A DNA stretch of 64,000 nt from Ruminococcaceae bacterium OttesenSCG-928-A16 (GTDB taxonomy: Bacteria; Bacillota; Clostridia; Oscillospirales; Ruminococcaceae), in assembly GCA_030267215.1 (NCBI GenBank), contig JAJDJP010000006.1:1-64000 (forward strand), read 5' to 3'. The position numbers were made by a program, and so were the translations under genes. The notes under the pieces are model-generated. The model saw only the letters and a program-made list of their open reading frames with translations. It did not search any database and was not told where the DNA came from. Positions within the stretch are counted from its first letter, which is position 1, and the number at the start of each line of letters is the position of its first letter. This document shows positions 1-64,000 of this stretch, piece by piece.

Positions 1-42
1 ACATGCGGTATAATAAGGGTCTTGTAATCCACAAGAAAAGTT

Positions 43-71
43 TTGACTTTGTTTTGGCATGGCATTTATAC
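43..71 (+). promoter_or_regulatory. Sigma-A-type promoter for the TPP enzyme
   Basis: A TTGACT -35 box is followed after 17 bases by TTATAC, about 40 bases before the start codon of the first gene. Spacing and sequence fit a vegetative promoter; no operator is evident. Confidence 0.5.
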
Positions 72-114
72 GAAAAATAAGATGTTTGTTTAATAGAAAA
101 CGAGGTGCAGGTTG

Positions 115-1902
115 ATGATACGAGTAGCCGATTATGTAGCGAAGTTTTTAAGCCAGCATGGTATCGATACTGTTTATCTGGTTTCGGGCGGCGGCATGAT
201 GTTTCTTTTGGATGGGCTTGCCTGCAATCCCGATATTACGGTAGTTAGCAACCATCACGAGCAAGCGTCGGCTATGGCAGCGGTAGCGCATGCCAAATAC
301 ACCGGCCTTGGCTGTGCCTACCTAACCACCGGTTGCGGTGGTACAAACGCCATTACCGGCGTGCTGCACGCCTGGCAAGACGGTGCCTCCTGCTTTTTTG
401 TTTCGGGGCAGTGTAAGCGTGCCGATACGATCCGTAACTCTGGCCTGGCACTGCGGCAGGTTGGTGCGCAAGAAGCCGATATTGTAGCGCTGGTAGAACC
501 CATTACCAAATATGCCGTAATGGTAAACGATCCTCAGGAAATTCGTTATCATTTGGAAAAAGCGCTGTACCTGGCCACCACCGGCCGCCCCGGCCCGGTG
601 TGGGTAGACGTGCCGCTGGACGTACAGTCTTCGTTAATTGACGAAAGCACGCTAAAACCTTTTACCCCGCCCCAAGAAGAAAAGGCCCCCTGTGCGTATG
701 CCCAACTGGTAGAAAGCCTGAAAGAGGCCAAGCGCCCGGTAATTATTGCGGGTAACGGGGTTCGGCTTTCGCACACTACCGATGCGTTTGGCGAGTTTGT
801 GAAAAAACACCAAATACCCTATGTTGCCACCCGCCTTGCGGTGGATGTGCAGCCTTTTACCGCTGATTTGTATATTGGGCGTATGGGCAGCAAGGGCACC
901 CGCGCGGCCAATTTTGCCGTACAAAATGCCGATTTGATTTTGGTGCTGGGCGCCCGGCTTAGCATTGGCACCACCGGATACGAGTACGATAAATTTGCAC
1001 CTTATGCCAAAATTGTGGTGGTGGATATTGACCCGGTAGAGCACCAAAAAAGTAGCGTTTCCATCGATGAGTTTATCGAGTGTGATTTGCGGGACTTTTT
1101 TGCGGATTTCCCCCAAAATGGTTACCAAGCCCCAGCGGCGTGGCGTGCAAAATGCCTGGAGTGGAAGGAAATGTTCCCCCTGTATGCCAAAGAAACCCAC
1201 ACCAACGAAAATGGTATCGATTTGTACTATTTTACCGATTGCTTGTCTCGCAGCCTTGCAGGGGATGATGTGGTGGTAGCCGATGCGGGCTCGGCCACCA
1301 ATGTGCCGGCGCAGGCCCTTATTTTAACCGATAAAAGGCAGCGGTATATTACCAGCGGCGGCCAAGCCGAAATGGGCTTTACGCTGCCGGCAACCGTTGG
1401 CCTGTGCATGGCAAGCGGGCACCGTGCCATCGGCATTACCGGCGATGGTTCGCTGCAGATGAATATTCAGGAGTTGCAAACCATTGCGCACTATAACCTG
1501 CCGGCTAAAATTTTTGTGTGGAACAACGCCGGTTACTTGTCTATTCGCAACACGCAAAACGCCTATTTCGAGGGGCGTAAGCTGGGCAGCGATTATGAAA
1601 GTGGTGTAACCTTCCCCGATTTACGCAAGCTGGCCGATGCCTATGGCATTAAGTATATTTTGGCCGATAAGCCCGAGAATATGATGAAGGATATTGCGGA
1701 TACCTTGGCTGGAGACATGCCGGTGATTTGCGAAGTGATGTGTGACCCCGGCCAGCAAACCATTCCTTCGGTTACTTCGCGCGTGCGCGAAGATGGCAAG
1801 ATGGAATCTTCGCCGCTGGATGATATGGCACCTTTTTTACCGCGCGATGTATACGAAGCGCAGTGTGTGGCAAAGCTAGAGGGCGAAGAGCAAAAGAAAT
1901 AA
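115..1902 (+). CDS. Thiamine-diphosphate-dependent acetolactate-synthase-like enzyme
   Basis: About 595 residues with the three-domain layout of the acetohydroxyacid synthase/pyruvate oxidase superfamily. The N-terminal PYR domain has the conserved Glu in NHHEQASAMA near residue 50, a Rossmann-like central domain follows, and the C-terminal PP domain has the ThDP/Mg motif ITGDGSLQMN...WNNAGY near residues 445-475. ATG at 115 is preferred over TTG at 112 because GAGGTG sits 7-8 bases upstream. The family decarboxylates a 2-keto acid and transfers the activated aldehyde. Close relatives with the SGGGMMFLLDGL start are often found in surface-polysaccharide loci, so a sugar-branching or sugar-precursor role is possible. 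That is inference, and the substrate cannot be read from the sequence. The gene stands alone here, followed by a hairpin. Confidence 0.8.
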   Translation: MIRVADYVAKFLSQHGIDTVYLVSGGGMMFLLDGLACNPDITVVSNHHEQASAMAAVAHAKYTGLGCAYLTTGCGGTNAITGVLHAWQDGASCFFVSGQCKRADTIRNSGLALRQVGAQEADIVALVEPITKYAVMVNDPQEIRYHLEKALYLATTGRPGPVWVDVPLDVQSSLIDESTLKPFTPPQEEKAPCAYAQLVESLKEAKRPVIIAGNGVRLSHTTDAFGEFVKKHQIPYVATRLAVDVQPFTADLYIGRMGSKGTRAANFAVQNADLILVLGARLSIGTTGYEYDKFAPYAKIVVVDIDPVEHQKSSVSIDEFIECDLRDFFADFPQNGYQAPAAWRAKCLEWKEMFPLYAKETHTNENGIDLYYFTDCLSRSLAGDDVVVADAGSATNVPAQALILTDKRQRYITSGGQAEMGFTLPATVGLCMASGHRAIGITGDGSLQMNIQELQTIAHYNLPAKIFVWNNAGYLSIRNTQNAYFEGRKLGSDYESGVTFPDLRKLADAYGIKYILADKPENMMKDIADTLAGDMPVICEVMCDPGQQTIPSVTSRVREDGKMESSPLDDMAPFLPRDVYEAQCVAKLEGEEQKK

Positions 1903-1961
1903 ACAAAAATTTATAAAGTTTTGCTATTATGCCAAGATAGTGTTTACATTTTGAAAGACTT

Positions 1962-2010
1962 ATGGTAGAATAATATCTGCACCGAATGGATGCAGATATT
2001 ATTCTACCAT
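1962..2010. repeat. 20-bp perfect inverted repeat downstream of the TPP gene
   Basis: Arms of 20 bases (1962-1981 and 1991-2010) match perfectly around a 9-base loop. No T-run follows, so it is not a canonical intrinsic terminator, though it may still stop or stabilise the transcript. It lies just outside the integrative island. Confidence 0.6.
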
Positions 2011-2052
2011 CCTATTTGCTGTGTGGTGCGCTTTTTTAAAACAATTGAATAA

Positions 2053-2158
2053 TCCTCAATAGCTCAGTCGGTAGGACAAGCGTAGCGCGTTACACCGGAA
2101 AACTGAGCGGACAGACACAAAAGTTATCTGCCGAATAATTGACGCAGGTACGATATAT
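2053..2158 (+). repeat. 106-bp unit A: tRNA-Asn 5' half joined to element end (attL-like)
   Basis: The unit opens with the first 22 bases of tRNA-Asn (TCCTCAATAGCTCAGTCGG plus TAG) and then leaves the tRNA exactly at TAG (2072-2074). It continues into GACAAGCGTAGCGCGTTAC and related sequence. The next 106 bases are a roughly 90% identical second copy. The break point equals the start of the tRNA homology at the right end of the island, so this reads as a left attachment junction from an integration event. Confidence 0.7.
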
Positions 2159-2264
2159 TCCTCAATAGCTCAGTCGGTAGGACAAGCGTAACGCATTACA
2201 CCGGAAAACTGAGCGGATAGACACAAAAGTTACCTGCTAAATAAATAACGCAGGTACGACATAA
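2159..2264 (+). repeat. 106-bp unit B: attL of the CRISPR-bearing element
   Basis: Second tandem copy of the tRNA 5' half plus element arm, with TAG at 2178-2180. The arm GACAAGCGTAACGCATTAC, then ACCGG, is the near-perfect reverse complement of the sequence left of TAG in attR (19909-19931). Joining the two arms around TAG gives a nearly palindromic site, the form expected of a serine-integrase attP. The unit also holds ACCTGC/GCAGGT arms near its end. Confidence 0.72.
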
Positions 2265-2340
2265 TCCTCAATAGCTCAGTCGGTAGAGCATGCGGCTGTT
2301 AACCGCAGGGTCGTTGGTTCGAGTCCAACTTGGGGAGCCA
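2265..2340 (+). tRNA. tRNA-Asn (anticodon GTT)
   Basis: A complete 76-base gene with encoded CCA. The acceptor stem is TCCTCAA/TTGGGGA, the D arm GCTCAGTCGGTAGAGC, the anticodon arm TGCGG-CTGTTAA-CCGCA with GTT at 2298-2300, and the T arm has GGTTCGAGTCC. It lies 84 bases inside the inferred left crossover, so the element appears to carry an intact copy while the chromosomal gene is split. Confidence 0.95.
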
Positions 2341-2342
2341 GA

Positions 2343-2380
2343 AAAACCCGTTGAATCGTAAGATTTGACGGGTTTTCTTC
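2343..2380 (+). terminator. Intrinsic terminator after tRNA-Asn
   Basis: AAAACCCGT pairs with ACGGGTTTT across a 16-base loop, and a T-rich tail (TTTTCTTCT) follows directly after the tRNA. Confidence 0.65.
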
Positions 2381-2460
2381 TGTGCTCTCTAGTACTGTAC
2401 GCATGCAGGGCCTTTGTGCTACCAAATGAGTGTGTAGAGGAAAAGGCGCATTAAAATGCC
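2377..2460. repeat. Post-tRNA direct repeat, left copy
   Basis: This 84-base segment (CTCTCTAGTACTGTAC ... AAAATGCC) recurs, diverged, at 20107-20188 beyond the right tRNA fragment. The pair shows that the tRNA-Asn flank was duplicated along with the element ends. The stretch from here to the Nudix gene (about 2483-2776) shows no convincing gene. Confidence 0.65.
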
Positions 2461-2482
2461 TCGGCCAGCAAGCTGGCCGAGG
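2459..2482. repeat. Perfect GC-rich hairpin
   Basis: CCTCGGCCAGC and GCTGGCCGAGG form an 11-bp perfect stem with an AA loop. No T-run follows, so its role as a terminator or protein site is unknown. Confidence 0.5.
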
Positions 2483-2776
2483 TCACAATAAAAGCTTGTT
2501 ATATGGTGAAAGACATGGGATAATGAGCGCAACAGATAAGAGCGAGTGATGTCTCCTTGAAGCTTGGCTTGTCCTATCATGGGCGATTCGGCTCACAGCC
2601 AGCCAGGGGTTTTGGTGCTCTGATTTTTTCAGGCAACTACCAATAGCTGGAAGCCAAGGGGAAAATCACGAACCCACTGCTGGCGAAGTCGATCGTAAAA
2701 TGTGAAAAGCCATCTTTACTATCCTTGGTGAGCATGGGCTGTGTGGAGTGATGTTACCGAAGAAAGAGGTTTGACT

Positions 2777-3259
2777 ATGAGTATTAGAAATGCGACTAAA
2801 GCAATTATTTTACATGACAACAAGATTCTGCTCAACAAGTGCCATGCTCCTGATATTGGTGGCTACTTTGCTTTACCAGGCGGTGGACAAAACCAATATG
2901 AGACAATGGAAGAAGCTGTTATTAGAGAGTGTTTGGAAGAAACAGGGTATACTGTTGTTCCCGATGCCTTTGTCGCGCTATATGAGGAAATCTACGTACG
3001 TGAATCCGTCAGAGAAAAGTATCCTGACTATTCACATAAGGTTCTACACATTTTCCGGTGTTCGATAGTCAACGCAAAAAAGGGTATTCCATTAGAATGG
3101 GATTCTTGGCAGTTAGATTGTGTTTGGATAGATTTGGATAAGGTTGATTCTACTAATCTTCTACCATCGATAGTTAGAGAAAATCTGAACCATTTGATTC
3201 ATTCTGAGATTCCATTGTATTTAGGCTCGCACTTTATTGATTTTGAAAAAACCGTTTAA
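2777..3259 (+). CDS. Nudix hydrolase
   Basis: 160 residues with a full Nudix box near residues 34-56 (GGGQNQYETMEEAVIRECLE, then ETG), fitting Gx5Ex7REUxEExGU. The family cleaves nucleoside diphosphates linked to another group, and the substrate here is unknown. ATG at 2777 is chosen over the longer frame from 2741 because AGAGG precedes it and homology begins there. The gene is more AT-rich than the chromosomal genes and is the first gene inside the island, so it is probably cargo. A link to CRISPR nucleotide signalling is conceivable but unsupported. Confidence 0.8.
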   Translation: MSIRNATKAIILHDNKILLNKCHAPDIGGYFALPGGGQNQYETMEEAVIRECLEETGYTVVPDAFVALYEEIYVRESVREKYPDYSHKVLHIFRCSIVNAKKGIPLEWDSWQLDCVWIDLDKVDSTNLLPSIVRENLNHLIHSEIPLYLGSHFIDFEKTV

Positions 3260-3466
3260 TCGGATATTGCTCTTTTGATTTTCATAACCACTCTCGAAAC
3301 TTCACAAAAAAACACACCTATGACGAGTCTTTGAAGTAACGTTGGAGTTTTAAAGAAACAATTAAAATCAAAAATTCGGAAAGGTATTGGCTTATTCCAC
3401 CCGATGGTGTAAAATTTTGATGAATCGATATTTTTGGAGTTTTGATGACTGTAAGGAGACGGAAAT

Positions 3467-4690
3467 ATGGGCGAATTTAATTTAGAAGCATATCAATTGG
3501 TTATTCAGCTACAGCAATTAACCCCGATGATTCATTTCCAACACAATGAGTATGGCGTAACACCGCGTGCCAGTGAGGTAAAGCCAAAGTTGGACCGGTT
3601 TATTATCGCCCAGTTTGGCGGCATTGAAAAACTACGTAAAGAGCATGGTAATTGGATTGATCGTGAGCACGGTTCGCTGAAATACAAAATGACTTTTGTT
3701 AGGGAGAATAGTTCCCAATCAGTAGATATTCCATACATGCTATTTTACGCCAACATGGGTGAAGAGCGAAAAAGAAACCCAATCAAAATGCTTGTCGGAG
3801 ATTGCAAAATGACCATATTGTGTGCTGTGCCATCTTTGAAAGATTATATTGAAGAGAGTATTTCTACTTTTTTTGTCACCCATACATTTGGTATGATGCA
3901 GGGAAAGGGTTTTGGAGGATATCTTCCCCAAAACTATCAGCCCTCTGAAAAAGATATTTGCGCGGCAATCAAAAAGGTATATCAATGCAAATCTGTTTAC
4001 AGTTTGGATACCTTGCCGCCAATTATAGTATCAAAAGGACAAAACCATCTGGGGAAATGGATAACCCCGCGAAATGTATTTGATGATATTATAAAGCCGT
4101 TTCATAGCATAATGAAGTCAGGAGTGAACTTTGGGGTATATGAACGCTCTTTTCTGTTCCAACATTTTCACAAAAACCCGAATATCCAGTACGGCAATGA
4201 CAAAGCTTTCGTAAAAGCCAAGGGTATTGCTCCTGTGGTGTATAAAATCAGAAACTTAGCCAATGGTGAGCACAAACGTAAGTACGAAAACTTTAAATAT
4301 GTGCGCGCATTGCTCGGGGTTACAGGAAAGGTTGAATACATTCAAGGCCTTGATGCAAATGACAAGCCGCTGAAAAATAGTAAGGGTAAAGTGATCAAAG
4401 AGATAATAACCATCAAGGGGATGAGCGGGATTGAGAGATTTGCTTCCCCTGTTAGATACAGAATAATTGGCCACAAGCTATATATATTTGCCACACCCAT
4501 CGAAGATGAAATTCATGGTGCACCTTTTCAATTTCAATCCAGCATAGGAACAGAGAGTATTTCTGTGCCAGATGCCCATGATTTTGATATTGATACTTTT
4601 CTGTCCGACTTTATAACCCATATAAATAATGATCCCGTAGCTCGGAGAGCTGCACGATTCAGTAATGAAAAATTCTTGGAGGTGAAATAA
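3467..4690 (+). CDS. cmr1: Cmr1-like RAMP protein of the type III-B effector
   Basis: 407 residues. The N-terminus has the RAMP start typical of Cmr1 (QQLTPMIHFQ ... ASEVKPKLDRFI, residues 15-46). Cmr1 caps the 3' side of the crRNA in the Cmr complex. AAGGAG sits 8 bases before ATG, and the stop TAA abuts the ATG of cas10, so this is the first gene of a tightly packed operon. The remainder is poorly conserved and I assign it mainly from the N-terminal motif and gene order. The gene is AT-rich compared with chromosomal neighbours. Confidence 0.75.
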   Translation: MGEFNLEAYQLVIQLQQLTPMIHFQHNEYGVTPRASEVKPKLDRFIIAQFGGIEKLRKEHGNWIDREHGSLKYKMTFVRENSSQSVDIPYMLFYANMGEERKRNPIKMLVGDCKMTILCAVPSLKDYIEESISTFFVTHTFGMMQGKGFGGYLPQNYQPSEKDICAAIKKVYQCKSVYSLDTLPPIIVSKGQNHLGKWITPRNVFDDIIKPFHSIMKSGVNFGVYERSFLFQHFHKNPNIQYGNDKAFVKAKGIAPVVYKIRNLANGEHKRKYENFKYVRALLGVTGKVEYIQGLDANDKPLKNSKGKVIKEIITIKGMSGIERFASPVRYRIIGHKLYIFATPIEDEIHGAPFQFQSSIGTESISVPDAHDFDIDTFLSDFITHINNDPVARRAARFSNEKFLEVK

Positions 4691-6175
4691 ATGCCTGCCA
4701 CCTACATAGGAATAACCATCGGCCCCATATATGATACCATTCGCCTGTCCAGCACACCTGCGGCGTTGTGGGCGGCAAGTTATCTGTATTCACACATAGC
4801 AAAGCGGATTTGTGAGGAAACAGTTTCCCAAATCAAGGATGGAGACAAAGCGGCAATCATTACGCCTTATTTTTGCGGCAATACGGCCAAGATGGATGAG
4901 GGGGTTGGGCTATTCCACGACCGCATCATTTTTGAAACAGATAGGCCAAGCATAGATATGGGTATAATTCAAAACATTTTCGGTTTGGTGAAAGATGAGA
5001 TAGCACAACTGCTGAATGACCAAACCGGGTGGATCCAGAGCTATTTGCAGTTTCACGCGGTGGCGTTTGAAAGTGATGATAATCCTATTTTAGATTCGTC
5101 CCCATATCTTGATGCGATTGAACTGGCAAAGTCTTTCCCAGATAAAACGGCAAATAACCCGTTGGCAGAGTTGTTTGAAAGTGCAGATAAAAATACGCGT
5201 ATCCGTATGCAGATTAAGGACGGACTGCATCTTTCTTCATGGCCGCTTTTCTCTGGCGAACCGCAATTTCAGAGCCGTTTGCCAGATATGGAATATATTG
5301 TTGGAAAAAAATCGGAGACAAAGCGTTGTTTGCAAAACAGAGAAAAACTATATGAAAAGCCGTATTCCTACTACGCGATCGTGCAGTCTGATGGAGATAA
5401 GTTTGGTGAGTACATTGCCAGTCACGAGCCCTTGGAAGCTTCTCGGAAATGCTTGGATTTTTGCTTAGCGGCGGCAGAAATGATACAAGGTTATGGCGGT
5501 GTAACTATTTATGCCGGTGGTGATGACTTGTTATTTCTTGCCCCTTTGTGGGAGAAGCCAAATGAACCAGACGTGGGAAATCGTAGAAATATTTTGGAGT
5601 TTTTGTTGGAAGTTAAAGAGAAATTTTGTGATGTGTTTGGCAGTGATGGGCCAACTATCTCATTTGGCGTGGCGGTTCGCTTTTATAAATATCCGCTGTA
5701 CGAAGCGTTTGACGAAGCCTATAGCCTATTGTTTCGTAAGGCAAAGGCAACCCGCAACTCGTTGGCACTTTCGCTTCGCAAACACAGCGGGCAAAACGCA
5801 GAGTTTGTTTTGGAACAATTCGATGATAGTGAAATTTCCCGGATACTCTCGGGGATGATTGTAAAAAGAAAAGATGGGGATTTTCTGCAATCAACAGCAA
5901 CCAAGCTATGGCAGTTTCGGCCACTGTTTGCGCAAGCTCTGTCAATGAATGATAACGCTGTAAAAAATGTGTTCGAAAACATATTTGATAGTGAGATCCA
6001 CACGAAGTATCAAAGTGAATTGGATGAGGTACGGGAACTTCTTCTTTGCCTTAACGATCAAAAGACACCAGAGGAAAGGCTGCAAGAGCTGGATGCTTTA
6101 TTGAGATTTGTGAAGTTTTTCAGCGAAAAAGGAAGGGAGGATGACGAAGGTGGACTTAATGAGGCTGAGGGTTGA
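4691..6175 (+). CDS. cas10: Cas10 (Cmr2) lacking the HD nuclease domain
   Basis: 494 residues, well short of classical Cmr2. The protein opens directly with the first palm-type segment (residues 5-40, ALWAASYLYSHIAKRI) and has no N-terminal HD motif. The cyclase palm is intact, with SDGDKFGEY at about 233-241 and IYAGGDDLLF at about 273-282, so nucleotide second-messenger synthesis is expected. Without HD it should lack the ssDNase, which makes ancillary effectors the main output. It is known that CorA-associated type III-B systems use such Cas10 proteins and that one was shown to make SAM-AMP; that this one does so is inference. It overlaps the start of cmr3. Confidence 0.92.
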   Translation: MPATYIGITIGPIYDTIRLSSTPAALWAASYLYSHIAKRICEETVSQIKDGDKAAIITPYFCGNTAKMDEGVGLFHDRIIFETDRPSIDMGIIQNIFGLVKDEIAQLLNDQTGWIQSYLQFHAVAFESDDNPILDSSPYLDAIELAKSFPDKTANNPLAELFESADKNTRIRMQIKDGLHLSSWPLFSGEPQFQSRLPDMEYIVGKKSETKRCLQNREKLYEKPYSYYAIVQSDGDKFGEYIASHEPLEASRKCLDFCLAAAEMIQGYGGVTIYAGGDDLLFLAPLWEKPNEPDVGNRRNILEFLLEVKEKFCDVFGSDGPTISFGVAVRFYKYPLYEAFDEAYSLLFRKAKATRNSLALSLRKHSGQNAEFVLEQFDDSEISRILSGMIVKRKDGDFLQSTATKLWQFRPLFAQALSMNDNAVKNVFENIFDSEIHTKYQSELDEVRELLLCLNDQKTPEERLQELDALLRFVKFFSEKGREDDEGGLNEAEG

Positions 6176-7184
6176 ACTAACACCCCCTGAACCGTATTTT
6201 TTGGGCGGCGAACGTATCTTTGAAATTGGCGATGGCAACAAGCATTATTTTATCCGTTCGCTGCAAACACCGCCCCAAACAACATTGTTTGGCATTCTGC
6301 GGTACCTTGGTATTTCAAACCCTTCGCCGGACATGTCTTTCGATGCGGACAATATTGGCAAAAATAGTTTTCATCTTTTAAATGCCACTTGTGACACGCC
6401 TGCATTTGGTAAAATTCAAGGGATATCGCCGTTGTATTTAGCCGACAGTTCCGATTTTTACTATATCCCTACGCCGTTTGATCATAAAGTGGGCGAAGAA
6501 AACCGGGATGGACTGGAATATGAGCCGTTTACAGACTATATTGAAGATTTTTTAAAAACGAAAAAATACCCGCGCGATTATACAGCAAAGTATGGGGTGG
6601 CAGACAGCTGGACGTGTATTGCACCCGGGCCAAACTACAAAAAAACGTATAAGAATCTGTTTGGAAGAGATGTTCGCACAAGAATTGATAAGATCAACAC
6701 GAAAAAAGCGTTTGTTAAAAAAGAACACGTCTACCTAAAAAAAGGTTTTTCGTTTGTGTTCTTTGCCAGCGTTGCCGATGATTTTAATTTTGTTACAGAA
6801 AGGTTTGTTCAACCTGGATTTTTAGCAAAGGTTGAAAAGGCCGGCGCAGAACCAATGATACCGGGGGATTTGCTACAACCCGGGATGATATATGCTCAGT
6901 CGGATATTTATTTGAGCAGCGAGGAGGCAAACCGGCTTTACAGTATGTGTTCTTTCACATGCGTGCAGACAAAAGAGTTTCGGGGCAGAACAACAAACCC
7001 GGAAGCAAAAACTGTTGGAGAGCGGTTTAAGCGGTATGAACAAACAGCCACCCTTATTCAAAGTGGGAGTGTATTTATTCCGGCAGAGGGACAAAAAGAA
7101 AATGCTGTGGAAATACTAACGGGCAATGCCCATGCAAGAATTGCGGGTTTCAATCATATTGTTACAGGGGGAACGGCGTTATGA
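6159..7184 (+). CDS. cmr3: Cmr3, type III-B RAMP protein
   Basis: About 341 residues. The start VELTPPEPYFLGGE and the QTPPQTTLFGILRYLG segment (about residues 30-50) are typical of Cmr3, which contacts Cas10 and the crRNA 5' handle. Two starts are possible. ATG at 6141 lies right against a GGGAGG, while ATG at 6159 has AAGGTGG at normal spacing and gives the family-like N-terminus, so I use 6159. The gene overlaps cas10 upstream and cmr4 by 4 bases downstream, suggesting translational coupling. Confidence 0.88.
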   Translation: MRLRVELTPPEPYFLGGERIFEIGDGNKHYFIRSLQTPPQTTLFGILRYLGISNPSPDMSFDADNIGKNSFHLLNATCDTPAFGKIQGISPLYLADSSDFYYIPTPFDHKVGEENRDGLEYEPFTDYIEDFLKTKKYPRDYTAKYGVADSWTCIAPGPNYKKTYKNLFGRDVRTRIDKINTKKAFVKKEHVYLKKGFSFVFFASVADDFNFVTERFVQPGFLAKVEKAGAEPMIPGDLLQPGMIYAQSDIYLSSEEANRLYSMCSFTCVQTKEFRGRTTNPEAKTVGERFKRYEQTATLIQSGSVFIPAEGQKENAVEILTGNAHARIAGFNHIVTGGTAL

Positions 7185-7987
7185 AATATATATTCAAAAT
7201 GAAGTGTGTTACCAATATGCATGTTGGCAGTGGTGAAGAAAACTACAGTATCGTCGATAATGAGGTTCAAAAGGATGTTATATTGTCGGATGTTCCGGCA
7301 ATTCATTCGTCCGGTGTAAAGGGTGCGTTAAAGGAACATTATAAAACAGTTGTAAAGATGCCTTATGAGGAAATTCTTCGCATTTTTGGCGACGAGGAGC
7401 AAACGGAAGAAAAAGGCATAAGGGTGAAGCAGAGCAAACCCGGAGCCTATACGTTTTTTGGCGCCAAGCTTGTTGCCCGTCCGCTGAGGGTATCTGACGG
7501 AGATAAGCCTTATTTGCTTGCCACCGGAAACGACATATTACGTGATTTTTCTGATTTTCTTGCAGGATTGGGGTTAGAGGAGTTTTTCCAATTTGAAACC
7601 GATATTGCCGCAACAAATGGCAGTTACTTTGTTGTTACCGATGGTGCGACAGAACTGGAAGGGCATGTGGTGCAGCAACAACCTGCCGTTGAAGGCGTAG
7701 AAAAGATAATTGGAACACCGTATGCTGTTGCCAATTCCCTAAGGGATTTTAGCTTGCCGGTGATAGCCCGCAATGTTTTGGATGAGCACGGAAAAAGCAA
7801 AAACCTGTGGTATGAGGAAGTAGTTCCACACCAGAGCATTTTCTATTTTGTAATTCTAACGCCAGGCGATGAAGAGATTGCCTTGCCGTTGCACAACGAA
7901 ACCATACAGTTTGGCGGCAATGCATCCATTGGGCAGGGGTATGCAAAAATAACACAGGTATACCCCTCGAAGGAGGCAGTAGAATGA
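7181..7987 (+). CDS. cmr4: Cmr4, target-RNA-cleaving backbone subunit
   Basis: 268 residues. The N-terminus matches the Cmr4 RAMP fold (NMHVGSGEENYSIVDNEVQK), with Asp27 in the VDNEVQ loop as the likely slicer residue by analogy to the loop aspartate of characterised Cmr4 proteins. IHSSGVKGAL (about 41-50) and the C-terminal GGNASIGQGYAK glycine-rich loop are also typical. Several copies form the helical filament that cuts bound RNA every six bases. ATGA overlaps with both neighbours place it mid-operon. Confidence 0.92.
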   Translation: MKYIFKMKCVTNMHVGSGEENYSIVDNEVQKDVILSDVPAIHSSGVKGALKEHYKTVVKMPYEEILRIFGDEEQTEEKGIRVKQSKPGAYTFFGAKLVARPLRVSDGDKPYLLATGNDILRDFSDFLAGLGLEEFFQFETDIAATNGSYFVVTDGATELEGHVVQQQPAVEGVEKIIGTPYAVANSLRDFSLPVIARNVLDEHGKSKNLWYEEVVPHQSIFYFVILTPGDEEIALPLHNETIQFGGNASIGQGYAKITQVYPSKEAVE

Positions 7988-8370
7988 ATAAGCGCAAAGT
8001 AGACAGCCTTATTCCGGAAGCGTACTGCGTTTTAAAGGAAGTGGGGATAGCCGATAAGAGCGGAAAAATTGACAAAGGCTTGCGTGGGCAAATTTCTTCG
8101 TTTGGGGCATCGGTATCCACCGGTAGCCTGCTTGCAGCCATTTCTTTTTTCAGTGCGCGAGGCGGGGCGGCAGTTCCGCGTGAGCTTTTGATGCAGGCCA
8201 TTGGGAAGCTTATTCAACAGGATGATTTATTTGCTTATGTACAAAAAGCAGGGGAACGCCGGGCAAAGGAGGAAATAATTAACGCCGCAATTGCGCTGAA
8301 GCTGGCAATGAATCTTTATGAATTATGGGAGGGAGAGCGATATGCAAAATCTGAACTATCTCCTGAATAA
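7984..8370 (+). CDS. cmr5: Cmr5, small helical subunit
   Basis: 128 residues, predicted mostly alpha-helical, located between cmr4 and cmr6 as in other Cmr operons. Cmr5 forms the minor filament of the complex. The start overlaps the cmr4 stop (ATGA), and the gene overlaps the cmr6 start by about 29 bases. The assignment rests on size, composition and position more than on a strong motif. Confidence 0.8.
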   Translation: MNKRKVDSLIPEAYCVLKEVGIADKSGKIDKGLRGQISSFGASVSTGSLLAAISFFSARGGAAVPRELLMQAIGKLIQQDDLFAYVQKAGERRAKEEIINAAIALKLAMNLYELWEGERYAKSELSPE

Positions 8371-9250
8371 TCATTATTATGCAGCTTTTACCTACAGACA
8401 TTTTGCCCAGTGCAACCTGGCACTGGTGCAAAGCAAATTTATGCCAGATAAGCAGGTTGTCCCCCATACCCCGCACTCGTTTGCGCTACAAACCACCTAT
8501 CCTGGCTTGTTGCTTGGGCTGGGCGGAACGCATCAAGCAGGAACGAATATTGAAGGAAACAAAGAGGACGGCACAGAAATAAAACTGGGGTTTACGCTGG
8601 ACTATGTAACAGGGCTTCCTATTATTCCTGGCAGCACGGTGAAGGGTGTTTTACGAAGCGCGTTTGAAAAATACCGCGATGACGCAATTGCCGCAGATTT
8701 ATACGCGGAAATGAAAGATATTTTTGGAGGCGATAACAATACAGGGGATGATACACAGCGTGGTAAATGTATTTTTTACGATGCTATTCCGGTTGGGGCC
8801 GGAAAGGATGGCCGCTTGCTTGGCCTGGATAACATTACGCCGCACCCTAGCCCGCTGAAGGATCCCATTCCCCTTACCATGCTCAAGGTTATTCCGGGTG
8901 TAACCTATCTTTTCCGTTTTGATTTGCTGCGCTGCAAAAATGCAGAACGAGTAAAAGAGTTGTTTCGCGAAATTTTGCTGGGCCTTGGCATTGGTGCAAA
9001 AACCAATGTGGGGTTTGGTGTGCTGGCTATGGTTGCACAGCAGCCAGAATATAGAATGCTTATACAGGAAGGGGTGGTACAAAGCAACAGCAGTGCCGCT
9101 TCTTCCCGGGTGGCGCGCCAAAACCCTGCTGCCGGGGTGTGCCAGCACCCAAATTGCGGCAGGCCAGCCCCACAAAGGCCGGATGGCTCTTATCATAGGT
9201 TTTGCCAGCCCCACTATATTGAGTTTATGGGAAAGAAAAGGAGCAAATGA
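8342..9250 (+). CDS. cmr6: Cmr6 RAMP protein with a C-terminal Cys/His tail
   Basis: About 302 residues from ATG 8342, which follows GGGAGGGAG; the longer frame from 8318 lacks a ribosome site. GLGGTHQAGTN (about 61-71), PGSTVKGVLRSAFEK (about 101-115) and the glycine loop GLGIGAKTNVGFG (about 218-230) are RAMP/Cmr6 signatures. After a low-complexity linker the last 35 residues hold CQHPNCGRP...YHRFCQPHY, a C-x4-C-x14-C-x2-H pattern that looks zinc-binding and is not part of the RAMP core. The stop overlaps the next gene's ATG (ATGA). Confidence 0.88.
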   Translation: MQNLNYLLNNHYYAAFTYRHFAQCNLALVQSKFMPDKQVVPHTPHSFALQTTYPGLLLGLGGTHQAGTNIEGNKEDGTEIKLGFTLDYVTGLPIIPGSTVKGVLRSAFEKYRDDAIAADLYAEMKDIFGGDNNTGDDTQRGKCIFYDAIPVGAGKDGRLLGLDNITPHPSPLKDPIPLTMLKVIPGVTYLFRFDLLRCKNAERVKELFREILLGLGIGAKTNVGFGVLAMVAQQPEYRMLIQEGVVQSNSSAASSRVARQNPAAGVCQHPNCGRPAPQRPDGSYHRFCQPHYIEFMGKKRSK

Positions 9251-10863
9251 AAATGAAGCAGCCATTCAGCTATCACACCTTTTTGTTTCCGTTTGTGTGG
9301 AAAACCTCAGGAAACACCACGATATATCAACTGATAGATCGGCTGCCGAAAGAGCACTGGCAGGAGGAAGTTTACGATGTACAAGACGGTGCTTTGCAAA
9401 AAAATGCAGAGGAGTACACGTTGAACTACGCAATGTTTCAATATTTCACCCAGCCTGCCAGAAAACTGGTTTTTGGGCAGGGAGAAGATGGTTATATGCG
9501 GTTGTTTTCGTATTGCCGTGGAGGCAAGCCCTGGGGCAGCAGGGCGGATGAAACCCAAATTGGCAGCTATGAGATAACAAAAGGGGCAGATGTTTTTAAG
9601 CTTGTAATCCACGGAATTAAATTGAATATTTACGATACAGGCACTGCTATTCTTAGCTTTGAGCTGGAAAACTGGGATCACCGCGACAGAGACAGCGTTA
9701 ATGCCATTAACGAATATGGAAGGCGGGTTTGGTTCCCGTTTCTTACACCTGGGCGCACCGGGCTAACGGCAGACAAAATTGAAATAAAAGCGGAAGATGC
9801 TGTTATTGCTTCCGAGGACTTTCTTCAAGAATCAATTGGTTTACAAAACAACACGCACGGTGAAGAGCATTCACCGATATCACCCACCCACATTATGGCT
9901 CCTATCCAGAATTTGCTTAACTGTGCAGTGGCCGAGAATGCCCCCCCAGATGCACTGAGAGGGAACCAGGACCGGTTTGTTATAAAACCACTGGTAGACG
10001 ACAGGATGTTTGTTTGCTGCCTTGTTTGTGATGACAAAGCCCTGGAGGGACTTGCACAGTGGGATGCCGATGCGGCGGAATATGTATACCTGAGCAATTG
10101 CGAAAAAGATGACCATACTTTGTCGGATAATCTTTATAAACTGGTATATATCGAAAATTCTGTTAGCTGTGCAAGCAGGCGAATGAAAAAGGAGCTTTTG
10201 CGCAAAAGCGTGTACGACCGCTGGATTGATTACGGAACATTATACGGTATAACACATCATTCGTTTGTTTGCGTAACAGGGGCTGATGCAGCCGGAGAGA
10301 GTGGCCTAGGGGATGCTGTATACAATCCATTTTTAACGCAGTATGTGGAAATGGCCAAAATTGCTCTTAACTCAAGAGGAATGGTTCTGGCGCTCTCGGC
10401 CGAGGCCGCAAACGTTGCCAGGGAGGTTGCCTCAAACAATTCAAAAGGGCCGCAGAAGATTCAGGAGCTACAGGAAAGATATGTACAGGCGCAAAGCAAA
10501 ATGATGCTTTTTGAGGTTACGGTGCAAGAGCAAGGCGTAGAACTTTTTAACATGCTGAGCGAACAGCTTTATTTGCCAGAAAACAAGGCTGCTTTGGACG
10601 ATATGATAGATGACCTGCGTGATGTAGCAAACACAATCTACGACAGAATAGAACAGCAAAACGATTCTGCGCTGAACACCGCCATGGGCTTGCTGACCGT
10701 ATTTGGCCTGCTATTCGCCTGGTGGCAAAGCTTAAGCCCCCTGTTGAGTGAAGCGAGCCCGGTGTATCCGTATTTGGCTTGTATAACAAACGGTCTGGGG
10801 TTTATTACGCTGGTATTTTGCTTGGGCGCATGGATATGGCTGCGGAAGCAAAAGAAGAAATGA
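9247..10863 (+). CDS. CorA-like membrane protein, putative type III-B CRISPR effector
   Basis: 538 residues. A large cytosolic region (1-475) ends in a long helical stretch (about 395-475) and is followed by two closely spaced membrane segments at about 477-500 and 505-532 and a basic RKQKKK tail. This long-helix-then-two-TM topology matches CorA channels, but the GMN selectivity motif of Mg transporters is absent. The gene overlaps cmr6 by 4 bases and precedes cas6, so it is an integral part of the operon. CorA-like proteins next to HD-less Cmr2 are known SAM-AMP-gated effectors. Function here is inferred from topology and context, not from sequence identity. No phosphodiesterase or SAM-AMP lyase gene is visible nearby. 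Confidence 0.65.
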   Translation: MKMKQPFSYHTFLFPFVWKTSGNTTIYQLIDRLPKEHWQEEVYDVQDGALQKNAEEYTLNYAMFQYFTQPARKLVFGQGEDGYMRLFSYCRGGKPWGSRADETQIGSYEITKGADVFKLVIHGIKLNIYDTGTAILSFELENWDHRDRDSVNAINEYGRRVWFPFLTPGRTGLTADKIEIKAEDAVIASEDFLQESIGLQNNTHGEEHSPISPTHIMAPIQNLLNCAVAENAPPDALRGNQDRFVIKPLVDDRMFVCCLVCDDKALEGLAQWDADAAEYVYLSNCEKDDHTLSDNLYKLVYIENSVSCASRRMKKELLRKSVYDRWIDYGTLYGITHHSFVCVTGADAAGESGLGDAVYNPFLTQYVEMAKIALNSRGMVLALSAEAANVAREVASNNSKGPQKIQELQERYVQAQSKMMLFEVTVQEQGVELFNMLSEQLYLPENKAALDDMIDDLRDVANTIYDRIEQQNDSALNTAMGLLTVFGLLFAWWQSLSPLLSEASPVYPYLACITNGLGFITLVFCLGAWIWLRKQKKK

Positions 10864-10875
10864 GGGAAGCTGCTG

Positions 10876-11595
10876 ATGAAATCCATCGCCATCACCTTTC
10901 GTTCGAACGCGCTTACCATTCCTATTAATTACCAGCACGGGGTGCAAAGCATGCTGTACAGCGCTTTGCAGGCAGCAGGCGGCCGGGGCGAAGAATGGCA
11001 CGACGGTGGTTTTTATTATGGCCTGCGTCGGTATAAGTTGTTCACCTTCAGCTCTTTGCGAGGCAAAAAAATCATTGCAAACGGCAAAATCACCTTCGAG
11101 AGCCTTATCTATCTGGATGTGCGCGGGGTGCAGGGCGATTTTTGTGATGCACTGCTGGAAGCGCTTGAGAAAAACCCCAAGCTGACGCTATTAGGGGCTC
11201 CGCTTTCTGTTTTAGCGGTGCAATGCAGCACCCCACAAATTCAAACCGGCACAGTGAACATAAAAATGTTGTCTCCTGTCACTGTGCATAAAACAGAGAA
11301 TGAAAAAACGCACTATTACACACCGCTGGACACCGATTTTTCTGAACAGGTGTGTGAGAATTTTCGGCGTAAGTATACAGCGTTTACCGGGCAGGAGCCT
11401 GCTGACAGCATTGTGCTTACGCCGCAGCGGGTGGGAGTGAAGGACAAATATGTAACCACCTTTAAGGGAACCTACATCACTGGCTGGCGTGGCGAATACA
11501 GCCTTTCTGGCCGGCCGGAATATTTGACCTTTCTTTATTATTGCGGCCTGGGGGCGCGAAATTCGGACGGATTTGGAATGTTTGAAATACTATGA
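10876..11595 (+). CDS. cas6: Cas6 crRNA-processing endoribonuclease
   Basis: 239 residues with the C-terminal glycine-rich loop GLGARNSDGFGMFE typical of Cas6, and an N-terminal ferredoxin-like RAMP start with His20 in PINYQHGVQSML. It should cut the repeat transcript to leave the 8-base handle AUUGAUAC seen at the repeat 3' end. The stop overlaps the RT-Cas1 ATG by 4 bases. In some RT-Cas1 systems the Cas6 domain is fused to the N-terminus; here it is separate but translationally coupled. Confidence 0.88.
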   Translation: MKSIAITFRSNALTIPINYQHGVQSMLYSALQAAGGRGEEWHDGGFYYGLRRYKLFTFSSLRGKKIIANGKITFESLIYLDVRGVQGDFCDALLEALEKNPKLTLLGAPLSVLAVQCSTPQIQTGTVNIKMLSPVTVHKTENEKTHYYTPLDTDFSEQVCENFRRKYTAFTGQEPADSIVLTPQRVGVKDKYVTTFKGTYITGWRGEYSLSGRPEYLTFLYYCGLGARNSDGFGMFEIL

Positions 11596-13502
11596 TAGAG
11601 AAGATACTACAACAAGAAAACCTGGAGCTTGCTTGTGAGCATTTGCAGGAAAAGCATGATTCTTGTGGTTTGGATGGAATGCTCTTGTCCGAGCTTGGCG
11701 GTTACCTACAAAACAATATGGACGCCCTTCGGGAGTCGATAATCGGTGGTACTTATTGCCCAGGCCTGGTGCAAGAAGTTGAACTTGTCAGCCCCAAGGG
11801 AAAAATACGGACAATATCCAAGCTAACTTCTGTGGATAGATTGATTTTGCGTGCCATGCATCAAGTGATGTATGCTTGTTTTTCGCCGGTGTTTTCTGAG
11901 TTTAGCCATGCCTATCAAGAGAAAAAAGGTATTATCACAGCGGTACGGCAGGCGGCAAATTATGTGGAGGCGGGATACGCTTATACGGTAGATATAGATA
12001 TAGAAAGCTATTTCGATAATGTTGTCCATTATAAAATGGGGGAGCAGCTAGCAAAATATGGTTTGGATAATGTGACGAACGGTTTAATCCAGCGCTTTCT
12101 TGCATGCAAGGTTGTGCGTGATTTTGAAGTTGTGCCGAAAGAAAAGGGATTGGTGCAAGGGAGCCCTCTCAGTCCACTTTTAAGCAACCTATATCTACAC
12201 GAGGCGGATTTGTTTTTTCAAAACAAGGGTTGGAAGTTCTGCCGATACGCAGATGATATTAAATTGTTTGCCAAAACTTTCGAGGAAGGCCTCGAAAAAT
12301 TCAACTGCACAAAACAGTTTATGGAGAAAGAGTTGCTACTTCAGCTGCACCCGCAAAAAAGCGGTGTGTTTCCCGCAATCGAGCGTACTTACTTGGGCTA
12401 TTGCTTCCACTTGTTTTCCAACGGAAGAATTGAAATTAAGAAGAAAAACAACAAAAATAAGATGAATATTTACAATTGGCGTGCTTCTGCTATTCAGAAG
12501 GTCGGCGGTGAATATCACTTGGTTGCCGATGGAATTCTAACGAGAAAAGACTACAATTTGTTGTTTGAAAATACGGAAAAGAAGATGCATATTCCGGTAA
12601 ACAGCGCAGAGTGTCTAAATTTATATTCCAACATTACTTTTGGGAGTGATTTTTTTCACTTTGCCGCACAAAACAACATCCAATTAAACCTATATAACAA
12701 GCATGGTGAATTTGCAGGTACCTTTATTCCCAAACATCTTTCAGCATCTTCGTCTCTTACTACACAACAGGCTCTGACGTATGCGGATAAGGAAAAACGA
12801 TTGGCAATTGCGAAACAATTTGCTCTTGCCGCCGCCCATAATATCCGCGAGAATATTAAGTATTATATACGCCGCTCCAATAGTGAGCTGCTTCGCTGCT
12901 CTATTGAAGAAATAACTGCAATGCTGCAGGAGGAAAAGGAAGCGGACAGTGTGCCTCAACTGATGCTGATTGAGGGGCGTGTACGTGGCACTTATTACAA
13001 TTGTTTGAACGATATCCTGCCCAATGAAGATTTTCTTTTCGTGAAACGAACGAAGCGACCACCGAAGGATCCAATCAACTCCCTCATAAGTTTTGGAAAT
13101 ACGTTGTTATATCGGCGCGTAGCAAAAGAAATTTATAAGTCTCGATTGGATATTCGCATCGGTTTTCTGCATGCAGCCAACCGACGATATGAAAGTTTGA
13201 ACTTGGATATTTCTGAAATTTTTCGTCCTGTTATTGTAGAGCGCACCATCTTTGCTCTCATCAACAAACATATGCTTAGTGAGAAATCTCATTTTGAGTT
13301 GCTTGATAATGGCGCAGTATTTTTAACGAACGAGGGAAAGAAAATTTTTATCACAGAATTTGAGGAAAAGCTGATGTGCCGACTCAAACAGAAGGGAGGT
13401 TCGACCGCTAGCTATGGCGAACTGATTAAAGTGGAAATACAGAAGCTGACCCGCTATTTTGATAAAGGCGAGCCATATAAGGCATATAAATATTTTTTGT
13501 GA
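11592..13502 (+). CDS. cas1: Reverse transcriptase-Cas1 fusion
   Basis: 636 residues. The N-terminal RT domain spans about 1-300, with VDIDIESYFD (about 133-142), QGSPLSPLLSN (189-199) and CRYADDIKLF (217-226, YADD catalytic box). The C-terminal Cas1 spans about 330-636, with catalytic candidates Glu461 (LIEGRVRG), His527 (FLHAANRRYE) and Asp539/Glu542 (LDISEIFRP). All RT and Cas1 key residues appear intact. Such fusions can integrate spacers from RNA followed by reverse transcription. There is no N-terminal Cas6 domain. It is coupled to cas6 upstream and cas2 downstream. The array content, rich in gene starts, is what an RNA-sampling adaptation module could produce. Confidence 0.95.
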   Translation: MIEKILQQENLELACEHLQEKHDSCGLDGMLLSELGGYLQNNMDALRESIIGGTYCPGLVQEVELVSPKGKIRTISKLTSVDRLILRAMHQVMYACFSPVFSEFSHAYQEKKGIITAVRQAANYVEAGYAYTVDIDIESYFDNVVHYKMGEQLAKYGLDNVTNGLIQRFLACKVVRDFEVVPKEKGLVQGSPLSPLLSNLYLHEADLFFQNKGWKFCRYADDIKLFAKTFEEGLEKFNCTKQFMEKELLLQLHPQKSGVFPAIERTYLGYCFHLFSNGRIEIKKKNNKNKMNIYNWRASAIQKVGGEYHLVADGILTRKDYNLLFENTEKKMHIPVNSAECLNLYSNITFGSDFFHFAAQNNIQLNLYNKHGEFAGTFIPKHLSASSSLTTQQALTYADKEKRLAIAKQFALAAAHNIRENIKYYIRRSNSELLRCSIEEITAMLQEEKEADSVPQLMLIEGRVRGTYYNCLNDILPNEDFLFVKRTKRPPKDPINSLISFGNTLLYRRVAKEIYKSRLDIRIGFLHAANRRYESLNLDISEIFRPVIVERTIFALINKHMLSEKSHFELLDNGAVFLTNEGKKIFITEFEEKLMCRLKQKGGSTASYGELIKVEIQKLTRYFDKGEPYKAYKYFL

Positions 13503-13513
13503 GGTGGGCGGGA

Positions 13514-13777
13514 TTGTTTGTGGTTTTGGCCTACGATGTTGGCGCAAAGCGTGTTTCAAAAGTGATGAAGGCTTGCCGCAGGTATCTTTTTCATGTGCAA
13601 AACTCAGTTTTTGAGGGATCAATTACCGAGGCGCAATTAAAAAAGCTTAAGATAGAGCTGGAGAAAAAAATTGAAAAAGAAACCGACAGCATATGCATAT
13701 ATGAATTTGGCTCTGTTAAATATTCTCGAAAAGAACAGATAGGTGCAGTGGCAGCATATTCCAACATTATCGATTAA
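13514..13777 (+). CDS. cas2: Cas2 adaptation protein
   Basis: About 87 residues from TTG 13514 (MFVVLAYDVG, the usual beta-1 strand with the conserved Asp). GTG at 13499 would add five residues and overlap the RT-Cas1 stop. GAGGTGGG precedes the TTG at good spacing. Cas2 bridges two Cas1 dimers in the integration complex. This is the last cas gene before the leader. Confidence 0.88.
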   Translation: MFVVLAYDVGAKRVSKVMKACRRYLFHVQNSVFEGSITEAQLKKLKIELEKKIEKETDSICIYEFGSVKYSRKEQIGAVAAYSNIID

Positions 13778-13985
13778 AAAAGTCCGTCAATCGCCAACGC
13801 CTTGTTCCATAAGGATTTTTACTATTTTTGAGCAGTTTTTTTGTTTTTAAAAGTATTTTTAAAACCTGTTTTACCATAAAAAACCGTCAGTTCTTGTGGC
13901 CTGACTGTTGCGCTGTTAAAAGCATAGAAATGTCGTATAGTAGGCATTTTTAGCTTGGCTCCAAATTGAGATTGACGGACTTTTT
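13777..13985. repeat. 209-bp segment bounded by 16-bp perfect inverted repeats
   Basis: AAAAAGTCCGTCAATC (13777-13792) and its exact reverse complement (13970-13985) enclose an AT-rich, non-coding 177-base interior. The left arm begins at the last base of the cas2 stop codon. It could be a MITE-like insertion, a long-range RNA hairpin or a leader-binding structure. No target-site duplication is obvious. Confidence 0.6.
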
Positions 13986-14052
13986 ACCCCCAAAACTCTT
14001 GCAAAATCTATCATAAAGCAATATTATATAAATATGGCCGATATTTGCGGCT
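13986..14052 (+). promoter_or_regulatory. CRISPR leader with promoter
   Basis: An AT-rich 67-base leader directly before repeat 1. TTGCAA (13999-14004) and TATTAT (14022-14027) are 17 bases apart, giving a good promoter that would transcribe the array in the plus direction. The degenerate last repeat at the other end supports the same polarity. Confidence 0.65.
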
Positions 14053-14677
14053 CTTTAACCTTCCCCATAGGGAATTGATACAATAAATAACTGTAAAAAC
14101 GAAACGATAAAAAACCTAAACTAATCTTTAACCTTCCCCATAGGGAATTGATACAATAAAAAGGAACATTAGCAAGTTAGTTACAAAAAAAAAAAAAAAT
14201 CTTTAACCTTCCCCATAGGGAATTGATACTTTTTCGATCTCTTTTACGTTCTTCATCTTTTCTTTAACCTTCCCCATAGGGAATTGATACTATACCTTGT
14301 TCGTCTTTTTCATTTTTTATTTCTCCACCTTTAACCTTCCCCATAGGGAATTGATACAATCCTCATAATAATTCTCCTTTTCTTTTAGGGGGGTAAACTT
14401 TAACCTTCCCCATAGGGAATTGATACAAAAACTGTCTTTTTCATTGTCTTTTCTCCTCTTTATTCTTTAACCTTCCCCATAGGGAATTGATACATTTTAC
14501 TCTTTTCATTTTTATCTCCTTAAAGTCTTTAACCTTCCCCATAGGGAATTGATACGGGCGGGACAGTGTAACTGGAGCTACAGGAGCCTCTTCTTTAACC
14601 TTCCCCATAGGGAATTGATACAATCTTTAATCTTGCTTGTTATTTTTTTCATTTCTTTAACCTTCCCCATAGGGAAT
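14053..14677 (+). CRISPR. Type III-B CRISPR array, 10 repeats and 9 spacers
   Basis: 29-base repeats CTTTAACCTTCCCCATAGGG plus AATTGATAC start at 14053, 14126, 14201, 14262, 14329, 14398, 14465, 14527, 14593 and 14655. The last copy is cut to 23 bases. TTCCC-CATA-GGGAA forms a small stem, and ATTGATAC would be the crRNA 5' handle. Spacer lengths are 44, 46, 32, 38, 40, 38, 33, 37 and 33. The reverse complements of spacers 3, 4, 5, 6, 7 and 9 each contain an ATG start, with Shine-Dalgarno in 4-7. Spacer 2 carries a run of 15 A. Spacer 8 reads as internal coding sequence in some frames. Confidence 0.98.
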
Positions 14678-14765
14678 AGTAGGCTGCCCATACGCTGTTT
14701 TTTGCAAGTGGGCCTTTTAAAGCAATGGATGCATTTGCACAAAAAGCACAAAGAAGGATGAACCG

Positions 14766-16025
14766 ATGCTGGAAGCTCTTGTGGAATTCTACGACAAGTC
14801 CCCTTTGGAAAATGTGGTTGGCAGCTTGGCTTTGCGCCCGCAAAAAGTAATATTTATCGGGTCTAACCGCAAACAGATGGAACAGCAGATGCAAAACTAT
14901 CTTGCACTGTTCCGGCAAAAAGGTATTGATGCTGCGCTTACATGCCGCATTATCAATAAAAACAATCTGTCTCAAATTCAAAAAACCATATTTTCGATTA
15001 TTGAAGAAAACCCTCAGTGCGCTGTGGACTTAACTGGCGGCGACGAGCTCTCGTTGGTGGCCGTTGGTACAGCTGGCAATGCCTTGCGAAGCCGTAACAT
15101 CCCGTTTTACAAGGTCAATATCCATACCAGAAAGGTTTTGGAATTTTTTGGTGACGGCATTGCGGACGGCTATGAAGAACCAAGTCTTTCGGTTACTGAA
15201 AACATTATGCTGCACGGCGGTGCGGTTGTTTATGATGAAACGAGAAAATTTTATACTCAGCCGTGGGATATCACCGACGACTTCCGCCGGGATGTGGAGA
15301 AGCTTTGGGCAATATGCAAAGAGGATTGTGTAGGGTGGAACACCCTGGTTTCTGCTTTGTCGGATCGGATAACGCCCAACTCGTTGAAAATTGAAGTATA
15401 TGGCATCCGAGACAAAAAAAGCCCCACTACGTCCGGCGGTAGTGTTCGTTGGGTTCAGCCATGGAACTGGTGCCGGAAATTTTTCAACAAACTGCAGGTG
15501 GCAGGCCTTATTCGGTCTTTTTCTTACGATGACGATGGGTTTTCGTTTCAATGCAAAAATAAACAGGTGCGCCGGTGTTTTACAAAAGCCGGGAATATTT
15601 TGGAGCTTATTACCTTTCTTTTAATGAAGGACCTTACTCGAAAGGGGGGCGCTCCATACTTCCACGATCTTCAAACAGGGGTGGTCATTGATTGGGATGG
15701 TGTTTTGCGCGACGAGGGCGCTGCCGACAAGGACACAGCCAACGAGATGGATGTGCTTGGCATGAATGGATTGATTCCCTACTTTGTTTCTTGCAAAAAT
15801 GGTGAGGTTAGCAATGAGGAACTATACAAGCTAAGCGCTGTGGCCGAGCGCTTTGGCGGCAGCTACGCCAAAAAGATACTGGTGGCCACCTATGTAGACA
15901 AGCGCCGGGAAGCGCTGGAGTATTTCCGGCAGCGGGCGACAGATATGGGAATAGCCTTGATTGAGGGTGCGGATACCATGACAAACCTCGAATTATCGAA
16001 AAAGCTAAAATCTGTTATTACATAG
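14766..16025 (+). CDS. CARF-nuclease effector of the Card1/Can2 (DUF1887) type
   Basis: 419 residues. The N-terminal CARF-like Rossmann domain (about 1-140) has KVIFIGSNRKQM and CAVDLTGGDELSLVA. The C-terminal PD-(D/E)xK domain (about 275-400) has NILELITF (Glu280), NEMDVLGMNG (Glu327/Asp329) and FVSCKNGEVS (Lys344). Family members bind cyclic oligoadenylate, usually cA4, and cut DNA and/or RNA. The gene sits 88 bases after the terminal repeat and reads the same way as the array. An in-frame upstream start is absent, so 14766 is firm; the ribosome site (AAGAAGGA) is modest. Its presence implies that the Cas10 makes cyclic oligoadenylates. Confidence 0.88.
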   Translation: MLEALVEFYDKSPLENVVGSLALRPQKVIFIGSNRKQMEQQMQNYLALFRQKGIDAALTCRIINKNNLSQIQKTIFSIIEENPQCAVDLTGGDELSLVAVGTAGNALRSRNIPFYKVNIHTRKVLEFFGDGIADGYEEPSLSVTENIMLHGGAVVYDETRKFYTQPWDITDDFRRDVEKLWAICKEDCVGWNTLVSALSDRITPNSLKIEVYGIRDKKSPTTSGGSVRWVQPWNWCRKFFNKLQVAGLIRSFSYDDDGFSFQCKNKQVRRCFTKAGNILELITFLLMKDLTRKGGAPYFHDLQTGVVIDWDGVLRDEGAADKDTANEMDVLGMNGLIPYFVSCKNGEVSNEELYKLSAVAERFGGSYAKKILVATYVDKRREALEYFRQRATDMGIALIEGADTMTNLELSKKLKSVIT

Positions 16026-16359
16026 TGAACAAGCAAAGTTGGCCTTGGTGCAGCAAACCAACAACTCCGCCCAAGGGACAGGGCCTTGATTTGTCTTAGG
16101 GGACAATTTTCCTATTAAAGACCAGTTGAAAAGTTGATGGAGGAACGAGTGGTCTGCTGGAAAGAGAGCACCTAAATATAGGAAGAGCCTTGTTTATACT
16201 GAGTTTGCCCTCCATCCGGAGAAGCAAAAGAATCACCAATATTCGGAGGATGGAACTTAACAACAAAAAGAGTGCTTGAGCGGTTGATTAAATCCCCAAG
16301 TAAAAATATTTCCCAAATCGGGAACAATTTGCTATAGGATATGCCTATTTAAAATATAC

Positions 16360-16397
16360 GGCATCTGTGTTATCTTGAACAAAGAACACAGATGCCG
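16360..16397. promoter_or_regulatory. 13-bp inverted repeat before the HTH gene
   Basis: CGGCATCTGTGTT and AACACAGATGCCG pair perfectly over a 12-base loop, 33 bases before the HTH gene start. It could be an attenuator or operator. The rest of 16026-16429 shows no convincing gene. Confidence 0.5.
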
Positions 16398-16429
16398 AAT
16401 CTATTTTAGGAGGCATTTTTATCAGAGAG

Positions 16430-17338
16430 ATGAAGAATGGCAACACCCCACCTTCCATGGCAGAGCTGTTTCTCTTGCCCATGTTCTACCTTTTGCCGCA
16501 GGAGATATTAGATGTAACCAGCTATGCGGACTTTCCCCGCAGCCCTTATCAGGTGCGCGACAGCGACAAGTGGATGGAGGTATACCGGAGCGAACACTTC
16601 CAAAGAATCGTGTTGGACGGCATGGGCAATATGGTTTGGCGACAGCTGGGGATCAAGGCAATGATGGAATCCTATTCCGGCTACTCCCCATTGTGGATAC
16701 TGTGCCGATTGGATGTATGGCTGGGAGCGGCAATCGAAAAAGGATGGAATGTTCGCACGTTGTCCGCAGTGAGTCCCACATTCCAATTTCCTGTGTTTTC
16801 TCTGGCGGAGGCGGACTTTCTGTTCTATCTATTTGTAAAATCTGGCAAATTAGAGTGCCCGGTTGATGAAATCATTGCTATTGTCAAAGAGTACCCAGCC
16901 CATGAGGACTATGACCCTGCATGGAACAGCCGAGGGAAGAGAGATTTTTACCGAAAGTGGTACCATAGCCGTGCGAAAACCAAGGTGGATATGCTTGGGG
17001 ATGGGCTGGACTGGGAGCGGATGGCAAATGTCAGCGAAGATTCCCGGAATCAAATCGACTTAAGGATTGATTGCGAGTATTTTAGGCGTACTTTGTCTTC
17101 GACAGACCAAAAGATATGGGATTTGATGCTGGCGGAGTATACGCAGGAGCAGATTGCGAAGATATTGGGGTTTGCCAACCACACCCCTGTTACAAAACGT
17201 ATTAAGAAGATGCGCGCCGCCTTTTTAGAGTACCAAAAGGAAGAGGATTACGAGGAGCTGCCCCGTGGCCCCAAGGCACAAAACAATTGGGATGAGATGA
17301 CAGCGCTGCTGTTCCCCAAAAAACAATCAAAGAGCTAA
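16430..17338 (+). CDS. Mobile-element HTH protein with sigma-region-4-like C-terminus
   Basis: 302 residues. The C-terminal part (about 218-265) looks like a sigma-70 region 4 helix-turn-helix (TDQKIWDLMLAEYTQEQIAK ... HTPVTKRIKKMRAAF). The N-terminal part is not recognised. Such proteins are common in clostridial conjugative and mobilizable elements. The start is uncertain: AGGAGG lies 15-20 bases before ATG 16430, and a non-ATG start closer to it is possible. A terminator follows at once. Confidence 0.6.
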   Translation: MKNGNTPPSMAELFLLPMFYLLPQEILDVTSYADFPRSPYQVRDSDKWMEVYRSEHFQRIVLDGMGNMVWRQLGIKAMMESYSGYSPLWILCRLDVWLGAAIEKGWNVRTLSAVSPTFQFPVFSLAEADFLFYLFVKSGKLECPVDEIIAIVKEYPAHEDYDPAWNSRGKRDFYRKWYHSRAKTKVDMLGDGLDWERMANVSEDSRNQIDLRIDCEYFRRTLSSTDQKIWDLMLAEYTQEQIAKILGFANHTPVTKRIKKMRAAFLEYQKEEDYEELPRGPKAQNNWDEMTALLFPKKQSKS

Positions 17339-17339
17339 A

Positions 17340-17369
17340 CCTCTTGCCAGCTTTGGCAGGAGGTTTTTG
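17340..17369 (+). terminator. Intrinsic terminator after the HTH gene
   Basis: CCTCTTGCCA pairs with TGGCAGGAGG, followed by TTTTTG, directly after the stop codon. Confidence 0.8.
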
Positions 17370-17479
17370 TTGCCCTGTGCAATTTTGGCATGGGGCTTTT
17401 TTGTGTTCTGGAGAGGTGGTGTGGAAGGTTTTTAGAGAGGTGAGCATATGCACAGAAAGGTAGTTTTTTTGTGCGAGCA

Positions 17480-17565
17480 AGCACTGAATTTGTACGCCAA
17501 ATTCGCCTGCTGGGGGAGAATCCCCCAATCCCCCTGGCCGCTGGCCACACGAAGAAAGGTGAGCA
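17480..17565 (+). other. Candidate oriT region
   Basis: Just before the MobC-like gene are two inverted repeats, GAATTTGTACGCCAAATTC and GGGGGAGAATCCCCC, followed by a CCCCCTGGCCGCTGGCC stretch. Inverted repeats upstream of mobC are the usual place for a transfer origin in Firmicute mobilizable elements. The nick site is not identified, and no relaxase gene is present in the island. Confidence 0.4.
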
Positions 17566-17568
17566 CGA

Positions 17569-17889
17569 ATGTGTGAAAAGAAAACGGAACGCCTGCATTT
17601 AAGGGTGTGCCCCTCGTCCAAAGCAAAATTAGAAAATATGGCAAAACGAGCGGGCATCAGCTTGTCCAAAACAATGGAGCAGTTGATTGAAGAATCGCCC
17701 ATAAGGGAAATGCCGCCGCTAGACTATTTCCATCTTCTGAGCGGGTTGCGCCAGATTGGCACCAATATTAACCAGGTTGCCCATGTGGCCAATTACATGA
17801 AGGATGTTCATTACGCGGAATATATACAAAACTGGCGAGAGTTGCAGCAGATTATCTTGGAAATTCGAAGAAGTGTTGAGCTTCGGTAA
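17569..17889 (+). CDS. mobC: MobC-like relaxosome accessory protein
   Basis: 106 residues. The N-terminus resembles a ribbon-helix-helix DNA-binding region (TERLHLRVCPSSKAKLENMA), and the C-terminal LRQIGTNINQVAHVANYM segment (about 61-78) is the MobC hallmark. MobC helps the relaxase at oriT. AAAGGTGAG precedes the ATG. No relaxase gene follows, so the element is probably mobilizable only in trans, or is decayed. Confidence 0.78.
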   Translation: MCEKKTERLHLRVCPSSKAKLENMAKRAGISLSKTMEQLIEESPIREMPPLDYFHLLSGLRQIGTNINQVAHVANYMKDVHYAEYIQNWRELQQIILEIRRSVELR

Positions 17890-17917
17890 GAATAGTAGCA
17901 GAAGAGAGAGGATATTT

Positions 17918-18097
17918 ATGGAGAAAAAAGAACAGAGTGCCCAAACTCGATACAGAGTGGTGCGCCGAACCATCAACGGCTGCCCGGTAAGCATTTGGGC
18001 AGACACGCAGCAGCCTGCTACGAAAAATCCGGAAGTGCTGCAGTATTTGCTGGCGGCGCTGGAAGATAGGATGAAGCGGGAAGCAGTTGAAAAGTAA
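17918..18097 (+). CDS. Small conserved-looking mobile-element protein
   Basis: 59 residues from ATG 17918, with AGAGAGGA upstream. The longer ORF-track start at 17804 overlaps mobC in another frame and is unlikely. The sequence starts MEKKEQSAQTRYRVVRRTIN, has no recognised domain and is basic and soluble. Position between mobC and the recombinase suggests an element maintenance or regulatory role, which is not shown. A strong terminator begins at its stop codon. Confidence 0.6.
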   Translation: MEKKEQSAQTRYRVVRRTINGCPVSIWADTQQPATKNPEVLQYLLAALEDRMKREAVEK

Positions 18098-18136
18098 AAC
18101 CCAGTACCCGACTTTTTAGCCGGGTGCTGGGTTTTA
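18096..18136 (+). terminator. Strong intrinsic terminator
   Basis: AAAACCCAGTACCCG and CGGGTGCTGGGTTTT form a 15-position stem with one mismatch and a T-rich end. It separates the mob genes from the recombinase unit. Confidence 0.85.
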
Positions 18137-18168
18137 GCCTATAGAAAAATACGAGGAGAGGTAGTATA

Positions 18169-18276
18169 ATGAGAGCAATCCAACCGAGTGGTTGGCGCAC
18201 CTTGACAACTGTATACTCTAGCACAACGGGTCTTGCATATTCACACTTACAGAATATGCGAGGTTACTGGAAATGA
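18169..18276 (+). CDS. 35-residue leader ORF overlapping the recombinase start
   Basis: ATG 18169 follows GAGGAGAGG at normal spacing and encodes MRAIQPSGWRTLTTVYSST and more, ending MRGYWK. Its TGA overlaps the ATG of the recombinase (ATGA), so recombinase translation may depend on this leader. The recombinase has no good ribosome site of its own. The ORF is absent from the supplied track because of its length. No function is known to me. Confidence 0.6.
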   Translation: MRAIQPSGWRTLTTVYSSTTGLAYSHLQNMRGYWK

Positions 18277-19859
18277 AAAGAGTTTTGAACCTATATAGAG
18301 TTTCTACCAAAGGGCAGGTAGACCATGATGATATCCCGATGCAGCGTATTGCTTGCCGGGAGTTTGCCGAGAAACAGGGCTGGACAGTAGTTGACGAAGT
18401 GAATGAGAAGGGTGTTAGTGGCTACAAGAATTTAGCCGCTGACCGTGACGTTCTGGCTGGTATTTTGCAGGATGCCAAAGAAGGCAAGTTCGATATCCTG
18501 CTGGTCTTTATGCTGGACAGACTTGGCCGTAAATCCTTCGATACCCCCGGCGTTGTGATTGAACTGGCATCCTACGGTGTGGAGGTCTGGTCTGCCCAGG
18601 AAGGGCACATATGCTGTGCAACTCCAGAAGATCAGGTGACGCTGTTTCTAAAATGCTGGGGCGCAGAGGGTGAGAGCCGGAAAACATCCATTCGTGTAAA
18701 AGAGCGGTTCCACCAGTTGGTAGAACAAGGCTTGTGGCCGGGTGGCGTGGTGCCGCTGGGCTACCGGGCTGCCTACAAAGGCCGAATGAACAAGAAGAAC
18801 CAGCCCATCAAAGATTTAGAGATTGACCCACGGGAAGCCGAAATTGTAAGGGAGTTGTTCCATAAGACTGTGCACGAAGGTTACGGTTCCCACATGCTGG
18901 CAGCTATGCTCAACGAGCGCGGCCTGCACACCCACAACGGGGCGCGGTTCCAAAGCAACACAGTGCTCCGGGTGCTACGCAACCCCATCTACACAGGCTT
19001 TCTCACGGCGGGCGAAACTGTTTCACCCCACCTGCCAGATTTACAAATTGTGGAACAACCTATCTTCCTACGGGCCAATGAGATATTGGAGCAACGCAAG
19101 CCCATCAATGAGAAGAAGCGGCAGGTTGCCATGACGAACAAAGGCAAAGTGCTGCTATCTGGCAATGTTTACTGCGCCCACTGTGGTACGCGGCTGGCTT
19201 CCATCCGTTATACCGACTCCTATATCCGCAAGGATGGCTCGAAATACTTTGTGGAAGAGCCAAAATACCAGTGCTATCATCGTGCCCGTAGGCTGAATGA
19301 TTGCGATGGAGCGAATAACTACAAGGCGTCCAAGGTGGATGCGGTGGTGACGGAGGTTGCCAGAGAGGTATTGATGCAGATACAAGATACCCCCAAAGAC
19401 ATCTCAATTGAAACACGGCTGGACAGGCAGATACAAAATACTACTCAGGTGAAGAAGCAGCTTGAGCGACAGGTGGCCGAGAAACAACAGGAACAGGAGA
19501 CGCTGCAAGGAGAGATAGGAAAGTGTTTGCTAGGAAAAAGCCGTTTTACAGAGGATGTTTTGAGCGCTGAAATAGACCGCACAAAAGCTGAGCTGGATGC
19601 CTTAAAGCTGGAATTACAGGTAGCTAAAGATGAACTGGACAATCAACAAAAGACACGCGAGGGAATCAGTGGTGTATACGATCGTTTTATAAGCTGGGCG
19701 GACGAGTTTGATCAAGCGCCCCTGATGCGCAAGAAAGTGATTGTAAATGAACTGTTTGAGCGTGTGACCGTGGGGAAGGGTTATGTTATGAATGTAAAGC
19801 TGAACCCGGAATATGCGCAGTTCCTCCCCAGCGCCGCCGAATTGCAGGAAGTTGGTTAA
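18273..19859 (+). CDS. Large serine recombinase (integrase)
   Basis: 528 residues. The resolvase domain comes first, with the catalytic Ser in LYRVSTKGQ (about residue 11), then GVSGYK and MLDRLGRKS. The recombinase domain (about 160-270) has GYGSHMLAAMLNERGL. A zinc ribbon with CAHCG (about 300) and later Cys residues, and a coiled coil (about 390-460) complete the large serine integrase layout. It should integrate and, with a directionality factor, excise the island at the TAG core in tRNA-Asn. attR starts 49 bases after the stop, the normal arrangement for an element's own integrase. Translation is probably coupled to the 35-residue leader ORF. Confidence 0.93.
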   Translation: MKRVLNLYRVSTKGQVDHDDIPMQRIACREFAEKQGWTVVDEVNEKGVSGYKNLAADRDVLAGILQDAKEGKFDILLVFMLDRLGRKSFDTPGVVIELASYGVEVWSAQEGHICCATPEDQVTLFLKCWGAEGESRKTSIRVKERFHQLVEQGLWPGGVVPLGYRAAYKGRMNKKNQPIKDLEIDPREAEIVRELFHKTVHEGYGSHMLAAMLNERGLHTHNGARFQSNTVLRVLRNPIYTGFLTAGETVSPHLPDLQIVEQPIFLRANEILEQRKPINEKKRQVAMTNKGKVLLSGNVYCAHCGTRLASIRYTDSYIRKDGSKYFVEEPKYQCYHRARRLNDCDGANNYKASKVDAVVTEVAREVLMQIQDTPKDISIETRLDRQIQNTTQVKKQLERQVAEKQQEQETLQGEIGKCLLGKSRFTEDVLSAEIDRTKAELDALKLELQVAKDELDNQQKTREGISGVYDRFISWADEFDQAPLMRKKVIVNELFERVTVGKGYVMNVKLNPEYAQFLPSAAELQEVG

Positions 19860-19908
19860 GGCAAGCTGGCAAAGTATTAAAAATGACGATATAAAATTCT
19901 ATCTATTT

Positions 19909-19988
19909 CCGGTGTAATTCGTTACGTTTGTTAGAGCATGCGGCTGTTAACCGCAGGGTCGTTGGTTCAAGTCCAACTTGGGGAGCCA
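19909..19988 (+). other. attR: element arm joined to the tRNA-Asn 3' half
   Basis: The arm CCGGTGTAATTCGTTACG, then TTTGT, is followed by TAG (19932-19934) and then by the tRNA-Asn 3' part through CCA (to 19988). There is one mismatch to the intact tRNA (GTTCAAGTCC versus GTTCGAGTCC). The arm is the near-perfect reverse complement of the arm in attL. This fragment cannot make a tRNA because its 5' half is missing. Confidence 0.8.
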
Positions 19989-19990
19989 AA

Positions 19991-20027
19991 AACAAGAATC
20001 CCGCCATGGGCGGGGTTCTTGTTTTTT
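19991..20027 (+). terminator. Terminator after the split tRNA-Asn
   Basis: AACAAGAATCCCGCC and GGCGGGGTTCTTGTT pair with one mismatch, followed by TTTT. It is the original or sister terminator of the tRNA gene now represented by its 3' half. Confidence 0.85.
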
Positions 20028-20063
20028 ATTCTCTGGCTTGCATTTTGAGCTAATGGCCTTGCG

Positions 20064-20105
20064 GTTATTACAGCCGTGCGGCGTTAACCGTAAGGGTTGG
20101 GGGGG
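20064..20105. pseudogene. Decayed tRNA-Asn remnant
   Basis: TGCGGCGTTAACCG within this stretch resembles the anticodon arm TGCGGCTGTTAACCG with a deletion, and GGGTTGG follows as in the T arm. It may be an older right junction, which would fit a previous round of integration at the same tRNA. Similarity is short and partial. Confidence 0.4.
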
Positions 20106-20106
20106 G

Positions 20107-20188
20107 CTTCTGCGTTCTCTAGTACTGTACGTATGCAAGGCCTTTGTACTATCAAATGAGTGTGTAGAGGAAAATGTAATAAAATGCC
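20107..20188. repeat. Post-tRNA direct repeat, right copy
   Basis: Diverged copy of 2377-2460 (CTAGTACTGTACGTATGC ... AAAATGCC). It lies after the right tRNA remnants as the left copy lies after the intact tRNA. Confidence 0.65.
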
Positions 20189-20245
20189 TAGGACAATTTA
20201 GCTGCCTGGATATTTAGTAAGGAAACTCCATAGAAGCGACTGTAG

Positions 20246-20434
20246 CTCTCGGAAGGAATAAAATTTAAGTGCATAGGCCTTACTGGGGCTCATAGTTACG
20301 AATATACCGTTACCTCTGTCGATAGTGCAAATAATGATAGGAACATGTCTGGCAACCCATTTGTGTATAACATCTCCTTGATGAGGGGGTACACCACCGG
20401 CCTACATAGCCAGTACGCCCTTGTGTCTAAATAA
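20246..20434 (+). pseudogene. Orphan C-terminal coding fragment
   Basis: An open frame of 62 codons without a plausible start ends at TAA 20432-20434, 11 bases before a perfect terminator. It encodes AHSYEYTVTSVDSANNDR and later NISLMRGYTTGLHSQYALVS, which looks like the tail of a secreted or surface protein. I read it as the 3' end of a gene truncated at the island boundary. The original family is not recognised. Confidence 0.4.
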
Positions 20435-20445
20435 AGCCCTTAAAT

Positions 20446-20476
20446 AAAAAAGACAGGCCTAAGGCCTGTCTTTTTT
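20446..20476. terminator. Intrinsic terminator
   Basis: AAAAAGACAGGCC-TAA-GGCCTGTCTTTTT is a perfect stem with T-runs in both directions. It can serve the fragment on the plus strand and the esterase gene on the minus strand. Confidence 0.85.
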
Positions 20477-20528
20477 ATTTATTTCCTATTCAGCTGCGGA
20501 ATAACAGCAGTATTGCTGCCGGTGTATT

Positions 20529-21170
20529 CTATTCGCCCGACAGCTGTTGTTTGGTTACTAGCTCTGCCAATGTTTTGCCCAATACTTCGTGCGCCTCTAC
20601 CGTAAGATGAACACCATCTGCTTCATCGGCAGAGATAACGGTGCCGGCATCGAAAAATGGCAGGTTTAATTCCTGCGCCACCAGCTTGTAGGCGGCGGCC
20701 AGTTGTTCGCTTTTTTTGTCTGCGCCGGGGCCAAAGCCGCCCAAAGTGTCGTACTTGCTATAGCAGGGAATAATGGGGGTGGGGGCAACCAAAAGAATGT
20801 TTGGCTCATTGCGCCAGGCCTCGGTATGCATTGCCTTTTGCAGCAAACGGCGCATTCCCTTGGCAATCATGCCGGCCTCTACCCCAAAGCGGCCCTTGGT
20901 GTCGTTGGTTCCCAGCATAACAATCAGCAAATCCAGCGGCATGTGGCTCATCATTAAGGGGGTAATAGTTGCAAGGCCGCTCAGGCCTTCGGTTAAGGGG
21001 TCATCAAAAACAGTGGTGCGGCCCGGCAGGCCTTCTTCTACAACATGGTAGCCGCTGCCAAGCGCACTTGCCAGCACCCTTGGCCAGCGCTGTGCAAAAC
21101 TGTAGCGCCCCCCGGTAGTTGCCGCATAGCCATAGGTGTTGCTGTCTCCAAAGCACAGTATGGTTTTCAT
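20529..21170 (-). CDS. SGNH/GDSL-family esterase
   Basis: 213 residues with the four SGNH blocks: FGDSNTYGYA (catalytic Ser, about residue 9), a glycine block near GLPGRTT, MLGTNDTKGRFG (Asn), and DGVHLTVEAHEVLG (Asp/His, about 191-204). It is cytoplasmic, with no signal peptide. It sits 12 bases after the RpiR-family regulator in the same direction and faces away from the sialic-acid operon, so removal of O-acetyl groups from imported sialic acid is a reasonable guess. Other family members deacetylate xylo-oligosaccharides, so the substrate is open. Confidence 0.8.
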   Translation of the reverse strand: MKTILCFGDSNTYGYAATTGGRYSFAQRWPRVLASALGSGYHVVEEGLPGRTTVFDDPLTEGLSGLATITPLMMSHMPLDLLIVMLGTNDTKGRFGVEAGMIAKGMRRLLQKAMHTEAWRNEPNILLVAPTPIIPCYSKYDTLGGFGPGADKKSEQLAAAYKLVAQELNLPFFDAGTVISADEADGVHLTVEAHEVLGKTLAELVTKQQLSGE

Positions 21171-21182
21171 GGTATTTTCCCC

Positions 21183-22046
21183 TTAAAGCATTTTTTTGGC
21201 AATGGCCTTTGTGGTGGCCTCGCCGTTGGCAATGGTGGTTTCCATATCCCGCCGGCAAAACTCGTTATACAGCACATCTATAATATAAAGCAGGCTCATT
21301 TTGGTTGCTACGCTGCCCATTTGCAACGGCCCTTCGCGGCTGCCGCATTGCAGCACCACATCGGCATATTGTGCGGCCTCGCTTTGTGGAAACCCAGTTA
21401 CCAAAATAACCTTGCCGCCCACACCATGCACCTGTGGCAGCATATCAATCAAATCGCGCGTGGCACCCGAATACGAGAAAAACAGGATGACATCACCCGC
21501 CTCAAGCAGGCTTGCCGCCATGGCTTGGTGGTGGTTATCTTGAATGGTGTGGAATTTGTTGCTGGCAGTCATAAACCGGCCCCATGCCTCCATAGCCATT
21601 AGCAAGCTGCCGCCCTGCCCAAAGCAATACACCGCTTTTGCGCTTTGCAATAAATCCACCGCTAAGGTTATGTCTTCGGCGCGCAGCAATTTCATGGTTT
21701 GCGCTAAAGTTTCCACATCGCTGTGGTATAATTTTTTCAGCATATCTTCAATGCTGTCGTCTGGCTTTACTTTGCCGTAAACCTCGTACCGGTCGTCGCC
21801 TGCCAGCGCGGGCACGGTGCTTTTGGCAAGTTCTAGCTTAAAATCGTTATATCCCTCAAAACCCAAGGTGCGGCAAAACCTAAAAATGGTTGCGTCGGCT
21901 ACGTCGGCACCCGCCGCCATGTTCGAAATAGTCATGTATTGGCTTTCTACCTTATTCTGAAAAAGAAAGTCTGCCACTTTTTTTTCGGTTTTGGTTAGCG
22001 AGGGGTATTTCTCTTTAATAAGCTCTATTACATCTTTTCGAATCAT
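21183..22046 (-). CDS. RpiR/MurR-family transcriptional regulator
   Basis: 287 residues. The N-terminal HTH_6 domain (about 1-77) has EKKVADFLFQ, MTISNMAAGADVADATIFRF and CRTLGFEGYNDFK. The C-terminal SIS sugar-phosphate domain (about 125-260) has AKAVYCFGQGGS and DVILFFSYSGATRDLID. Such regulators control amino-sugar and sialic-acid genes and respond to a phosphosugar such as ManNAc-6-P or GlcNAc-6-P. It is divergent from the transporter operon, with palindromes in between, which suggests it represses both directions. Confidence 0.88.
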   Translation of the reverse strand: MIRKDVIELIKEKYPSLTKTEKKVADFLFQNKVESQYMTISNMAAGADVADATIFRFCRTLGFEGYNDFKLELAKSTVPALAGDDRYEVYGKVKPDDSIEDMLKKLYHSDVETLAQTMKLLRAEDITLAVDLLQSAKAVYCFGQGGSLLMAMEAWGRFMTASNKFHTIQDNHHQAMAASLLEAGDVILFFSYSGATRDLIDMLPQVHGVGGKVILVTGFPQSEAAQYADVVLQCGSREGPLQMGSVATKMSLLYIIDVLYNEFCRRDMETTIANGEATTKAIAKKML

Positions 22047-22170
22047 TACACAACACCATCCTGAAAAATTATTTCATTGTGATGATTGTACAGGATAATT
22101 CAAAAAACCGCAATAGAGTGGGCTGTATTTCTGTAGTATTGGTATTCAAATTGGCGAACCAACCAAAAAA

Positions 22171-22226
22171 AGAAATTAATTTTCGTAATATATAACAATT
22201 GAAAAAATATTTTTTGATGTTATACT
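22171..22226 (+). promoter_or_regulatory. Promoter and candidate RpiR operators of the sialic-acid operon
   Basis: TTGAAA (22199-22204) and TATACT (22221-22226) are 16 bases apart. A near-perfect palindrome TGAAAAAATATTTTTTGA (22200-22217) covers the spacer, so a bound repressor would block polymerase. A second, weaker palindrome, AGAAATTAATTTTC, lies 15 bases upstream. Confidence 0.55.
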
Positions 22227-22291
22227 ACAGGCAAGAGGGATAAGTGAAGCGCAGCTTATCACCACTACAAATTTATGGAGGATTATGACAT

Positions 22292-23635
22292 ATGAAGAAA
22301 AAACTTGCTTTGTTTTTGGCCGCTTTAATGGCCATGGCCTCACTGGCCGGCTGCGGTGGCACCACCGCACCCCCAAGCAGCAGCGCCACCGCTACCCAGC
22401 CCAGCAGCACTGCCGCAACCGGAGATTTAACGGCCGAAATTACCTGGTGGAGCTTCCCCACGTTTGACGACAAAACCGGAACATACGACCAAAAGCTGAT
22501 TGATGCCTTTAATGAAAAATACCCCAACATTACCGTAAAGCTAGAAATGATTGACTTTACCTCTGGCCCCGAAAAAATAACCACTGCCATACAGGGTAAC
22601 ACCGCCCCCGACGTACTTTTTGACGCCCCCGGCCGCATTGTAGATTACGGCAAAAGCGGTGTGCTGGCAAACTTGAATGATTTGTTTACCGATGAAATGA
22701 AAAACGATGTTGGCAACCCCAATATTGTAGAAGCTTGCGGCGATGGCGAAAATTACTGGATGTACCCGCTAAGCGTTGCGCCTTTTGTAATGGCTTACAA
22801 CAAAACCCTGCTAGAAAAAGAGGGCTTGTTGGATATGCTGAACCTGGAAGGCGACCGCACCTGGACCACCGATGAATTTACCGCCTTAAACGAGGCGCTG
22901 GCCGCAAAAGGCCACACCAACGGCTTGGTATTTTGCATGGACCAAGGCGGAGACCAAGGCACCCGCGCACTAATTGCAAACCTTTATTCTTCGTCTATTA
23001 CAAACGATAGCCTGACAGAGTATACCATTAACGACGCAAACGGCGTAAAGGCCATGCAGTATGTTATGGACCAAGTGGCCGCCGGCAATTTAGGCAATGG
23101 TGCCTCGTACAACGGTGGCGGCGCTATCGAGCAATTTGTTGCGGGCACGGTTAGCTCGGCCCTGCTGTGGAGCCCGGGCCTAGACCTAAACAACAAAGAA
23201 GCACTGGCTGCCAATGGCATAGAAGCCGTTGCCGTGCCCCTGCCCAGCGATAACGGCAAACCCAATGCTACCGAATATTTGGTGAATGGTTTTTGCGTGT
23301 TTGACAATGGCGACGCCGACAAAATTGCCGCCAGCAAACTTTTTGTAGAGTTTGTTTGCGACGATGCAGAATGGGGCCCCAAAAACGTGGTAGCCACCAA
23401 CTGTTTCCCCGCACGCCAAAGCTATGGAGAGCTATACCCCGGCAACGAAAACATGGCCTTCTATGGCAGCCTTTCGCAGTACTACGGTGTTTACTACAAC
23501 ACCATCGATGGCTTTGCCTCGATGCGTCCGGCATGGTTCTCTAATGTTCAGGCCGCCCTTACGGGAGACAAAACCGCCGAGCAAGCCATGAACGATTTTG
23601 TTCAGGACGCCAACAAAGCAATTGAGGCAGCATAA
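22292..23635 (+). CDS. Sugar ABC transporter substrate-binding lipoprotein
   Basis: 447 residues. A lipoprotein signal peptide (KKKLALFLAALMAMASLAGC, lipobox LAGC at about 17-20) is followed by a Ser/Thr/Ala linker and an extracellular solute-binding family 1 domain (ITWWSFPTFDDKTGTYDQKL, EKYPNITVKLEMIDF). First gene of the operon with two permeases, NanA, ROK kinase and epimerase, so sialic acid or a related amino sugar is the likely ligand. No ATPase gene is present here; such CUT1 systems often share an MsmK-type ATPase encoded elsewhere. Confidence 0.88.
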   Translation: MKKKLALFLAALMAMASLAGCGGTTAPPSSSATATQPSSTAATGDLTAEITWWSFPTFDDKTGTYDQKLIDAFNEKYPNITVKLEMIDFTSGPEKITTAIQGNTAPDVLFDAPGRIVDYGKSGVLANLNDLFTDEMKNDVGNPNIVEACGDGENYWMYPLSVAPFVMAYNKTLLEKEGLLDMLNLEGDRTWTTDEFTALNEALAAKGHTNGLVFCMDQGGDQGTRALIANLYSSSITNDSLTEYTINDANGVKAMQYVMDQVAAGNLGNGASYNGGGAIEQFVAGTVSSALLWSPGLDLNNKEALAANGIEAVAVPLPSDNGKPNATEYLVNGFCVFDNGDADKIAASKLFVEFVCDDAEWGPKNVVATNCFPARQSYGELYPGNENMAFYGSLSQYYGVYYNTIDGFASMRPAWFSNVQAALTGDKTAEQAMNDFVQDANKAIEAA

Positions 23636-23661
23636 TAAACGGCAATAACGCAGGTTAGCGG

Positions 23662-23694
23662 CATGCCCGCCCCTATATAGTTTGGGCGGGCATG
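23662..23694 (+). terminator. Intercistronic hairpin after the binding-protein gene
   Basis: CATGCCCGCCC pairs with GGGCGGGCATG and TTGTTT follows. Such hairpins protect the binding-protein transcript and reduce expression of the downstream permeases. Confidence 0.65.
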
Positions 23695-23720
23695 TTGTTT
23701 ACAAACAGGAGTGACAAGCG

Positions 23721-24644
23721 ATGCAACAAAACAAAACAGTCACCAAAACGGGTAAGCGCCGCCGGCTTGGTATCCGCGGGCGCGAAACACTGGTGTCGTA
23801 TCTGTTTATGCTACCGGCCCTGCTTTTTTTTGTGGCCTTTGTGGTAGGGCCTATTCTTTCGGGCCTTTATACCAGCTTTTTTAACTATACCGCCCGGCAT
23901 AATAACTTTATTGGCCTTGGCAACTATATCGAGCTTTTTCAAAGCGAACCGTTTTTAAAAAGCCTGCGCAACACTGTTTTGCTGGTTATTGGCGTTGTGC
24001 CGATAATTGTGCTGTTTAGCATTTTTGTTTCCACCATCATCTACCAAAAAAATCCCATTATCCGCAGCATTTTTCGCGGTATATTTTATCTGCCCGTGGT
24101 TACCGGCACGGTGGCCATTGTGGTGGTGTGGAAATGGATTTACGACCCGTTAAACGGTATTTTAAATTGGGCTTTGCAGGCCATGGGCGCTATCGACCAA
24201 AACATTATGTGGCTGGGGGATAAAAAATATGCCCTTTTGGCAATTATTGTGGTTTTGTTTACCACCAGCGTGGGCCAGCCCATTATTTTGTATGTGGCAG
24301 CCCTTGGCAATGTAGACCAAAGCCATATCGAAGCCGCACAAATTGACGGGGCTACCTCTTGGCAGGTTTTTAGGCACATTAAATGGCCGGCCATTATGCC
24401 CACAACCTTGTACGTGGTGGTTATCACCACCATCAATTCGTTCCAGTGTTTCTCCCTTATCCAGCTGTTAACAGGCGGCGGGCCAAACTACAATTCGTCT
24501 ACCATTATGTACCTGGTGTACGAGTACGCGTTTAAGCAAAGCCGGTTTGGGTATGCCAATGCCATGGGGGTTATTCTGGCAATTATTATAGGGGTATTTA
24601 GCATTATTCAGTTTAAATTTTTTGGAGACAAAGTAGAATACTAA
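23721..24644 (+). CDS. Sugar ABC transporter permease (MalF type)
   Basis: 307 residues with six predicted membrane segments, the first at about 27-50 (SYLFMLPALLFFVAFVVGPI). The EAA loop is at about 212-230 (EAAQIDGATSWQVFRHIKWP), the site that contacts the ATPase. It is the first of two CUT1 permeases. ATG at 23721 follows AGGAG, and a ribosome site for the next gene follows the stop directly. Confidence 0.9.
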   Translation: MQQNKTVTKTGKRRRLGIRGRETLVSYLFMLPALLFFVAFVVGPILSGLYTSFFNYTARHNNFIGLGNYIELFQSEPFLKSLRNTVLLVIGVVPIIVLFSIFVSTIIYQKNPIIRSIFRGIFYLPVVTGTVAIVVVWKWIYDPLNGILNWALQAMGAIDQNIMWLGDKKYALLAIIVVLFTTSVGQPIILYVAALGNVDQSHIEAAQIDGATSWQVFRHIKWPAIMPTTLYVVVITTINSFQCFSLIQLLTGGGPNYNSSTIMYLVYEYAFKQSRFGYANAMGVILAIIIGVFSIIQFKFFGDKVEY

Positions 24645-24658
24645 AGGAGGGACGAAAC

Positions 24659-25495
24659 TTGAAACCAAAAAAACTAAAACGCCTTACACCGTATAACGTT
24701 GTTTCTATGGTGATGCTTTGCATTGTTACCATCGTTTTCGTCTTTCCGTTTTATTGGGTTATTACCGGTAGTTTTAAAGAGCAACGCGTAACCATTCAGC
24801 TTCCGCCACAATGGTTTCCGCAAAACCCAACGCTAGATAACTACCTTACCCTGTTTAAGCAACCCGCCTTAAAATGGTTTTTAAACAGCTTTTTGGTGGC
24901 GTTTATAAGCATGGCGCTGGTGTGCTTTGTTTCTACACTGGCCGGGTATGTGCTGGCCAAAAAACGGTTTTACGGCGGCAAATTACTGTTTGGCATTTTT
25001 GTGGCCGCCATGGCGTTGCCCAAACAAGTTGTGCTGGTGCCGCTGGTGCGCTTGGTAAGCGCGTGGGGGTTTCACAACACGCTGGCAGCGGCTATTCTTC
25101 CCGCCGTGGGCTGGCCGTTTGGCGTGTTTTTAATGAAGCAATTTTCTGAAACCATACCCACCGAGATGCTGGAAGCTGCCAAAATTGATGGATGCAACGA
25201 ATGGCAAATTTTTTACCGGGTAGTGTTGCCAATGGTTAAACCCGGTATTGGCGCACTGGCTATTTTCACCTTTATATCGGCCTGGAACGATTATTTTATG
25301 CAGTTAATTATGCTTTCCAGCCGCGAAAACCTCACACTTCAGCTGGGTATTGCCACCATGCAGGCAGAATTTGCAACCAACTATGGCGTGCTAATGGCGG
25401 GCGCCACCTTCTCGGCCATTCCTATTGTGCTTATTTTCATCATTTTCCAAAAATCATTTACCCAGGGTATCACCATGGGCTCCGTCAAAGGATAA
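24659..25495 (+). CDS. Sugar ABC transporter permease (MalG type)
   Basis: 278 residues with six predicted membrane segments and the EAA loop EAAKIDGCNEWQIFYRVVLP (about 172-191). The start is TTG at 24659 with AAAGGAGGG upstream. It pairs with the preceding MalF-type permease to form the channel. It lies 14 bases after the first permease and 11 bases before nanA. Confidence 0.9.
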   Translation: MKPKKLKRLTPYNVVSMVMLCIVTIVFVFPFYWVITGSFKEQRVTIQLPPQWFPQNPTLDNYLTLFKQPALKWFLNSFLVAFISMALVCFVSTLAGYVLAKKRFYGGKLLFGIFVAAMALPKQVVLVPLVRLVSAWGFHNTLAAAILPAVGWPFGVFLMKQFSETIPTEMLEAAKIDGCNEWQIFYRVVLPMVKPGIGALAIFTFISAWNDYFMQLIMLSSRENLTLQLGIATMQAEFATNYGVLMAGATFSAIPIVLIFIIFQKSFTQGITMGSVKG

Positions 25496-25506
25496 AGGAG
25501 CAAATT

Positions 25507-26424
25507 ATGCGTAATATAGAAAAATATAAAGGGATTATTCCGGCATTTTATGCCTGCTATAACCAAAGCGGCGATATTGACGATGCTCGTACGGCGGCTT
25601 TGGCCCACCATTTGGTAAATAAAGGCGTTAAGGGGCTGTATTTGTGCGGTTCTTCGGGCGAGTGCATTTACCAAACCGTGGAAGAACGCAAGCGCATTGC
25701 AGAAACCGTTGTAAAAGCGGTGGGTGGCAAAACCACCCTTATTGTGCACGTTGGCGGGGTTGGCACCCGCGATGCAGCAGAGCTGGCACGCCATGCCGAA
25801 AGCCTAGGGGTGGACGCCGTTGCCTCTATTCCGCCCATCTACTTTCGCCTGCCCGATCGCTCGATTGCCAAGTATTGGAATGATATTTCGGCTGCGGCCC
25901 CTCACACCGATTTTATCATCTACAACATACCCCAACTGGCCGGCGTTAGCTTAAACGGAGAGCTGCTGCAAGAAATGTTGAAAAACGAACGACTGGTGGG
26001 GGTAAAAAACTCATCGATGCCGGTGCAGGATATTGAGCTGTTTAAAACCATTGGGGGCGAAGATTTTGTGATTTTTAATGGCCCCGATGAACAATATGCC
26101 GCCGGAAGATTGCTGGGAGCCGATGCCGGTATTGGCGGCACCTATGGTGTAATGCCAGAGCTGTTTATGGCCATTGACCAAGCGATGAGCGAGGGCAATG
26201 TTGCTAAAATGAAAAAGATTCAGTCTAGCATCAACCGCATTGTAGAGCTGCTGGTTGGCTGTAAGGGTAACCTGTATGCTGCGCTAAAGGGCGTGCTTCG
26301 CTTGCAAGGGGTAGAGGTAGGCACCGTGCGTGCACCACTGGCAGATTTAGATAGCAGCGATTTTGCCAACGTAGAAAAAGCACACGAGATGATTTGCCTT
26401 GCAAAGGATGTGTATGCAGTATGA
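25507..26424 (+). CDS. nanA: N-acetylneuraminate lyase (DHDPS family)
   Basis: 305 residues, a TIM-barrel class I aldolase. CGSSGECIYQTVEERKRIAE (about 46-65) carries the keto-acid binding GSSGE motif. Tyr in IIYNIPQLAGVSL (about 137-149) and the Schiff-base Lys in GVKNSSM (about 164-170) are in place. The enzyme splits Neu5Ac into ManNAc and pyruvate. Context with a transporter, ROK kinase and 2-epimerase makes the lyase assignment stronger than dihydrodipicolinate synthase. The stop overlaps the kinase ATG (ATGA). Confidence 0.88.
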   Translation: MRNIEKYKGIIPAFYACYNQSGDIDDARTAALAHHLVNKGVKGLYLCGSSGECIYQTVEERKRIAETVVKAVGGKTTLIVHVGGVGTRDAAELARHAESLGVDAVASIPPIYFRLPDRSIAKYWNDISAAAPHTDFIIYNIPQLAGVSLNGELLQEMLKNERLVGVKNSSMPVQDIELFKTIGGEDFVIFNGPDEQYAAGRLLGADAGIGGTYGVMPELFMAIDQAMSEGNVAKMKKIQSSINRIVELLVGCKGNLYAALKGVLRLQGVEVGTVRAPLADLDSSDFANVEKAHEMICLAKDVYAV

Positions 26425-27313
26425 CCAACATCAAAGCGAACACCGTTTGCGTTGATATTGGTGGCACCTATATAAAAAGCGGATATATGGACAGCGATGA
26501 ACTGCGGGACCTATGTGAAACCCCCACCCCCCCCCCGAAGGGGGCGAGGCTTTGCTGCGCACGGTTGCGGGCATTGCGGCTAAGTATGCCGGTGCGCAAA
26601 GAATAGGCGTTAGCACCGCTGGCGAAGTAGACGCCGCCACAGGTGTAATACGGTACGCCGCAAATATCCCCGGCTATACCGGCCTGCCGGTTAAAAAACT
26701 GCTGCAAGAAATGACGCAGATGCCGGTGGCGCTGGAGAACGATGTAAATGCGGCTGCCTTGGGAGAAATGCACTTTGGTGCGGGCAAACAAGATGCTTTA
26801 ACAAACTTTTTAATGGTAAACTATGGCACCGGTATTGGCGGTGCCATAGTTTTAAACGGTGCCTTGCATTATGGCATGAGCGGTTCTGCCGGCGAAATTG
26901 GCGGCCTAATTACCCACCCAGAGGCCGTTACCAGCGAGGTTGGCAGCGGCAGCTACGAGCGTTATGCCTCTACGGCGGCACTGGTGCGGCACACAACACG
27001 CCTTTCGCCCAAACTAAACAGTGGGCGGGCAGTGTTTGCCGCCATTGGCCATAGGCCGGTGCAAATGCTGGTGCAACGGTGGATAGATGAAGTGGCCGCT
27101 GGTTTGGTGGGTGCTATCCACCTGCTAAACCCCCAGGCAGTTGTTTTGGGCGGGGGGATACTAAGCGAAGAAATGGTTTTTAGCGGGATACAAAAACGTG
27201 TGCTGCCCATGCTTAAACCCACTTTTGCCACTACACAAATAGTGCGGGCCCGTTTGGGTGGGCAGGCGTCTATGTATGGTGCCGGCCTGCTTGCCAGCAA
27301 AATACAGCTATAA
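26421..27313 (+). pseudogene. ROK-family amino-sugar kinase, frameshifted at a C10 tract
   Basis: The first frame starts at ATG 26421 with the ATP-binding motif VCVDIGGTYIKSGYM. The frame then breaks in a run of ten C at 26527-26536 and the body continues in the next frame (from about 26540; EGGEALLRTVAGIAAKYAG ... VSTAGEVDAATG, ENDVNAAALGE, NYGTGIGGAIV). Eleven or eight C would restore one frame of about 297 residues. The body lacks the usual GHxxxxxxGxxCxCGxxGC zinc motif; only MSGSAGEIGGL is visible. Expected role: phosphorylation of ManNAc or GlcNAc. The break may be phase variation, a true mutation or an assembly error. Confidence 0.8.
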
Positions 27314-27329
27314 AGCGAGAGGAGACAAA

Positions 27330-28523
27330 ATGGGCGAATCAGCGCTGAATCAAATTCATGCCCAGGTAAAAAGCGAGCTGGAAACATGTGTTGATTTTTG
27401 GCTTAGCAATGGGCAAGATACAGAAAACGGCGGGGTATATACCTGCCTGGATAGAGAAGGAAAGGTGTATTCTACCGATAAATCGGTTTGGATGCAGGGA
27501 CGCTGCGCCTGGACCTTTAGCCGTTTGTGCAACGTGTATGGCGCACAGCCAAAGTGGCAGCAAATGGCCGAAAGCTGCTTTACTTTCATGGAGAAACATT
27601 GCATTAACAGGGCTGCCAAGGGGCGCATGTATTTTACCGTAACAGCCGAGGGCAAACCCCTGCGGCAGCGCAGGTATTGTTTTTCGGAAGCATTTTACGC
27701 CATGGCAAATGCCGAGTATTACGCCCTAACAGGGCAGGCCCAATATTTGCAGCATGCCCGCAGCGCGTGGCAGTTGATATGGCAGCTAAACAATGGCCTG
27801 ATAGAAGACCCCGCCGGCTTTGTGCCCAAAACCATACCCGCAACACGGCAGGGCCGTGCCCTTGCCGACCCAATGATTTACCTGAACCTGTGTATGGTGC
27901 TAAAAAATTGCGACCCTGACCATGCGGCCGAATACATGGCCCGTGCCAAACAATGCACCGATATGATTATAAACTTGCACCATAAACCGGGCCTGCAGGC
28001 AACGCTAGAAACCGTTGGCATGGAGGGCGAGTTTTGGGCCGATATAACGGCGGGCCGGGAGGTAAACCCCGGGCACGATATTGAGTGCGCCTGGTTTTTG
28101 CTGGAATATGCGCGGGAAGCCGGCGATAAAATGGTTGAGCAAAAAGCAATTGAGATGTTTGACTTTGCCTACGAAAAGGGTTGGGATAAAGAATATGGCG
28201 GGCTTTTGTATTATATTGATGTTTTGGGAAACCCGCCCGAAGCCTACGAGCATGATATGAAATTGTGGTGGCCCCACAACGAAATGCTAATAGCAGCCCT
28301 TATGATTTACCAGATTACCCAGCAAAAAAAATATCTGGATATTTTTACCCAAACGTGGGAGTACGCCATGCGTGTTTTTAAAGACGAAGAATATGGAGAA
28401 TGGTATGGCTACTTGCGCCGCGATGGCAAGCCAACCCTGCCAGCTGCCAAAGGCAGCACCTTTAAGGGGCCTTTTCACCTGCCGCGCATGCTAATTATGC
28501 TAGATGGCATGCTGCAAAAGTAA
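27330..28523 (+). CDS. N-acylglucosamine 2-epimerase (AGE/RenBP family)
   Basis: 397 residues from ATG 27330, with GAGAGGAGA upstream; the longer ORF from 27258 overlaps the kinase and is not used. The (alpha/alpha)6-barrel family signatures include NGGVYTCLDREGKVY, KSVWMQGRCAWTFS, PGHDIECAWFLLEYA (about 250-264) and KLWWPHNEMLIAAL (His, about 334-347). It interconverts ManNAc and GlcNAc. With NanA and the ROK kinase this gives Neu5Ac to ManNAc to GlcNAc to GlcNAc-6-P, a route used by some gut bacteria instead of NanE. Confidence 0.87.
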   Translation: MGESALNQIHAQVKSELETCVDFWLSNGQDTENGGVYTCLDREGKVYSTDKSVWMQGRCAWTFSRLCNVYGAQPKWQQMAESCFTFMEKHCINRAAKGRMYFTVTAEGKPLRQRRYCFSEAFYAMANAEYYALTGQAQYLQHARSAWQLIWQLNNGLIEDPAGFVPKTIPATRQGRALADPMIYLNLCMVLKNCDPDHAAEYMARAKQCTDMIINLHHKPGLQATLETVGMEGEFWADITAGREVNPGHDIECAWFLLEYAREAGDKMVEQKAIEMFDFAYEKGWDKEYGGLLYYIDVLGNPPEAYEHDMKLWWPHNEMLIAALMIYQITQQKKYLDIFTQTWEYAMRVFKDEEYGEWYGYLRRDGKPTLPAAKGSTFKGPFHLPRMLIMLDGMLQK

Positions 28524-28529
28524 CTTTTG

Positions 28530-28745
28530 TTTGACAATTTTTATATGCAATGCTACTATAATTACATTAAATAGCAAAGAGGTGTGTTGATGTCGGTCAG
28601 CCAATAAGGGAAGATGTGTACCACAATAGCGGGTTTTCCTGCTTATTTTGTGTACCCAAATGCCTTATGGAATGGCCGAAACGTGCACTTTAGCACTTTT
28701 TTTGGTTTGTTTTGTAGCGCAGCGGGTAGCTGCGCTTTTTTGTTG
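28530..28745 (+). ncRNA. Short structured transcript or leader upstream of the MutS2-like gene
   Basis: TTGACA at 28533 and a TACTAT/TATAAT box about 17-20 bases later form a promoter. About 190 bases on, GCGCAGC-GGGTA-GCTGCGC-TTTTTT (about 28717-28741) is a clear terminator, with no gene of size between. A 5-codon ORF (MSVSQ) with GAGGTG upstream lies near the 5' end, and GTACCACAATAGCGGG/CCTGCTTATTTTGTG can fold as a hairpin. It could be a small RNA or an attenuator; no known family is recognised. Confidence 0.35.
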
Positions 28746-28852
28746 CAACCAAAGGTTTGTATTTTACGGTAAAAGCCGCAAATAGGTATAACCATAAGGT
28801 TTTGGGTACCTTGGCGCACCAGCGCCATGTATTTTGAAAGGACTTGAAACCA

Positions 28853-30752
28853 TTGAATAAAAATAGTATCGCGCTCGAATTTCCAGCCATTATAGAACAA
28901 TTAAAACAACACGCTTTGTTTGATAAAGCAAAGCAGGCGCTGGAAACGTTAGCCCCCTACACAAACGAGGCCATTTGCATTCAAAAAATGGCCGAAACAA
29001 CGGCCGCCCGCAAGTTGTTAGATAGCTTGGGCTCGCCCCCGCTTGCCCCCATGAGCGGGCTGGAGGAGATGCTTGTGCTGGCGCTGGCCGGCAGCATGCT
29101 ACTGCCCCGGCAACTGGCAGAAATTACCCGGTTTGCCGCCGCCTGCAAGCGCATGGCAGCCTATTTGGGCCGGGGCGAAACCATAGATGAAACGGTTGCG
29201 ACATACGGCAGAAGCATGCAAGATTTATCTGGCCTGCGGGCCGAAATAGAACACTGCATTAATGGAGAAATGCTGCACGATGACGCAAGCCCTGCCCTTA
29301 AAAATGTGCGCCGTAAAATAGAACATACCCAGGCGCAGATAAAAGAAAAACTGGCACACATTATGCAAAGCCGCAAACAATATTTGGCCGATAGTTATAT
29401 CACCACCCGGCAGGGGGCATTACGTGCTGCCGGTGCAGCGCAAGTTTCAGTCTCAGTTTGGCGGTACGGTTATCGAGGCATCGGGCAAAGGTGCCACCCT
29501 ATTTATGGAGCCCGCCGCCATTGCAAAATTGCAGGCAGAACTAAACCTGTTGGTAATTGAAGAAGATACCGAGGTGCGGCGTATTTTGTACACGTTAACC
29601 GCCACTGTGGCAGAGCACACGCCAACCCTGCGCCGCAATATAGAAGCCATGGAAATACTGGATGTTTTGTTTGCCAAAGCCAAGCTAAGCGCCGCCATGC
29701 AGGCCATACCGGTAGAAATTGGCGGCCAGCGCCGGCTGGATATTAAGCAGGGCCGGCACCCCCTTTTAAAGGCCGAGCATTGCGTGCCGCTGAACTTTAC
29801 CATGGAGGAGGAAACCACCGGGGTAATTATAACCGGGCCCAATACCGGGGGCAAAACCGTAGCGGTTAAAACGGTGGGGCTGTTGTCTCTTATGGCGCAG
29901 TGCGGGCTGCATATTCCCTGTGCGGCAGGCAGTTACATTGCCATGCAAGATGCCTTTTGGTGCGATATTGGCGACAGCCAAAATATCTCGCAAAATCTTT
30001 CCACCTTTTCGGGGCATATAAGCAATGTAATAGAAATACTGGAACATGCCAGCCACGATAGCCTTGTGCTGCTGGACGAATTGGGAAGTGGAACCGACCC
30101 GGCCGAGGGAATGGGCATTGCCATAGCCGTGCTGGAAGAACTGCGGCAGCGGGGCTGTATGTTTTTGGTAACAACCCACTACCCCCAAGTAAAAACCTAT
30201 GCCGAAACAACCAGTGGCGTGCAAAGTGCACGCATGGCCTTTAACCGCGAAAGCCTGTGCCCCCTATATCAGTTGGAAATGGGAAAAACCGGCGAAAGTT
30301 GTGCACTGCACATTGCGGCGCGCCTGGGGCTTGCCCCACACTTGTTAAATAGGGCGCATGCGGTGGTGTATGGTAGCCGCGAAGCGCCGGCCCCTGCCCC
30401 CGTGGCTACTTTGCCCGCCCCCAAAAGCGGCCTTGTGCGCCTTGTGTTAGCAAAAGAACCCCTAAACTTTACCGCCAAATTTAGCATGGGAGACAGTGTA
30501 GAGGTGCTGCAAACTGGCGAAACCGGCATTGTATACCGCCCGGCCGATGATAGGGGCGATGTGATTGTGCAGGTGAAGGGAGAAAAGCGCACCCTAAAAC
30601 ACAACCGGATAAAACTAAAGGTGCCGGCGGCAGAACTGTACCCGCCCGATTACGATTTTTCGATTATTTTTGATACGGTGGAGCGCCGCAAAGCCCGCAA
30701 ACAAATGGGTAAGCACCATAACCCCAACATCAGCATTATTTATACAGAATAA
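28853..30752 (+). pseudogene. MutS2-like ATPase without Smr domain, frameshifted
   Basis: Two frames together give about 633 residues. TTG 28853 has AAAGGA at good spacing. The N-terminal part (MNKNSIALEF, EIEHCINGEM) reads to about 29412. A run of five G at 29413-29417 then shifts the frame; four G would give YITTRQGHYVLPVQRKFQS and join the second frame. The ATPase has TGPNTGGKT (Walker A), LVLLDELGSGTDPAEG (Walker B) and TTHY. A KOW-like segment (FSMGDSVEVLQTGETG) follows. The usual C-terminal Smr nuclease domain of MutS2 is missing. A terminator follows the stop. Confidence 0.82.
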
Positions 30753-30772
30753 TGCCCTGGGCACAAAAGCTA

Positions 30773-30800
30773 CCAGCATTTTAATGCTGGTAGCTTTTGT
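30773..30800. terminator. Intrinsic terminator after the MutS2-like gene
   Basis: AAAAGCTACCAGCAT and ATGCTGGTAGCTTTT pair perfectly and can terminate in both directions, serving the convergent glutathione peroxidase gene as well. Confidence 0.85.
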
Positions 30801-30846
30801 GTTGCCCCCCAAAAAGGTGTGGAAAATATTGGCTCTATAGGGAGGT

Positions 30847-31389
30847 TTATTTCTGTGTCAAAGCCTGTTCAATATCCTGCGCTAGTTTATCGGGCGTATA
30901 AGCAGGCGAATACCGTGCTATTACGTTGCCATTGCGGCCAACTAAAAATTTGCCAAAGTTCCATTTAATATCGCTTGCCTTAGAAAAAGGCTTTAACAGC
31001 TTTACCTTTTTTTCAAAAGATTCCGATTCAGCATCTCCTTTATCTTCGGGGGCTTGTTGTTTAAGCCAGGTAAATAATGGTTCGGCATCTTTTCCATTTA
31101 CATCTATTTTGGCAAACCGCGCAAAGGTGGTACCGTAGTTAAGGGTGCAAAAATCGCTAATCTCCGCATCGGTGCCAGGCGCTTGCTTCAAAAATTGGTT
31201 CGATGGGAAATCCAATATTTCGAAACCCTGGTTTTGATATTGCTTGTACAATGCTTCCAACCCTTCGTACTGTGGGGTTAGGCCGCACCGGGTTGCGGTG
31301 TTTACAATTAACAAAACTTTGCCGCTGTATTGGCTCAAGGCGGCTTCTTTTCCCTGTCCATCTTTTACTACAAAATCATATACATTCAT
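30847..31389 (-). CDS. Glutathione peroxidase family thiol peroxidase
   Basis: 180 residues from ATG 31389, which has AAGGAG 9 bases upstream. NTATRCGLTPQYEGL holds the peroxidatic Cys (about residue 35), FPSNQF (about 69-74) and DIKWNFGKFLVG (about 142-153) the conserved Gln and Trp/Asn. It uses Cys, not selenocysteine, and most likely thioredoxin as reductant. It is five bases from the flavodoxin gene upstream and close to the OhrR-like regulator, so peroxide control is likely. Confidence 0.92.
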   Translation of the reverse strand: MNVYDFVVKDGQGKEAALSQYSGKVLLIVNTATRCGLTPQYEGLEALYKQYQNQGFEILDFPSNQFLKQAPGTDAEISDFCTLNYGTTFARFAKIDVNGKDAEPLFTWLKQQAPEDKGDAESESFEKKVKLLKPFSKASDIKWNFGKFLVGRNGNVIARYSPAYTPDKLAQDIEQALTQK

Positions 31390-31393
31390 TCTG

Positions 31394-31813
31394 TTATACT
31401 CCTTTTTCAATTATATCCTTTGCAAAAGCAAAAGCCTGTGCTAAGTCTTGTGCGTTTGGGCGGCCACGGTGCAGCATGGCAAACTGCCCTCGGCAGCAAA
31501 ACTCTTTTTCCAAAACGGAAATTCCTTTGGTGTTCAGCAACTTTTGCACCTGTGGATAGGCCGATTTTTTGATGGCAGCAGTGCTAAAAACAGCAACTTT
31601 ATGCACCAATTGCGGGTTAAGGGTGTTTATAAAAGCGTGCATAGCGGCATCTACCCCGGCAGCATATACCGAAGCCCCCAAAAACAATAAATCGGTTTCT
31701 ATTTCTACCGGGGTAGAAATAGGTTTGGCAGTAACCCCCGCCGCTTGTGCAATGGTATCGGCCAATTTTTTTGTATTGCCGCCCCGTGTAAAGTATCGCA
31801 CCTCAATATTCAT
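31394..31813 (-). CDS. Small flavodoxin-family protein
   Basis: 139 residues from ATG 31813 (AAAGG 9 bases upstream). The N-terminal RYFTRGGNTKKLADTIAQ is the FMN phosphate loop of flavodoxins, and LLFLGASVYAAGVDAAMHAF holds the second flavin contact. It is shorter than classical flavodoxins, like the flavodoxin domain of protoporphyrinogen oxidase HemG. It likely carries electrons for the oxidative-stress group with the peroxidase. Confidence 0.8.
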   Translation of the reverse strand: MNIEVRYFTRGGNTKKLADTIAQAAGVTAKPISTPVEIETDLLFLGASVYAAGVDAAMHAFINTLNPQLVHKVAVFSTAAIKKSAYPQVQKLLNTKGISVLEKEFCCRGQFAMLHRGRPNAQDLAQAFAFAKDIIEKGV

Positions 31814-31880
31814 ACAAGCCATCCTTTCGGTTAAAAATAAATATATCAAGGGTATTACCCTCATATCAATAGGCAAAATT

Positions 31881-32315
31881 TTACTGGGTTAGCTTACCAA
31901 GCAGTTTATATAAAGTGGTATAAAGTTGCTGTGCTTCTTGTGGCTTTAGCGGCAGGCACTGGCCCACCTGCGCCGGTATGGCTGCAGCCTTATTGCGCAA
32001 AGCCTGGCCTTGTGGGGTTAAGGCCACCACCACACTGCGTTTATCTTTTGGTGCACGGGTAAGCGATACCACACCCTTGGCCTCTAATTTTTTTAGCAAT
32101 GGGGTAAGGGTGCCTGTATCTAAAAAAAGGCGCTGGGCTAAATCTTTCACCACAATTTCCTTCTTTTCCCACACCAACATCATGGCAATATACTGGGTAT
32201 AAGTTAAGCCAATTTCGTCTAAATAAGGGGTGTACAGGCGCACTACCTCTTTAGCCGCGGCATAAAGCGGAAAGCAAAGCTGGTTTTCAAGTTTTAGGGA
32301 GCTATAAGGATCCAT
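31881..32315 (-). CDS. MarR/OhrR-family redox regulator
   Basis: 144 residues with a winged helix (about 40-105; YIAMMLVWEKKEIVVKDLAQ, DTGTLTPLLKKLEAKG, RAPKDKRSVVVALT). ENQLCFPLYAA places a Cys near residue 14, the position of the peroxide-sensing Cys of OhrR. Tyr residues near 28 and 39 fit the OhrR pattern. The start codon lies 6 bases from a 50-bp perfect palindrome that covers the ribosome site and promoter, so it represses itself and probably the flavodoxin and peroxidase genes downstream. Confidence 0.88.
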   Translation of the reverse strand: MDPYSSLKLENQLCFPLYAAAKEVVRLYTPYLDEIGLTYTQYIAMMLVWEKKEIVVKDLAQRLFLDTGTLTPLLKKLEAKGVVSLTRAPKDKRSVVVALTPQGQALRNKAAAIPAQVGQCLPLKPQEAQQLYTTLYKLLGKLTQ

Positions 32316-32320
32316 AATGC

Positions 32321-32370
32321 CTCCAAGGGTATATAATACATTGTATACAATGTATTATATACCCTTGGAG
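32321..32370. promoter_or_regulatory. 50-bp perfect palindromic operator
   Basis: CTCCAAGGGTATATAATACA then TTGTA is followed by its exact reverse complement with no loop. The minus-strand half includes the regulator's Shine-Dalgarno (TTGGAGG), and TATAAT-like boxes lie inside. OhrR operators are TACAATT-type palindromes, and the centre here, ACATTGTATACAATGT, resembles them. Confidence 0.85.
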
Positions 32371-32382
32371 ATTTTTGTCAAG

Positions 32383-32425
32383 AAAAAGCCCACCCATGCC
32401 TTTTGGAGGCATGGGTGGGCTTTTT
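32383..32425. terminator. Bidirectional intrinsic terminator
   Basis: AAAAAGCCCACCCATGCC pairs with GGCATGGGTGGGCTTTTT. It ends the minus-strand polysaccharide operon at 32433. Confidence 0.92.
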
Positions 32426-32432
32426 ACAAAAA

Positions 32433-34619
32433 TTAAAAAGAACAAGTAAAATCATACAGGATAAAGCGATAGTCGGTGTCCTCTAAACCGGGGGCGCTTG
32501 TTTGCCAGTGCAGCAGGTTGTTGCCGGGGGCCAAGGTAAGGGTGCCGCTAACCGTGCCGGGGGTAGAGGATAGGTTGTGTGTTTGCGCTTGCCCCTCTGG
32601 CTCGGTAAAGGTAATGGCGCTTGCGTGGGTAGAGTTATTATGAATATGGAAGGAATACTGAATGGTGATGGGGCTATTGGTAGAATTATAAAAATTAATA
32701 TTGCCCTCTGCATTGCAAAGCAGGCTGCTTGCATCGGTTATGCGGGGGTTGCTGGTGCCAGCGGCCACGGGCACAACACCAAACAAGGTATTGTAAATGT
32801 CTTCGCATTTTTTTTGGCCCAAAGCTGCCCGGGTGGTTTCGGCATACTCTTTAATGTTGTACACATACAGGGTTTCGTCCCAGCTAATAAGGGGGGCGGC
32901 ACCGGTAATTTGTTCTATTTCAAATATAAATTGTTCAAAATGGGCGGGCTCGTAGCCGCGTTTATCGATATAAAGCACCGTAAAGCCGCTTGCTGCCGCT
33001 TGTTGCAGCATTTGCTGGGTGGGCTTAGCTTGCAGGGTTTCCAGCGCTACGGCGCTGGGGCGGCCCTTGTAGGCGCCGTAGCTCCACCGCAATGTGCTGG
33101 AGTGCAGATACCCCCGAAACAGCTCGTAATCCTTCATTTCGTAAACCGGCGGGTTTTCGGGGAAGTTTACGTATGGAAATTGCAAAACCATGCTGCCGGG
33201 GGCCACATTTGCTTCTACCGTTTGGATAAAATCACGGTCGGCACTATAGTGGGCGGCCTCTTGCTGGCCAATGCCTTGGTAGGTTAGTGGCTCGGCAACA
33301 GAAAGGCCAAACAAGGCGCAAAGCACAACCGCCAGCACACCTTTTGCGGCACGCCCCTTGTTTGTAACGCTGGGCAAGGCGGCATTAATGCACACACACA
33401 AAGCAATAATGCTAAAACCCGCAATAAAAATGCTTATGCGTGTGTAGGCCCTTATTTGGGGGGTAATTAGCCAGCTAACCATGGTGCCAAACCCGGTTAC
33501 CACACCCAGCAAAATGGCCACTATGTTTAATTGGCTTAAAAATTTTACAACAGCCCAGTCTTTTTCTTGCTGTATCCATTTGGGTTTTTGCGTTACCAAC
33601 AAAAAGGCCAGCAACAGCACAAAGCCAACCATGGCAAACAGGCCTAAATACTCGGTTTGCTCGGCCAGGGTAATGGTTTGGTACTGGCTGCCAAGCTTGG
33701 TAAAAAACGGGATATTATACCCCTGCGGGGGAATGAACAGCGAGGCCAGCCGCAGCCCATAAATAGAAGCTTCTGCCACCGAGCGGTTGGGTGCCAGCGC
33801 ATTGGCGCCATTGTTGGCAAGGTAAAAAAAGGTGGGCAGGTAGGCCAGCAACAGGGGCATAGCAATGCAACTAAAAAAAACAACCGCCTTGCCAACAAGG
33901 GTTTTGGTAGCCTGCCATTTGTTGGGCGCGCGCAAAAATAGCACCAGCAGCGTAACAATAAAAAAGAAACACCCAAAATAGGCGTAATAAATACCACTAA
34001 TGGCAAACAGCATTAAAATGGCGATGCCAAAAATATTCCTTCGGTACCTAAAAAACCCTTTTTGGATACGCAGGAAGGAATCGTCTTGCAAAAGCCAGAG
34101 GTAAAAAAGTGTAACCAGCGGTAAAAAGAAATAGCAAATAAGAAAAAAATGAGAGGTGCCGTGCAAAAAGCGGTAGGGGGCAAAGGTGTAAATAATGCCG
34201 CCCAAAACAGCCACCCAGGGCCGCACCGTAAGGTTGCGCAATACAAAATACATCGAAAGCGCCGACAGAATAACCACACCGTAATAAGCAACATTAAAAG
34301 CGGCCCCAATATTGCCAAAAACAAGCAACAAACCCTTTAAACAAAGGTAAAAAAAGGTGTCTCCATAACTGGGGAAATCGTACAAATTGGTGCCAAGGGG
34401 TGCGCCAAGCATAGCGTTTGGCCCATACCAGGTATTTTCTAGCATGGTTTTTAGGGTGGCCCCCAGCAGCTTAGAATCGTGCCCGAGGTATAAAAGCGGA
34501 ACCGTAAGGCGTGCTTGCAAAATACCACTTACTTTAATAAATAAAAGTGTGGTAAAAAGCAGTAGCAGCAGCACCGCAACCCAATCTTTTTTATGTTTTT
34601 TTAGGCTATTTTGTTTCAT
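32433..34619 (-). CDS. YfhO-like multi-spanning membrane protein
   Basis: About 728 residues from ATG 34619 (GAGG 6 bases upstream). There are roughly 12 predicted membrane helices over residues 15-450, then a large outside domain ending in a beta-rich region (about 600-728). The layout resembles YfhO-type membrane proteins, a GT-C-like group linked to glycosylation of wall or surface polymers. YfhO from Bacillus works with a GtrA and a GT2 enzyme, and here both lie directly upstream, so transfer of a lipid-linked sugar outside the membrane is a good inference. The start overlaps the glycosyltransferase stop. Confidence 0.75.
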   Translation of the reverse strand: MKQNSLKKHKKDWVAVLLLLLFTTLLFIKVSGILQARLTVPLLYLGHDSKLLGATLKTMLENTWYGPNAMLGAPLGTNLYDFPSYGDTFFYLCLKGLLLVFGNIGAAFNVAYYGVVILSALSMYFVLRNLTVRPWVAVLGGIIYTFAPYRFLHGTSHFFLICYFFLPLVTLFYLWLLQDDSFLRIQKGFFRYRRNIFGIAILMLFAISGIYYAYFGCFFFIVTLLVLFLRAPNKWQATKTLVGKAVVFFSCIAMPLLLAYLPTFFYLANNGANALAPNRSVAEASIYGLRLASLFIPPQGYNIPFFTKLGSQYQTITLAEQTEYLGLFAMVGFVLLLAFLLVTQKPKWIQQEKDWAVVKFLSQLNIVAILLGVVTGFGTMVSWLITPQIRAYTRISIFIAGFSIIALCVCINAALPSVTNKGRAAKGVLAVVLCALFGLSVAEPLTYQGIGQQEAAHYSADRDFIQTVEANVAPGSMVLQFPYVNFPENPPVYEMKDYELFRGYLHSSTLRWSYGAYKGRPSAVALETLQAKPTQQMLQQAAASGFTVLYIDKRGYEPAHFEQFIFEIEQITGAAPLISWDETLYVYNIKEYAETTRAALGQKKCEDIYNTLFGVVPVAAGTSNPRITDASSLLCNAEGNINFYNSTNSPITIQYSFHIHNNSTHASAITFTEPEGQAQTHNLSSTPGTVSGTLTLAPGNNLLHWQTSAPGLEDTDYRFILYDFTCSF

Positions 34620-35589
34620 TGTCATCCTCGGCACAGGTTGCCGCTTGGTTTTTATTAAAATTAAGCCGTTTTTCTTCTATAACCAAGGGGCGGTTTATTA
34701 CACGGGCATTAATATTCAAAACATATTCGCCCAGCAGGCCAATAAAGATAAGCTGGATTGAACCAAAGAAAAACACACCGATGGAAAGCGGCGCAATACC
34801 GGCCGAGAAGCGATCCCAGTAAATGAGTTTTAAAACAAGGTAAACCAGGCCAATAATGCCGCTTATGGCAGCAACCACAAAGCCCAGCAAGGTGGCCGCA
34901 CGCAGCCCAATTTTGGTATAGCTGGTAAAGCTAAGCATGGCGGCGTTGTACAAAGTATACCAGTTGTTGTGGGTTTTGCCAGCCCGGCGCTGGGGCTGCT
35001 GGTAGGCAATGTCAACGTGGTCCGGGGCATACTCGGCCACAATGCCGCGCAAAAAGGGCAGGGGGTCTTTTAAGGTGCGCATGGTTTCTATAAAGCTTTT
35101 GTCGTACAAGCCAAAGCCGGTAAAATGCTCTATTTGGTCTACCGTGCTCATTTTTTTAATAGATTTATAATACAGCGAGCGCAAAAAATAAACCAGGCCG
35201 CTTTCTTTACTGCTGGTTTTTATACCGCACACAACCTGGGCACCTTTTTCCCACTCTTCTACAAAGCGGGGTATCAGCTCCACCGGGTCCTGAAAATCGG
35301 CCACCATCAAAATTACACAGTCGCCGCTGGTTTGCATCATGCCATAATAGGGGCTGCTAAACTGCCCAAAGTTTTTTTTGTTAAAAATGGCCTTTACCTT
35401 GGCATCTTTGCTGCAAAGTTCTTCCAGCTTGTTTCGGGTGCCATCGGTAGAGTAATTATCGATAAACAAAATTTCGTAGTTATATTGTGGCAAAGAGGCT
35501 TTCAGCTCTTGCTTAACCGCCAGATAAATGGGCTCCACGTTTTCAATTTCGTTGTAACAGGGGATAACCACCGATATTGTTTTTTGCAT
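34606..35589 (-). CDS. GT2 polyprenyl-phosphate glycosyltransferase
   Basis: 327 residues. The GT-A domain (about 1-220) starts SVVIPCYNEIENVEPIYLAV, with the donor motif ILMVADFQDPVELIP holding the D-x-D-type aspartates. Two C-terminal membrane helices (about 232-255 and 267-295) place it in the DPM1/GtrB-like group. It likely loads a sugar onto undecaprenyl phosphate. It lies between the GtrA-like and YfhO-like genes, a flippase/transferase trio. Confidence 0.87.
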   Translation of the reverse strand: MQKTISVVIPCYNEIENVEPIYLAVKQELKASLPQYNYEILFIDNYSTDGTRNKLEELCSKDAKVKAIFNKKNFGQFSSPYYGMMQTSGDCVILMVADFQDPVELIPRFVEEWEKGAQVVCGIKTSSKESGLVYFLRSLYYKSIKKMSTVDQIEHFTGFGLYDKSFIETMRTLKDPLPFLRGIVAEYAPDHVDIAYQQPQRRAGKTHNNWYTLYNAAMLSFTSYTKIGLRAATLLGFVVAAISGIIGLVYLVLKLIYWDRFSAGIAPLSIGVFFFGSIQLIFIGLLGEYVLNINARVINRPLVIEEKRLNFNKNQAATCAEDDNETK

Positions 35590-35746
35590 GAAAATACCTC
35601 TTAAAAAAACATTTTATTCCCACTAAGTGGGTTTAATACCCCGCCCCGCTGCGCTTTTTTGCTTGTGCCCGGTGCTGTCTGGTCGTCTCTGCTAGGGGGC
35701 GGTTCATTTGCCCCTAGTAGGGTTAGCCACGTCTTTTAGGGGCGTT

Positions 35747-36187
35747 TTACTTTTTATAAGCCCACAGCTTGTTGATAATAAAGTTAAGCGGAATGGTAAC
35801 CACCAGCCCAATAAGGGGGGCAAGCCAGGTGCTTACGCCCAAAATATCCACCTGCAGATACAACAAAGCCGAAGACAAAATAAAGGTGAAGCCATAAGCC
35901 ACATAGGTGCGCAGCAGCCTTTTTACAATCGATTTCCAGTCGTTATTTTCGGATTTAAAGACGAAGCGGTTGTTCCAAAAAAAGCTGTTGGCAACGCTAA
36001 CAATAAACCCCACAATGTTGCCCACCATATATAAATTGGGGTTAATGGCCACAAACAAATAATAAATGGCAAGGCTAATAAGGGTGTTGCTGGCCCCCAC
36101 AATGCCAAATTTAATAAATTGCTTCAGCAATTCTATTTTAGAAGATGGTTCGGTTTCGGGTGCTGGCTTTTGCGAAGAATCCTTCAT
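35747..36187 (-). CDS. GtrA-family membrane protein
   Basis: 146 residues from ATG 36187 (GGGAG upstream; the longer frame from 36352 lacks support). Four predicted helices, with the family start FIKFGIVGASNTLISLAIYY and NSFFWNNRFVFKSE (about 67-80). GtrA proteins are proposed to flip lipid-linked sugars. It is in the same direction as the GT2 and YfhO-like genes and follows the CDP-sugar genes. Confidence 0.88.
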   Translation of the reverse strand: MKDSSQKPAPETEPSSKIELLKQFIKFGIVGASNTLISLAIYYLFVAINPNLYMVGNIVGFIVSVANSFFWNNRFVFKSENNDWKSIVKRLLRTYVAYGFTFILSSALLYLQVDILGVSTWLAPLIGLVVTIPLNFIINKLWAYKK

Positions 36188-36358
36188 AATGGCTCCCTTT
36201 TGCTGGCGTAAAAGCCCTGAAAAACAGATGATGCATAAAAGGCCACGCCGGCCTATAAAGGCCGGCATTTGCACTACCCACAGCCAATTAAAAACCACAA
36301 TAGGTTTGGTTGGCTGCGGTAAACGTGTTTGTTGCCCAACCAAGCGGGGCAATGCCCT

Positions 36359-37714
36359 TTATTGGGCGTTTTGGCGGGCAGCTTCTATAATTACCTGTGC
36401 CATATAGTCTATTTTTTCGTCGGTCATGCCGGGGTAAACGCCCACCCAAAAGGTGTTGTTCATAATAAGGTCGGTGTTGGCAAGTGTGCCCACAACGCGG
36501 TACCCCTCACCGGTTTGCCGCATTTCGTCAAAACACGGATGCTTGATTAAGTTGCCCGAAAACAGCATGCGGGTTTGCACGCCTTTTTCTTCTACAGCAC
36601 GCACCAAGGCTTCGCGCTGGATATTGGCCCCCGGGCGCAGCGTAATTAAAAAGCCAAACCAGCTGGGGTTCGAGTTTTCCTCGGCTTCGGGCAAAATAAA
36701 AATATCTTCGGCCGCAGCCAGGGCGGCACGCAGCCGCTGCCAGTTGTGGCGGCGGGCCTTTACAAAGGCGGGCAATTTTTTAAGTTGCTCGCAGCCAATG
36801 GCCGCTTGCATATCGGTTACTTTTAGGTTGTAGCCAAAGTGGCTGTATACATATTTATGGTCGTACCCTTTGGGTAATTCGCCATACTGGCCGTCGTACC
36901 GGTGGCCACAAAAATCATCCACGCCAGAGGGGCAGCGGCAATCCCGTCCCCAATCTCGGAAGGATTTGATCAAACGATCGAGCAGAGGGTTGTTGGTATA
37001 AACGCAGCCGCCTTCGCCCATGGTAAGGTGGTGGGGCGGGTAAAAGCTAGAGGTACCAATGTCGCCAACGGTACCAGTGTTAACGGTTTTGCCATCAATA
37101 GTATATTCGCTGCCAAGGGCATCGCAGTTATCCTCTACAAGCCACAGGTTATGCTTTTCGCAAAACGGTTTTATTACAGAAAGATTGAATGGGTTGCCCA
37201 GGGTGTGGGCCACCATAACAGCTTTGGTTTTGCTGCTTAGCGCGGCCTCCAGCTGGGTAACATCAATGTTATACTGCGGCAGGGTAACATCTAAAAATAC
37301 CGGCACAGCCCCGTACTGAATAATGGGGGTGACGGTGGTGGGAAACCCGCACGCAACCGTAATTACCTCGTCGCCACGTTTAATGCGGCGCTCGCCAAGT
37401 TCTTGCGCGGTTAGGGCGGCAAACGCAATTAAGTTGGCAGAAGAGCCGCTGTTTACCAAATTGGCAAACTTAACCCCCATAAGGCGTGCAAATTCTTTTT
37501 CAAAAAGGTCGGCATATCGGCCGGTGGTAAGCCAAAAATCCAGCGAGGCATCTACCAAGCTGCGCATTTCTTTTTCGTCAAACACACGGGCGGCGTAGGG
37601 CACCCTGTCCCCGGGGGTAAAGTCCTTTTGTTCCATTTTATAGGTGCGGCAATACTCCTCTACCTGCTGCAAAATTTGCTCGCGGGCAGCAGTTTCGGTC
37701 ATATTTTCAAACAT
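36359..37714 (-). CDS. rfbH: CDP-4-dehydro-6-deoxyglucose 3-dehydrase (E1)
   Basis: 451 residues, DegT/DnrJ/EryC1 fold. The PLP-lysine is replaced by His in SSFYPPHHLTMGEGG (about residue 220), the mark of the E1 dehydrase. Cys residues in DWGRDCRCPSGVDDFC (about 249-264) fit the [2Fe-2S] cluster. It removes the 3-hydroxyl from CDP-4-keto-6-deoxyglucose with PMP and an E3-type reductase, which is not seen here. GGAGG precedes the ATG. It follows rfbF and rfbG in an operon. Confidence 0.93.
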   Translation of the reverse strand: MFENMTETAAREQILQQVEEYCRTYKMEQKDFTPGDRVPYAARVFDEKEMRSLVDASLDFWLTTGRYADLFEKEFARLMGVKFANLVNSGSSANLIAFAALTAQELGERRIKRGDEVITVACGFPTTVTPIIQYGAVPVFLDVTLPQYNIDVTQLEAALSSKTKAVMVAHTLGNPFNLSVIKPFCEKHNLWLVEDNCDALGSEYTIDGKTVNTGTVGDIGTSSFYPPHHLTMGEGGCVYTNNPLLDRLIKSFRDWGRDCRCPSGVDDFCGHRYDGQYGELPKGYDHKYVYSHFGYNLKVTDMQAAIGCEQLKKLPAFVKARRHNWQRLRAALAAAEDIFILPEAEENSNPSWFGFLITLRPGANIQREALVRAVEEKGVQTRMLFSGNLIKHPCFDEMRQTGEGYRVVGTLANTDLIMNNTFWVGVYPGMTDEKIDYMAQVIIEAARQNAQ

Positions 37715-37774
37715 GGTGTATCCTCCGTAATAAGTAAAATTTAATAGGGTTGGCCTGCCGGGCGCCGGGCTGGG

Positions 37775-38821
37775 CTAGCTAAAAAACAGCGCAATCTGGC
37801 GGTCCATTTCCTGCTCAATATCCTGCCCGGCGTTTAGCGCTTTTACCCAAAGCACGGTGTTTTCAATGGCTTCTTCAATGTGCCAGCGTGGCTGCCAATT
37901 AAAAACCGAGCGCAACTTGCTGCAATCCAATTTCAAAAAATTAGCTTCGTGCGGGCCTTTTACCGCCTTGGCGGCCCACTGGGCACCTTCGCCCCAAAAA
38001 TGGCAAAATAAATCCACCAGTTTTTCGGTGGTTACACAATCACTGTCGTCGGGGCCAATGTTGTAGTAACCGGCAAAACTGGGGGTTTCGTATTGGCGCT
38101 GGGCAATCATTAAATAGGCGGCCAAAGGCTCCAGCACATGCTGGTATGGCCGGGTAGAATGCGGGTTGCGCACCTGTATTTTTTCGCCTTTTAATACTGC
38201 GCGTATACAATCGGGCACAATGCGGTCGGCGGCAAAGTCTCCGCCGCCAATAACGTTGCCGGCACGCGCGGTAGATACCGGTATCCCGGCATCGGAAAAA
38301 AAGCTGTTGATGTAAGAATGGGTTACAAGCTCGGAACAACTTTTGGAGTTAGAGTAGGGGTCAAACCCGTCCAGCGGGTCGTTTTCGCGGTAGCCCCAGG
38401 CCCATTCGTTGTTTAAATAAACTTTATCGGTGGTAACATTCACAACACTTTTGGCGCCCCCGTGCTGCCGAATGCACTCCAGCAGGTTTACGGTGCCCAT
38501 TACGTTGGTGTCAAAGGTTTCGCGCGGGTTTACATAGCTTTCGCGCACAATGGGCTGGGCCGCCAAATGAAAAACAATTTCGGGCGAGGCTTGGTTATAC
38601 ACCGCCTGCAGGGTTTTAAAATCTCGCACATCGCCTATCACGCTAACCATTTGCCCCTCTACCCCGCAAAGGGCAAACAGGTTTGGCTGGGTGGGTGGTT
38701 GTAGTGCATAGCCGGTTACCAGGGCGCCGGCTTTGGCCAGCATATAGCACAACCATGCACCCTTAAAACCGGTGTGGCCGGTTACAAATACTTTTTTGCC
38801 GCGGTAAAAATCCAAGTTCAA
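37775..38821 (-). CDS. rfbG: CDP-glucose 4,6-dehydratase
   Basis: 348 residues from TTG 38821, which has GGGAGGGA at good spacing and lies 2 bases from the rfbF stop. The longer frame would read through rfbF. The SDR nucleotide site KKVFVTGHTGFKGAWLCYML (about 8-27), FHLAAQPIVRESY and the catalytic Thr-Asp-Lys/YxxxK (NVTTDKVYLN, YSNSKSCSE) are present. It makes CDP-4-keto-6-deoxyglucose. Confidence 0.92.
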   Translation of the reverse strand: MNLDFYRGKKVFVTGHTGFKGAWLCYMLAKAGALVTGYALQPPTQPNLFALCGVEGQMVSVIGDVRDFKTLQAVYNQASPEIVFHLAAQPIVRESYVNPRETFDTNVMGTVNLLECIRQHGGAKSVVNVTTDKVYLNNEWAWGYRENDPLDGFDPYSNSKSCSELVTHSYINSFFSDAGIPVSTARAGNVIGGGDFAADRIVPDCIRAVLKGEKIQVRNPHSTRPYQHVLEPLAAYLMIAQRQYETPSFAGYYNIGPDDSDCVTTEKLVDLFCHFWGEGAQWAAKAVKGPHEANFLKLDCSKLRSVFNWQPRWHIEEAIENTVLWVKALNAGQDIEQEMDRQIALFFS

Positions 38822-38823
38822 CG

Positions 38824-39603
38824 CTATCCCTCCCAAGATTTCCACGGTGCCGCCCCACTGGCCCATAGTTCTTCTAAATGTTGTTTGTCGCGCAGCGTAT
38901 CCATGCACTGCCAAAACCCGTTATGCCTGTAGGCCTTTAGTTCCCCCATGCGGGCCAAAGCTTCTAGGGGTTCTTTTTCAAAAACGGTGGTGTCGCCGCC
39001 AATGTAATTAAAAATAGCGGGGTTTAACACCATATACCCGGCGTTAATCATGCTGCCGTCGTTAACGCTTTTTTCTCGGAAGTTATTGATGCTTTGGTTC
39101 TCATCAATATCCAGCACACCGTAGCGCTGGCCCACATTTATGGCAGTAAGGGTGGCAATTTTGCCGTGCTGCAAATGAAAATCTCGCAGCGCATGCAAAT
39201 CAATATCAGCTACGCCATCGCCGTAGGTAAGCATAAAGGGCTCGTCGCCAATATATTTTTGAATACGCTTGATGCGGCCGCCCGTCATGGTGTTAAGGCC
39301 GGTATCTACCAGCGTAACACGCCAAGGCTCTGCGGCGTTGCCGTGCAGCTCCGTATGGTTTTCGTTTTCAAAATCGAAGGTTACATCGCTGCGGTAGAGG
39401 TAGTAATCGGCAAAATATTCTTTAATAACATGCTGCTTATACCCACAACAAATAATAAAATCGTTAAAGCCGTAATGAGAATATTCCTTCATAATATGCC
39501 AAAGGATGGGCATTTCGCCAATTTCAATCATTGGTTTTGGGCGCAAATGGCTTTCCTCTGAGATACGGGTGCCATAACCGCCTGCCAAAATAACCACTTT
39601 CAT
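38824..39603 (-). CDS. rfbF: Glucose-1-phosphate cytidylyltransferase
   Basis: 259 residues. MKVVILAGGYGTRISEESHL is the nucleotide-binding start, RPKPMIEIGEMPILWHIM the sugar-phosphate motif, and LTYGDGVADIDL (about 124-135) the metal-binding region. It makes CDP-glucose, the first step of the CDP-3,6-dideoxyhexose route. First gene of the minus-strand operon; AAGGAGGG precedes its ATG. Confidence 0.95.
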   Translation of the reverse strand: MKVVILAGGYGTRISEESHLRPKPMIEIGEMPILWHIMKEYSHYGFNDFIICCGYKQHVIKEYFADYYLYRSDVTFDFENENHTELHGNAAEPWRVTLVDTGLNTMTGGRIKRIQKYIGDEPFMLTYGDGVADIDLHALRDFHLQHGKIATLTAINVGQRYGVLDIDENQSINNFREKSVNDGSMINAGYMVLNPAIFNYIGGDTTVFEKEPLEALARMGELKAYRHNGFWQCMDTLRDKQHLEELWASGAAPWKSWEG

Positions 39604-39873
39604 GCTTGTTGGGCCCTCCTTAAAATACGCAAAAAATATTTATAAACATACATACTAAATATACTAGAACAGAAGAGTTTTGTAAAGGGCTGGGCCCCTG
39701 GCAGCAAACAAGAAAGCTGGCGATGGAATGTATAAAACAAACATAAAACAGGGTTTTTCACCCAGTTTTCAGTTATGGTTCAAATGGCTTTCAAACAGGG
39801 GGGGTATACTGGGGTTGCCAGCATAAGTAAATAGCACGGCAACAAGTTAATTTTTGCCAGAAAGGGGAACACA

Positions 39874-40551
39874 GTGGAACAACCAAAGTTTAGGCACGAA
39901 CTGAAATATAGCATTAATATGGCCGATTGGTTGCAGTTGCGCAGCCGGTTGCGCCTGCTTGCAAAACCAGATGAAAACGCAGGAGCAGAGGGAAGCTACA
40001 CCATTCGCAGCCTTTATTTTGATAATTATGCCGATAAAGCCGTTACCGAAAAACTTGCGGGTGTTAGCCGCCGCGAAAAGTTTCGCCTGCGGTACTACAA
40101 TGGCGATATATCGTTTATTAAGCTAGAAAAAAAGAGCAAGGTAAAAAGCCTTATCAACAAGCAAGCCGCAGGGGTAAGCGCAACGCAGTGTGCCGCGCTG
40201 CTAAAGGGGCAAACGGCCTTTTTGCTGCAAAGCAACCAGCCCTTATTATGCGAGCTGTACGAAAAAATGCAAAGCCAGCAACTGCGCCCCAAAATAATTG
40301 TGGATTATGAACGCGAAGCCTATGTATATGCCCCGGGTAATGTGCGGGTAACCATAGATAGCAACATACGCACAAGTAACCACGTAAACCAGTTTTTAAA
40401 CCCGGGCAATGTTACCATGCCGGCCGCCGCAGCCACTATTTTAGAGGTGAAGTTCGATGAATTTTTGCCCGACATAATTCGGGATATTATCCAGCTAAAA
40501 AACCGAAGTTCGACCGAGTTTTCGAAATATGTTGTAACAAGGCTGGTATAA
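39874..40551 (+). CDS. VTC-domain protein, putative polyphosphate polymerase
   Basis: 225 residues from GTG 39874 (AAAGGGGAA upstream). It is a single VTC/CYTH-like tunnel domain with many basic and acidic residues: FRHELKYSINMADW, YTIRSLYFDN, RREKFRLRYYNGDISFIKLE with KKSK, and a C-terminal EVKFDEFLPDIIRDI. VTC domains make polyphosphate from ATP in yeast; bacterial homologues next to DUF4956 and CotH genes are common but not well understood. Confidence 0.82.
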   Translation: MEQPKFRHELKYSINMADWLQLRSRLRLLAKPDENAGAEGSYTIRSLYFDNYADKAVTEKLAGVSRREKFRLRYYNGDISFIKLEKKSKVKSLINKQAAGVSATQCAALLKGQTAFLLQSNQPLLCELYEKMQSQQLRPKIIVDYEREAYVYAPGNVRVTIDSNIRTSNHVNQFLNPGNVTMPAAAATILEVKFDEFLPDIIRDIIQLKNRSSTEFSKYVVTRLV

Positions 40552-40610
40552 ACGCAGCCAATAAAAGATATTAAATACGCCATAAATAACAAAGAATAGA
40601 GGAAAAAGCA

Positions 40611-41279
40611 ATGTTGGAGAATTTATTTAATTTTACTTTTTTAAGCAAAGCGGCCAGTATTTCGGTGCTGGATATTTTGTTTGCGCTGGCCATTTCGTTT
40701 GCGCTGGGGCTGTTTATCTTTTTTGTGTACAAAAAAACCTTTAACGGGGTTATGTATTCTTCTTCGTTTGGCATTTCGCTTATTGCCATGGACATGATTA
40801 CCACCTTAATTATTTTGGCGGTGTCCTCCAACCTCATTGCCTCTTTGGGCATGGTGGGGGCACTGTCCATTGTTCGTTTTCGTACCGTAATTAAAGAACC
40901 GCTGGACCTGGTATTTTTGTTTTGGAGTATTACCGCTGGCATTATTGTGGGCGTTGGGCTTATTCCGCTGGCGGTAATTGGCTCGGTGGTTATTGGGGTA
41001 ATTTTGTTTGTGTTTGTAAACAAAAAAACCACCGACACCCCCTATGTGATGATTATAAGCTGCGAGGATAACAGAGCCGAAGCCGACAGCATTGCGCTAA
41101 TTAAAGCGCAGGCGGGCAAATACCTGCTTAAAAGCAAAACGGTATCGGCGGGTGGGGTAGAGCTTACGCTGGAAGTGCGCCTGAAGGAGAATACCGCAAA
41201 ACTGGTAAACAACCTGCTGGCAGTGGGCGGGGTGCAAAACGCCGTGCTGGTAAGCTATAACGGCGAATACTATATGTAG
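40611..41279 (+). CDS. DUF4956 membrane protein
   Basis: 222 residues with about four membrane helices in the first 140 (LDILFALAISFALGLFIFFV, LVFLFWSITAGIIVGVGLIP) and a cytosolic C-terminal domain (about 143-222). The SLGMVGALSIVRFRTVIKEP segment (about 83-102) is the hallmark of the family. It sits between VTC and CotH genes, as in many Firmicutes. The function is unknown; coupling polyphosphate synthesis to transport or sensing is a guess. Confidence 0.85.
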   Translation: MLENLFNFTFLSKAASISVLDILFALAISFALGLFIFFVYKKTFNGVMYSSSFGISLIAMDMITTLIILAVSSNLIASLGMVGALSIVRFRTVIKEPLDLVFLFWSITAGIIVGVGLIPLAVIGSVVIGVILFVFVNKKTTDTPYVMIISCEDNRAEADSIALIKAQAGKYLLKSKTVSAGGVELTLEVRLKENTAKLVNNLLAVGGVQNAVLVSYNGEYYM

Positions 41280-41399
41280 CGGTGGTGCCTGGCGGTTTAC
41301 TTTAATACCCCGCCAGCCAGGGGCAAAAGGCAAAGCCATGCACCAAAAAGGTATTTAAATACCGCAAAATCAAGCTTAACAAAATAAAGGGAAACAAGT

Positions 41400-43472
41400 A
41401 TGATCAAAAGCAAATATATAACGGTGATTGTGGCGGTGGCGGTGTGCCTTGCACTGGCAGGCAGCCTGGTGCTATTTGCCTATGGCGGCCAAACCACCAC
41501 CCAAATAACCGATTATGAAACCCGCCTGTTTAATGGCGAGGTGGTGGCCATTGATATTGTGGCCGATGAAGAAGACTGGAGCGGCCTGCTGGCAAATGCC
41601 CAGGCCAAAGAGTATATTGCTGCCGATGTAACCATTAATGGCGAACTGTTTGCCAGTGTGGGGATACGCACCAAGGGCAACTCCAGCTTGTCGCAGGTGG
41701 CTGGCAGCGAAAACCAGCGGTATAGCCTGCAGCTAAACCCCAATAAATACGTAAAAGGGCAAAGTTTTTACGGGCTGGATACTATGTGCCTGAACAACCT
41801 GCTGGGCGACGCCACTTATATGAAGGACTATATCAGTTACGATATTATGGAATATTTGGGTGTGCCCACCCCCCTGCGTAACTATGCCAAAGTAACCGTG
41901 AATGGGGAAGACTATGGCCTGTGCCTATTGCTAGAGCGGTACGATGATTCGTTTTTGAACCGCACCTACAACGCCACTGCCGGCGAGCTATATAATGTAA
42001 AGCAGGAGATGGGCGGCAATGGCGGTGGCCTACCCAATTTTGGCCAGCGCCCCACATGGCAAGCCGGGGCCGATGATACAGAGGAGAACAGCGATGCGCC
42101 GGCCAACGGCCTGCCCACTGTAAACCAGATGGAACCGCCAGCCGATGGCGCAGCCCCGCCCATGGAAGGCACAGAGCCGCCCACACAAGAGGCGGCAGCC
42201 GATGGGCAAACACAAGCGGTAACACCCCCCACTAACCAAACGCAGCAAGCCACACAGCCGGCGGAGCAAGCAGAGGCCAGCGAGGAGCCCGAGGCGCAAC
42301 AACGTGGCGGCATGTCCGCTTCTGGCGGCGGTGGGCTACTATATACCGATGATGACCCCGACAGTTATGGTTCTATTTTTAACAATGCGGTGTCCGGCAA
42401 AGTGTCGGACAATGATAAAAAGCAGATTATCACGGCCATTCAAAAGCTGAATGCTGGGGAAGACCTGGAAACCTATTGGGACGTGGACGAGATTTTGCGC
42501 TATTTTGCTGCCCATACCTTTGTGGTAAATTTAGATAGTTATGTATCGAATATGCAGCAAAACTATTATTTGTACGAGCGAGAGGGAAAAATTTCGATAC
42601 TGCCGTGGGATTATAACCTGGCCTTTGGTGGGTTTAATAGCGGTAACGCCAGCGAGGTTGTTAATTTCCCCGTCGATACACCGGTAAGCGGGGTTACAAT
42701 GGAAGACCGCCCCCTGTTAAACCAGCTTTTGGCGGTGGAAGAATATAGCGAAAAATACCACCAATACCTGAATGAACTGGTGGAAGGCTATGTAAACAGT
42801 GGTATGTTTGAAACCGCTGTAAACCAGTTGGATGCGCAAATTAACACCTATGTACAAAACGATGCAAACGCCTTTTTTACCTACGAAGAATACGAGCAGG
42901 CGCTGCCGGTTTTAAAGCAATTGGTGCTGTTGCGTGCCCAAAGTGTGGCAGGCCAGCTAGAGGGCAGCATTCCTTCTACCACCGAAGGCCAGGCCGAGGA
43001 CTCAGGCACGCTGGTAGATGCTTCCTCGGTAACGTTATCGGCCCTTGGCAGCATGGGTGGCGGCTTTGGCGGAAATAAAGACCGAGCAGAGGGCGAGGGT
43101 GGTATGCCCGGTATGGGGGCCGGCACACCGGGCGAACCAACCGACGATACCGCCGCACCGGCGGAAGACATAGGCGCGCTGATGAAGGCTGCCCAAAGCG
43201 GAACGCTAACGGAAGAACAACAAGCCCGGCTGCAACAAATGGGCATTACCGAAGAACAGATAGCGCAGTTTGGCCAAATGGCGGCCGGTGGCGGCTGGGG
43301 TGGTGGCGGTGCAATGCCTGAGGGTATGGACGGGGGCACTGGGGGGCAGGCCGCTACCCTGCTAACGGGTGCCGATTGGCTTATGTACGGCGTATTGGGG
43401 GTGTTGCTGCTGGCCGGGTTACTGTTTATGGTTTTTGCCAAGCGCCGCCGCTGGGTAAGTGGCAAAAAATAG
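41400..43472 (+). CDS. CotH-family protein kinase-like surface protein
   Basis: 690 residues. There is an N-terminal signal anchor (about 6-28). The CotH domain (about 45-490) has GIRTKGNSSLSQVAGSENQR (about 91-110), YGLCLLLERYDDSFLNRTYN and the Asp motif SILPWDYNLAFGGF. A Pro/Thr/Gln-rich insert at about 205-310 splits it. A Gly/Met-rich low-complexity region (about 555-650) precedes a C-terminal membrane helix (about 660-682) and a basic KRRRWVSGKK tail. CotH of spores is an atypical kinase; here it is probably membrane-bound outside the cell and works with the VTC and DUF4956 proteins. Confidence 0.85.
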   Translation: MIKSKYITVIVAVAVCLALAGSLVLFAYGGQTTTQITDYETRLFNGEVVAIDIVADEEDWSGLLANAQAKEYIAADVTINGELFASVGIRTKGNSSLSQVAGSENQRYSLQLNPNKYVKGQSFYGLDTMCLNNLLGDATYMKDYISYDIMEYLGVPTPLRNYAKVTVNGEDYGLCLLLERYDDSFLNRTYNATAGELYNVKQEMGGNGGGLPNFGQRPTWQAGADDTEENSDAPANGLPTVNQMEPPADGAAPPMEGTEPPTQEAAADGQTQAVTPPTNQTQQATQPAEQAEASEEPEAQQRGGMSASGGGGLLYTDDDPDSYGSIFNNAVSGKVSDNDKKQIITAIQKLNAGEDLETYWDVDEILRYFAAHTFVVNLDSYVSNMQQNYYLYEREGKISILPWDYNLAFGGFNSGNASEVVNFPVDTPVSGVTMEDRPLLNQLLAVEEYSEKYHQYLNELVEGYVNSGMFETAVNQLDAQINTYVQNDANAFFTYEEYEQALPVLKQLVLLRAQSVAGQLEGSIPSTTEGQAEDSGTLVDASSVTLSALGSMGGGFGGNKDRAEGEGGMPGMGAGTPGEPTDDTAAPAEDIGALMKAAQSGTLTEEQQARLQQMGITEEQIAQFGQMAAGGGWGGGGAMPEGMDGGTGGQAATLLTGADWLMYGVLGVLLLAGLLFMVFAKRRRWVSGKK

Positions 43473-43539
43473 CTTTACACGGGGTTTTTGCCTGCAAAAA
43501 TATATGATATACTGAGGTTGAGTTGAGGGTGGATAAAAT

Positions 43540-43640
43540 ATCCCCAGCCAGGCTTATACCTTGCCTAAGGGGGCTTGCAGGCGCCAGCGAGATTCCCCTC
43601 TGTGAAGGGGTGGGGCAAAGCGCCGGCTTGGCTTTAACTA
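43540..43640. repeat. REP-like intergenic repeat, copy 1
   Basis: CCAGCCAGGCTTATACCTTG and CCTAAGGGGGC, then CCCCTCTGTGAAGGGG, form GC-rich hairpin arms with flanks related to 61690-61890, where CCTTGCCTAAGGGG recurs. Dispersed repeats of this style are common in clostridial genomes. Confidence 0.45.
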
Positions 43641-43669
43641 GCAACTAACAACTATTTAGGAGGTGACCC

Positions 43670-44350
43670 ATGGCCAAGATATTGATGGTGGACGACGAAG
43701 AAAAAATACGCGCACTGGTAAAAAAATACGCCGTTTTCGATGGCTATGAGGTTGCCGAAGCCGAAAATGGCATGGCGGCAATACAATGCTGCAAACAGCA
43801 AGAATTTGATCTTATCATTATGGATGTTATGATGCCGGAACTGGACGGGTTTTCTACCGTAAAAGAAATACGCAAGTTTAGCCGGGTGCCGGTAATTATG
43901 CTAAGCGCCCGGGGCGAAGAATACGACCGTATCCATGGGTTTGAAACCGGGGTAGACGATTATGTGGTAAAGCCGTTTTCGCCCAAAGAATTGATGATGC
44001 GTGTGGCGGCGGTGTTAAGCCGTGCCGGCACCCAGCAGCAACCCGACGGCCCGCCCCACCAAGTGTACGAAAAAGATGGGCTGATGATTGATTTTACCGC
44101 CCGAAAAGTTAGCATAAATGGCCAGCCAGTGGCCCTTACCCCCAAAGAGTACGACCTGCTGTTTTACCTGGTGCGCAATAAGGGTATTGCCCTTAGCCGC
44201 GAAATGCTGCTTACCGAGGTTTGGGGCTACGATTTTTATGGCGACGACCGCACGCTGGACACTCACATTAAAATGCTGCGCAAAGCGCTGGGTAACTATA
44301 GTGCCCACATTGTAACCTTGCGTGGTACGGGGTATCGTTTCGATGGCTAA
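43670..44350 (+). CDS. OmpR-family response regulator
   Basis: 226 residues. The receiver domain (1-118) has acidic DDEEK at 8-12, the phospho-Asp in LIIMDVMMPELDGF (about residue 51), and Lys in VVKPFSPKEL. A winged-helix effector domain (about 130-224) has GQPVALTPKEYDLLFYLVRN and TLRGTGYRFDG. AGGAGG precedes ATG. It overlaps the kinase gene (ATGGCTAA), so the pair is co-translated. Confidence 0.95.
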   Translation: MAKILMVDDEEKIRALVKKYAVFDGYEVAEAENGMAAIQCCKQQEFDLIIMDVMMPELDGFSTVKEIRKFSRVPVIMLSARGEEYDRIHGFETGVDDYVVKPFSPKELMMRVAAVLSRAGTQQQPDGPPHQVYEKDGLMIDFTARKVSINGQPVALTPKEYDLLFYLVRNKGIALSREMLLTEVWGYDFYGDDRTLDTHIKMLRKALGNYSAHIVTLRGTGYRFDG

Positions 44351-45869
44351 ACTAAACAAAGTAAAAAAACCACTCTCGGGCATTAAATGGAAAACCTTTT
44401 TATTTTTACTGGGTTTTTGTGTATTGATGCTGGTAATTTTATGGCTGTTTCAAACCGTTTTTTTAGAGAGCTTTTATACCTCTATTAAATTATCCGAGGT
44501 AGAAAAGCAGGTAAATAGCCTTGCCGCACTGGTGCAAAACGGCCAGCAAGAAACCTTTGAAACCAACATAAAAAACCGTGGAGACCTACACGTGGAACTG
44601 GTGAATAGCAATGGCGAAAGCCAAGCGGTGGATGGGTTTTTTCCGGAGTTTGGCATGGATGCGTGGAACGCCCAACAACGGGCAGCGCTGTACCAGCAGG
44701 CGGTGGCAAACGGCGGCACTATTAGCGAGCAATACAACGAAGCAAGCCCCCCAAAAGCAGCGCTAGAGCCAGGGCAACTGCCCAATGCAAACCCCGCCCC
44801 ACAAGGGGAGCTTACCCCCCAGCCACCCGGTGGCTGGCAGGGCCGATGGAGCACCAAAAGCATACTGCAAGGGCGCATTGTAACCACGCCAGAGGGGCAA
44901 GAATATCTGTTGCTGGTGCGGGCGGTTATTACGCCGGTAAATGCCACGGTGCAAACGCTGCGCATTCAGCTTATATATATTAGCGTTATTATGGTGGCAC
45001 TGGCGGTAGGGCTTGCGCTGCTGCTTTCGGGCTGGGTGGCAAAACCAATACAAAAGCTAAACAAAGCGGCGGCCCAGCTGGGCAAAGGCAACTATAACGT
45101 TAACTTCGAGGGGCGTGGCTACCGCGAGGTTGCCGAGTTATCCTATACCCTAAACCTTGCAGCGGGTGAGCTTGCCAAAACCGAGGCACTGCGCCGAGAC
45201 TTAATTGCCAACGTAAGCCACGATTTACGCACCCCGCTAACCTTAATAACCGGCTACGCCGAAATGATGCGCGATATCCCGGGCGAAAATAGCCCCGAAA
45301 ATATGCAGATTATCATCGATGAAGCAAAACGGCTTTCGTCGCTAGTGGGAGATTTGCTGGATTTATCGCAGCTGGAAGCCGGCGTTAGCCCGCTGCGGCT
45401 AGAAAAGCTAAACCTTACCAGCAGCATCGAAATGATTTTGGAGCGGTTTGCCAAATTTAGCGAGGCCGAAGGCTATACCGTACAATGGCAAAACACTGGC
45501 GGCAATGTGTGTGTAATGGCAGACCCTGGCCGCATTGGGCAGGTATTATACAACTTTTTAACCAATGCCCTTACCCATGCGGGCAGCGGCAAAACCATTG
45601 TGGTGCGGCAAAGCATGCAGGCAGGCCGCGTTAAGGTAGAAGTTACCGACGACGGCCCCGGCATAGAGCAAAGCCAGCTGCCTTATATATGGCAGCGCTA
45701 CTTTAAAGTAGATAAACAACACAAGCGGCCAGTAACCGGCGCAGGGCTTGGGCTTTCTATTGTTAAAAACATTTTAAACCAACACCCCGGGGTAGAATAT
45801 GGGGTGGAATCTGCCGAAGGGCAGGGTAGCACGTTTTGGTTTTCGTTGCCGGTTGTGCAAAACCAGTAA
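44343..45869 (+). CDS. Membrane sensor histidine kinase
   Basis: 508 residues from ATG 44343, within the regulator's last codons. TM1 is at about 16-40, an extracellular sensor domain with a Pro-rich stretch spans about 41-205, TM2 is at about 207-230, and HAMP is next. HisKA has LIANVSHDLRTPLTLITGYA (phospho-His, about residue 295), and HATPase_c has NFLTNALTHAGSG, DDGPGIEQ and GAGLGLSIVKNIL. The signal is unknown. A terminator follows. Confidence 0.93.
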   Translation: MAKLNKVKKPLSGIKWKTFLFLLGFCVLMLVILWLFQTVFLESFYTSIKLSEVEKQVNSLAALVQNGQQETFETNIKNRGDLHVELVNSNGESQAVDGFFPEFGMDAWNAQQRAALYQQAVANGGTISEQYNEASPPKAALEPGQLPNANPAPQGELTPQPPGGWQGRWSTKSILQGRIVTTPEGQEYLLLVRAVITPVNATVQTLRIQLIYISVIMVALAVGLALLLSGWVAKPIQKLNKAAAQLGKGNYNVNFEGRGYREVAELSYTLNLAAGELAKTEALRRDLIANVSHDLRTPLTLITGYAEMMRDIPGENSPENMQIIIDEAKRLSSLVGDLLDLSQLEAGVSPLRLEKLNLTSSIEMILERFAKFSEAEGYTVQWQNTGGNVCVMADPGRIGQVLYNFLTNALTHAGSGKTIVVRQSMQAGRVKVEVTDDGPGIEQSQLPYIWQRYFKVDKQHKRPVTGAGLGLSIVKNILNQHPGVEYGVESAEGQGSTFWFSLPVVQNQ

Positions 45870-45883
45870 TTTGCAGGCACGCA

Positions 45884-45933
45884 TAAAAGGGTACCCTTTG
45901 CGCCATGGTAGCGCTGGGTACCCTTTTGTTTTT
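45884..45933 (+). terminator. Terminator after the two-component operon
   Basis: AAAAGGGTACCC and GGGTACCCTTTT with TGTTTTT after, a perfect 12-bp stem around a loop of about 22 bases. Confidence 0.8.
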
Positions 45934-46007
45934 AAAATTAGCTGGCAGACGATTATGAAACTGCCTTGCGAGGAGCAGAAAAAAGCTGGCAGGCAAACAC
46001 AACCTTT

Positions 46008-46538
46008 TTATTTTTCGTTTTTCTCTTGCGCATTGTGGGCGGCGGCCAAATACAGCTGTACCAAAAGCTTGTTGGCAAAGGCGGCAATAGCGGCTTGCAT
46101 GGCATTAGCGGGGGTTTGGCAACCAGCCAAAGGGGCAATAAAGGTTTGCTTTTTGCCAAAAGCGCTGGCTAGGGCAACTTCCAGTTCGTCGCAAAAAAGG
46201 TTATAGGCCTTTTCTTCGCCGTGCTCGGCGCTTACTTTATCAATAAGGGCTTCAATTTCTGCCATAGAAAGCACATTTTTTAAAATGCTAATAACAATAA
46301 GCGAGGCCAGGTGGCGGTTGGTGTACTTCTTTTTTTCGGGCGGCGGCACCAACTTATGCTTTACATAGTTGTTTATCATGGCGGCGGTAATGGGGCGCTC
46401 GCCCGCTGGGGTAAAAATGGCAAGGGTTTCTTCCAGCACAATTAGCACTTGGTCCATATACAGGCTTAGGGTGGGCAGTTGTTGCCACCGGGGGCAGTGG
46501 AAGTTTTGCAGTAGGGCAGCTTTTTGGGTTGTTGGCAT
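46008..46538 (-). CDS. DUF1836 protein
   Basis: 176 residues from ATG 46538 (AAGGTGG upstream). DUF1836 proteins are predicted to have a MerR-like HTH; here PITAAMINNYVKHKLVPPPE (about 53-72) and KKKYTNRHLASLIVISILK fit that pattern. A regulatory role is likely, the target unknown. It is the only gene on the minus strand between the kinase and the CDGSH gene. Confidence 0.72.
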   Translation of the reverse strand: MPTTQKAALLQNFHCPRWQQLPTLSLYMDQVLIVLEETLAIFTPAGERPITAAMINNYVKHKLVPPPEKKKYTNRHLASLIVISILKNVLSMAEIEALIDKVSAEHGEEKAYNLFCDELEVALASAFGKKQTFIAPLAGCQTPANAMQAAIAAFANKLLVQLYLAAAHNAQEKNEK

Positions 46539-46683
46539 AGCAATACCACCTTTGGCTTTTTTGGTAAAACAAGTATAACATATAGATACCATAATCAGCA
46601 ATAGCATATTGACAAATAGAATATATAATATTAAACTATGTTTGATATAGTTATTAAAACTAGATTAATGAGGAGGGGCTTTT

Positions 46684-47391
46684 TTGCAAAACCCGGTAAA
46701 GGTTACCATATACGGAGATTCGATTATGCGGGGCACCGTAATGGACGAAAAAGGGCATTACCGTGCCACCATGCCAAAGTTGCTGGCAAAAATAGAAGAA
46801 AAATTTGCGGTTGTGGTGCAAAACCGTGCCCGTTTTGGCATTACGGTGCAAAAAGGCAAAAAGATATTAGAAAAAGACCTTGCGGCCGGGCTAAGCTGCC
46901 AGTATGCGCTGGTAGAGTTTGGTGGTAACGATTGTAGCTTTGCCTGGCACGAGGTAGCCGCAGCACCCCAGCAAACCCATTTGCCCTTTACCCAGTTAAA
47001 AGATTTTAAAACCACCTATATAAATATGGTAGGCCAGCTGCAACAGGCGGGCGTAACCCCTATTTTGATGACCCTGCCCCCCGTAGACGCTGAGCGGCAC
47101 CTGCAACACGTAAGCGGGGGCAATGCCCAAAACCAAAAAAATATCCTTGCCTGGCTGGGCGATACCCAAATGATTTATCGTTTTCACGAATTATATTCCA
47201 ACACGGTGGCACAAATTGCGCAGCAAACCGGTGCCCTGGTGCTGGATGTGCGGGATTATTTTTTAGATAAGCACAACCTAAAAAGCCTGATAGGCAAAGA
47301 TGGCGTACACCCTACCAGCCAAGGGTATGCGCTGGTGCTGGCTGCCGCAATGGATTTTATACGTAGTAAACCGCTAGCCAGCCAGTTTTAA
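46684..47391 (+). CDS. SGNH-family hydrolase
   Basis: 235 residues from TTG 46684, with GAGGAGGGG upstream. IYGDSIMRGTVM holds the Ser (about residue 12), FGGNDCSFAWHE the Asn (about 81), and KDGVHPTSQGYAL the Asp/His (about 212-217). It lacks a signal peptide, so it acts in the cytosol on an acetylated or acylated small molecule that cannot be named. It stands alone. Confidence 0.82.
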   Translation: MQNPVKVTIYGDSIMRGTVMDEKGHYRATMPKLLAKIEEKFAVVVQNRARFGITVQKGKKILEKDLAAGLSCQYALVEFGGNDCSFAWHEVAAAPQQTHLPFTQLKDFKTTYINMVGQLQQAGVTPILMTLPPVDAERHLQHVSGGNAQNQKNILAWLGDTQMIYRFHELYSNTVAQIAQQTGALVLDVRDYFLDKHNLKSLIGKDGVHPTSQGYALVLAAAMDFIRSKPLASQF

Positions 47392-48087
47392 AAGTAGGAA
47401 CTTGCTTGCTTATTTACCCGGCAAAGCAAGGGTCTGCGGTATCTTTTGCTACATGGCTGGAGGCAAAGCAAGTAAAGGCGGAAAAACCCCGGATATTTTA
47501 CACATTATAAATGTTCATAAAAACATCCAAATATTTAACCATAAAACATTTGGTACACCATAAAGCATATATTGCTATGGTTGGCCAAGTGTTTTTTTGC
47601 CCAATAAAAATTGCGCTTGCTGCAACTTGCCGGGCAATGCTTTTTATAGCAAATTGTTTTAAAATAAGGTATAATTTTGTTATATTAAAATTTGCTTGGG
47701 GCTAAAAAACATAAAACTCGGCCAAAGAAAAACAGAATAGATTATAATGACTTTTTTTAATTAGGCATATGCATTTGATAGCGGGCTGTTTATTTGCCCG
47801 GCTGTTTTGCCTGACGGGGCAAAGCAATAATAGAGGGCGAAATGGAGTGTAGCCCCGCATGAAAAAGCGGAAAATGGCGGAAATTTGAATAGGAAAAATG
47901 CACAAAGATAACTTGTTATCGCTGTTTTTATAAAACCATGCCGGGCGGCTATTGGTAGCGCTTTGGCAAGGGCAAAAGATAGCTTTATGCCGCTTTAAAA
48001 GGGAGGCTGTAAACCGTATTTAGCAAATTACCTGCCAATTAAAATAAATGCAATTAAATATAAATTAAATGTGGAGGAAAAGACTTT
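47392..48087. other. AT-rich intergenic region without a convincing gene
   Basis: About 700 bases. Short palindromes occur (GATAACTTGTTATC at about 47906, GGGCTGTTTATTTGCCC at about 47782), and a GGTATAATTTTG box lies near 47668. Frames here are short and have no ribosome sites. No known riboswitch pattern is recognised. AGGGAGGCTG near 48000 is not followed by an ORF. Confidence 0.45.
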
Positions 48088-49044
48088 ATGGATATTGTAG
48101 TGCTAGATGGCGGCATTGCCAACCCCGGAGACCTAAGTTGGGCAGAGTTTGAAAAATTTGGAAACCTTACCGTATACGAGGATAGCAACCGCCACAATGC
48201 TGCTGCCCGCATTGGCGCCGCCCAGGTGGTTATTTTAAACAAGGTGCCCATAACCCGCGAAACCATGCAGGCCTGCCCTGGGCTAAAATATATTGGGCTC
48301 CTTTCTACCGGGTACAATATTATAGATATCCAAGCCGCCAAAGAGCTTGGTATAATTGTTTGTAATGTGCCGGGTTACAGCACAGATGCCGTGGCCCAGC
48401 ACACCATTGCACTATTGCTAGAAATTTGCAACCAAGTGGGGCACCACAGCGCCGAAGTGTTTGATGGCCAGTGGAGCGAAACCGAGGGCTGGAGCTTTTG
48501 GAATACCCCTTTAATAGAGTTAAGCGGCAAAACACTGGGTGTTATTGGGTTTGGCAGCATAGGCCAGGCCACCGGAAAAATAGCAAAGGCGCTGGGCATG
48601 CAGGTGTTGGCAACCGGCAGCCGCCCCACGCCCCAGGGCCAAGCGCTGGCCCAATATGTGCCGCTGCAGCAGCTGCTTGCCCAAAGCGATGTAGTAGCCC
48701 TGCACTGCCCACTGTTGCCACAAACCGAAAATATAATTAATAAAGAAAATATTAATAAAATGAAGCAGGGCGCTATTTTGCTAAACACTGCCCGGGGTGG
48801 CCTTGTGCAAGAGCAAGACCTAGCCGACGCCCTGAATAGTGGCCGGCTAACCGCTGCCGGGCTAGACGTTGTAAGCCGGGAGCCGATACGGAGCGATAAC
48901 CCGCTGTTACACGCAAAAAACTGTTTTATTACCCCCCACATTGCCTGGGCCGCATACGAAACCCGGGCCCGGCTGCTGGCCCTTGTGCAGGATAATTTGC
49001 AAGCATTTTTGCAGGGCAAACCAACCAATGTTGTAAACTTGTAA
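48088..49044 (+). CDS. D-2-hydroxyacid dehydrogenase (hydroxypyruvate/glycerate type)
   Basis: 318 residues. The NAD site is GKTLGVIGFGSIGQATGKIA (about 148-167). Catalytic Arg is in LNTARGGLVQEQDL (about 234), Glu in SREPIRSDNPLL (about 263) and His in FITPHIAWAAYETRAR (about 282). The VPGYSTDAVAQHTIALLLEI segment matches the glycerate dehydrogenase branch. The substrate is inferred. GGAGGAAAA precedes the ATG. Confidence 0.87.
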   Translation: MDIVVLDGGIANPGDLSWAEFEKFGNLTVYEDSNRHNAAARIGAAQVVILNKVPITRETMQACPGLKYIGLLSTGYNIIDIQAAKELGIIVCNVPGYSTDAVAQHTIALLLEICNQVGHHSAEVFDGQWSETEGWSFWNTPLIELSGKTLGVIGFGSIGQATGKIAKALGMQVLATGSRPTPQGQALAQYVPLQQLLAQSDVVALHCPLLPQTENIINKENINKMKQGAILLNTARGGLVQEQDLADALNSGRLTAAGLDVVSREPIRSDNPLLHAKNCFITPHIAWAAYETRARLLALVQDNLQAFLQGKPTNVVNL

Positions 49045-49101
49045 AATATATAAATTAAATAAGATTAAATAAACATAAATTTATTTTTTAGGGAGGCTAT
49101 A

Positions 49102-49578
49102 ATGAAACCAATGCGGCGAAAAGACCGCCAAATGCCCGAAGAAGAAGCGCGCGCCCTGCTGGCCAAAGGCGAATATGGAGTGCTGGCAACGGTGGAAGAG
49201 GGCGACCAGCCCTATGGTGTGCCACTTTCGTATGTGGTGGTAGAGAACTCTATTTATTTCCATTGTGCTTACCAAGGCCATAAAGTAGAGAATTTGCGGC
49301 ACCAGCCCAAGGTTTGTTTTACGGTGGTTGGGGGCACAAAACCGGTTTTTTCTGGGGGAGATTTCTCTACATTGTACCAAAGTGTGGTGGTGTTTGGCAC
49401 CGCCGCCGAAGTAACCGAGGACGCAAAAAAGGCGGAGGTTTTAACCGCCTTGTGCCAAAAATATATGCCAGAATATAGCCACGAAATACCGGCCAGCTTG
49501 GCAAAGGATGGGAAGCACACCGCGGTTTGGGCCGTTGCAATACAGCAAATAAGTGGCAAAAGCAAAAAAGAAGAATAG
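49102..49578 (+). CDS. PNPOx-like flavin protein (NimA-type)
   Basis: 158 residues. MRRKDRQMPEEEARALLAKG, then EYGVLATVEEGDQPYGVPLS is the FMN-binding split beta-barrel start, and FHCAYQGHKVENLRHQPKVC is typical of the NimA/pyridoxamine oxidase-related group. Some members reduce nitroimidazoles; most have unknown roles. AGGGAGG precedes the ATG. It lies between AT-rich linkers and ends before a terminator. Confidence 0.85.
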   Translation: MKPMRRKDRQMPEEEARALLAKGEYGVLATVEEGDQPYGVPLSYVVVENSIYFHCAYQGHKVENLRHQPKVCFTVVGGTKPVFSGGDFSTLYQSVVVFGTAAEVTEDAKKAEVLTALCQKYMPEYSHEIPASLAKDGKHTAVWAVAIQQISGKSKKEE

Positions 49579-49636
49579 TGCCATTAAAATAATAAAATGA
49601 ATTGCCAATTAAATACAAAACAAATAAACAATGGCT

Positions 49637-49682
49637 TATAAAAAGTTCCTTTTGCCGCAAAATGGCAAAGGGAACTTCTTTT
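49637..49682 (+). terminator. Intrinsic terminator
   Basis: AAAAGTTCCTTTTGCC and GGCAAAGGGAACTTCTTTT pair with a G-T or bulge mismatch and a T-rich end. Confidence 0.7.
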
Positions 49683-49881
49683 ATAGAGGGGAATATGTTA
49701 AAATGAAGGGGAATTTATACAAAAAGCCCTTTCATCGTGAACAAAATGGCCGGTGCATTTGCATATGGCAAATAAAAAGTGTGTTTGTAATTCCTTTTAA
49801 AAAGCCAGGGTTTGCCTGTGGGCGGCTTTGGTTTTAAGGGGTTAAAAACATGCTTTGGCACCTTGTAAGGAGGAGAATGGT

Positions 49882-51825
49882 TTGACTCAGTCCAACTATC
49901 TGGAGCTTTTGTCCAAAGAATATCCCACAGCCGACGCAGTGTCGGCAGAGATTATTAACCTGCGAGCCATTTGCTGCCTGCCCAAAGGCACCGAGTATTT
50001 TTTTAGCGACCTACATGGCGAGGCCGATGCTTTTGCCTATTTGTTGGGTACGGCGTCGGGGGTTATCCACACAAAAATAGAGGCGCTGTTCCAAAATTCC
50101 GTGTCAGAACCTGAACGGGACCTGCTTTCGGCGCTTATTTACCGCCCGCAAGAGGTGCTAAGGGCGGGCAAAGCCCTGGGCGATGGCGACGACTGGTGCC
50201 GTATTACCATTTTTAGGCTGGTGCAGGTGTGTAAATCGGTAGCTAGCAAATACACCCGCAGCAAGGTGCGCAAAAAAATGCCGCAGCAGTTTGCTTATGT
50301 GCTAGATGAACTGTTGCACGCCGATACCGAAGAAAATAAAGAGGACTACTACACCGCTATTATTAACGCCATTGTAGAAACCGGGGTGGCCTATAAATTC
50401 ATCTCGGCCCTTTGCTTGCTTATTCGCCAGTGCAGCATTGATAGCCTGCACATTATTGGGGATATTTTTGACCGTGGCCCCCACGCCGATTTGGTGATGG
50501 AGGAGCTGATGGCCTTTAGCGATGTGGATATCCAGTGGGGCAACCACGATATCCACTGGATGGGCGCCGTAGCCGGCAACGAAACCTGTGTTGCCAACGC
50601 CGTGCGGCTGGCCATTAGCTATAATAACTTCGATTTGCTGGAAGATGGCTACGGCATTAACCTGCGGCCGCTTTCTACCTTTGCAGCCGAGGTATACCAA
50701 GATGACCCCTGCGAGATTTTTTTGCCTCATCAGCTAGATACCAATGTGTACGACCCAATAGACGCCCACCTTGCGGCCAAAATGCACAAAGCCATTGCCA
50801 TTGTGCAGTTTAAGCTAGAAGGCCAGCTAATTGCCCGCCACCCCGAATACGAAATGCAGGGCAGAGACCTGCTGGCGCATGTGGATTTTGAGGGCTGCAC
50901 CGTTACGGTGGATGGAAAAAAATACCCCATGCGAGATTGCTTGTTCCCCACCGTAAACCCCCAAAACCCGCTAGAGTTAACCGAGGGAGAAAAAGAGCTG
51001 GTGCACACCTTAACCCGCTCGTTTACGCACAGCACCCTGCTAAAAAAGCACATTCGGTTTTTATACAACAACGGCAGCATGTATAAGGTGGTAAACAACA
51101 ACCTGCTGTACCACGGTTGCATTCCCCTAACCAAAAATGGGGAATTTAAAAAGGTGAAGCTAGACGGCAAGCCGCTGCAGGGCAAGGCTTATCTTGATGC
51201 GATTGACCGCAAGATACGCAATGCCTACTTTGCGCCCGAAGGCTCGGCCCAGCGCGAGGACGCCGGCGATTATATGTGGTATTTGTGGTGCGGTAAAAAT
51301 TCGCCTATTTTTGGCAAAAGCCGCCTTACCACCTTTGAGCGGTATTTTATTAAGGATAACAGCACCCACGACGAAGTGTATAACCCGTATTATGAATTTG
51401 TGGATGACCGCACCGTTTGCGAAAAGATTTTGCGGGAATTTGGGCTGAACCCAGCCCATGCGCACATTGTAAACGGGCATGTGCCGGTGCGCCACCAACA
51501 GGGCGAAAGCCCCATTAAAGGCGGTGGGCTGCTGTTTGTAATCGACGGTGGAATTTCCAAAGTCTACCACGGCCGCACGGGCATAGGGGGCTATACGCTT
51601 ATTTCTAACTCTCACCACTTGGCGCTAGCCCAGCACCGCCCCTTAAACGAGGTGCGCAAAAGCGGCTATAAAGATGTGCCCCGTGTGCAGGTGGTAGAGC
51701 GTTACCCCAAGCGCCGCACTGTGCTAGACAGCGACACCGGCAAAACCATTGGCCGCCGGATAGAACAGCTGGAAACCCTGCTGGCCGCCTACCGAGAAGG
51801 ACAACTGCGAGAGAACATAAAGTAA
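49882..51825 (+). CDS. fbp: Fructose-1,6-bisphosphatase class III
   Basis: 647 residues from TTG 49882 (AAGGAGG upstream). The metallophosphatase motifs are YFFSDLHGEADAFAYLL (about 43-59), HIIGDIFDRGPHADLVMEE (about 198-216) and WGNHDIHWMGAVAG (about 229-242), followed by a His motif in VNGHVPVRHQQGESP. It dephosphorylates fructose-1,6-bisphosphate in gluconeogenesis. Class III is the Firmicute type and its length is as expected. Confidence 0.95.
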   Translation: MTQSNYLELLSKEYPTADAVSAEIINLRAICCLPKGTEYFFSDLHGEADAFAYLLGTASGVIHTKIEALFQNSVSEPERDLLSALIYRPQEVLRAGKALGDGDDWCRITIFRLVQVCKSVASKYTRSKVRKKMPQQFAYVLDELLHADTEENKEDYYTAIINAIVETGVAYKFISALCLLIRQCSIDSLHIIGDIFDRGPHADLVMEELMAFSDVDIQWGNHDIHWMGAVAGNETCVANAVRLAISYNNFDLLEDGYGINLRPLSTFAAEVYQDDPCEIFLPHQLDTNVYDPIDAHLAAKMHKAIAIVQFKLEGQLIARHPEYEMQGRDLLAHVDFEGCTVTVDGKKYPMRDCLFPTVNPQNPLELTEGEKELVHTLTRSFTHSTLLKKHIRFLYNNGSMYKVVNNNLLYHGCIPLTKNGEFKKVKLDGKPLQGKAYLDAIDRKIRNAYFAPEGSAQREDAGDYMWYLWCGKNSPIFGKSRLTTFERYFIKDNSTHDEVYNPYYEFVDDRTVCEKILREFGLNPAHAHIVNGHVPVRHQQGESPIKGGGLLFVIDGGISKVYHGRTGIGGYTLISNSHHLALAQHRPLNEVRKSGYKDVPRVQVVERYPKRRTVLDSDTGKTIGRRIEQLETLLAAYREGQLRENIK

Positions 51826-51917
51826 ATGAAATGCAAATAAAATAGCTAATAAATAATTTTAATTGCCTGTTGGCCTTTGGGGCTGGCAACCAGCGGCCTT
51901 ATAAAACGGAGGAAATT

Positions 51918-52304
51918 ATGGATTTTGCACCTGTTATAGACGAAATAAAACAAGGCAAACTGGCTGGCCGCCGGTTTGAAAAAGAAGGGCACGGCAAGTT
52001 TAGAGACTGCGTTACAGTGTACCGCAACAACAAGCTAAAGTTTGAGCGGTACTGCTACGGCGAGGCGGCAAGCTTGGTGTGTGTGCTGTGGGCAGCAGTG
52101 CCAGCCGCAAACCAGCCCATTCTGTGGGATACCTCTGCCAGCGATTACTCGGGTAAAACCGAGGCACCGCAGCAGCTTACCGGCATAGAGGGGGGCAAGC
52201 TGTTGCTTGACGGCAAAGCCACCCCTTGGGCACCCGAAAAAGACTACAAAACTGCGCCAGATGCTGGGCTTGGCAGGCTTGCGATGCTATTCAATAAAAA
52301 TTAA
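51918..52304 (+). CDS. Uncharacterised small protein
   Basis: 128 residues from ATG 51918 with ACGGAGGAAA upstream; the longer frame from 51870 adds residues without a ribosome site. It begins MDFAPVIDEIKQGKLAGRRF and contains LVCVLWAAVPAANQPILWDT. It looks soluble, with no signal peptide and no motif I recognise. It lies between the fbp gene and an acetyltransferase with AT-rich linkers on both sides. Confidence 0.6.
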   Translation: MDFAPVIDEIKQGKLAGRRFEKEGHGKFRDCVTVYRNNKLKFERYCYGEAASLVCVLWAAVPAANQPILWDTSASDYSGKTEAPQQLTGIEGGKLLLDGKATPWAPEKDYKTAPDAGLGRLAMLFNKN

Positions 52305-52358
52305 TTTCATTAAATAGCATTTAATTGTAGAAGAACATCCTTTGTAAAGGAGAAAGTA

Positions 52359-52742
52359 TTGGAGATACATCGATATACCCAAGAGGACGAAGCCGCTTTA
52401 TTTGGGCTTATGCAAAGGGAAGGGGAAGAGTGGAGTGAATACCACACCCGTAAAAAAGCAATGTACGCAAAAGCGCTAGCAAACAGCATTACCTATGTGG
52501 CTTACAAAAATGATGTGCTTTGTGGGTATTGCCGGTGCCGAAATGATGATGGGTTTGGTGTATATATTTATGATTTATTGGTGGATAAAAAAGCCAGAGG
52601 AAAGCGGTTAGGGCATGCACTGATGACCCGGGTATGCGCCGATTTCCCGCAGGATACTGTGTATGTGATGAGTGATGTGGACGAGTATTATCAAAAGCAA
52701 GGGTACCAGCGCGAGGGCTCTATTTTTAAGGTTGCGCCGTAG
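52359..52742 (+). CDS. GNAT-family acetyltransferase
   Basis: 127 residues from TTG 52359 (AAAGGAGAA upstream). The acetyl-CoA site is VYIYDLLVDKKARGKRLGHA (about 67-86, with R/Q-x-x-G-x-A-like KARGKRLG). YYQKQGYQREG at the end is the usual beta-6/beta-7 strand. The substrate is unknown. Confidence 0.85.
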   Translation: MEIHRYTQEDEAALFGLMQREGEEWSEYHTRKKAMYAKALANSITYVAYKNDVLCGYCRCRNDDGFGVYIYDLLVDKKARGKRLGHALMTRVCADFPQDTVYVMSDVDEYYQKQGYQREGSIFKVAP

Positions 52743-52766
52743 CGAGGCACCCTGCTGCAAACAAAA

Positions 52767-52819
52767 TAAAAAGGCCCTGTTGTGCAAGCGCTAAGCGCTT
52801 GCACAACAGGGCCTTTTTG
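52767..52819. terminator. Long bidirectional terminator
   Basis: AAAAAGGCCCTGTTGTGCAA and GCGCT/AAGCGC, then the matching arm to GGGCCTTTTT, give a stem of about 25 perfect pairs between convergent genes. Confidence 0.93.
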
Positions 52820-52820
52820 G

Positions 52821-53513
52821 TTATTCGTCGTGCCCGTTCATGTGGGGGCAGTGCAGGTGCGAGGTATCGCAAAAGGGCAGGTTGCTGCTTTCGCCGCAGC
52901 GGCATAATGTCATGCGGTTGCGCACTTCGTAGGGCTGGCCGTCGGCACCTTCTAGCTGTATGCCCCCCTTTACCCAAAGCGGCCCGCGCATTTGTGCGGC
53001 GGTGTCTTGCACCAGGTTAATTTCCTGCGGCAAGCTGGGTTCAAGCACGGTGCCATCTTTTGCAACAAGGGTAAGGCGCCCGGCGGCACAGGCGGCGCAT
53101 TCCTCTATGGCCATCTGCTTATTTTCGGCATTGCCAGATTCTATCGCCGCATCCCATGCACCAAGGCCGCGGTCGCAAAACCGCATGCTGGCACAAAGGC
53201 TTTCGTCGTCCAAAAGGTCAAAGGCTTCGCCTTCGTACCGCACGGCGTTTTCAACGTAGCCGCTGCGGCGGGTGGTTTCTTCCCCCTCAAAGCCCACTTC
53301 TTTGTGGCTTCCATCGCAATAAGGCTTGGTTTTAGAGTGCCCGCACCGGCACAGGTGGTAGGGCTCCGGCTGGGCGTCGTATTCCTTGCCGGTTTTCCAT
53401 GTTTCCGAAGTTCCCTCTGCATCAATTACAATTTCGGCAATTTTTAGGGGAACAGTTTCGGTAACTTCGTAGGGGCCATTTGGCAATATTTTAATTTTTT
53501 TATCCTCTTCCAT
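52821..53513 (-). CDS. Double CDGSH iron-sulfur protein with an Fer4_19-like middle
   Basis: 230 residues from ATG 53513. Two CDGSH motifs: CRCGHSKTKPYCDGSHKE (about 54-71) is complete, and CRCGESSNLPFCDTSHLHC (about 206-224) has CDTSH in place of CDGSH. Each would bind a [2Fe-2S] cluster by three Cys and one His. A middle region with ECAACAAGRLTLV may be a mononuclear cluster part. The role is probably electron transfer or redox sensing. Confidence 0.85.
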   Translation of the reverse strand: MEEDKKIKILPNGPYEVTETVPLKIAEIVIDAEGTSETWKTGKEYDAQPEPYHLCRCGHSKTKPYCDGSHKEVGFEGEETTRRSGYVENAVRYEGEAFDLLDDESLCASMRFCDRGLGAWDAAIESGNAENKQMAIEECAACAAGRLTLVAKDGTVLEPSLPQEINLVQDTAAQMRGPLWVKGGIQLEGADGQPYEVRNRMTLCRCGESSNLPFCDTSHLHCPHMNGHDE

Positions 53514-53709
53514 TTTCAGCAACACCTTTCTTTTATAGCAACACGCAATTTATTATAAACCTTGTGCGGCCCGGCAGCAAAAACACAGCTTTGCGCCTTT
53601 GTATGCCGCCACCCATAACTGTTTAATATTATACATGCTTATGAAGATAAATGAAAGTAAAAAGGCGCCCCCATGTATAAAAGCAAAAGGAGTGGTAACT
53701 TAGATTTGC

Positions 53710-53760
53710 CACAATACCTTGACAGGCGAAGTATTGTGAAGTATAGTATAATCATACTAT
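53710..53760 (+). promoter_or_regulatory. padR promoter with two palindromes
   Basis: TTGACA (53719-53724) and TATAGT (53742-53747) are 17 bases apart. CACAATAC/GTATTGTG (53710-53717/53731-53738) brackets the -35 box, and ATAGTAT/ATACTAT (53743-53749/53754-53760) covers the -10. Both are good PadR-type operator candidates, implying autorepression. Confidence 0.65.
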
Positions 53761-53777
53761 CAAAAGGAGGCATAACC

Positions 53778-54104
53778 ATGGCGATATCATCGGACCTGAT
53801 TCGTGGGCATACCGATATGATTATTTTGGCAAACCTAATGAAGGAAGATAGTTATGGGTACCGCATCAACCGCGAAATTCAAGAAAAAACCAATAACATG
53901 TTTGAACTAAAAGAAGCAACGCTGTACAGCGCGTTTCGCCGCATGGAAAAAGAGGGGGTTATTCGCTCTTACTGGGGTGTAGAGGATTTGGGCGCACGCC
54001 GCCGCTACTACACCATTACCCCCGAAGGACGCGCGGCTTTTGCACAATATTGCAAAGAGTGGGACCAGGTAAAAACCACGATAGACCAGCTGATTACCCT
54101 TTAA
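53778..54104 (+). CDS. PadR-family transcriptional regulator
   Basis: 108 residues from ATG 53778 (AAAGGAGG upstream). The winged helix is complete, with MIILANLMKEDSYGYRINRE, ELKEATLYSAFRRMEKEGVI and RRRYYTITPEGRAAF. The next gene encodes a DUF1700/DUF4097 protein, the usual partner of PadR regulators in Firmicutes, and is probably its target. The signal is unknown, often envelope stress or a small ligand. Confidence 0.92.
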   Translation: MAISSDLIRGHTDMIILANLMKEDSYGYRINREIQEKTNNMFELKEATLYSAFRRMEKEGVIRSYWGVEDLGARRRYYTITPEGRAAFAQYCKEWDQVKTTIDQLITL

Positions 54105-54151
54105 ATGAATTAAAAGTGAAAAAATTTTACCCCCCAAAAGGAGGAAAGAGA

Positions 54152-55324
54152 ATGACCGACAAAATTAAAAAATATCTTGATGATTTATTTGAAAATATAC
54201 CGCCCACAAGGGAGGTTAAAGAGGCAAAGGACGAGTTGTATGATGGCATGATGGAACGCTATGCCGACGGTATAAAAACCGGCTTGGATGAACAGGAAGC
54301 CTACGATGCCGTAATTGACAGCCTCGGCGATATTCGAGAGTTATTTGATGAACTGAACATGGATATGAGCAAGGACGCCCCGCAGGCAGAGGCGGCGGGC
54401 GAAGAACAAACGCAGCAGGCAAGCGGCGATAATACGGACGGCAAAAAACCATCGGATTGGCAAATTAACCTTGATTTAAGCGGTTTGCTGGGCGAAGTGG
54501 CCGATTTTACCAGTGGGCTGGTAAATGGATTTTTGGGTGGCGGAGAGTACAATGGCTTGCCGCTGGTAAATACCCAAGCCCTGCCGCTAGAGGGTATTTC
54601 GAACCTGGATATTAGCTATGTGGCCGAAGCGGTAACCGTGCGGTATGCTACCGATAACCAGCTAACCATTAAAGAGTATATGAACCGGGAAGACCCTACC
54701 CTGCTGGCCGACATTAGCCAAAACAACGGTAGCATTATTGTGCGCAATGGCCGCCGTGCGGGCCTTATTTTCCTGCGCTCGTATATCGAAGTATATTTGC
54801 CCGCCAGCTGGAGCGGCAGCCTTTCGATTTATACGGTAAGTGGCACCATAAAAAGCGATGACGCTTGGATTTTGTCCTCGTTAAATGCCAAAACCACCAG
54901 TGGGCAGGTGCGTTTTAGCACCGTAGTAGCCCCCATGGTGCGGCTGTCCTCCACCAGCGGCTCTATTGCGCTGCAAAAAGGGGTTGGCACGCTAGAAGTA
55001 AACACCGTAAGTGGCTCGATAAAAATAGATGCAGCTGAGGGGGATGGATCGTTTAAAACCATTTCTGGCTCGGTGCGGGTTCATTTCGATGCCCTGCGCG
55101 GGCATGTAAACACCTCTACCGTAAGTGGGGGTATTAGGCTGGGGTTGCCGGCTGGCGCATCGTTTGAGTTAAATGCAAAAAGTGTGTCGGGCAATATCCA
55201 CACCGGGTTCGATTCCGTTCTCTCCTACACCCAGCGCAACAAGGTGCAGGGGTTTGTTGGCCCGGCGCCCTATTACAATATAAACATTCAAAGCACCTCG
55301 GGCGGCATCCATGTTAATGACTAA
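54152..55324 (+). CDS. DUF1700-like/DUF4097 protein
   Basis: 390 residues from ATG 54152 (AAAGGAGGAAA upstream). The first 70 residues are helical and match the DUF1700-like start found after PadR genes (KKYLDDLFENIPPTREVKEA). An acidic linker follows, then a beta-helix-like DUF4097 region (about 145-390) with many short S-G repeats (TVSGTIKSDDAW, TTSGQVRFS, STSGSIALQ, TISGSVRV, STVSGGIRLG). No clear membrane helix is visible. The role is unknown; a sensor or scaffold in envelope stress is a guess. Confidence 0.83.
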   Translation: MTDKIKKYLDDLFENIPPTREVKEAKDELYDGMMERYADGIKTGLDEQEAYDAVIDSLGDIRELFDELNMDMSKDAPQAEAAGEEQTQQASGDNTDGKKPSDWQINLDLSGLLGEVADFTSGLVNGFLGGGEYNGLPLVNTQALPLEGISNLDISYVAEAVTVRYATDNQLTIKEYMNREDPTLLADISQNNGSIIVRNGRRAGLIFLRSYIEVYLPASWSGSLSIYTVSGTIKSDDAWILSSLNAKTTSGQVRFSTVVAPMVRLSSTSGSIALQKGVGTLEVNTVSGSIKIDAAEGDGSFKTISGSVRVHFDALRGHVNTSTVSGGIRLGLPAGASFELNAKSVSGNIHTGFDSVLSYTQRNKVQGFVGPAPYYNINIQSTSGGIHVND

Positions 55325-55366
55325 ATAATTTTGAATATATGGGGTAAAACCCCCAATAGGCAAATT

Positions 55367-55402
55367 AAAAATATCCCCCTGCCGTAGCAGGGGGATATTT
55401 TT
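55367..55402. terminator. Bidirectional intrinsic terminator
   Basis: AAAAATATCCCCCTGC and GCAGGGGGATATTTTT form a perfect stem between convergent genes. Confidence 0.95.
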
Positions 55403-55418
55403 AGCAAATAATTGCCGA

Positions 55419-57164
55419 TTAATACTTATGCTCGCGCACGCGATAGCTGGTGTGCAGAATTTTGTGTGCTTTTTCGCTGCCGGGCTTGCCCAGGTAGTTT
55501 TTATACACATCTTGCACAAGGGTGTTTTCGTGGCTTTTGCGGTCTTTTTTCAGGGCGTCTTCGCTATATAGCGCATGGCTGCGCAGGCCCTTCAAATCCA
55601 CAAAATTGCGCACATGGGCGGGTTGGCTGGGCTGGCCGCCGCCGTTTACGCAACCGCCGGGGCAAGCCATAATCTCAATAATATGGTAGGTTACTTCGCC
55701 GGCTTTCACCGCACGTAGCACTTTTTCTACGTTGGCCATGCCCGACACTGAACAAACGTGCACATCCATGCTGTTTACGTTGTAGGTGGCCTCTTTAATG
55801 CCTTCGCTGCCACGCACTTCCATAAAATCGGGGCTTTTCAGGTCTTCGCCGGTTAGGGTTTCCACTGCGGTACGCAGGGCGGCTTCCAGCACGCCGCCCG
55901 AAGCACCGAAAATAACCGAAGCGCCGGTAGATTCGCCCAGAGCCTGGTCAAAATTTTCTTCAGGCAGGCCCAAAAAGTCAATGCCGTCACGCTGAATCAT
56001 GCGGGTAAGCTCACGGGTGGTAATCGAGATATCGTTGTCTGGCAAATCGTCGCCGGCGGCGCTCATGTCGTAGCGGTCCAGCTCAAACTTTTTAGCGGTG
56101 CAGGGCATTACGCTAACCACCACAATATCTTTGGGGTCAAGGTTCATTTTTTCGGCCCAGTAGGTTTTAATCAGGCCGCCCATCATGCCTTGGGGGCTTT
56201 TGCAGCTACTGATATTGTCGAACATATCGGGGTGGTATAGCTCGCAAAATTTGCTCCACCCGGGGCAGCAGCTGGTTAGCAAGGGCAGGGTGCCACCGTT
56301 TTGCACCCGCTCTAAAAACTCGTGGGCTTCTTCCATAATGGTAAAGTCGGCCGCGGTGTCGGTGTCGAACACATAGTTAAAACCAAGGCGACGCAGCGCC
56401 GCCACCATCTTGCCCTCTACGTTGGTGCCAATGGGCATGCCAAAGGCTTCGCCCAAGGTAGCCCGAATGGAAGGTGCGGTGTGCACCACAACGGTTTTTT
56501 CGGGGTCGGCCAAAGCGGCACGTATCCGGTCGGTATCGTCGTGCTCTACCAAAGCGCCGGTGGGGCAGTTTACAATGCACTGGCCACAGCTAATGCAGGC
56601 GGTTTCGCCAAGCGGGGCTTCAAACGCACAAGAAATGTGGGTTTCAAAGCCACGATCGGACGGGTTGATAACACTAACATATTGCTGCTGGCAAGCGGCC
56701 ACACAGCGGCGGCACAAAATGCACTTGTTGTTGTCTCGCACAAGGTGTAGGGTGCTGGTTTCTAGCTCGTACCGGGGGCGGCCCCCAACAAAGCGGGTGC
56801 CGTTAACGCCGTAGGCCTGGCACAGCGTTTGCAGTTCGCAATCGGTGCTGCGCACACAGCTTAGGCAGTTTTGGTCGTGGGTGCTTAGCAGTAGCTCTAG
56901 GTTGGTTTTGCGGCTGCCCAAAACTTTGGGAGAGTTGGTGATAACCTCCATGCCCTCGTTAACCGGGTACACACAAGCGGTAACCAGGCTGCGGGCGCCC
57001 TTTACCTCTACCACACACATGCGGCAGGCGGCAATCTGGTTCATCTCACGCATCCAGCACAGGGTGGGGATATCGATACCAACCTGGTGACAAGCGTCCA
57101 AAATGGTTAGGTTTGCGTCAACCTGGTAATCGACATTGTTTATTTTAATATTTACTTTATCCAT
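55419..57164 (-). CDS. hndD: [FeFe] hydrogenase catalytic subunit (HndD/HydA type)
   Basis: 581 residues from ATG 57164. The N-terminal [2Fe-2S] domain has CWMREMNQIAACRMC. A Cys/His [4Fe-4S] segment (HDQNCLSCVRSTDCELQTLC) and two [4Fe-4S] motifs (CILCRRCVAAC, CISCGQCIVNC) come next. The H-cluster motifs are TSCCPGWSKF (L1), MPCTAKKFELDR (L2) and EIMACPGGCVNGGGQP (L3), all complete. It works with HndA, HndB and HndC as an electron-bifurcating or NAD(P)-linked hydrogenase that makes or uses H2 in fermentation. Confidence 0.95.
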   Translation of the reverse strand: MDKVNIKINNVDYQVDANLTILDACHQVGIDIPTLCWMREMNQIAACRMCVVEVKGARSLVTACVYPVNEGMEVITNSPKVLGSRKTNLELLLSTHDQNCLSCVRSTDCELQTLCQAYGVNGTRFVGGRPRYELETSTLHLVRDNNKCILCRRCVAACQQQYVSVINPSDRGFETHISCAFEAPLGETACISCGQCIVNCPTGALVEHDDTDRIRAALADPEKTVVVHTAPSIRATLGEAFGMPIGTNVEGKMVAALRRLGFNYVFDTDTAADFTIMEEAHEFLERVQNGGTLPLLTSCCPGWSKFCELYHPDMFDNISSCKSPQGMMGGLIKTYWAEKMNLDPKDIVVVSVMPCTAKKFELDRYDMSAAGDDLPDNDISITTRELTRMIQRDGIDFLGLPEENFDQALGESTGASVIFGASGGVLEAALRTAVETLTGEDLKSPDFMEVRGSEGIKEATYNVNSMDVHVCSVSGMANVEKVLRAVKAGEVTYHIIEIMACPGGCVNGGGQPSQPAHVRNFVDLKGLRSHALYSEDALKKDRKSHENTLVQDVYKNYLGKPGSEKAHKILHTSYRVREHKY

Positions 57165-57181
57165 AGTTGTCTTTCTCCTCC

Positions 57182-58972
57182 TTACCCTTTGCTTATGGCG
57201 CCAAATTTGCATTTTTCCATGCAGGCGCCGCATTTAATGCACTGGCTTTCGTCTATAACGTGGGGTTGTTTTACGGTGCCGCTAATGCAGCTAACCGGGC
57301 AAACCCGGGCGCAAAGGGTGCATCCAATGCATTTTTCGGGGTCTATCTTATAGGTAAGAAGAGCCTTGCAAACACCGGCGGTGCAGTGTTTGTTTTTAAT
57401 GTGGTCTACATACTCATCTTTAAAGTAGTGCAGGGTAGAAAGCACAGGGTTTGGCGCTGTTTGGCCAAGGCCGCACAGGCTGTTTTCTTTAATAAAGGCA
57501 GCCAGTTCCTCAATTTTATCCAGGTCTTCCATGGTGGCTGTACCATTGGTAATTTTGTCCAGCAGCTCTAGCAGGCGCTTGTTGCCAACACGGCAGGGGG
57601 TGCACTTGCCGCAGCTTTCTTCTACGGTAAACTCTAAAAAGAACTTGGCAATGTCTACCATGCAGGTGGTGTCGTCCATAACAATTAGGCCGCCGCTGCC
57701 CATCATGCTGCCAATGCTTAGCAGGTTGTCGTAGTCAATGGGGGTATCTATTAAGCTAGCCGGGATACACCCGCCCGAAGGCCCACCGGTTTGGGCTGCT
57801 TTAAAGGGACGCCCCTCGGGAATACCGCCGCCAATTTCTTCCACAATTTCGCGCAGGGTGGTGCCCATGGGTACCTCTACAAGGCCGGTGTTTTTAATTT
57901 TGCCGCCCAGGGCAAAAACCTTGGTGCCTTTGCTTTTTTCGGTGCCAATGCCCTTAAACCAATCGGCGCCCAGCAAAATAATGCGGGGTACGTTGGCGTA
58001 GGTTTCTACGTTGTTTAAAATGGTGGGTTTGGCAAACAGGCCCTTAACCGCCGGGAAGGGAGGACGGGGACGAGGCTCGCCGCGTTTGCCCTCAATCGAG
58101 GTCATCAGCGCAGTTTCTTCGCCGCACACAAAGGCGCCGGCGCCCAGCTTAATGTCCAAATCGAACGAGAAACCGGTATCCAGAATATTGTTGCCCAGCA
58201 GGCCGTATTCGCGTGCTTGTTTAATGGCAATGCTTAAACGCTCTACCGCAATGGGGTATTCGGCACGCACATACACATAGCCCTGGGTAGCGCCAATGGC
58301 ATAGGCGGCAATGGCCATGGCCTCAATTAGCACATGGGGGTCGCCCTCTAGTATGCTGCGGTCCATAAATGCGCCTGGGTCGCCCTCGTCGGCGTTGCAG
58401 CAAACATATTTTTGGTCGGCCTTGTTGCCGGCGGCAAATTTCCATTTTAACCCAGTGGGAAAGCCCGCCCCGCCACGGCCACGCAGGCCGCTGTCCAGCA
58501 TGGTTTCAATCACCTGCTCGGGGGTCATTTCGGTAAGGGCTTTGCCCAGTGCCTGGTAGCCATCAAAACCAATATACTCATCAATGTTTTCGGGGTTAAT
58601 AACACCGCAGTTACGCAGCGCAATGCGCATTTGTTTTTTGTAAAAGCTGGTTTCGTCCAGGCTTTTAACGGTGTTGTCCTCGTTCACGGTTTCATCGTAC
58701 AGCAGGCGGGTAACCGGGCGGCCTTTCAGCAAATGCTCCGATACAATTTCGGGTACATCTTCGGCTTTTACCATGCTGTAAAAGCTGCCTTCGGGGTAAA
58801 TAACCACAATGGGGCCAAGGGCGCAAAGCCCAAAGCAACCGGTGTGTATTACCCGCACCTCGCTGTCTAAATCGTTCCGTTTCACTTCTTTATCAAAAGC
58901 TTGCATAATGGCAGTGCTGCCCGAAGAGGTGCAACCGGTACCGCCGCAAACCATAACATGGCTTCTATACAT
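57182..58972 (-). CDS. hndC: NuoF-like hydrogenase subunit (HndC/HydB type)
   Basis: 596 residues. The N-terminal thioredoxin-like [2Fe-2S] part has VCGGTGCTSSGS and HTGCFGLCALGPIVV. The FMN/NADH domain follows with SGLRGRGGAGFPTGLKWKFA and GEETALMTSIEGKRGEPRPR. A [4Fe-4S] site is ESCGKCTPCRVGNKRL, and two C-terminal ferredoxin sites are CIGCTLCARVCP and CIKCGACMEKCKFG. It passes electrons between NAD(H), ferredoxin and HndD. It lies 17 bases before hndD. Confidence 0.95.
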   Translation of the reverse strand: MYRSHVMVCGGTGCTSSGSTAIMQAFDKEVKRNDLDSEVRVIHTGCFGLCALGPIVVIYPEGSFYSMVKAEDVPEIVSEHLLKGRPVTRLLYDETVNEDNTVKSLDETSFYKKQMRIALRNCGVINPENIDEYIGFDGYQALGKALTEMTPEQVIETMLDSGLRGRGGAGFPTGLKWKFAAGNKADQKYVCCNADEGDPGAFMDRSILEGDPHVLIEAMAIAAYAIGATQGYVYVRAEYPIAVERLSIAIKQAREYGLLGNNILDTGFSFDLDIKLGAGAFVCGEETALMTSIEGKRGEPRPRPPFPAVKGLFAKPTILNNVETYANVPRIILLGADWFKGIGTEKSKGTKVFALGGKIKNTGLVEVPMGTTLREIVEEIGGGIPEGRPFKAAQTGGPSGGCIPASLIDTPIDYDNLLSIGSMMGSGGLIVMDDTTCMVDIAKFFLEFTVEESCGKCTPCRVGNKRLLELLDKITNGTATMEDLDKIEELAAFIKENSLCGLGQTAPNPVLSTLHYFKDEYVDHIKNKHCTAGVCKALLTYKIDPEKCIGCTLCARVCPVSCISGTVKQPHVIDESQCIKCGACMEKCKFGAISKG

Positions 58973-58989
58973 AGTTGTTTCCTCCTCGT

Positions 58990-59370
58990 TTAATTTGTTT
59001 CTTTGGTTACCGCACCAATGGTGTATTCGGTAACGGGTTTGCCGTTTATTAAATGTTCTGCCACCACACGTTTTGCTTTGGCGGGGTTCATTTTAACATA
59101 GGTAACCTTTTCTTCATTTGGGCGGTATACTTCCACCACCGGCTCGTACTGGCAAATGCCAATGCAACCGGTTTGGGTAACCAACACATCGTCTAGATTG
59201 GCGCTTGCAACCTCTTCGGTTAAGGTGTTTAGCACCGGGCGCGCGCCGGCGGCAATGCCACAGGTGGCCATGCCAACCACCACCCGCACCGAGTCGTGCG
59301 CGGCTTCGCGGGTGTTAACGGTTTGTTTCATCTTGTCGCGTATGGCAGCAAGGTCTTGCAAACTCTTCAT
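58990..59370 (-). CDS. hndB: Thioredoxin-like [2Fe-2S] ferredoxin subunit (HndB type)
   Basis: 126 residues. Four Cys in GMATCGIAAGARPVL (one) and TQTGCIGICQYEPVVEVYRP (two), plus the spacing, resemble the thioredoxin-like ferredoxin; the usual CxxxxC start is reduced to a single Cys in TCGIAAGA. It probably bridges HndA and HndC. It lies 17 bases before hndC. Confidence 0.85.
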   Translation of the reverse strand: MKSLQDLAAIRDKMKQTVNTREAAHDSVRVVVGMATCGIAAGARPVLNTLTEEVASANLDDVLVTQTGCIGICQYEPVVEVYRPNEEKVTYVKMNPAKAKRVVAEHLINGKPVTEYTIGAVTKETN

Positions 59371-59438
59371 ATTGTTATTCTCCCTTTCGTCGGTCTAAAA
59401 AATCTGCTTTGGTCGTTTATCTAAGTTAAAAACACACT

Positions 59439-59975
59439 TTAAACAGCCTCTGTTTGCTCGGTAATATAATCCCTAATAAAAATGGCAACGCTTGGTGCGC
59501 TAAGGGGTATATCGCCCAATATCTGCCGCACTTCCCGGGTATCGAACACAAAGCGGCTATTGTTTTTGGCAAAGGTATACATAAAATTAAGCTGCGGGTT
59601 ACACTGCACCAGCGTGGCAATGGTGCTGCCCATATTGCCCAGGGGGGCAAGGTCTATATGGTTAAGCACAAAGCTGGCGGTTACGGTGGTGCCCACACCG
59701 GGCGCACTTTCTATTTGCAGGGTGCCGCCGGTTAATTCGGCCGCCATTTTTAAAAAGGGCAGCCCCAAACCCACCTTGCGGGTGGTGCGGGTGGTGCAAA
59801 AGGGGTCGGTTACGCTTTGCACCATCTCGGCATCCATGCCCTTGCCGTCATCTTTAATAACAAGGGTTTGGCTGTTTTGCGCGGTATCTTGGGCAAGCGT
59901 AATTTCAATGTTGCTGGACCCGGCACGCACGCTGTTTTCGGCAATGTCCAAAATATTCATCGAAAGTTCCTGCAA
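59439..59975 (-). CDS. Histidine-kinase-like ATPase without phosphoacceptor domain
   Basis: 178 residues: a HATPase_c fold with LDIAENSVRAGSSNIEI (N box, about 9-25), KDDGKGMDAEM (G1) and GLGLPFLKMAAELTGGTLQI (G2). There is no HisKA, receiver or membrane part. The C-terminal third (about 115-178) is not recognised. It sits between hndA and hndB in the hydrogenase operon, as in other Clostridia. It may act as an ATP-dependent switch or a protein kinase for a hydrogenase regulator; the divergent operon holds a second such ATPase. Confidence 0.82.
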   Translation of the reverse strand: MQELSMNILDIAENSVRAGSSNIEITLAQDTAQNSQTLVIKDDGKGMDAEMVQSVTDPFCTTRTTRKVGLGLPFLKMAAELTGGTLQIESAPGVGTTVTASFVLNHIDLAPLGNMGSTIATLVQCNPQLNFMYTFAKNNSRFVFDTREVRQILGDIPLSAPSVAIFIRDYITEQTEAV

Positions 59976-60017
59976 AAAGGCACCTCCGTTAAAAAAGCAT
60001 GCTTGGTAAATGGGCCG

Positions 60018-60512
60018 TTAGTATTTAGCCAGCATGTCCTTAATTTCTTTTTCTTCGCCAGTAAGGCGGCCATACACGTCGTCGTTAATCATAATTACCG
60101 GGGCAAGGCCACAGGCACCAATGCAACGGCAGGCGTCCAGGCTAAACTTGCCATCTTCGCCGCATTCGCCGCTTTTCAGGTTCAGTTCTTTTTCCAGTGC
60201 TTCCAGCACTTTGCCGCTGCCTTTTACATAGCAGGCGGTGCCCATGCATACGCTAACCTTGTATTTGCCCTTGGGCGAAAGCGAGAACTGTGAATAAAAA
60301 GTAGCAACACCGTAAATTTCAGCCAATGGCTTATCCAATGCGGTGGCCACCATTTTTTGCACTTCAATGGGTAGGTAGCCGTAAATTTCCTGCGCATGTT
60401 GCAGGGCCGGCATAACGGCACCCGGGGTATCCCTATGTTCTTGTAACCAGGCACTTAGCTGCTCTTCTTGCTGTTTTGTGCCGGCAAACGGCACCGTAGA
60501 AATGACTTTCAT
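60018..60512 (-). CDS. hndA: NuoE-like hydrogenase subunit (HndA type)
   Basis: 164 residues from ATG 60512 (the longer frame from 60602 has no support; GGGAGGATAGACACT precedes the ATG). The [2Fe-2S] ligands are in VCMGTACYVKGSG (two Cys) and DACRCIGACGLAPVIMINDD (two Cys of the CxxxC pair). A helical N-terminal part precedes them. It is the first gene of the minus-strand hydrogenase operon. Confidence 0.93.
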   Translation of the reverse strand: MKVISTVPFAGTKQQEEQLSAWLQEHRDTPGAVMPALQHAQEIYGYLPIEVQKMVATALDKPLAEIYGVATFYSQFSLSPKGKYKVSVCMGTACYVKGSGKVLEALEKELNLKSGECGEDGKFSLDACRCIGACGLAPVIMINDDVYGRLTGEEKEIKDMLAKY

Positions 60513-60906
60513 AGTGTCTATCCTCCCGTCTTCTGGGTGCATTGTTAAAGGTTTGTCAATGCACGTACCATTTATTATAACGTACCATTCCCTTAAATAC
60601 AACTATATATAGGCGCTATTTATGCTGCAAAACAAGAAATAAGCGGATATTTAAGACTAACGGCAAGGCGGCAAGTGTAAAAGTGTGGTGCAAAGGTGCC
60701 TTTAAAGGCCTGCCAAACACCTTTTTGGCAACGTGGGTGGGGTAGCCACACAACAACTAGCTGCTTTACTATTTGGGGCAAAAAACTTATAATATAGCTA
60801 TAATGGCGTGCAAAACAAGCAAATGGCCGTGCCCGCATAAACCGGCGCTAAATACCGGCATTGTTTTTGCAGGCTGCGGCCTATTTTAAACAAGTGGAGG
60901 ACACGC
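60513..60906. promoter_or_regulatory. Divergent regulatory region between hydrogenase and sensor operons
   Basis: TTTACT (60765-60770) and TATAAT (60788-60793), 17 bases apart, make a good plus-strand promoter for the DRTGG gene. A second set, TTGTCA (60553-60558) with TATAAC, also 17 bases apart, lies further upstream. ACGTACCATT occurs twice (about 60563 and 60580), a possible regulator site. No gene fits here. Confidence 0.5.
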
Positions 60907-61248
60907 ATGAAGATTAAAGAAATTGCAGAGGTTTTAAATGCCGAGGTGCTAACCGCGACAGACCTTGAGCGTGAGGTGCACACCGCTTGCGGAAGTGACA
61001 TGATGAGCGATGTGCTGGCCTATGTGAAGGACCAAGCGGTGCTGGTAACCGGCCTAAATAACCCGCAGGTGGTGCGCACTGCCAGCATGATGGACATGGT
61101 GTGCATTGTGTTTGTGCGTGGCAAAAAGCCAGACGATAGCATTATTCAGCTTGCGCAGCAGCTGGATATTGCCATTTTGGCGACTGATATTCCGATGTTT
61201 CCGGCCTGTGGTATTTTGTACGCAAAAGGCCTGCGGGGAGGGAATTAA
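60907..61248 (+). CDS. DRTGG-domain protein
   Basis: 113 residues. The N-terminal MKIKEIAEVLNAEVLTATDL and the central SDMMSDVLAYVKDQAVLVTG and IVFVRGKKPDDSIIQLAQQL match single-domain DRTGG proteins next to sensory hydrogenases. The domain may bind a nucleotide or small ligand. GTGGAGG precedes the ATG. It is the first gene of the divergent operon and stops 2 bases before the ATPase gene. Confidence 0.78.
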   Translation: MKIKEIAEVLNAEVLTATDLEREVHTACGSDMMSDVLAYVKDQAVLVTGLNNPQVVRTASMMDMVCIVFVRGKKPDDSIIQLAQQLDIAILATDIPMFPACGILYAKGLRGGN

Positions 61249-61250
61249 CC

Positions 61251-61670
61251 ATGGCAGATATACATTTGGAGTATGTGGTGCCCGAGGATGACTTTACCCG
61301 TGCGGGCGAGGCCAGCGCCGATTTGAAGGCACGGCTTAAAAAGCTGGGGCTTTCCAGCGAGGCTATCCGCAAGGTGTCTATTTCGTTGTACGAAGGGGAA
61401 ATTAACCTTGCCATACATGCCAAGGGTGGCCGCATTAGCGTAGATGTTGCGCCCGACAATGTGCATATGTGCCTGCGAGACGACGGCCCCGGCATACCAG
61501 ACGTTGCCCTTGCCATGCGCGAGGGGTATAGCACGGCGCCCGATGAAGTGCGCAGCCTTGGGTTTGGCGCGGGCATGGGCCTGCCCAACATGAAAAAGTA
61601 CGCCGATGAATTTGAGATTGAAAGCACCGTAGGGGTGGGCACCACGGTTTGCATGCGGGTGTTTGTGTAG
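61251..61670 (+). CDS. Anti-sigma-factor-like (RsbW-type) serine kinase ATPase
   Basis: 139 residues with a GHKL fold: RKVSISLYEGEINLAIHAKG (N box), LRDDGPGIPD (G1) and GFGAGMGLPNMKKYADEFEI (G2). It has no other domain. GGGAGGGAATTAACC precedes the ATG. Together with the ATPase in the hydrogenase operon it points to a phosphorylation-based switch tied to H2 sensing; direct targets are not visible. Confidence 0.85.
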   Translation: MADIHLEYVVPEDDFTRAGEASADLKARLKKLGLSSEAIRKVSISLYEGEINLAIHAKGGRISVDVAPDNVHMCLRDDGPGIPDVALAMREGYSTAPDEVRSLGFGAGMGLPNMKKYADEFEIESTVGVGTTVCMRVFV

Positions 61671-61689
61671 GTATTTTATAATTGTGTTG

Positions 61690-61890
61690 TTATAAATCCC
61701 CCAGCCCGGCACCCTAAAGAGATGTGCCGGGCAGCCCCCTTTAGGCAAGGGGGCCGGGGGAATAGGTTGAAACTTGTTGCTATAGTGGCTAAAGGGAAGA
61801 GTGAAAAGGGTAAAGTGAAAGGCAGGCTACTTGCCCCCCTTGCCTAAGGGGAAACAAACGCGTTAGCGTTTAGGGGGATATCTGCTGAAC
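61690..61890. repeat. REP-like intergenic repeat, copy 2
   Basis: CCCCCAGCCCGGCAC/GTGCCGGGC and CCCCCTTTAGGCAAGGGGG form hairpins, then CCCCTTGCCTAAGGGG and AACGCGTTAGCGTT follow. The CCTTGCCTAAGGGG part is shared with 43540-43640. It separates the ATPase and the Fe-S genes. Confidence 0.5.
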
Positions 61891-61950
61891 GTTTCTCTTT
61901 AGTTAGTGCACGCATGATAAAGGCTGGCAATTAAATAATGGAGGGTAATT

Positions 61951-63228
61951 GTGGCAAAGTTTTATCACTCGGTTATGTTAGAAAAAGACAAGTGCAAAGG
62001 CTGCATTAACTGCATAAAGCGTTGCCCTACCGAGGCAATACGTGTGCAAGATGGCAAGGCCCGCATTATGGCCGAACGCTGTATTGATTGCGGCGAGTGT
62101 ATTAGGGTTTGCCCCTACCACGCCAAAAAGGCCATTTATAACCCGCTTTCGGTAATGGAAAACTATAAATACCCCATTGCGCTGGTAGAGCCCAGCATGT
62201 ATGGGCAGTTTAATAATTTAGAAGAAACCGATGTGGTGGCAGCCGCTTTAAAAGAAATTGGGTTTGCCGCTGTGTACGATATTGCCCGTGCGGCAGAACT
62301 GGTAAGCGAAGCCACCCGGCTGTTATTGGCCGAAGGCAAGCTGAAAAAACCAGTGATATCCTCGGCCTGCCCAGCCATTGCAAGGCTTATTCGGGTGCGG
62401 TTTCCGGGGTTAATTGGCAATGTGCTGCCGCTGGTGCCGCCTATGGAGCTTGCCGCCCGCCTTGCCAAACGGCAGGCGCTGGCACAGGGTGTGTCGGCGG
62501 CGGATGTTGGCTGCATACTGCTAACCCCCTGCCCGGCAAAGGCCACGGCCCAGCGCATGCCTATTGGCTATGCCCACAGCGAAATTGATGCCGCAGTTGC
62601 CATAAAAAAAATATACCCTGCCATGCTGGGGGTTATGCGGGCGGGTACTTCTAGCGAGCTAGCGCAGGCTGGGCGCATTGGGTTTGGCTGGGGCGAAAAC
62701 GGCGGCGAAGCAGCCGGGCTTATTTCTACCGATGCCTACCTTGCCGCCGATGGCATGGAAAACATTGTGCGTGTGCTAGAGGATTTGGAAGACGCAAAAT
62801 ATCAAGATTTGGAATTTGTGGAGTTAAGCGCCTGCGCAGGTGGTTGTGTAGGCGGGGTTTTGCAGGTAGAAAACCCTTACATTGCCAAAGCCAAACTAAA
62901 AAAATTGCGCCGCTATATGCCGGTTAGCCTAAACCACCTGCAAGGGGCGGTTCCCACCGCCATGATGTGGGAAGAAAATTTGGAATATGCCCCGGTGATG
63001 GAACTTGGCAAAACCCGGCAAGAGAGCTTTGAAAAATACGAGGAACTGGAACGAATTATGCATGAACTGCCCGAACTGGACTGCGGCAGTTGTGGTGCCC
63101 CCACCTGTGCCGCTTTTGCCGAAGATATAGTGCGTGGCAATGCCGAGATGAACGACTGCACGGTGCTGATGCGTGACCGCATGGAAGCGGTGCTGAAAGC
63201 CATTGGGCACGATAAGAAAAAAGATTAA
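61951..63228 (+). CDS. Sensory-type [FeFe] hydrogenase (HydS-like)
   Basis: 425 residues from GTG 61951 (GGAGGG upstream). Two [4Fe-4S] motifs come first: CKGCINCIKRCP and CIDCGECIRVCP. The H-cluster domain has altered loops: SSACPAIARLI (L1, Ala at the first Cys of TSCCP), LTPCPAKATAQ (L2) and ELSACAGGCVGGVLQ (L3). The four cluster Cys are kept, but the proton-relay Cys is Ala, as in known sensory enzymes. A further cluster motif, CGSCGAPTCAAF, sits near 368-379. No PAS domain is present. It likely senses H2 rather than turning it over fast. Confidence 0.85.
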   Translation: MAKFYHSVMLEKDKCKGCINCIKRCPTEAIRVQDGKARIMAERCIDCGECIRVCPYHAKKAIYNPLSVMENYKYPIALVEPSMYGQFNNLEETDVVAAALKEIGFAAVYDIARAAELVSEATRLLLAEGKLKKPVISSACPAIARLIRVRFPGLIGNVLPLVPPMELAARLAKRQALAQGVSAADVGCILLTPCPAKATAQRMPIGYAHSEIDAAVAIKKIYPAMLGVMRAGTSSELAQAGRIGFGWGENGGEAAGLISTDAYLAADGMENIVRVLEDLEDAKYQDLEFVELSACAGGCVGGVLQVENPYIAKAKLKKLRRYMPVSLNHLQGAVPTAMMWEENLEYAPVMELGKTRQESFEKYEELERIMHELPELDCGSCGAPTCAAFAEDIVRGNAEMNDCTVLMRDRMEAVLKAIGHDKKKD

Positions 63229-63276
63229 TTTTGCGGTAAGATAAAAAAATTGCGCAAAATGGTGTGGAGGCTTGTG

Positions 63277-63615
63277 ATGACGACAACCGACCTTTTGAAA
63301 CTGGAAGCTTTTTTGCCCGCCGTAACGGCCGAGGAACGTGCCATTACCGATGTATATTGTGCCGACCTTTTAAGCTGGGCTATGGGCAATGCGCCCGAAG
63401 ATGGCGCCTGGTGCACCGTAATGGGCAATGTAAACGCCGTGGCGGTGGCCGCCCTTGCCGATGTTGCGGTAATTGTGCTGTGCGAAAACGCCGAACTAGC
63501 CGAAGATGCCAAGCAAAAGGCCGCCGGGCAAGGGGTAAACATTGTTACCACCGCCCTGCCTGCCTTTAAGGCGGCCCTTGCCATTGCGCAGGCGGCCGGG
63601 TTGGTAAAGCCGTAG
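63277..63615 (+). CDS. DRTGG-like small protein
   Basis: 112 residues from ATG 63277 (GGAGG upstream; the longer frame from 63250 is unlikely). It shares the alternating beta/alpha pattern of the first DRTGG protein (AVAVAALADVAVIVLCENAE) but lacks clear motif identity, so the family call is tentative. It sits between the HydS-like and PHP genes. Confidence 0.55.
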   Translation: MTTTDLLKLEAFLPAVTAEERAITDVYCADLLSWAMGNAPEDGAWCTVMGNVNAVAVAALADVAVIVLCENAELAEDAKQKAAGQGVNIVTTALPAFKAALAIAQAAGLVKP

Positions 63616-63651
63616 GTTGCAAAAACCTAAAAAAAGAAAGGGGCGCATGGC

Positions 63652-64000
63652 ATGACCTACGATTTGCATATACATTCCTGCCTTTCGCCCTGCGCAGATG
63701 ACGATATGACCCCGGCCAACATTGCGGGGTTTGCCAAGCTAAATGGCATTGATGTGATTGCGGTAACCGACCATAATGCGGCCGATAACCTGCCTGCGGT
63801 GCAGCAGGCCTGCCATGCATATGGGGTGCAGCTGCTGCCCGGCATAGAGGTAAACACCGCGGAAGAAATACACCTGCTTACCTATTTTTCTACGATAGAA
63901 GCAGCGCTAAAAATGAGCGATTTACTGTACCAAAACCTGCCCCCCATGCCCTACGAGCCCGAAATTTGGGGCCGGCAACTGGTAATGGATGTGGAGGACA
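63652..64000 (+). CDS. PHP-domain phosphoesterase (partial, runs off the end)
   Basis: The first 116 residues are visible. YDLHIHSCLSPCADDDMTPA carries the HxH metal motif, VTDHNAADNLPA the second, and LLPGIEVNTAEEIHLLTYFS the E/H metal motif. PHP proteins hydrolyse phosphoesters such as histidinol phosphate or nucleotides. In clostridial hydrogenase-sensor operons a PHP protein often follows the DRTGG and ATPase genes. AAAGGGG precedes the ATG. Confidence 0.88.
   Translation, partial: MTYDLHIHSCLSPCADDDMTPANIAGFAKLNGIDVIAVTDHNAADNLPAVQQACHAYGVQLLPGIEVNTAEEIHLLTYFSTIEAALKMSDLLYQNLPPMPYEPEIWGRQLVMDVED

Follow-up and report, generated by a model that had tools for sequence, protein, structure and literature searches.

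The window analysed here is a stretch of 64,000 nucleotides from Ruminococcaceae bacterium OttesenSCG-928-A16. Close to its left end it carries two tandem units of 106 bp each (2053-2158 and 2159-2264), followed directly on the 3' side by an intact tRNA-Asn(GTT) gene at 2265-2340 (ARAGORN; Rfam tRNA RF00005, 68.7 bits). Both units open with the same 22 nt, TCCTCAATAGCTCAGTCGGTAG, and depart from the tRNA sequence directly after TAG (2072-2074 and 2178-2180). The initial annotation had described two 106-bp units broken at TAG before a full tRNA-Asn, all at the same period, and this is confirmed in the sequence. Between the two units 10 of 106 positions differ. All 10 fall in the spacers, which are 88% identical, and the 22-nt half is unchanged. 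The 3' half of the host tRNA-Asn was found at 19933-19988, about 17.7 kb from the 5' half, and when it is joined to the half of unit 2 the result is a complete tRNA-Asn, one base different from the intact copy. The features of the locus, all on the + strand, are these:

1943-1971, +: sigma-70-like promoter TTTACA-17-TAGAAT, presumed to be the host tRNA-Asn promoter (10/12 in a consensus scan, TG before the second hexamer)
2053-2074, +: 5' half of tRNA-Asn left orphaned in unit 1, the outer and older unit; it agrees with the intact tRNA at 22/22 positions and ends at TAG
2075-2158, +: unit 1 spacer, presumed to be the left end of a related element that came earlier; the unit 1 arm pairs with the right arm at 22/26
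2159-2180, +: host tRNA-Asn 5' half, attL of the resident element; complete tRNA-Asn together with 19933-19988
2181-2264, +: resident element, left end, made up of the attP arm (2182-2207) and the spacer; 24/26 inverted repeat with 19906-19931
2265-2340, +: intact tRNA-Asn(GTT), the rescue tRNA, element-borne by position and by comparison with relatives
2377-2460, +: post-tRNA sequence of the element, first copy, 87% repeat with 20107-20188
3467-16025, +: cargo, type III-B CRISPR system with Cmr1, Cas10, Cmr3-6, a CorA-like protein, Cas6, RT-Cas1, Cas2, repeats and a Card1-like protein (Pfam and PADLOC profiles, direct repeats)
18273-19859, +: large serine recombinase (LSR) of 528 aa, with Pfam Resolvase, Recombinase and zinc ribbon all above cut-offs
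19906-19931, +: right attP arm, inverted repeat of 2182-2207
19932-19988, +: attR, TAG core (19932-19934) and host tRNA-Asn 3' part, 97% match to the tRNA 3' part from TAG
20064-20188, +: probable remnant of an older related element, a weak and ambiguous tRNA- or terminator-like piece and then the second post-tRNA copy (20107-20188, 87% repeat)

The resident element, about 17.75 kb long (about 2181 to 19932), interrupts the D-loop of the tRNA-Asn gene and contains the intact tRNA-Asn, which starts 84 bp from the left end. The attP arms are inverted around a very short core, and what the two ends have in common is TAG, 2-3 bp. The split tRNA, the inverted arms and the LSR gene together form the arrangement that attL and attR should have if a serine integrase cuts at TAG within the D-loop. 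Neither junction holds a complete tRNA, the 5' half is at attL and the 3' part at attR, and the gene is not rebuilt. The tRNA-Asn genes of the source genome were counted, as had been proposed, and a second one was not detected in this assembly, which is 78% complete. The post-tRNA repeat claimed for both ends (2377-2460 and 20107-20188) proved to be real. The piece at 20064-20105 had been read as a decayed tRNA; this reading is weaker, since the piece is only weakly tRNA-like and aligns about equally well to the terminator after the intact tRNA.

The cargo identified in the window is a CRISPR system, and some related LSRs occur in IMG/VR records. Its CRISPR array has 10 repeats (14037-14683), and a Nudix gene also lies between the element ends, beside the type III-B set. 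A type III-B CRISPR system with an RT-Cas1 fusion, a CorA-like protein and a Card1-like nuclease is here the cargo of a site-specific serine-recombinase element. A close relative of the LSR, or an empty copy of the window's own site, was not found in the genus. It was also possible to observe a perfect 20-nt inverted repeat with a 9-nt loop at 1962-2010, which overlaps the presumed tRNA promoter at its -10 and start.

LSR relatives with 29-47% identity over the full length were gathered from genomes and virus contigs. Most of these loci come from MAGs, some of the arrays lie on short contigs, and the left ends of several Asn elements are on separate contigs that could not be joined. For these relatives the cut lies in the D-loop of a tRNA gene for Asn, Val, Ala or Lys. 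The clades of the LSR tree largely track the tRNA target, Val(CAC), Ala(GGC, CGC), Asn(GTT) and Lys(CTT), and the window LSR is on a long branch close to the groups for Asn and Lys. The Asn, Val and Ala elements bear a whole replacement tRNA just inside the left end, beside the host 5' half. In the Val and Ala clades this tRNA adjoins the LSR gene on the opposite strand, and the host 5' half and a spacer of 31-138 bp (in Val elements often just 31 nt) lie upstream of it. The Asn elements have the LSR at the right end, as in the window, and a spacer of 77-88 bp, once 370, while right ends with 3' halves are the sole ends seen in the Lys clade. At locus L059 an attP-like palindrome has its centre about 33 bp from a whole tRNA-Val, which indicates that the joined form of such elements, circle or tandem, keeps the tRNA beside attP.

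Two loci were set aside, L052, where an intact tRNA-Val has no 5' half upstream, and G367 C6, where the 3' tRNA-Ala piece begins in the anticodon stem and represents a different kind of integration. Some other tRNA arrangements were seen along the way. A whole tRNA-Asn including CCA apparently lies inside the anticodon loop of a Gln-like tRNA on a virus contig (L119, IMGVR_UViG_3300013947_000465, about 6110-6260). A degenerate tRNA-like sequence with anticodon GCT (L099, G002:C55, 349-460), whose upstream sequence resembles the end of the window spacer, may be a relative of the element that has decayed within the same genus. Some Asn and Lys elements have imitations of the tRNA 5' half immediately inside their right end (L047, 11670-11740; L039, 9560-9600; L078, 1394-1500), and these are possibly an alternative patch for the gene, or relics of older insertions.

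The clearest evidence that the whole tRNA belongs to the element comes from three relatives. G224 has two tRNA-Asn loci behind rRNA operons, one of them occupied, and when the flanks of the element are joined, the left one up to TAG and the right one after TAG, they equal the unoccupied paralogous locus at 300/300 positions. Such an exact empty site is consistent with recombination, as far as it can be read from the sequence, and the element tRNA differs from the host tRNA at 6 positions. G203 and G208 belong to two genera, and their contigs (0.98 and 1.69 Mb) share one left end, one rescue tRNA-Ala and one right end, with the element ends 39.7 kb apart in G203 and 24.5 kb in G208. The host halves differ between the two genomes, but within each genome they complement each other in the acceptor stem. 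The rescue tRNA-Ala differs from the host gene at 7 positions in G203 and at 10 in G208, and no other full-length close match to the rescue tRNA-Ala(GGC) was found in either genome. By these sequence comparisons the tRNA is demonstrably foreign to its host in G203, G208 and G224. The proposal that the element cuts the D-loop and brings a complete tRNA-Asn 84 bases inside its left end agrees both with the anatomy of the locus and with these relatives.

Arrays of 2-6 units occur in the relatives, and many elements have a single unit. The longest is in G446, where six units of 109, 109, 109, 99, 109 and 109 bp precede an intact tRNA-Asn; their spacers are 56-95% identical and of two types, whereas the 22-nt half does not vary among the six. 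The L067 array consists of five tRNA-Val units, in which half 1 begins GGTCTGT and halves 2-5 begin GGTCGCA; the intact tRNA again begins GGTCTGT, and the last spacer is unlike the other spacers of the array. The arrays of L054, L057 and G1109 also mix spacers. At the other end of the element, attR on G446:C232 runs on into the post-tRNA sequence of another element (133/163 positions, score 195 as compared to at most 47 in shuffles), as nesting predicts. The arrays were found by way of the recombinase relatives; a loose automatic search for halves was too noisy. A pattern search for tandem tRNA 5' halves, tuned to the 53-bp period of the Val arrays, which is shorter than that of the window, matched 1 of 394 genomes of the order and none in the reversed control; in the order and IMG/VR together it gave G709 plus two unrelated phage tRNA oddities and nothing else. 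At loci of G1107 (C34 and C45; L195, L059, L196) and G1109 (L188-L198), tRNA-Val halves are numerous and there is an attP-like junction as well as more than one rescue tRNA, which suggests that several such elements accreted in tandem at a single tRNA locus.

It is very likely that an integrative LSR element split the tRNA-Asn gene and restored its function with its own tRNA, and that serial nested insertion left the units of the window. The LSR would join attP to the tRNA-Asn D-loop at TAG, probably at the AG dinucleotide, which would split the gene after nucleotide 22, and function would be restored by the complete tRNA gene 84 bp inside the left end. This rescue gene is probably without a promoter of its own, and transcription probably starts at the host tRNA promoter and crosses the orphan 5' half and the left end, after which RNase P would trim the leader from the rescue tRNA transcript. 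The promoter-like site at 1943-1971 lies upstream of unit 1, and the loci of G224 and G176 follow an rRNA operon. As the rescue tRNA holds the same attB, further elements could insert there, and each insertion would add one unit of 5' half and left end upstream, the newest nearest to the intact tRNA. Older element bodies would be displaced to the right, where they may be lost, as has presumably happened in the window. The resident element would then account for unit 2 (2159-2264), and a relative that arrived earlier for unit 1 (2053-2158). The attR of the older element was not found in the window and its body is almost gone. The closeness of the rescue tRNA to attP makes it a potential target on the same molecule, and how the circle avoids self-recombination is a testable question; the close spacing itself may hinder it, which is a guess.

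The units could also have arisen in another way, by a single integration with a rescue tRNA and a later tandem duplication of the 106-bp unit via the repeated 5' halves. The 88% identity of the window spacers would fit this, a 25-bp repeat at the same period would favour slippage, and identical neighbouring units do exist (units 2-3 in L054, 1-2 in L057 and 3-4 in L067), where duplication may have added units. Against it, the differences in the window are confined to the spacer, and the chance of seeing no change in the 22-nt half at the rate of the spacer is 0.06. The 26-nt right arm (19906-19931) matches the arm of unit 2 better than that of unit 1, 92% as compared to 85%, and a second post-tRNA copy lies beyond attR, diverged by about as much (87%) as unit 1 from unit 2 in the spacer; this copy fits serial nested integration and is supportive, not conclusive. 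The arrays of the relatives weigh more, since their mixed spacers and switching halves cannot be produced by copying in place, but can be produced by insertion into the tRNA of a previous element. Local duplication as the sole cause for the whole family is thus already refuted, and as an account of the locus we consider it unlikely. Units without an element, which had been named as a sign of simple local duplication, were seen in one possible case, the tRNA-Lys gene of G709 (L118, G709:C42, 1492-1770), which follows one 5'-half unit with a 19-bp spacer. No recombinase was found in the stretch of adjacent sequence examined, but a 14-bp vestige of the original tRNA-Lys 3' end is present downstream, just before tRNA-Glu, which suggests a deleted element, and the unit looks like a possible scar of it. 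The idea that the replacement tRNA becomes the next target and that units accumulate is best shown by G446, L067 and the nested right end. Serial nested integration, as it had been proposed from the window, therefore stands for the family, where it is well supported by comparison of the arrays, but the two units of the window, taken by themselves, may go back to a local duplication long ago and have diverged since.

Two further explanations leave integration, or its passive traces, aside. If the intact tRNA were the native gene and the upstream units debris of tRNA duplication with no integration involved, the single base between the rescue gene and the reassembled host gene would be easily understood, as would the resemblance of the rescue tRNA terminator to the tRNA-Asn terminator of a congener. 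The halves, however, stop exactly at the inverted repeat that is common to the right end, the missing 3' part lies there, and the corresponding tRNA is foreign in G203, G208 and G224, which makes this explanation extremely improbable. It is also conceivable, but we think quite improbable, that the 5'-half units are not passive scars and are retained for a function, such as a decoy or regulatory RNA. The Asn left spacers do pair with their own host 5' half more strongly than shuffled sequences do in 12/12 units (mean z about -2.2; the 12 units are related and form perhaps five independent groups), and the Asn right ends pair with it at the shuffle level (mean z about +0.1). The number of units ranges from 1 to 6, with a single unit in many elements, and predicted folding of the full leader with the tRNA gave mixed results, the help being clear for G446 and G176 and absent for the window; both points speak against a retained function.

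The pairing may still have a meaning under repeated integration with a rescue tRNA. That it is mere symmetry of the recombinase site was rejected, as several Asn elements pair beyond the symmetric arm and the right ends do not pair; in the Ala elements, the pairing of spacer and half may be just this symmetry. A tentative proposal, towards which we lean slightly less than away from it, is that the arrays are ordered records of the elements that entered, and that the left ends evolved to pair with the orphan 5' half and so spare the folding of the rescue tRNA.

Integration into tRNA genes is known from several systems. The tRNA-gene islands of the Islander type (PMC4383910) are alike in that a tRNA gene is the target and a leftover fragment marks the far end, but in them a partial copy in attP serves to restore the gene at the junction, whereas here the junctions are non-functional and a whole second gene is carried. 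In Dehalococcoides, the parts of the descriptions considered here (PMC2764846, PMC3146451) report repeated site-specific integration at ssrA, with tandem islands and 11 short repeats in strain VS, and in both cases repeated insertion at one RNA gene leaves repeats. Those ssrA repeats, of 19-20 bp each, are scattered across a large region on the downstream side of a single intact ssrA, and the same parts describe neither a replacement gene nor a compact array of element ends. The unit arrays at the element end amount to a countable history of insertion at one site.

The closest parallel is tRNA-dependent lysogeny in actinobacteriophages, where a phage tRNA of matching isotype takes over from the host tRNA that integration has broken (Guerrero-Bustamante and Hatfull 2024, PMC10865867). 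In both systems the broken host tRNA is not rebuilt, the common core is short and the element tRNA is of the same isotype. The actinophages use a tyrosine integrase and cores of 8-17 bp, the window family a serine recombinase and a core of 2-3 bp in the D-loop. The phage tRNA lies elsewhere in the phage genome and has its own promoter (shown for Fionnbharth), whereas here the rescue tRNA has a fixed place at the left end with no evident promoter. Unlike in the phages, there are natural arrays from repeated integration, and the cargo identified in the window is a CRISPR system. No report of rescue tRNAs of serine recombinases was found in the open-licence papers searched, and the combination of a serine integrase, a crossover in the D-loop, a rescue tRNA whose place at attL is fixed and whose transcription probably starts at the host promoter, and compact arrays at attL, which was not found in that literature, is new here. 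It extends tRNA-dependent integration from the tyrosine integrases of actinophages to a serine-recombinase family in Clostridia and to several tRNA isotypes, with natural cases in which a mobile element from another lineage provides the sole gene detected for a tRNA isoacceptor. The authors of the actinophage study suspected a second integration into the tRNA of an element and asked how widespread the phenomenon is (PMC10865867), and the arrays give natural support to their guess that a rescue tRNA turns into the next target.
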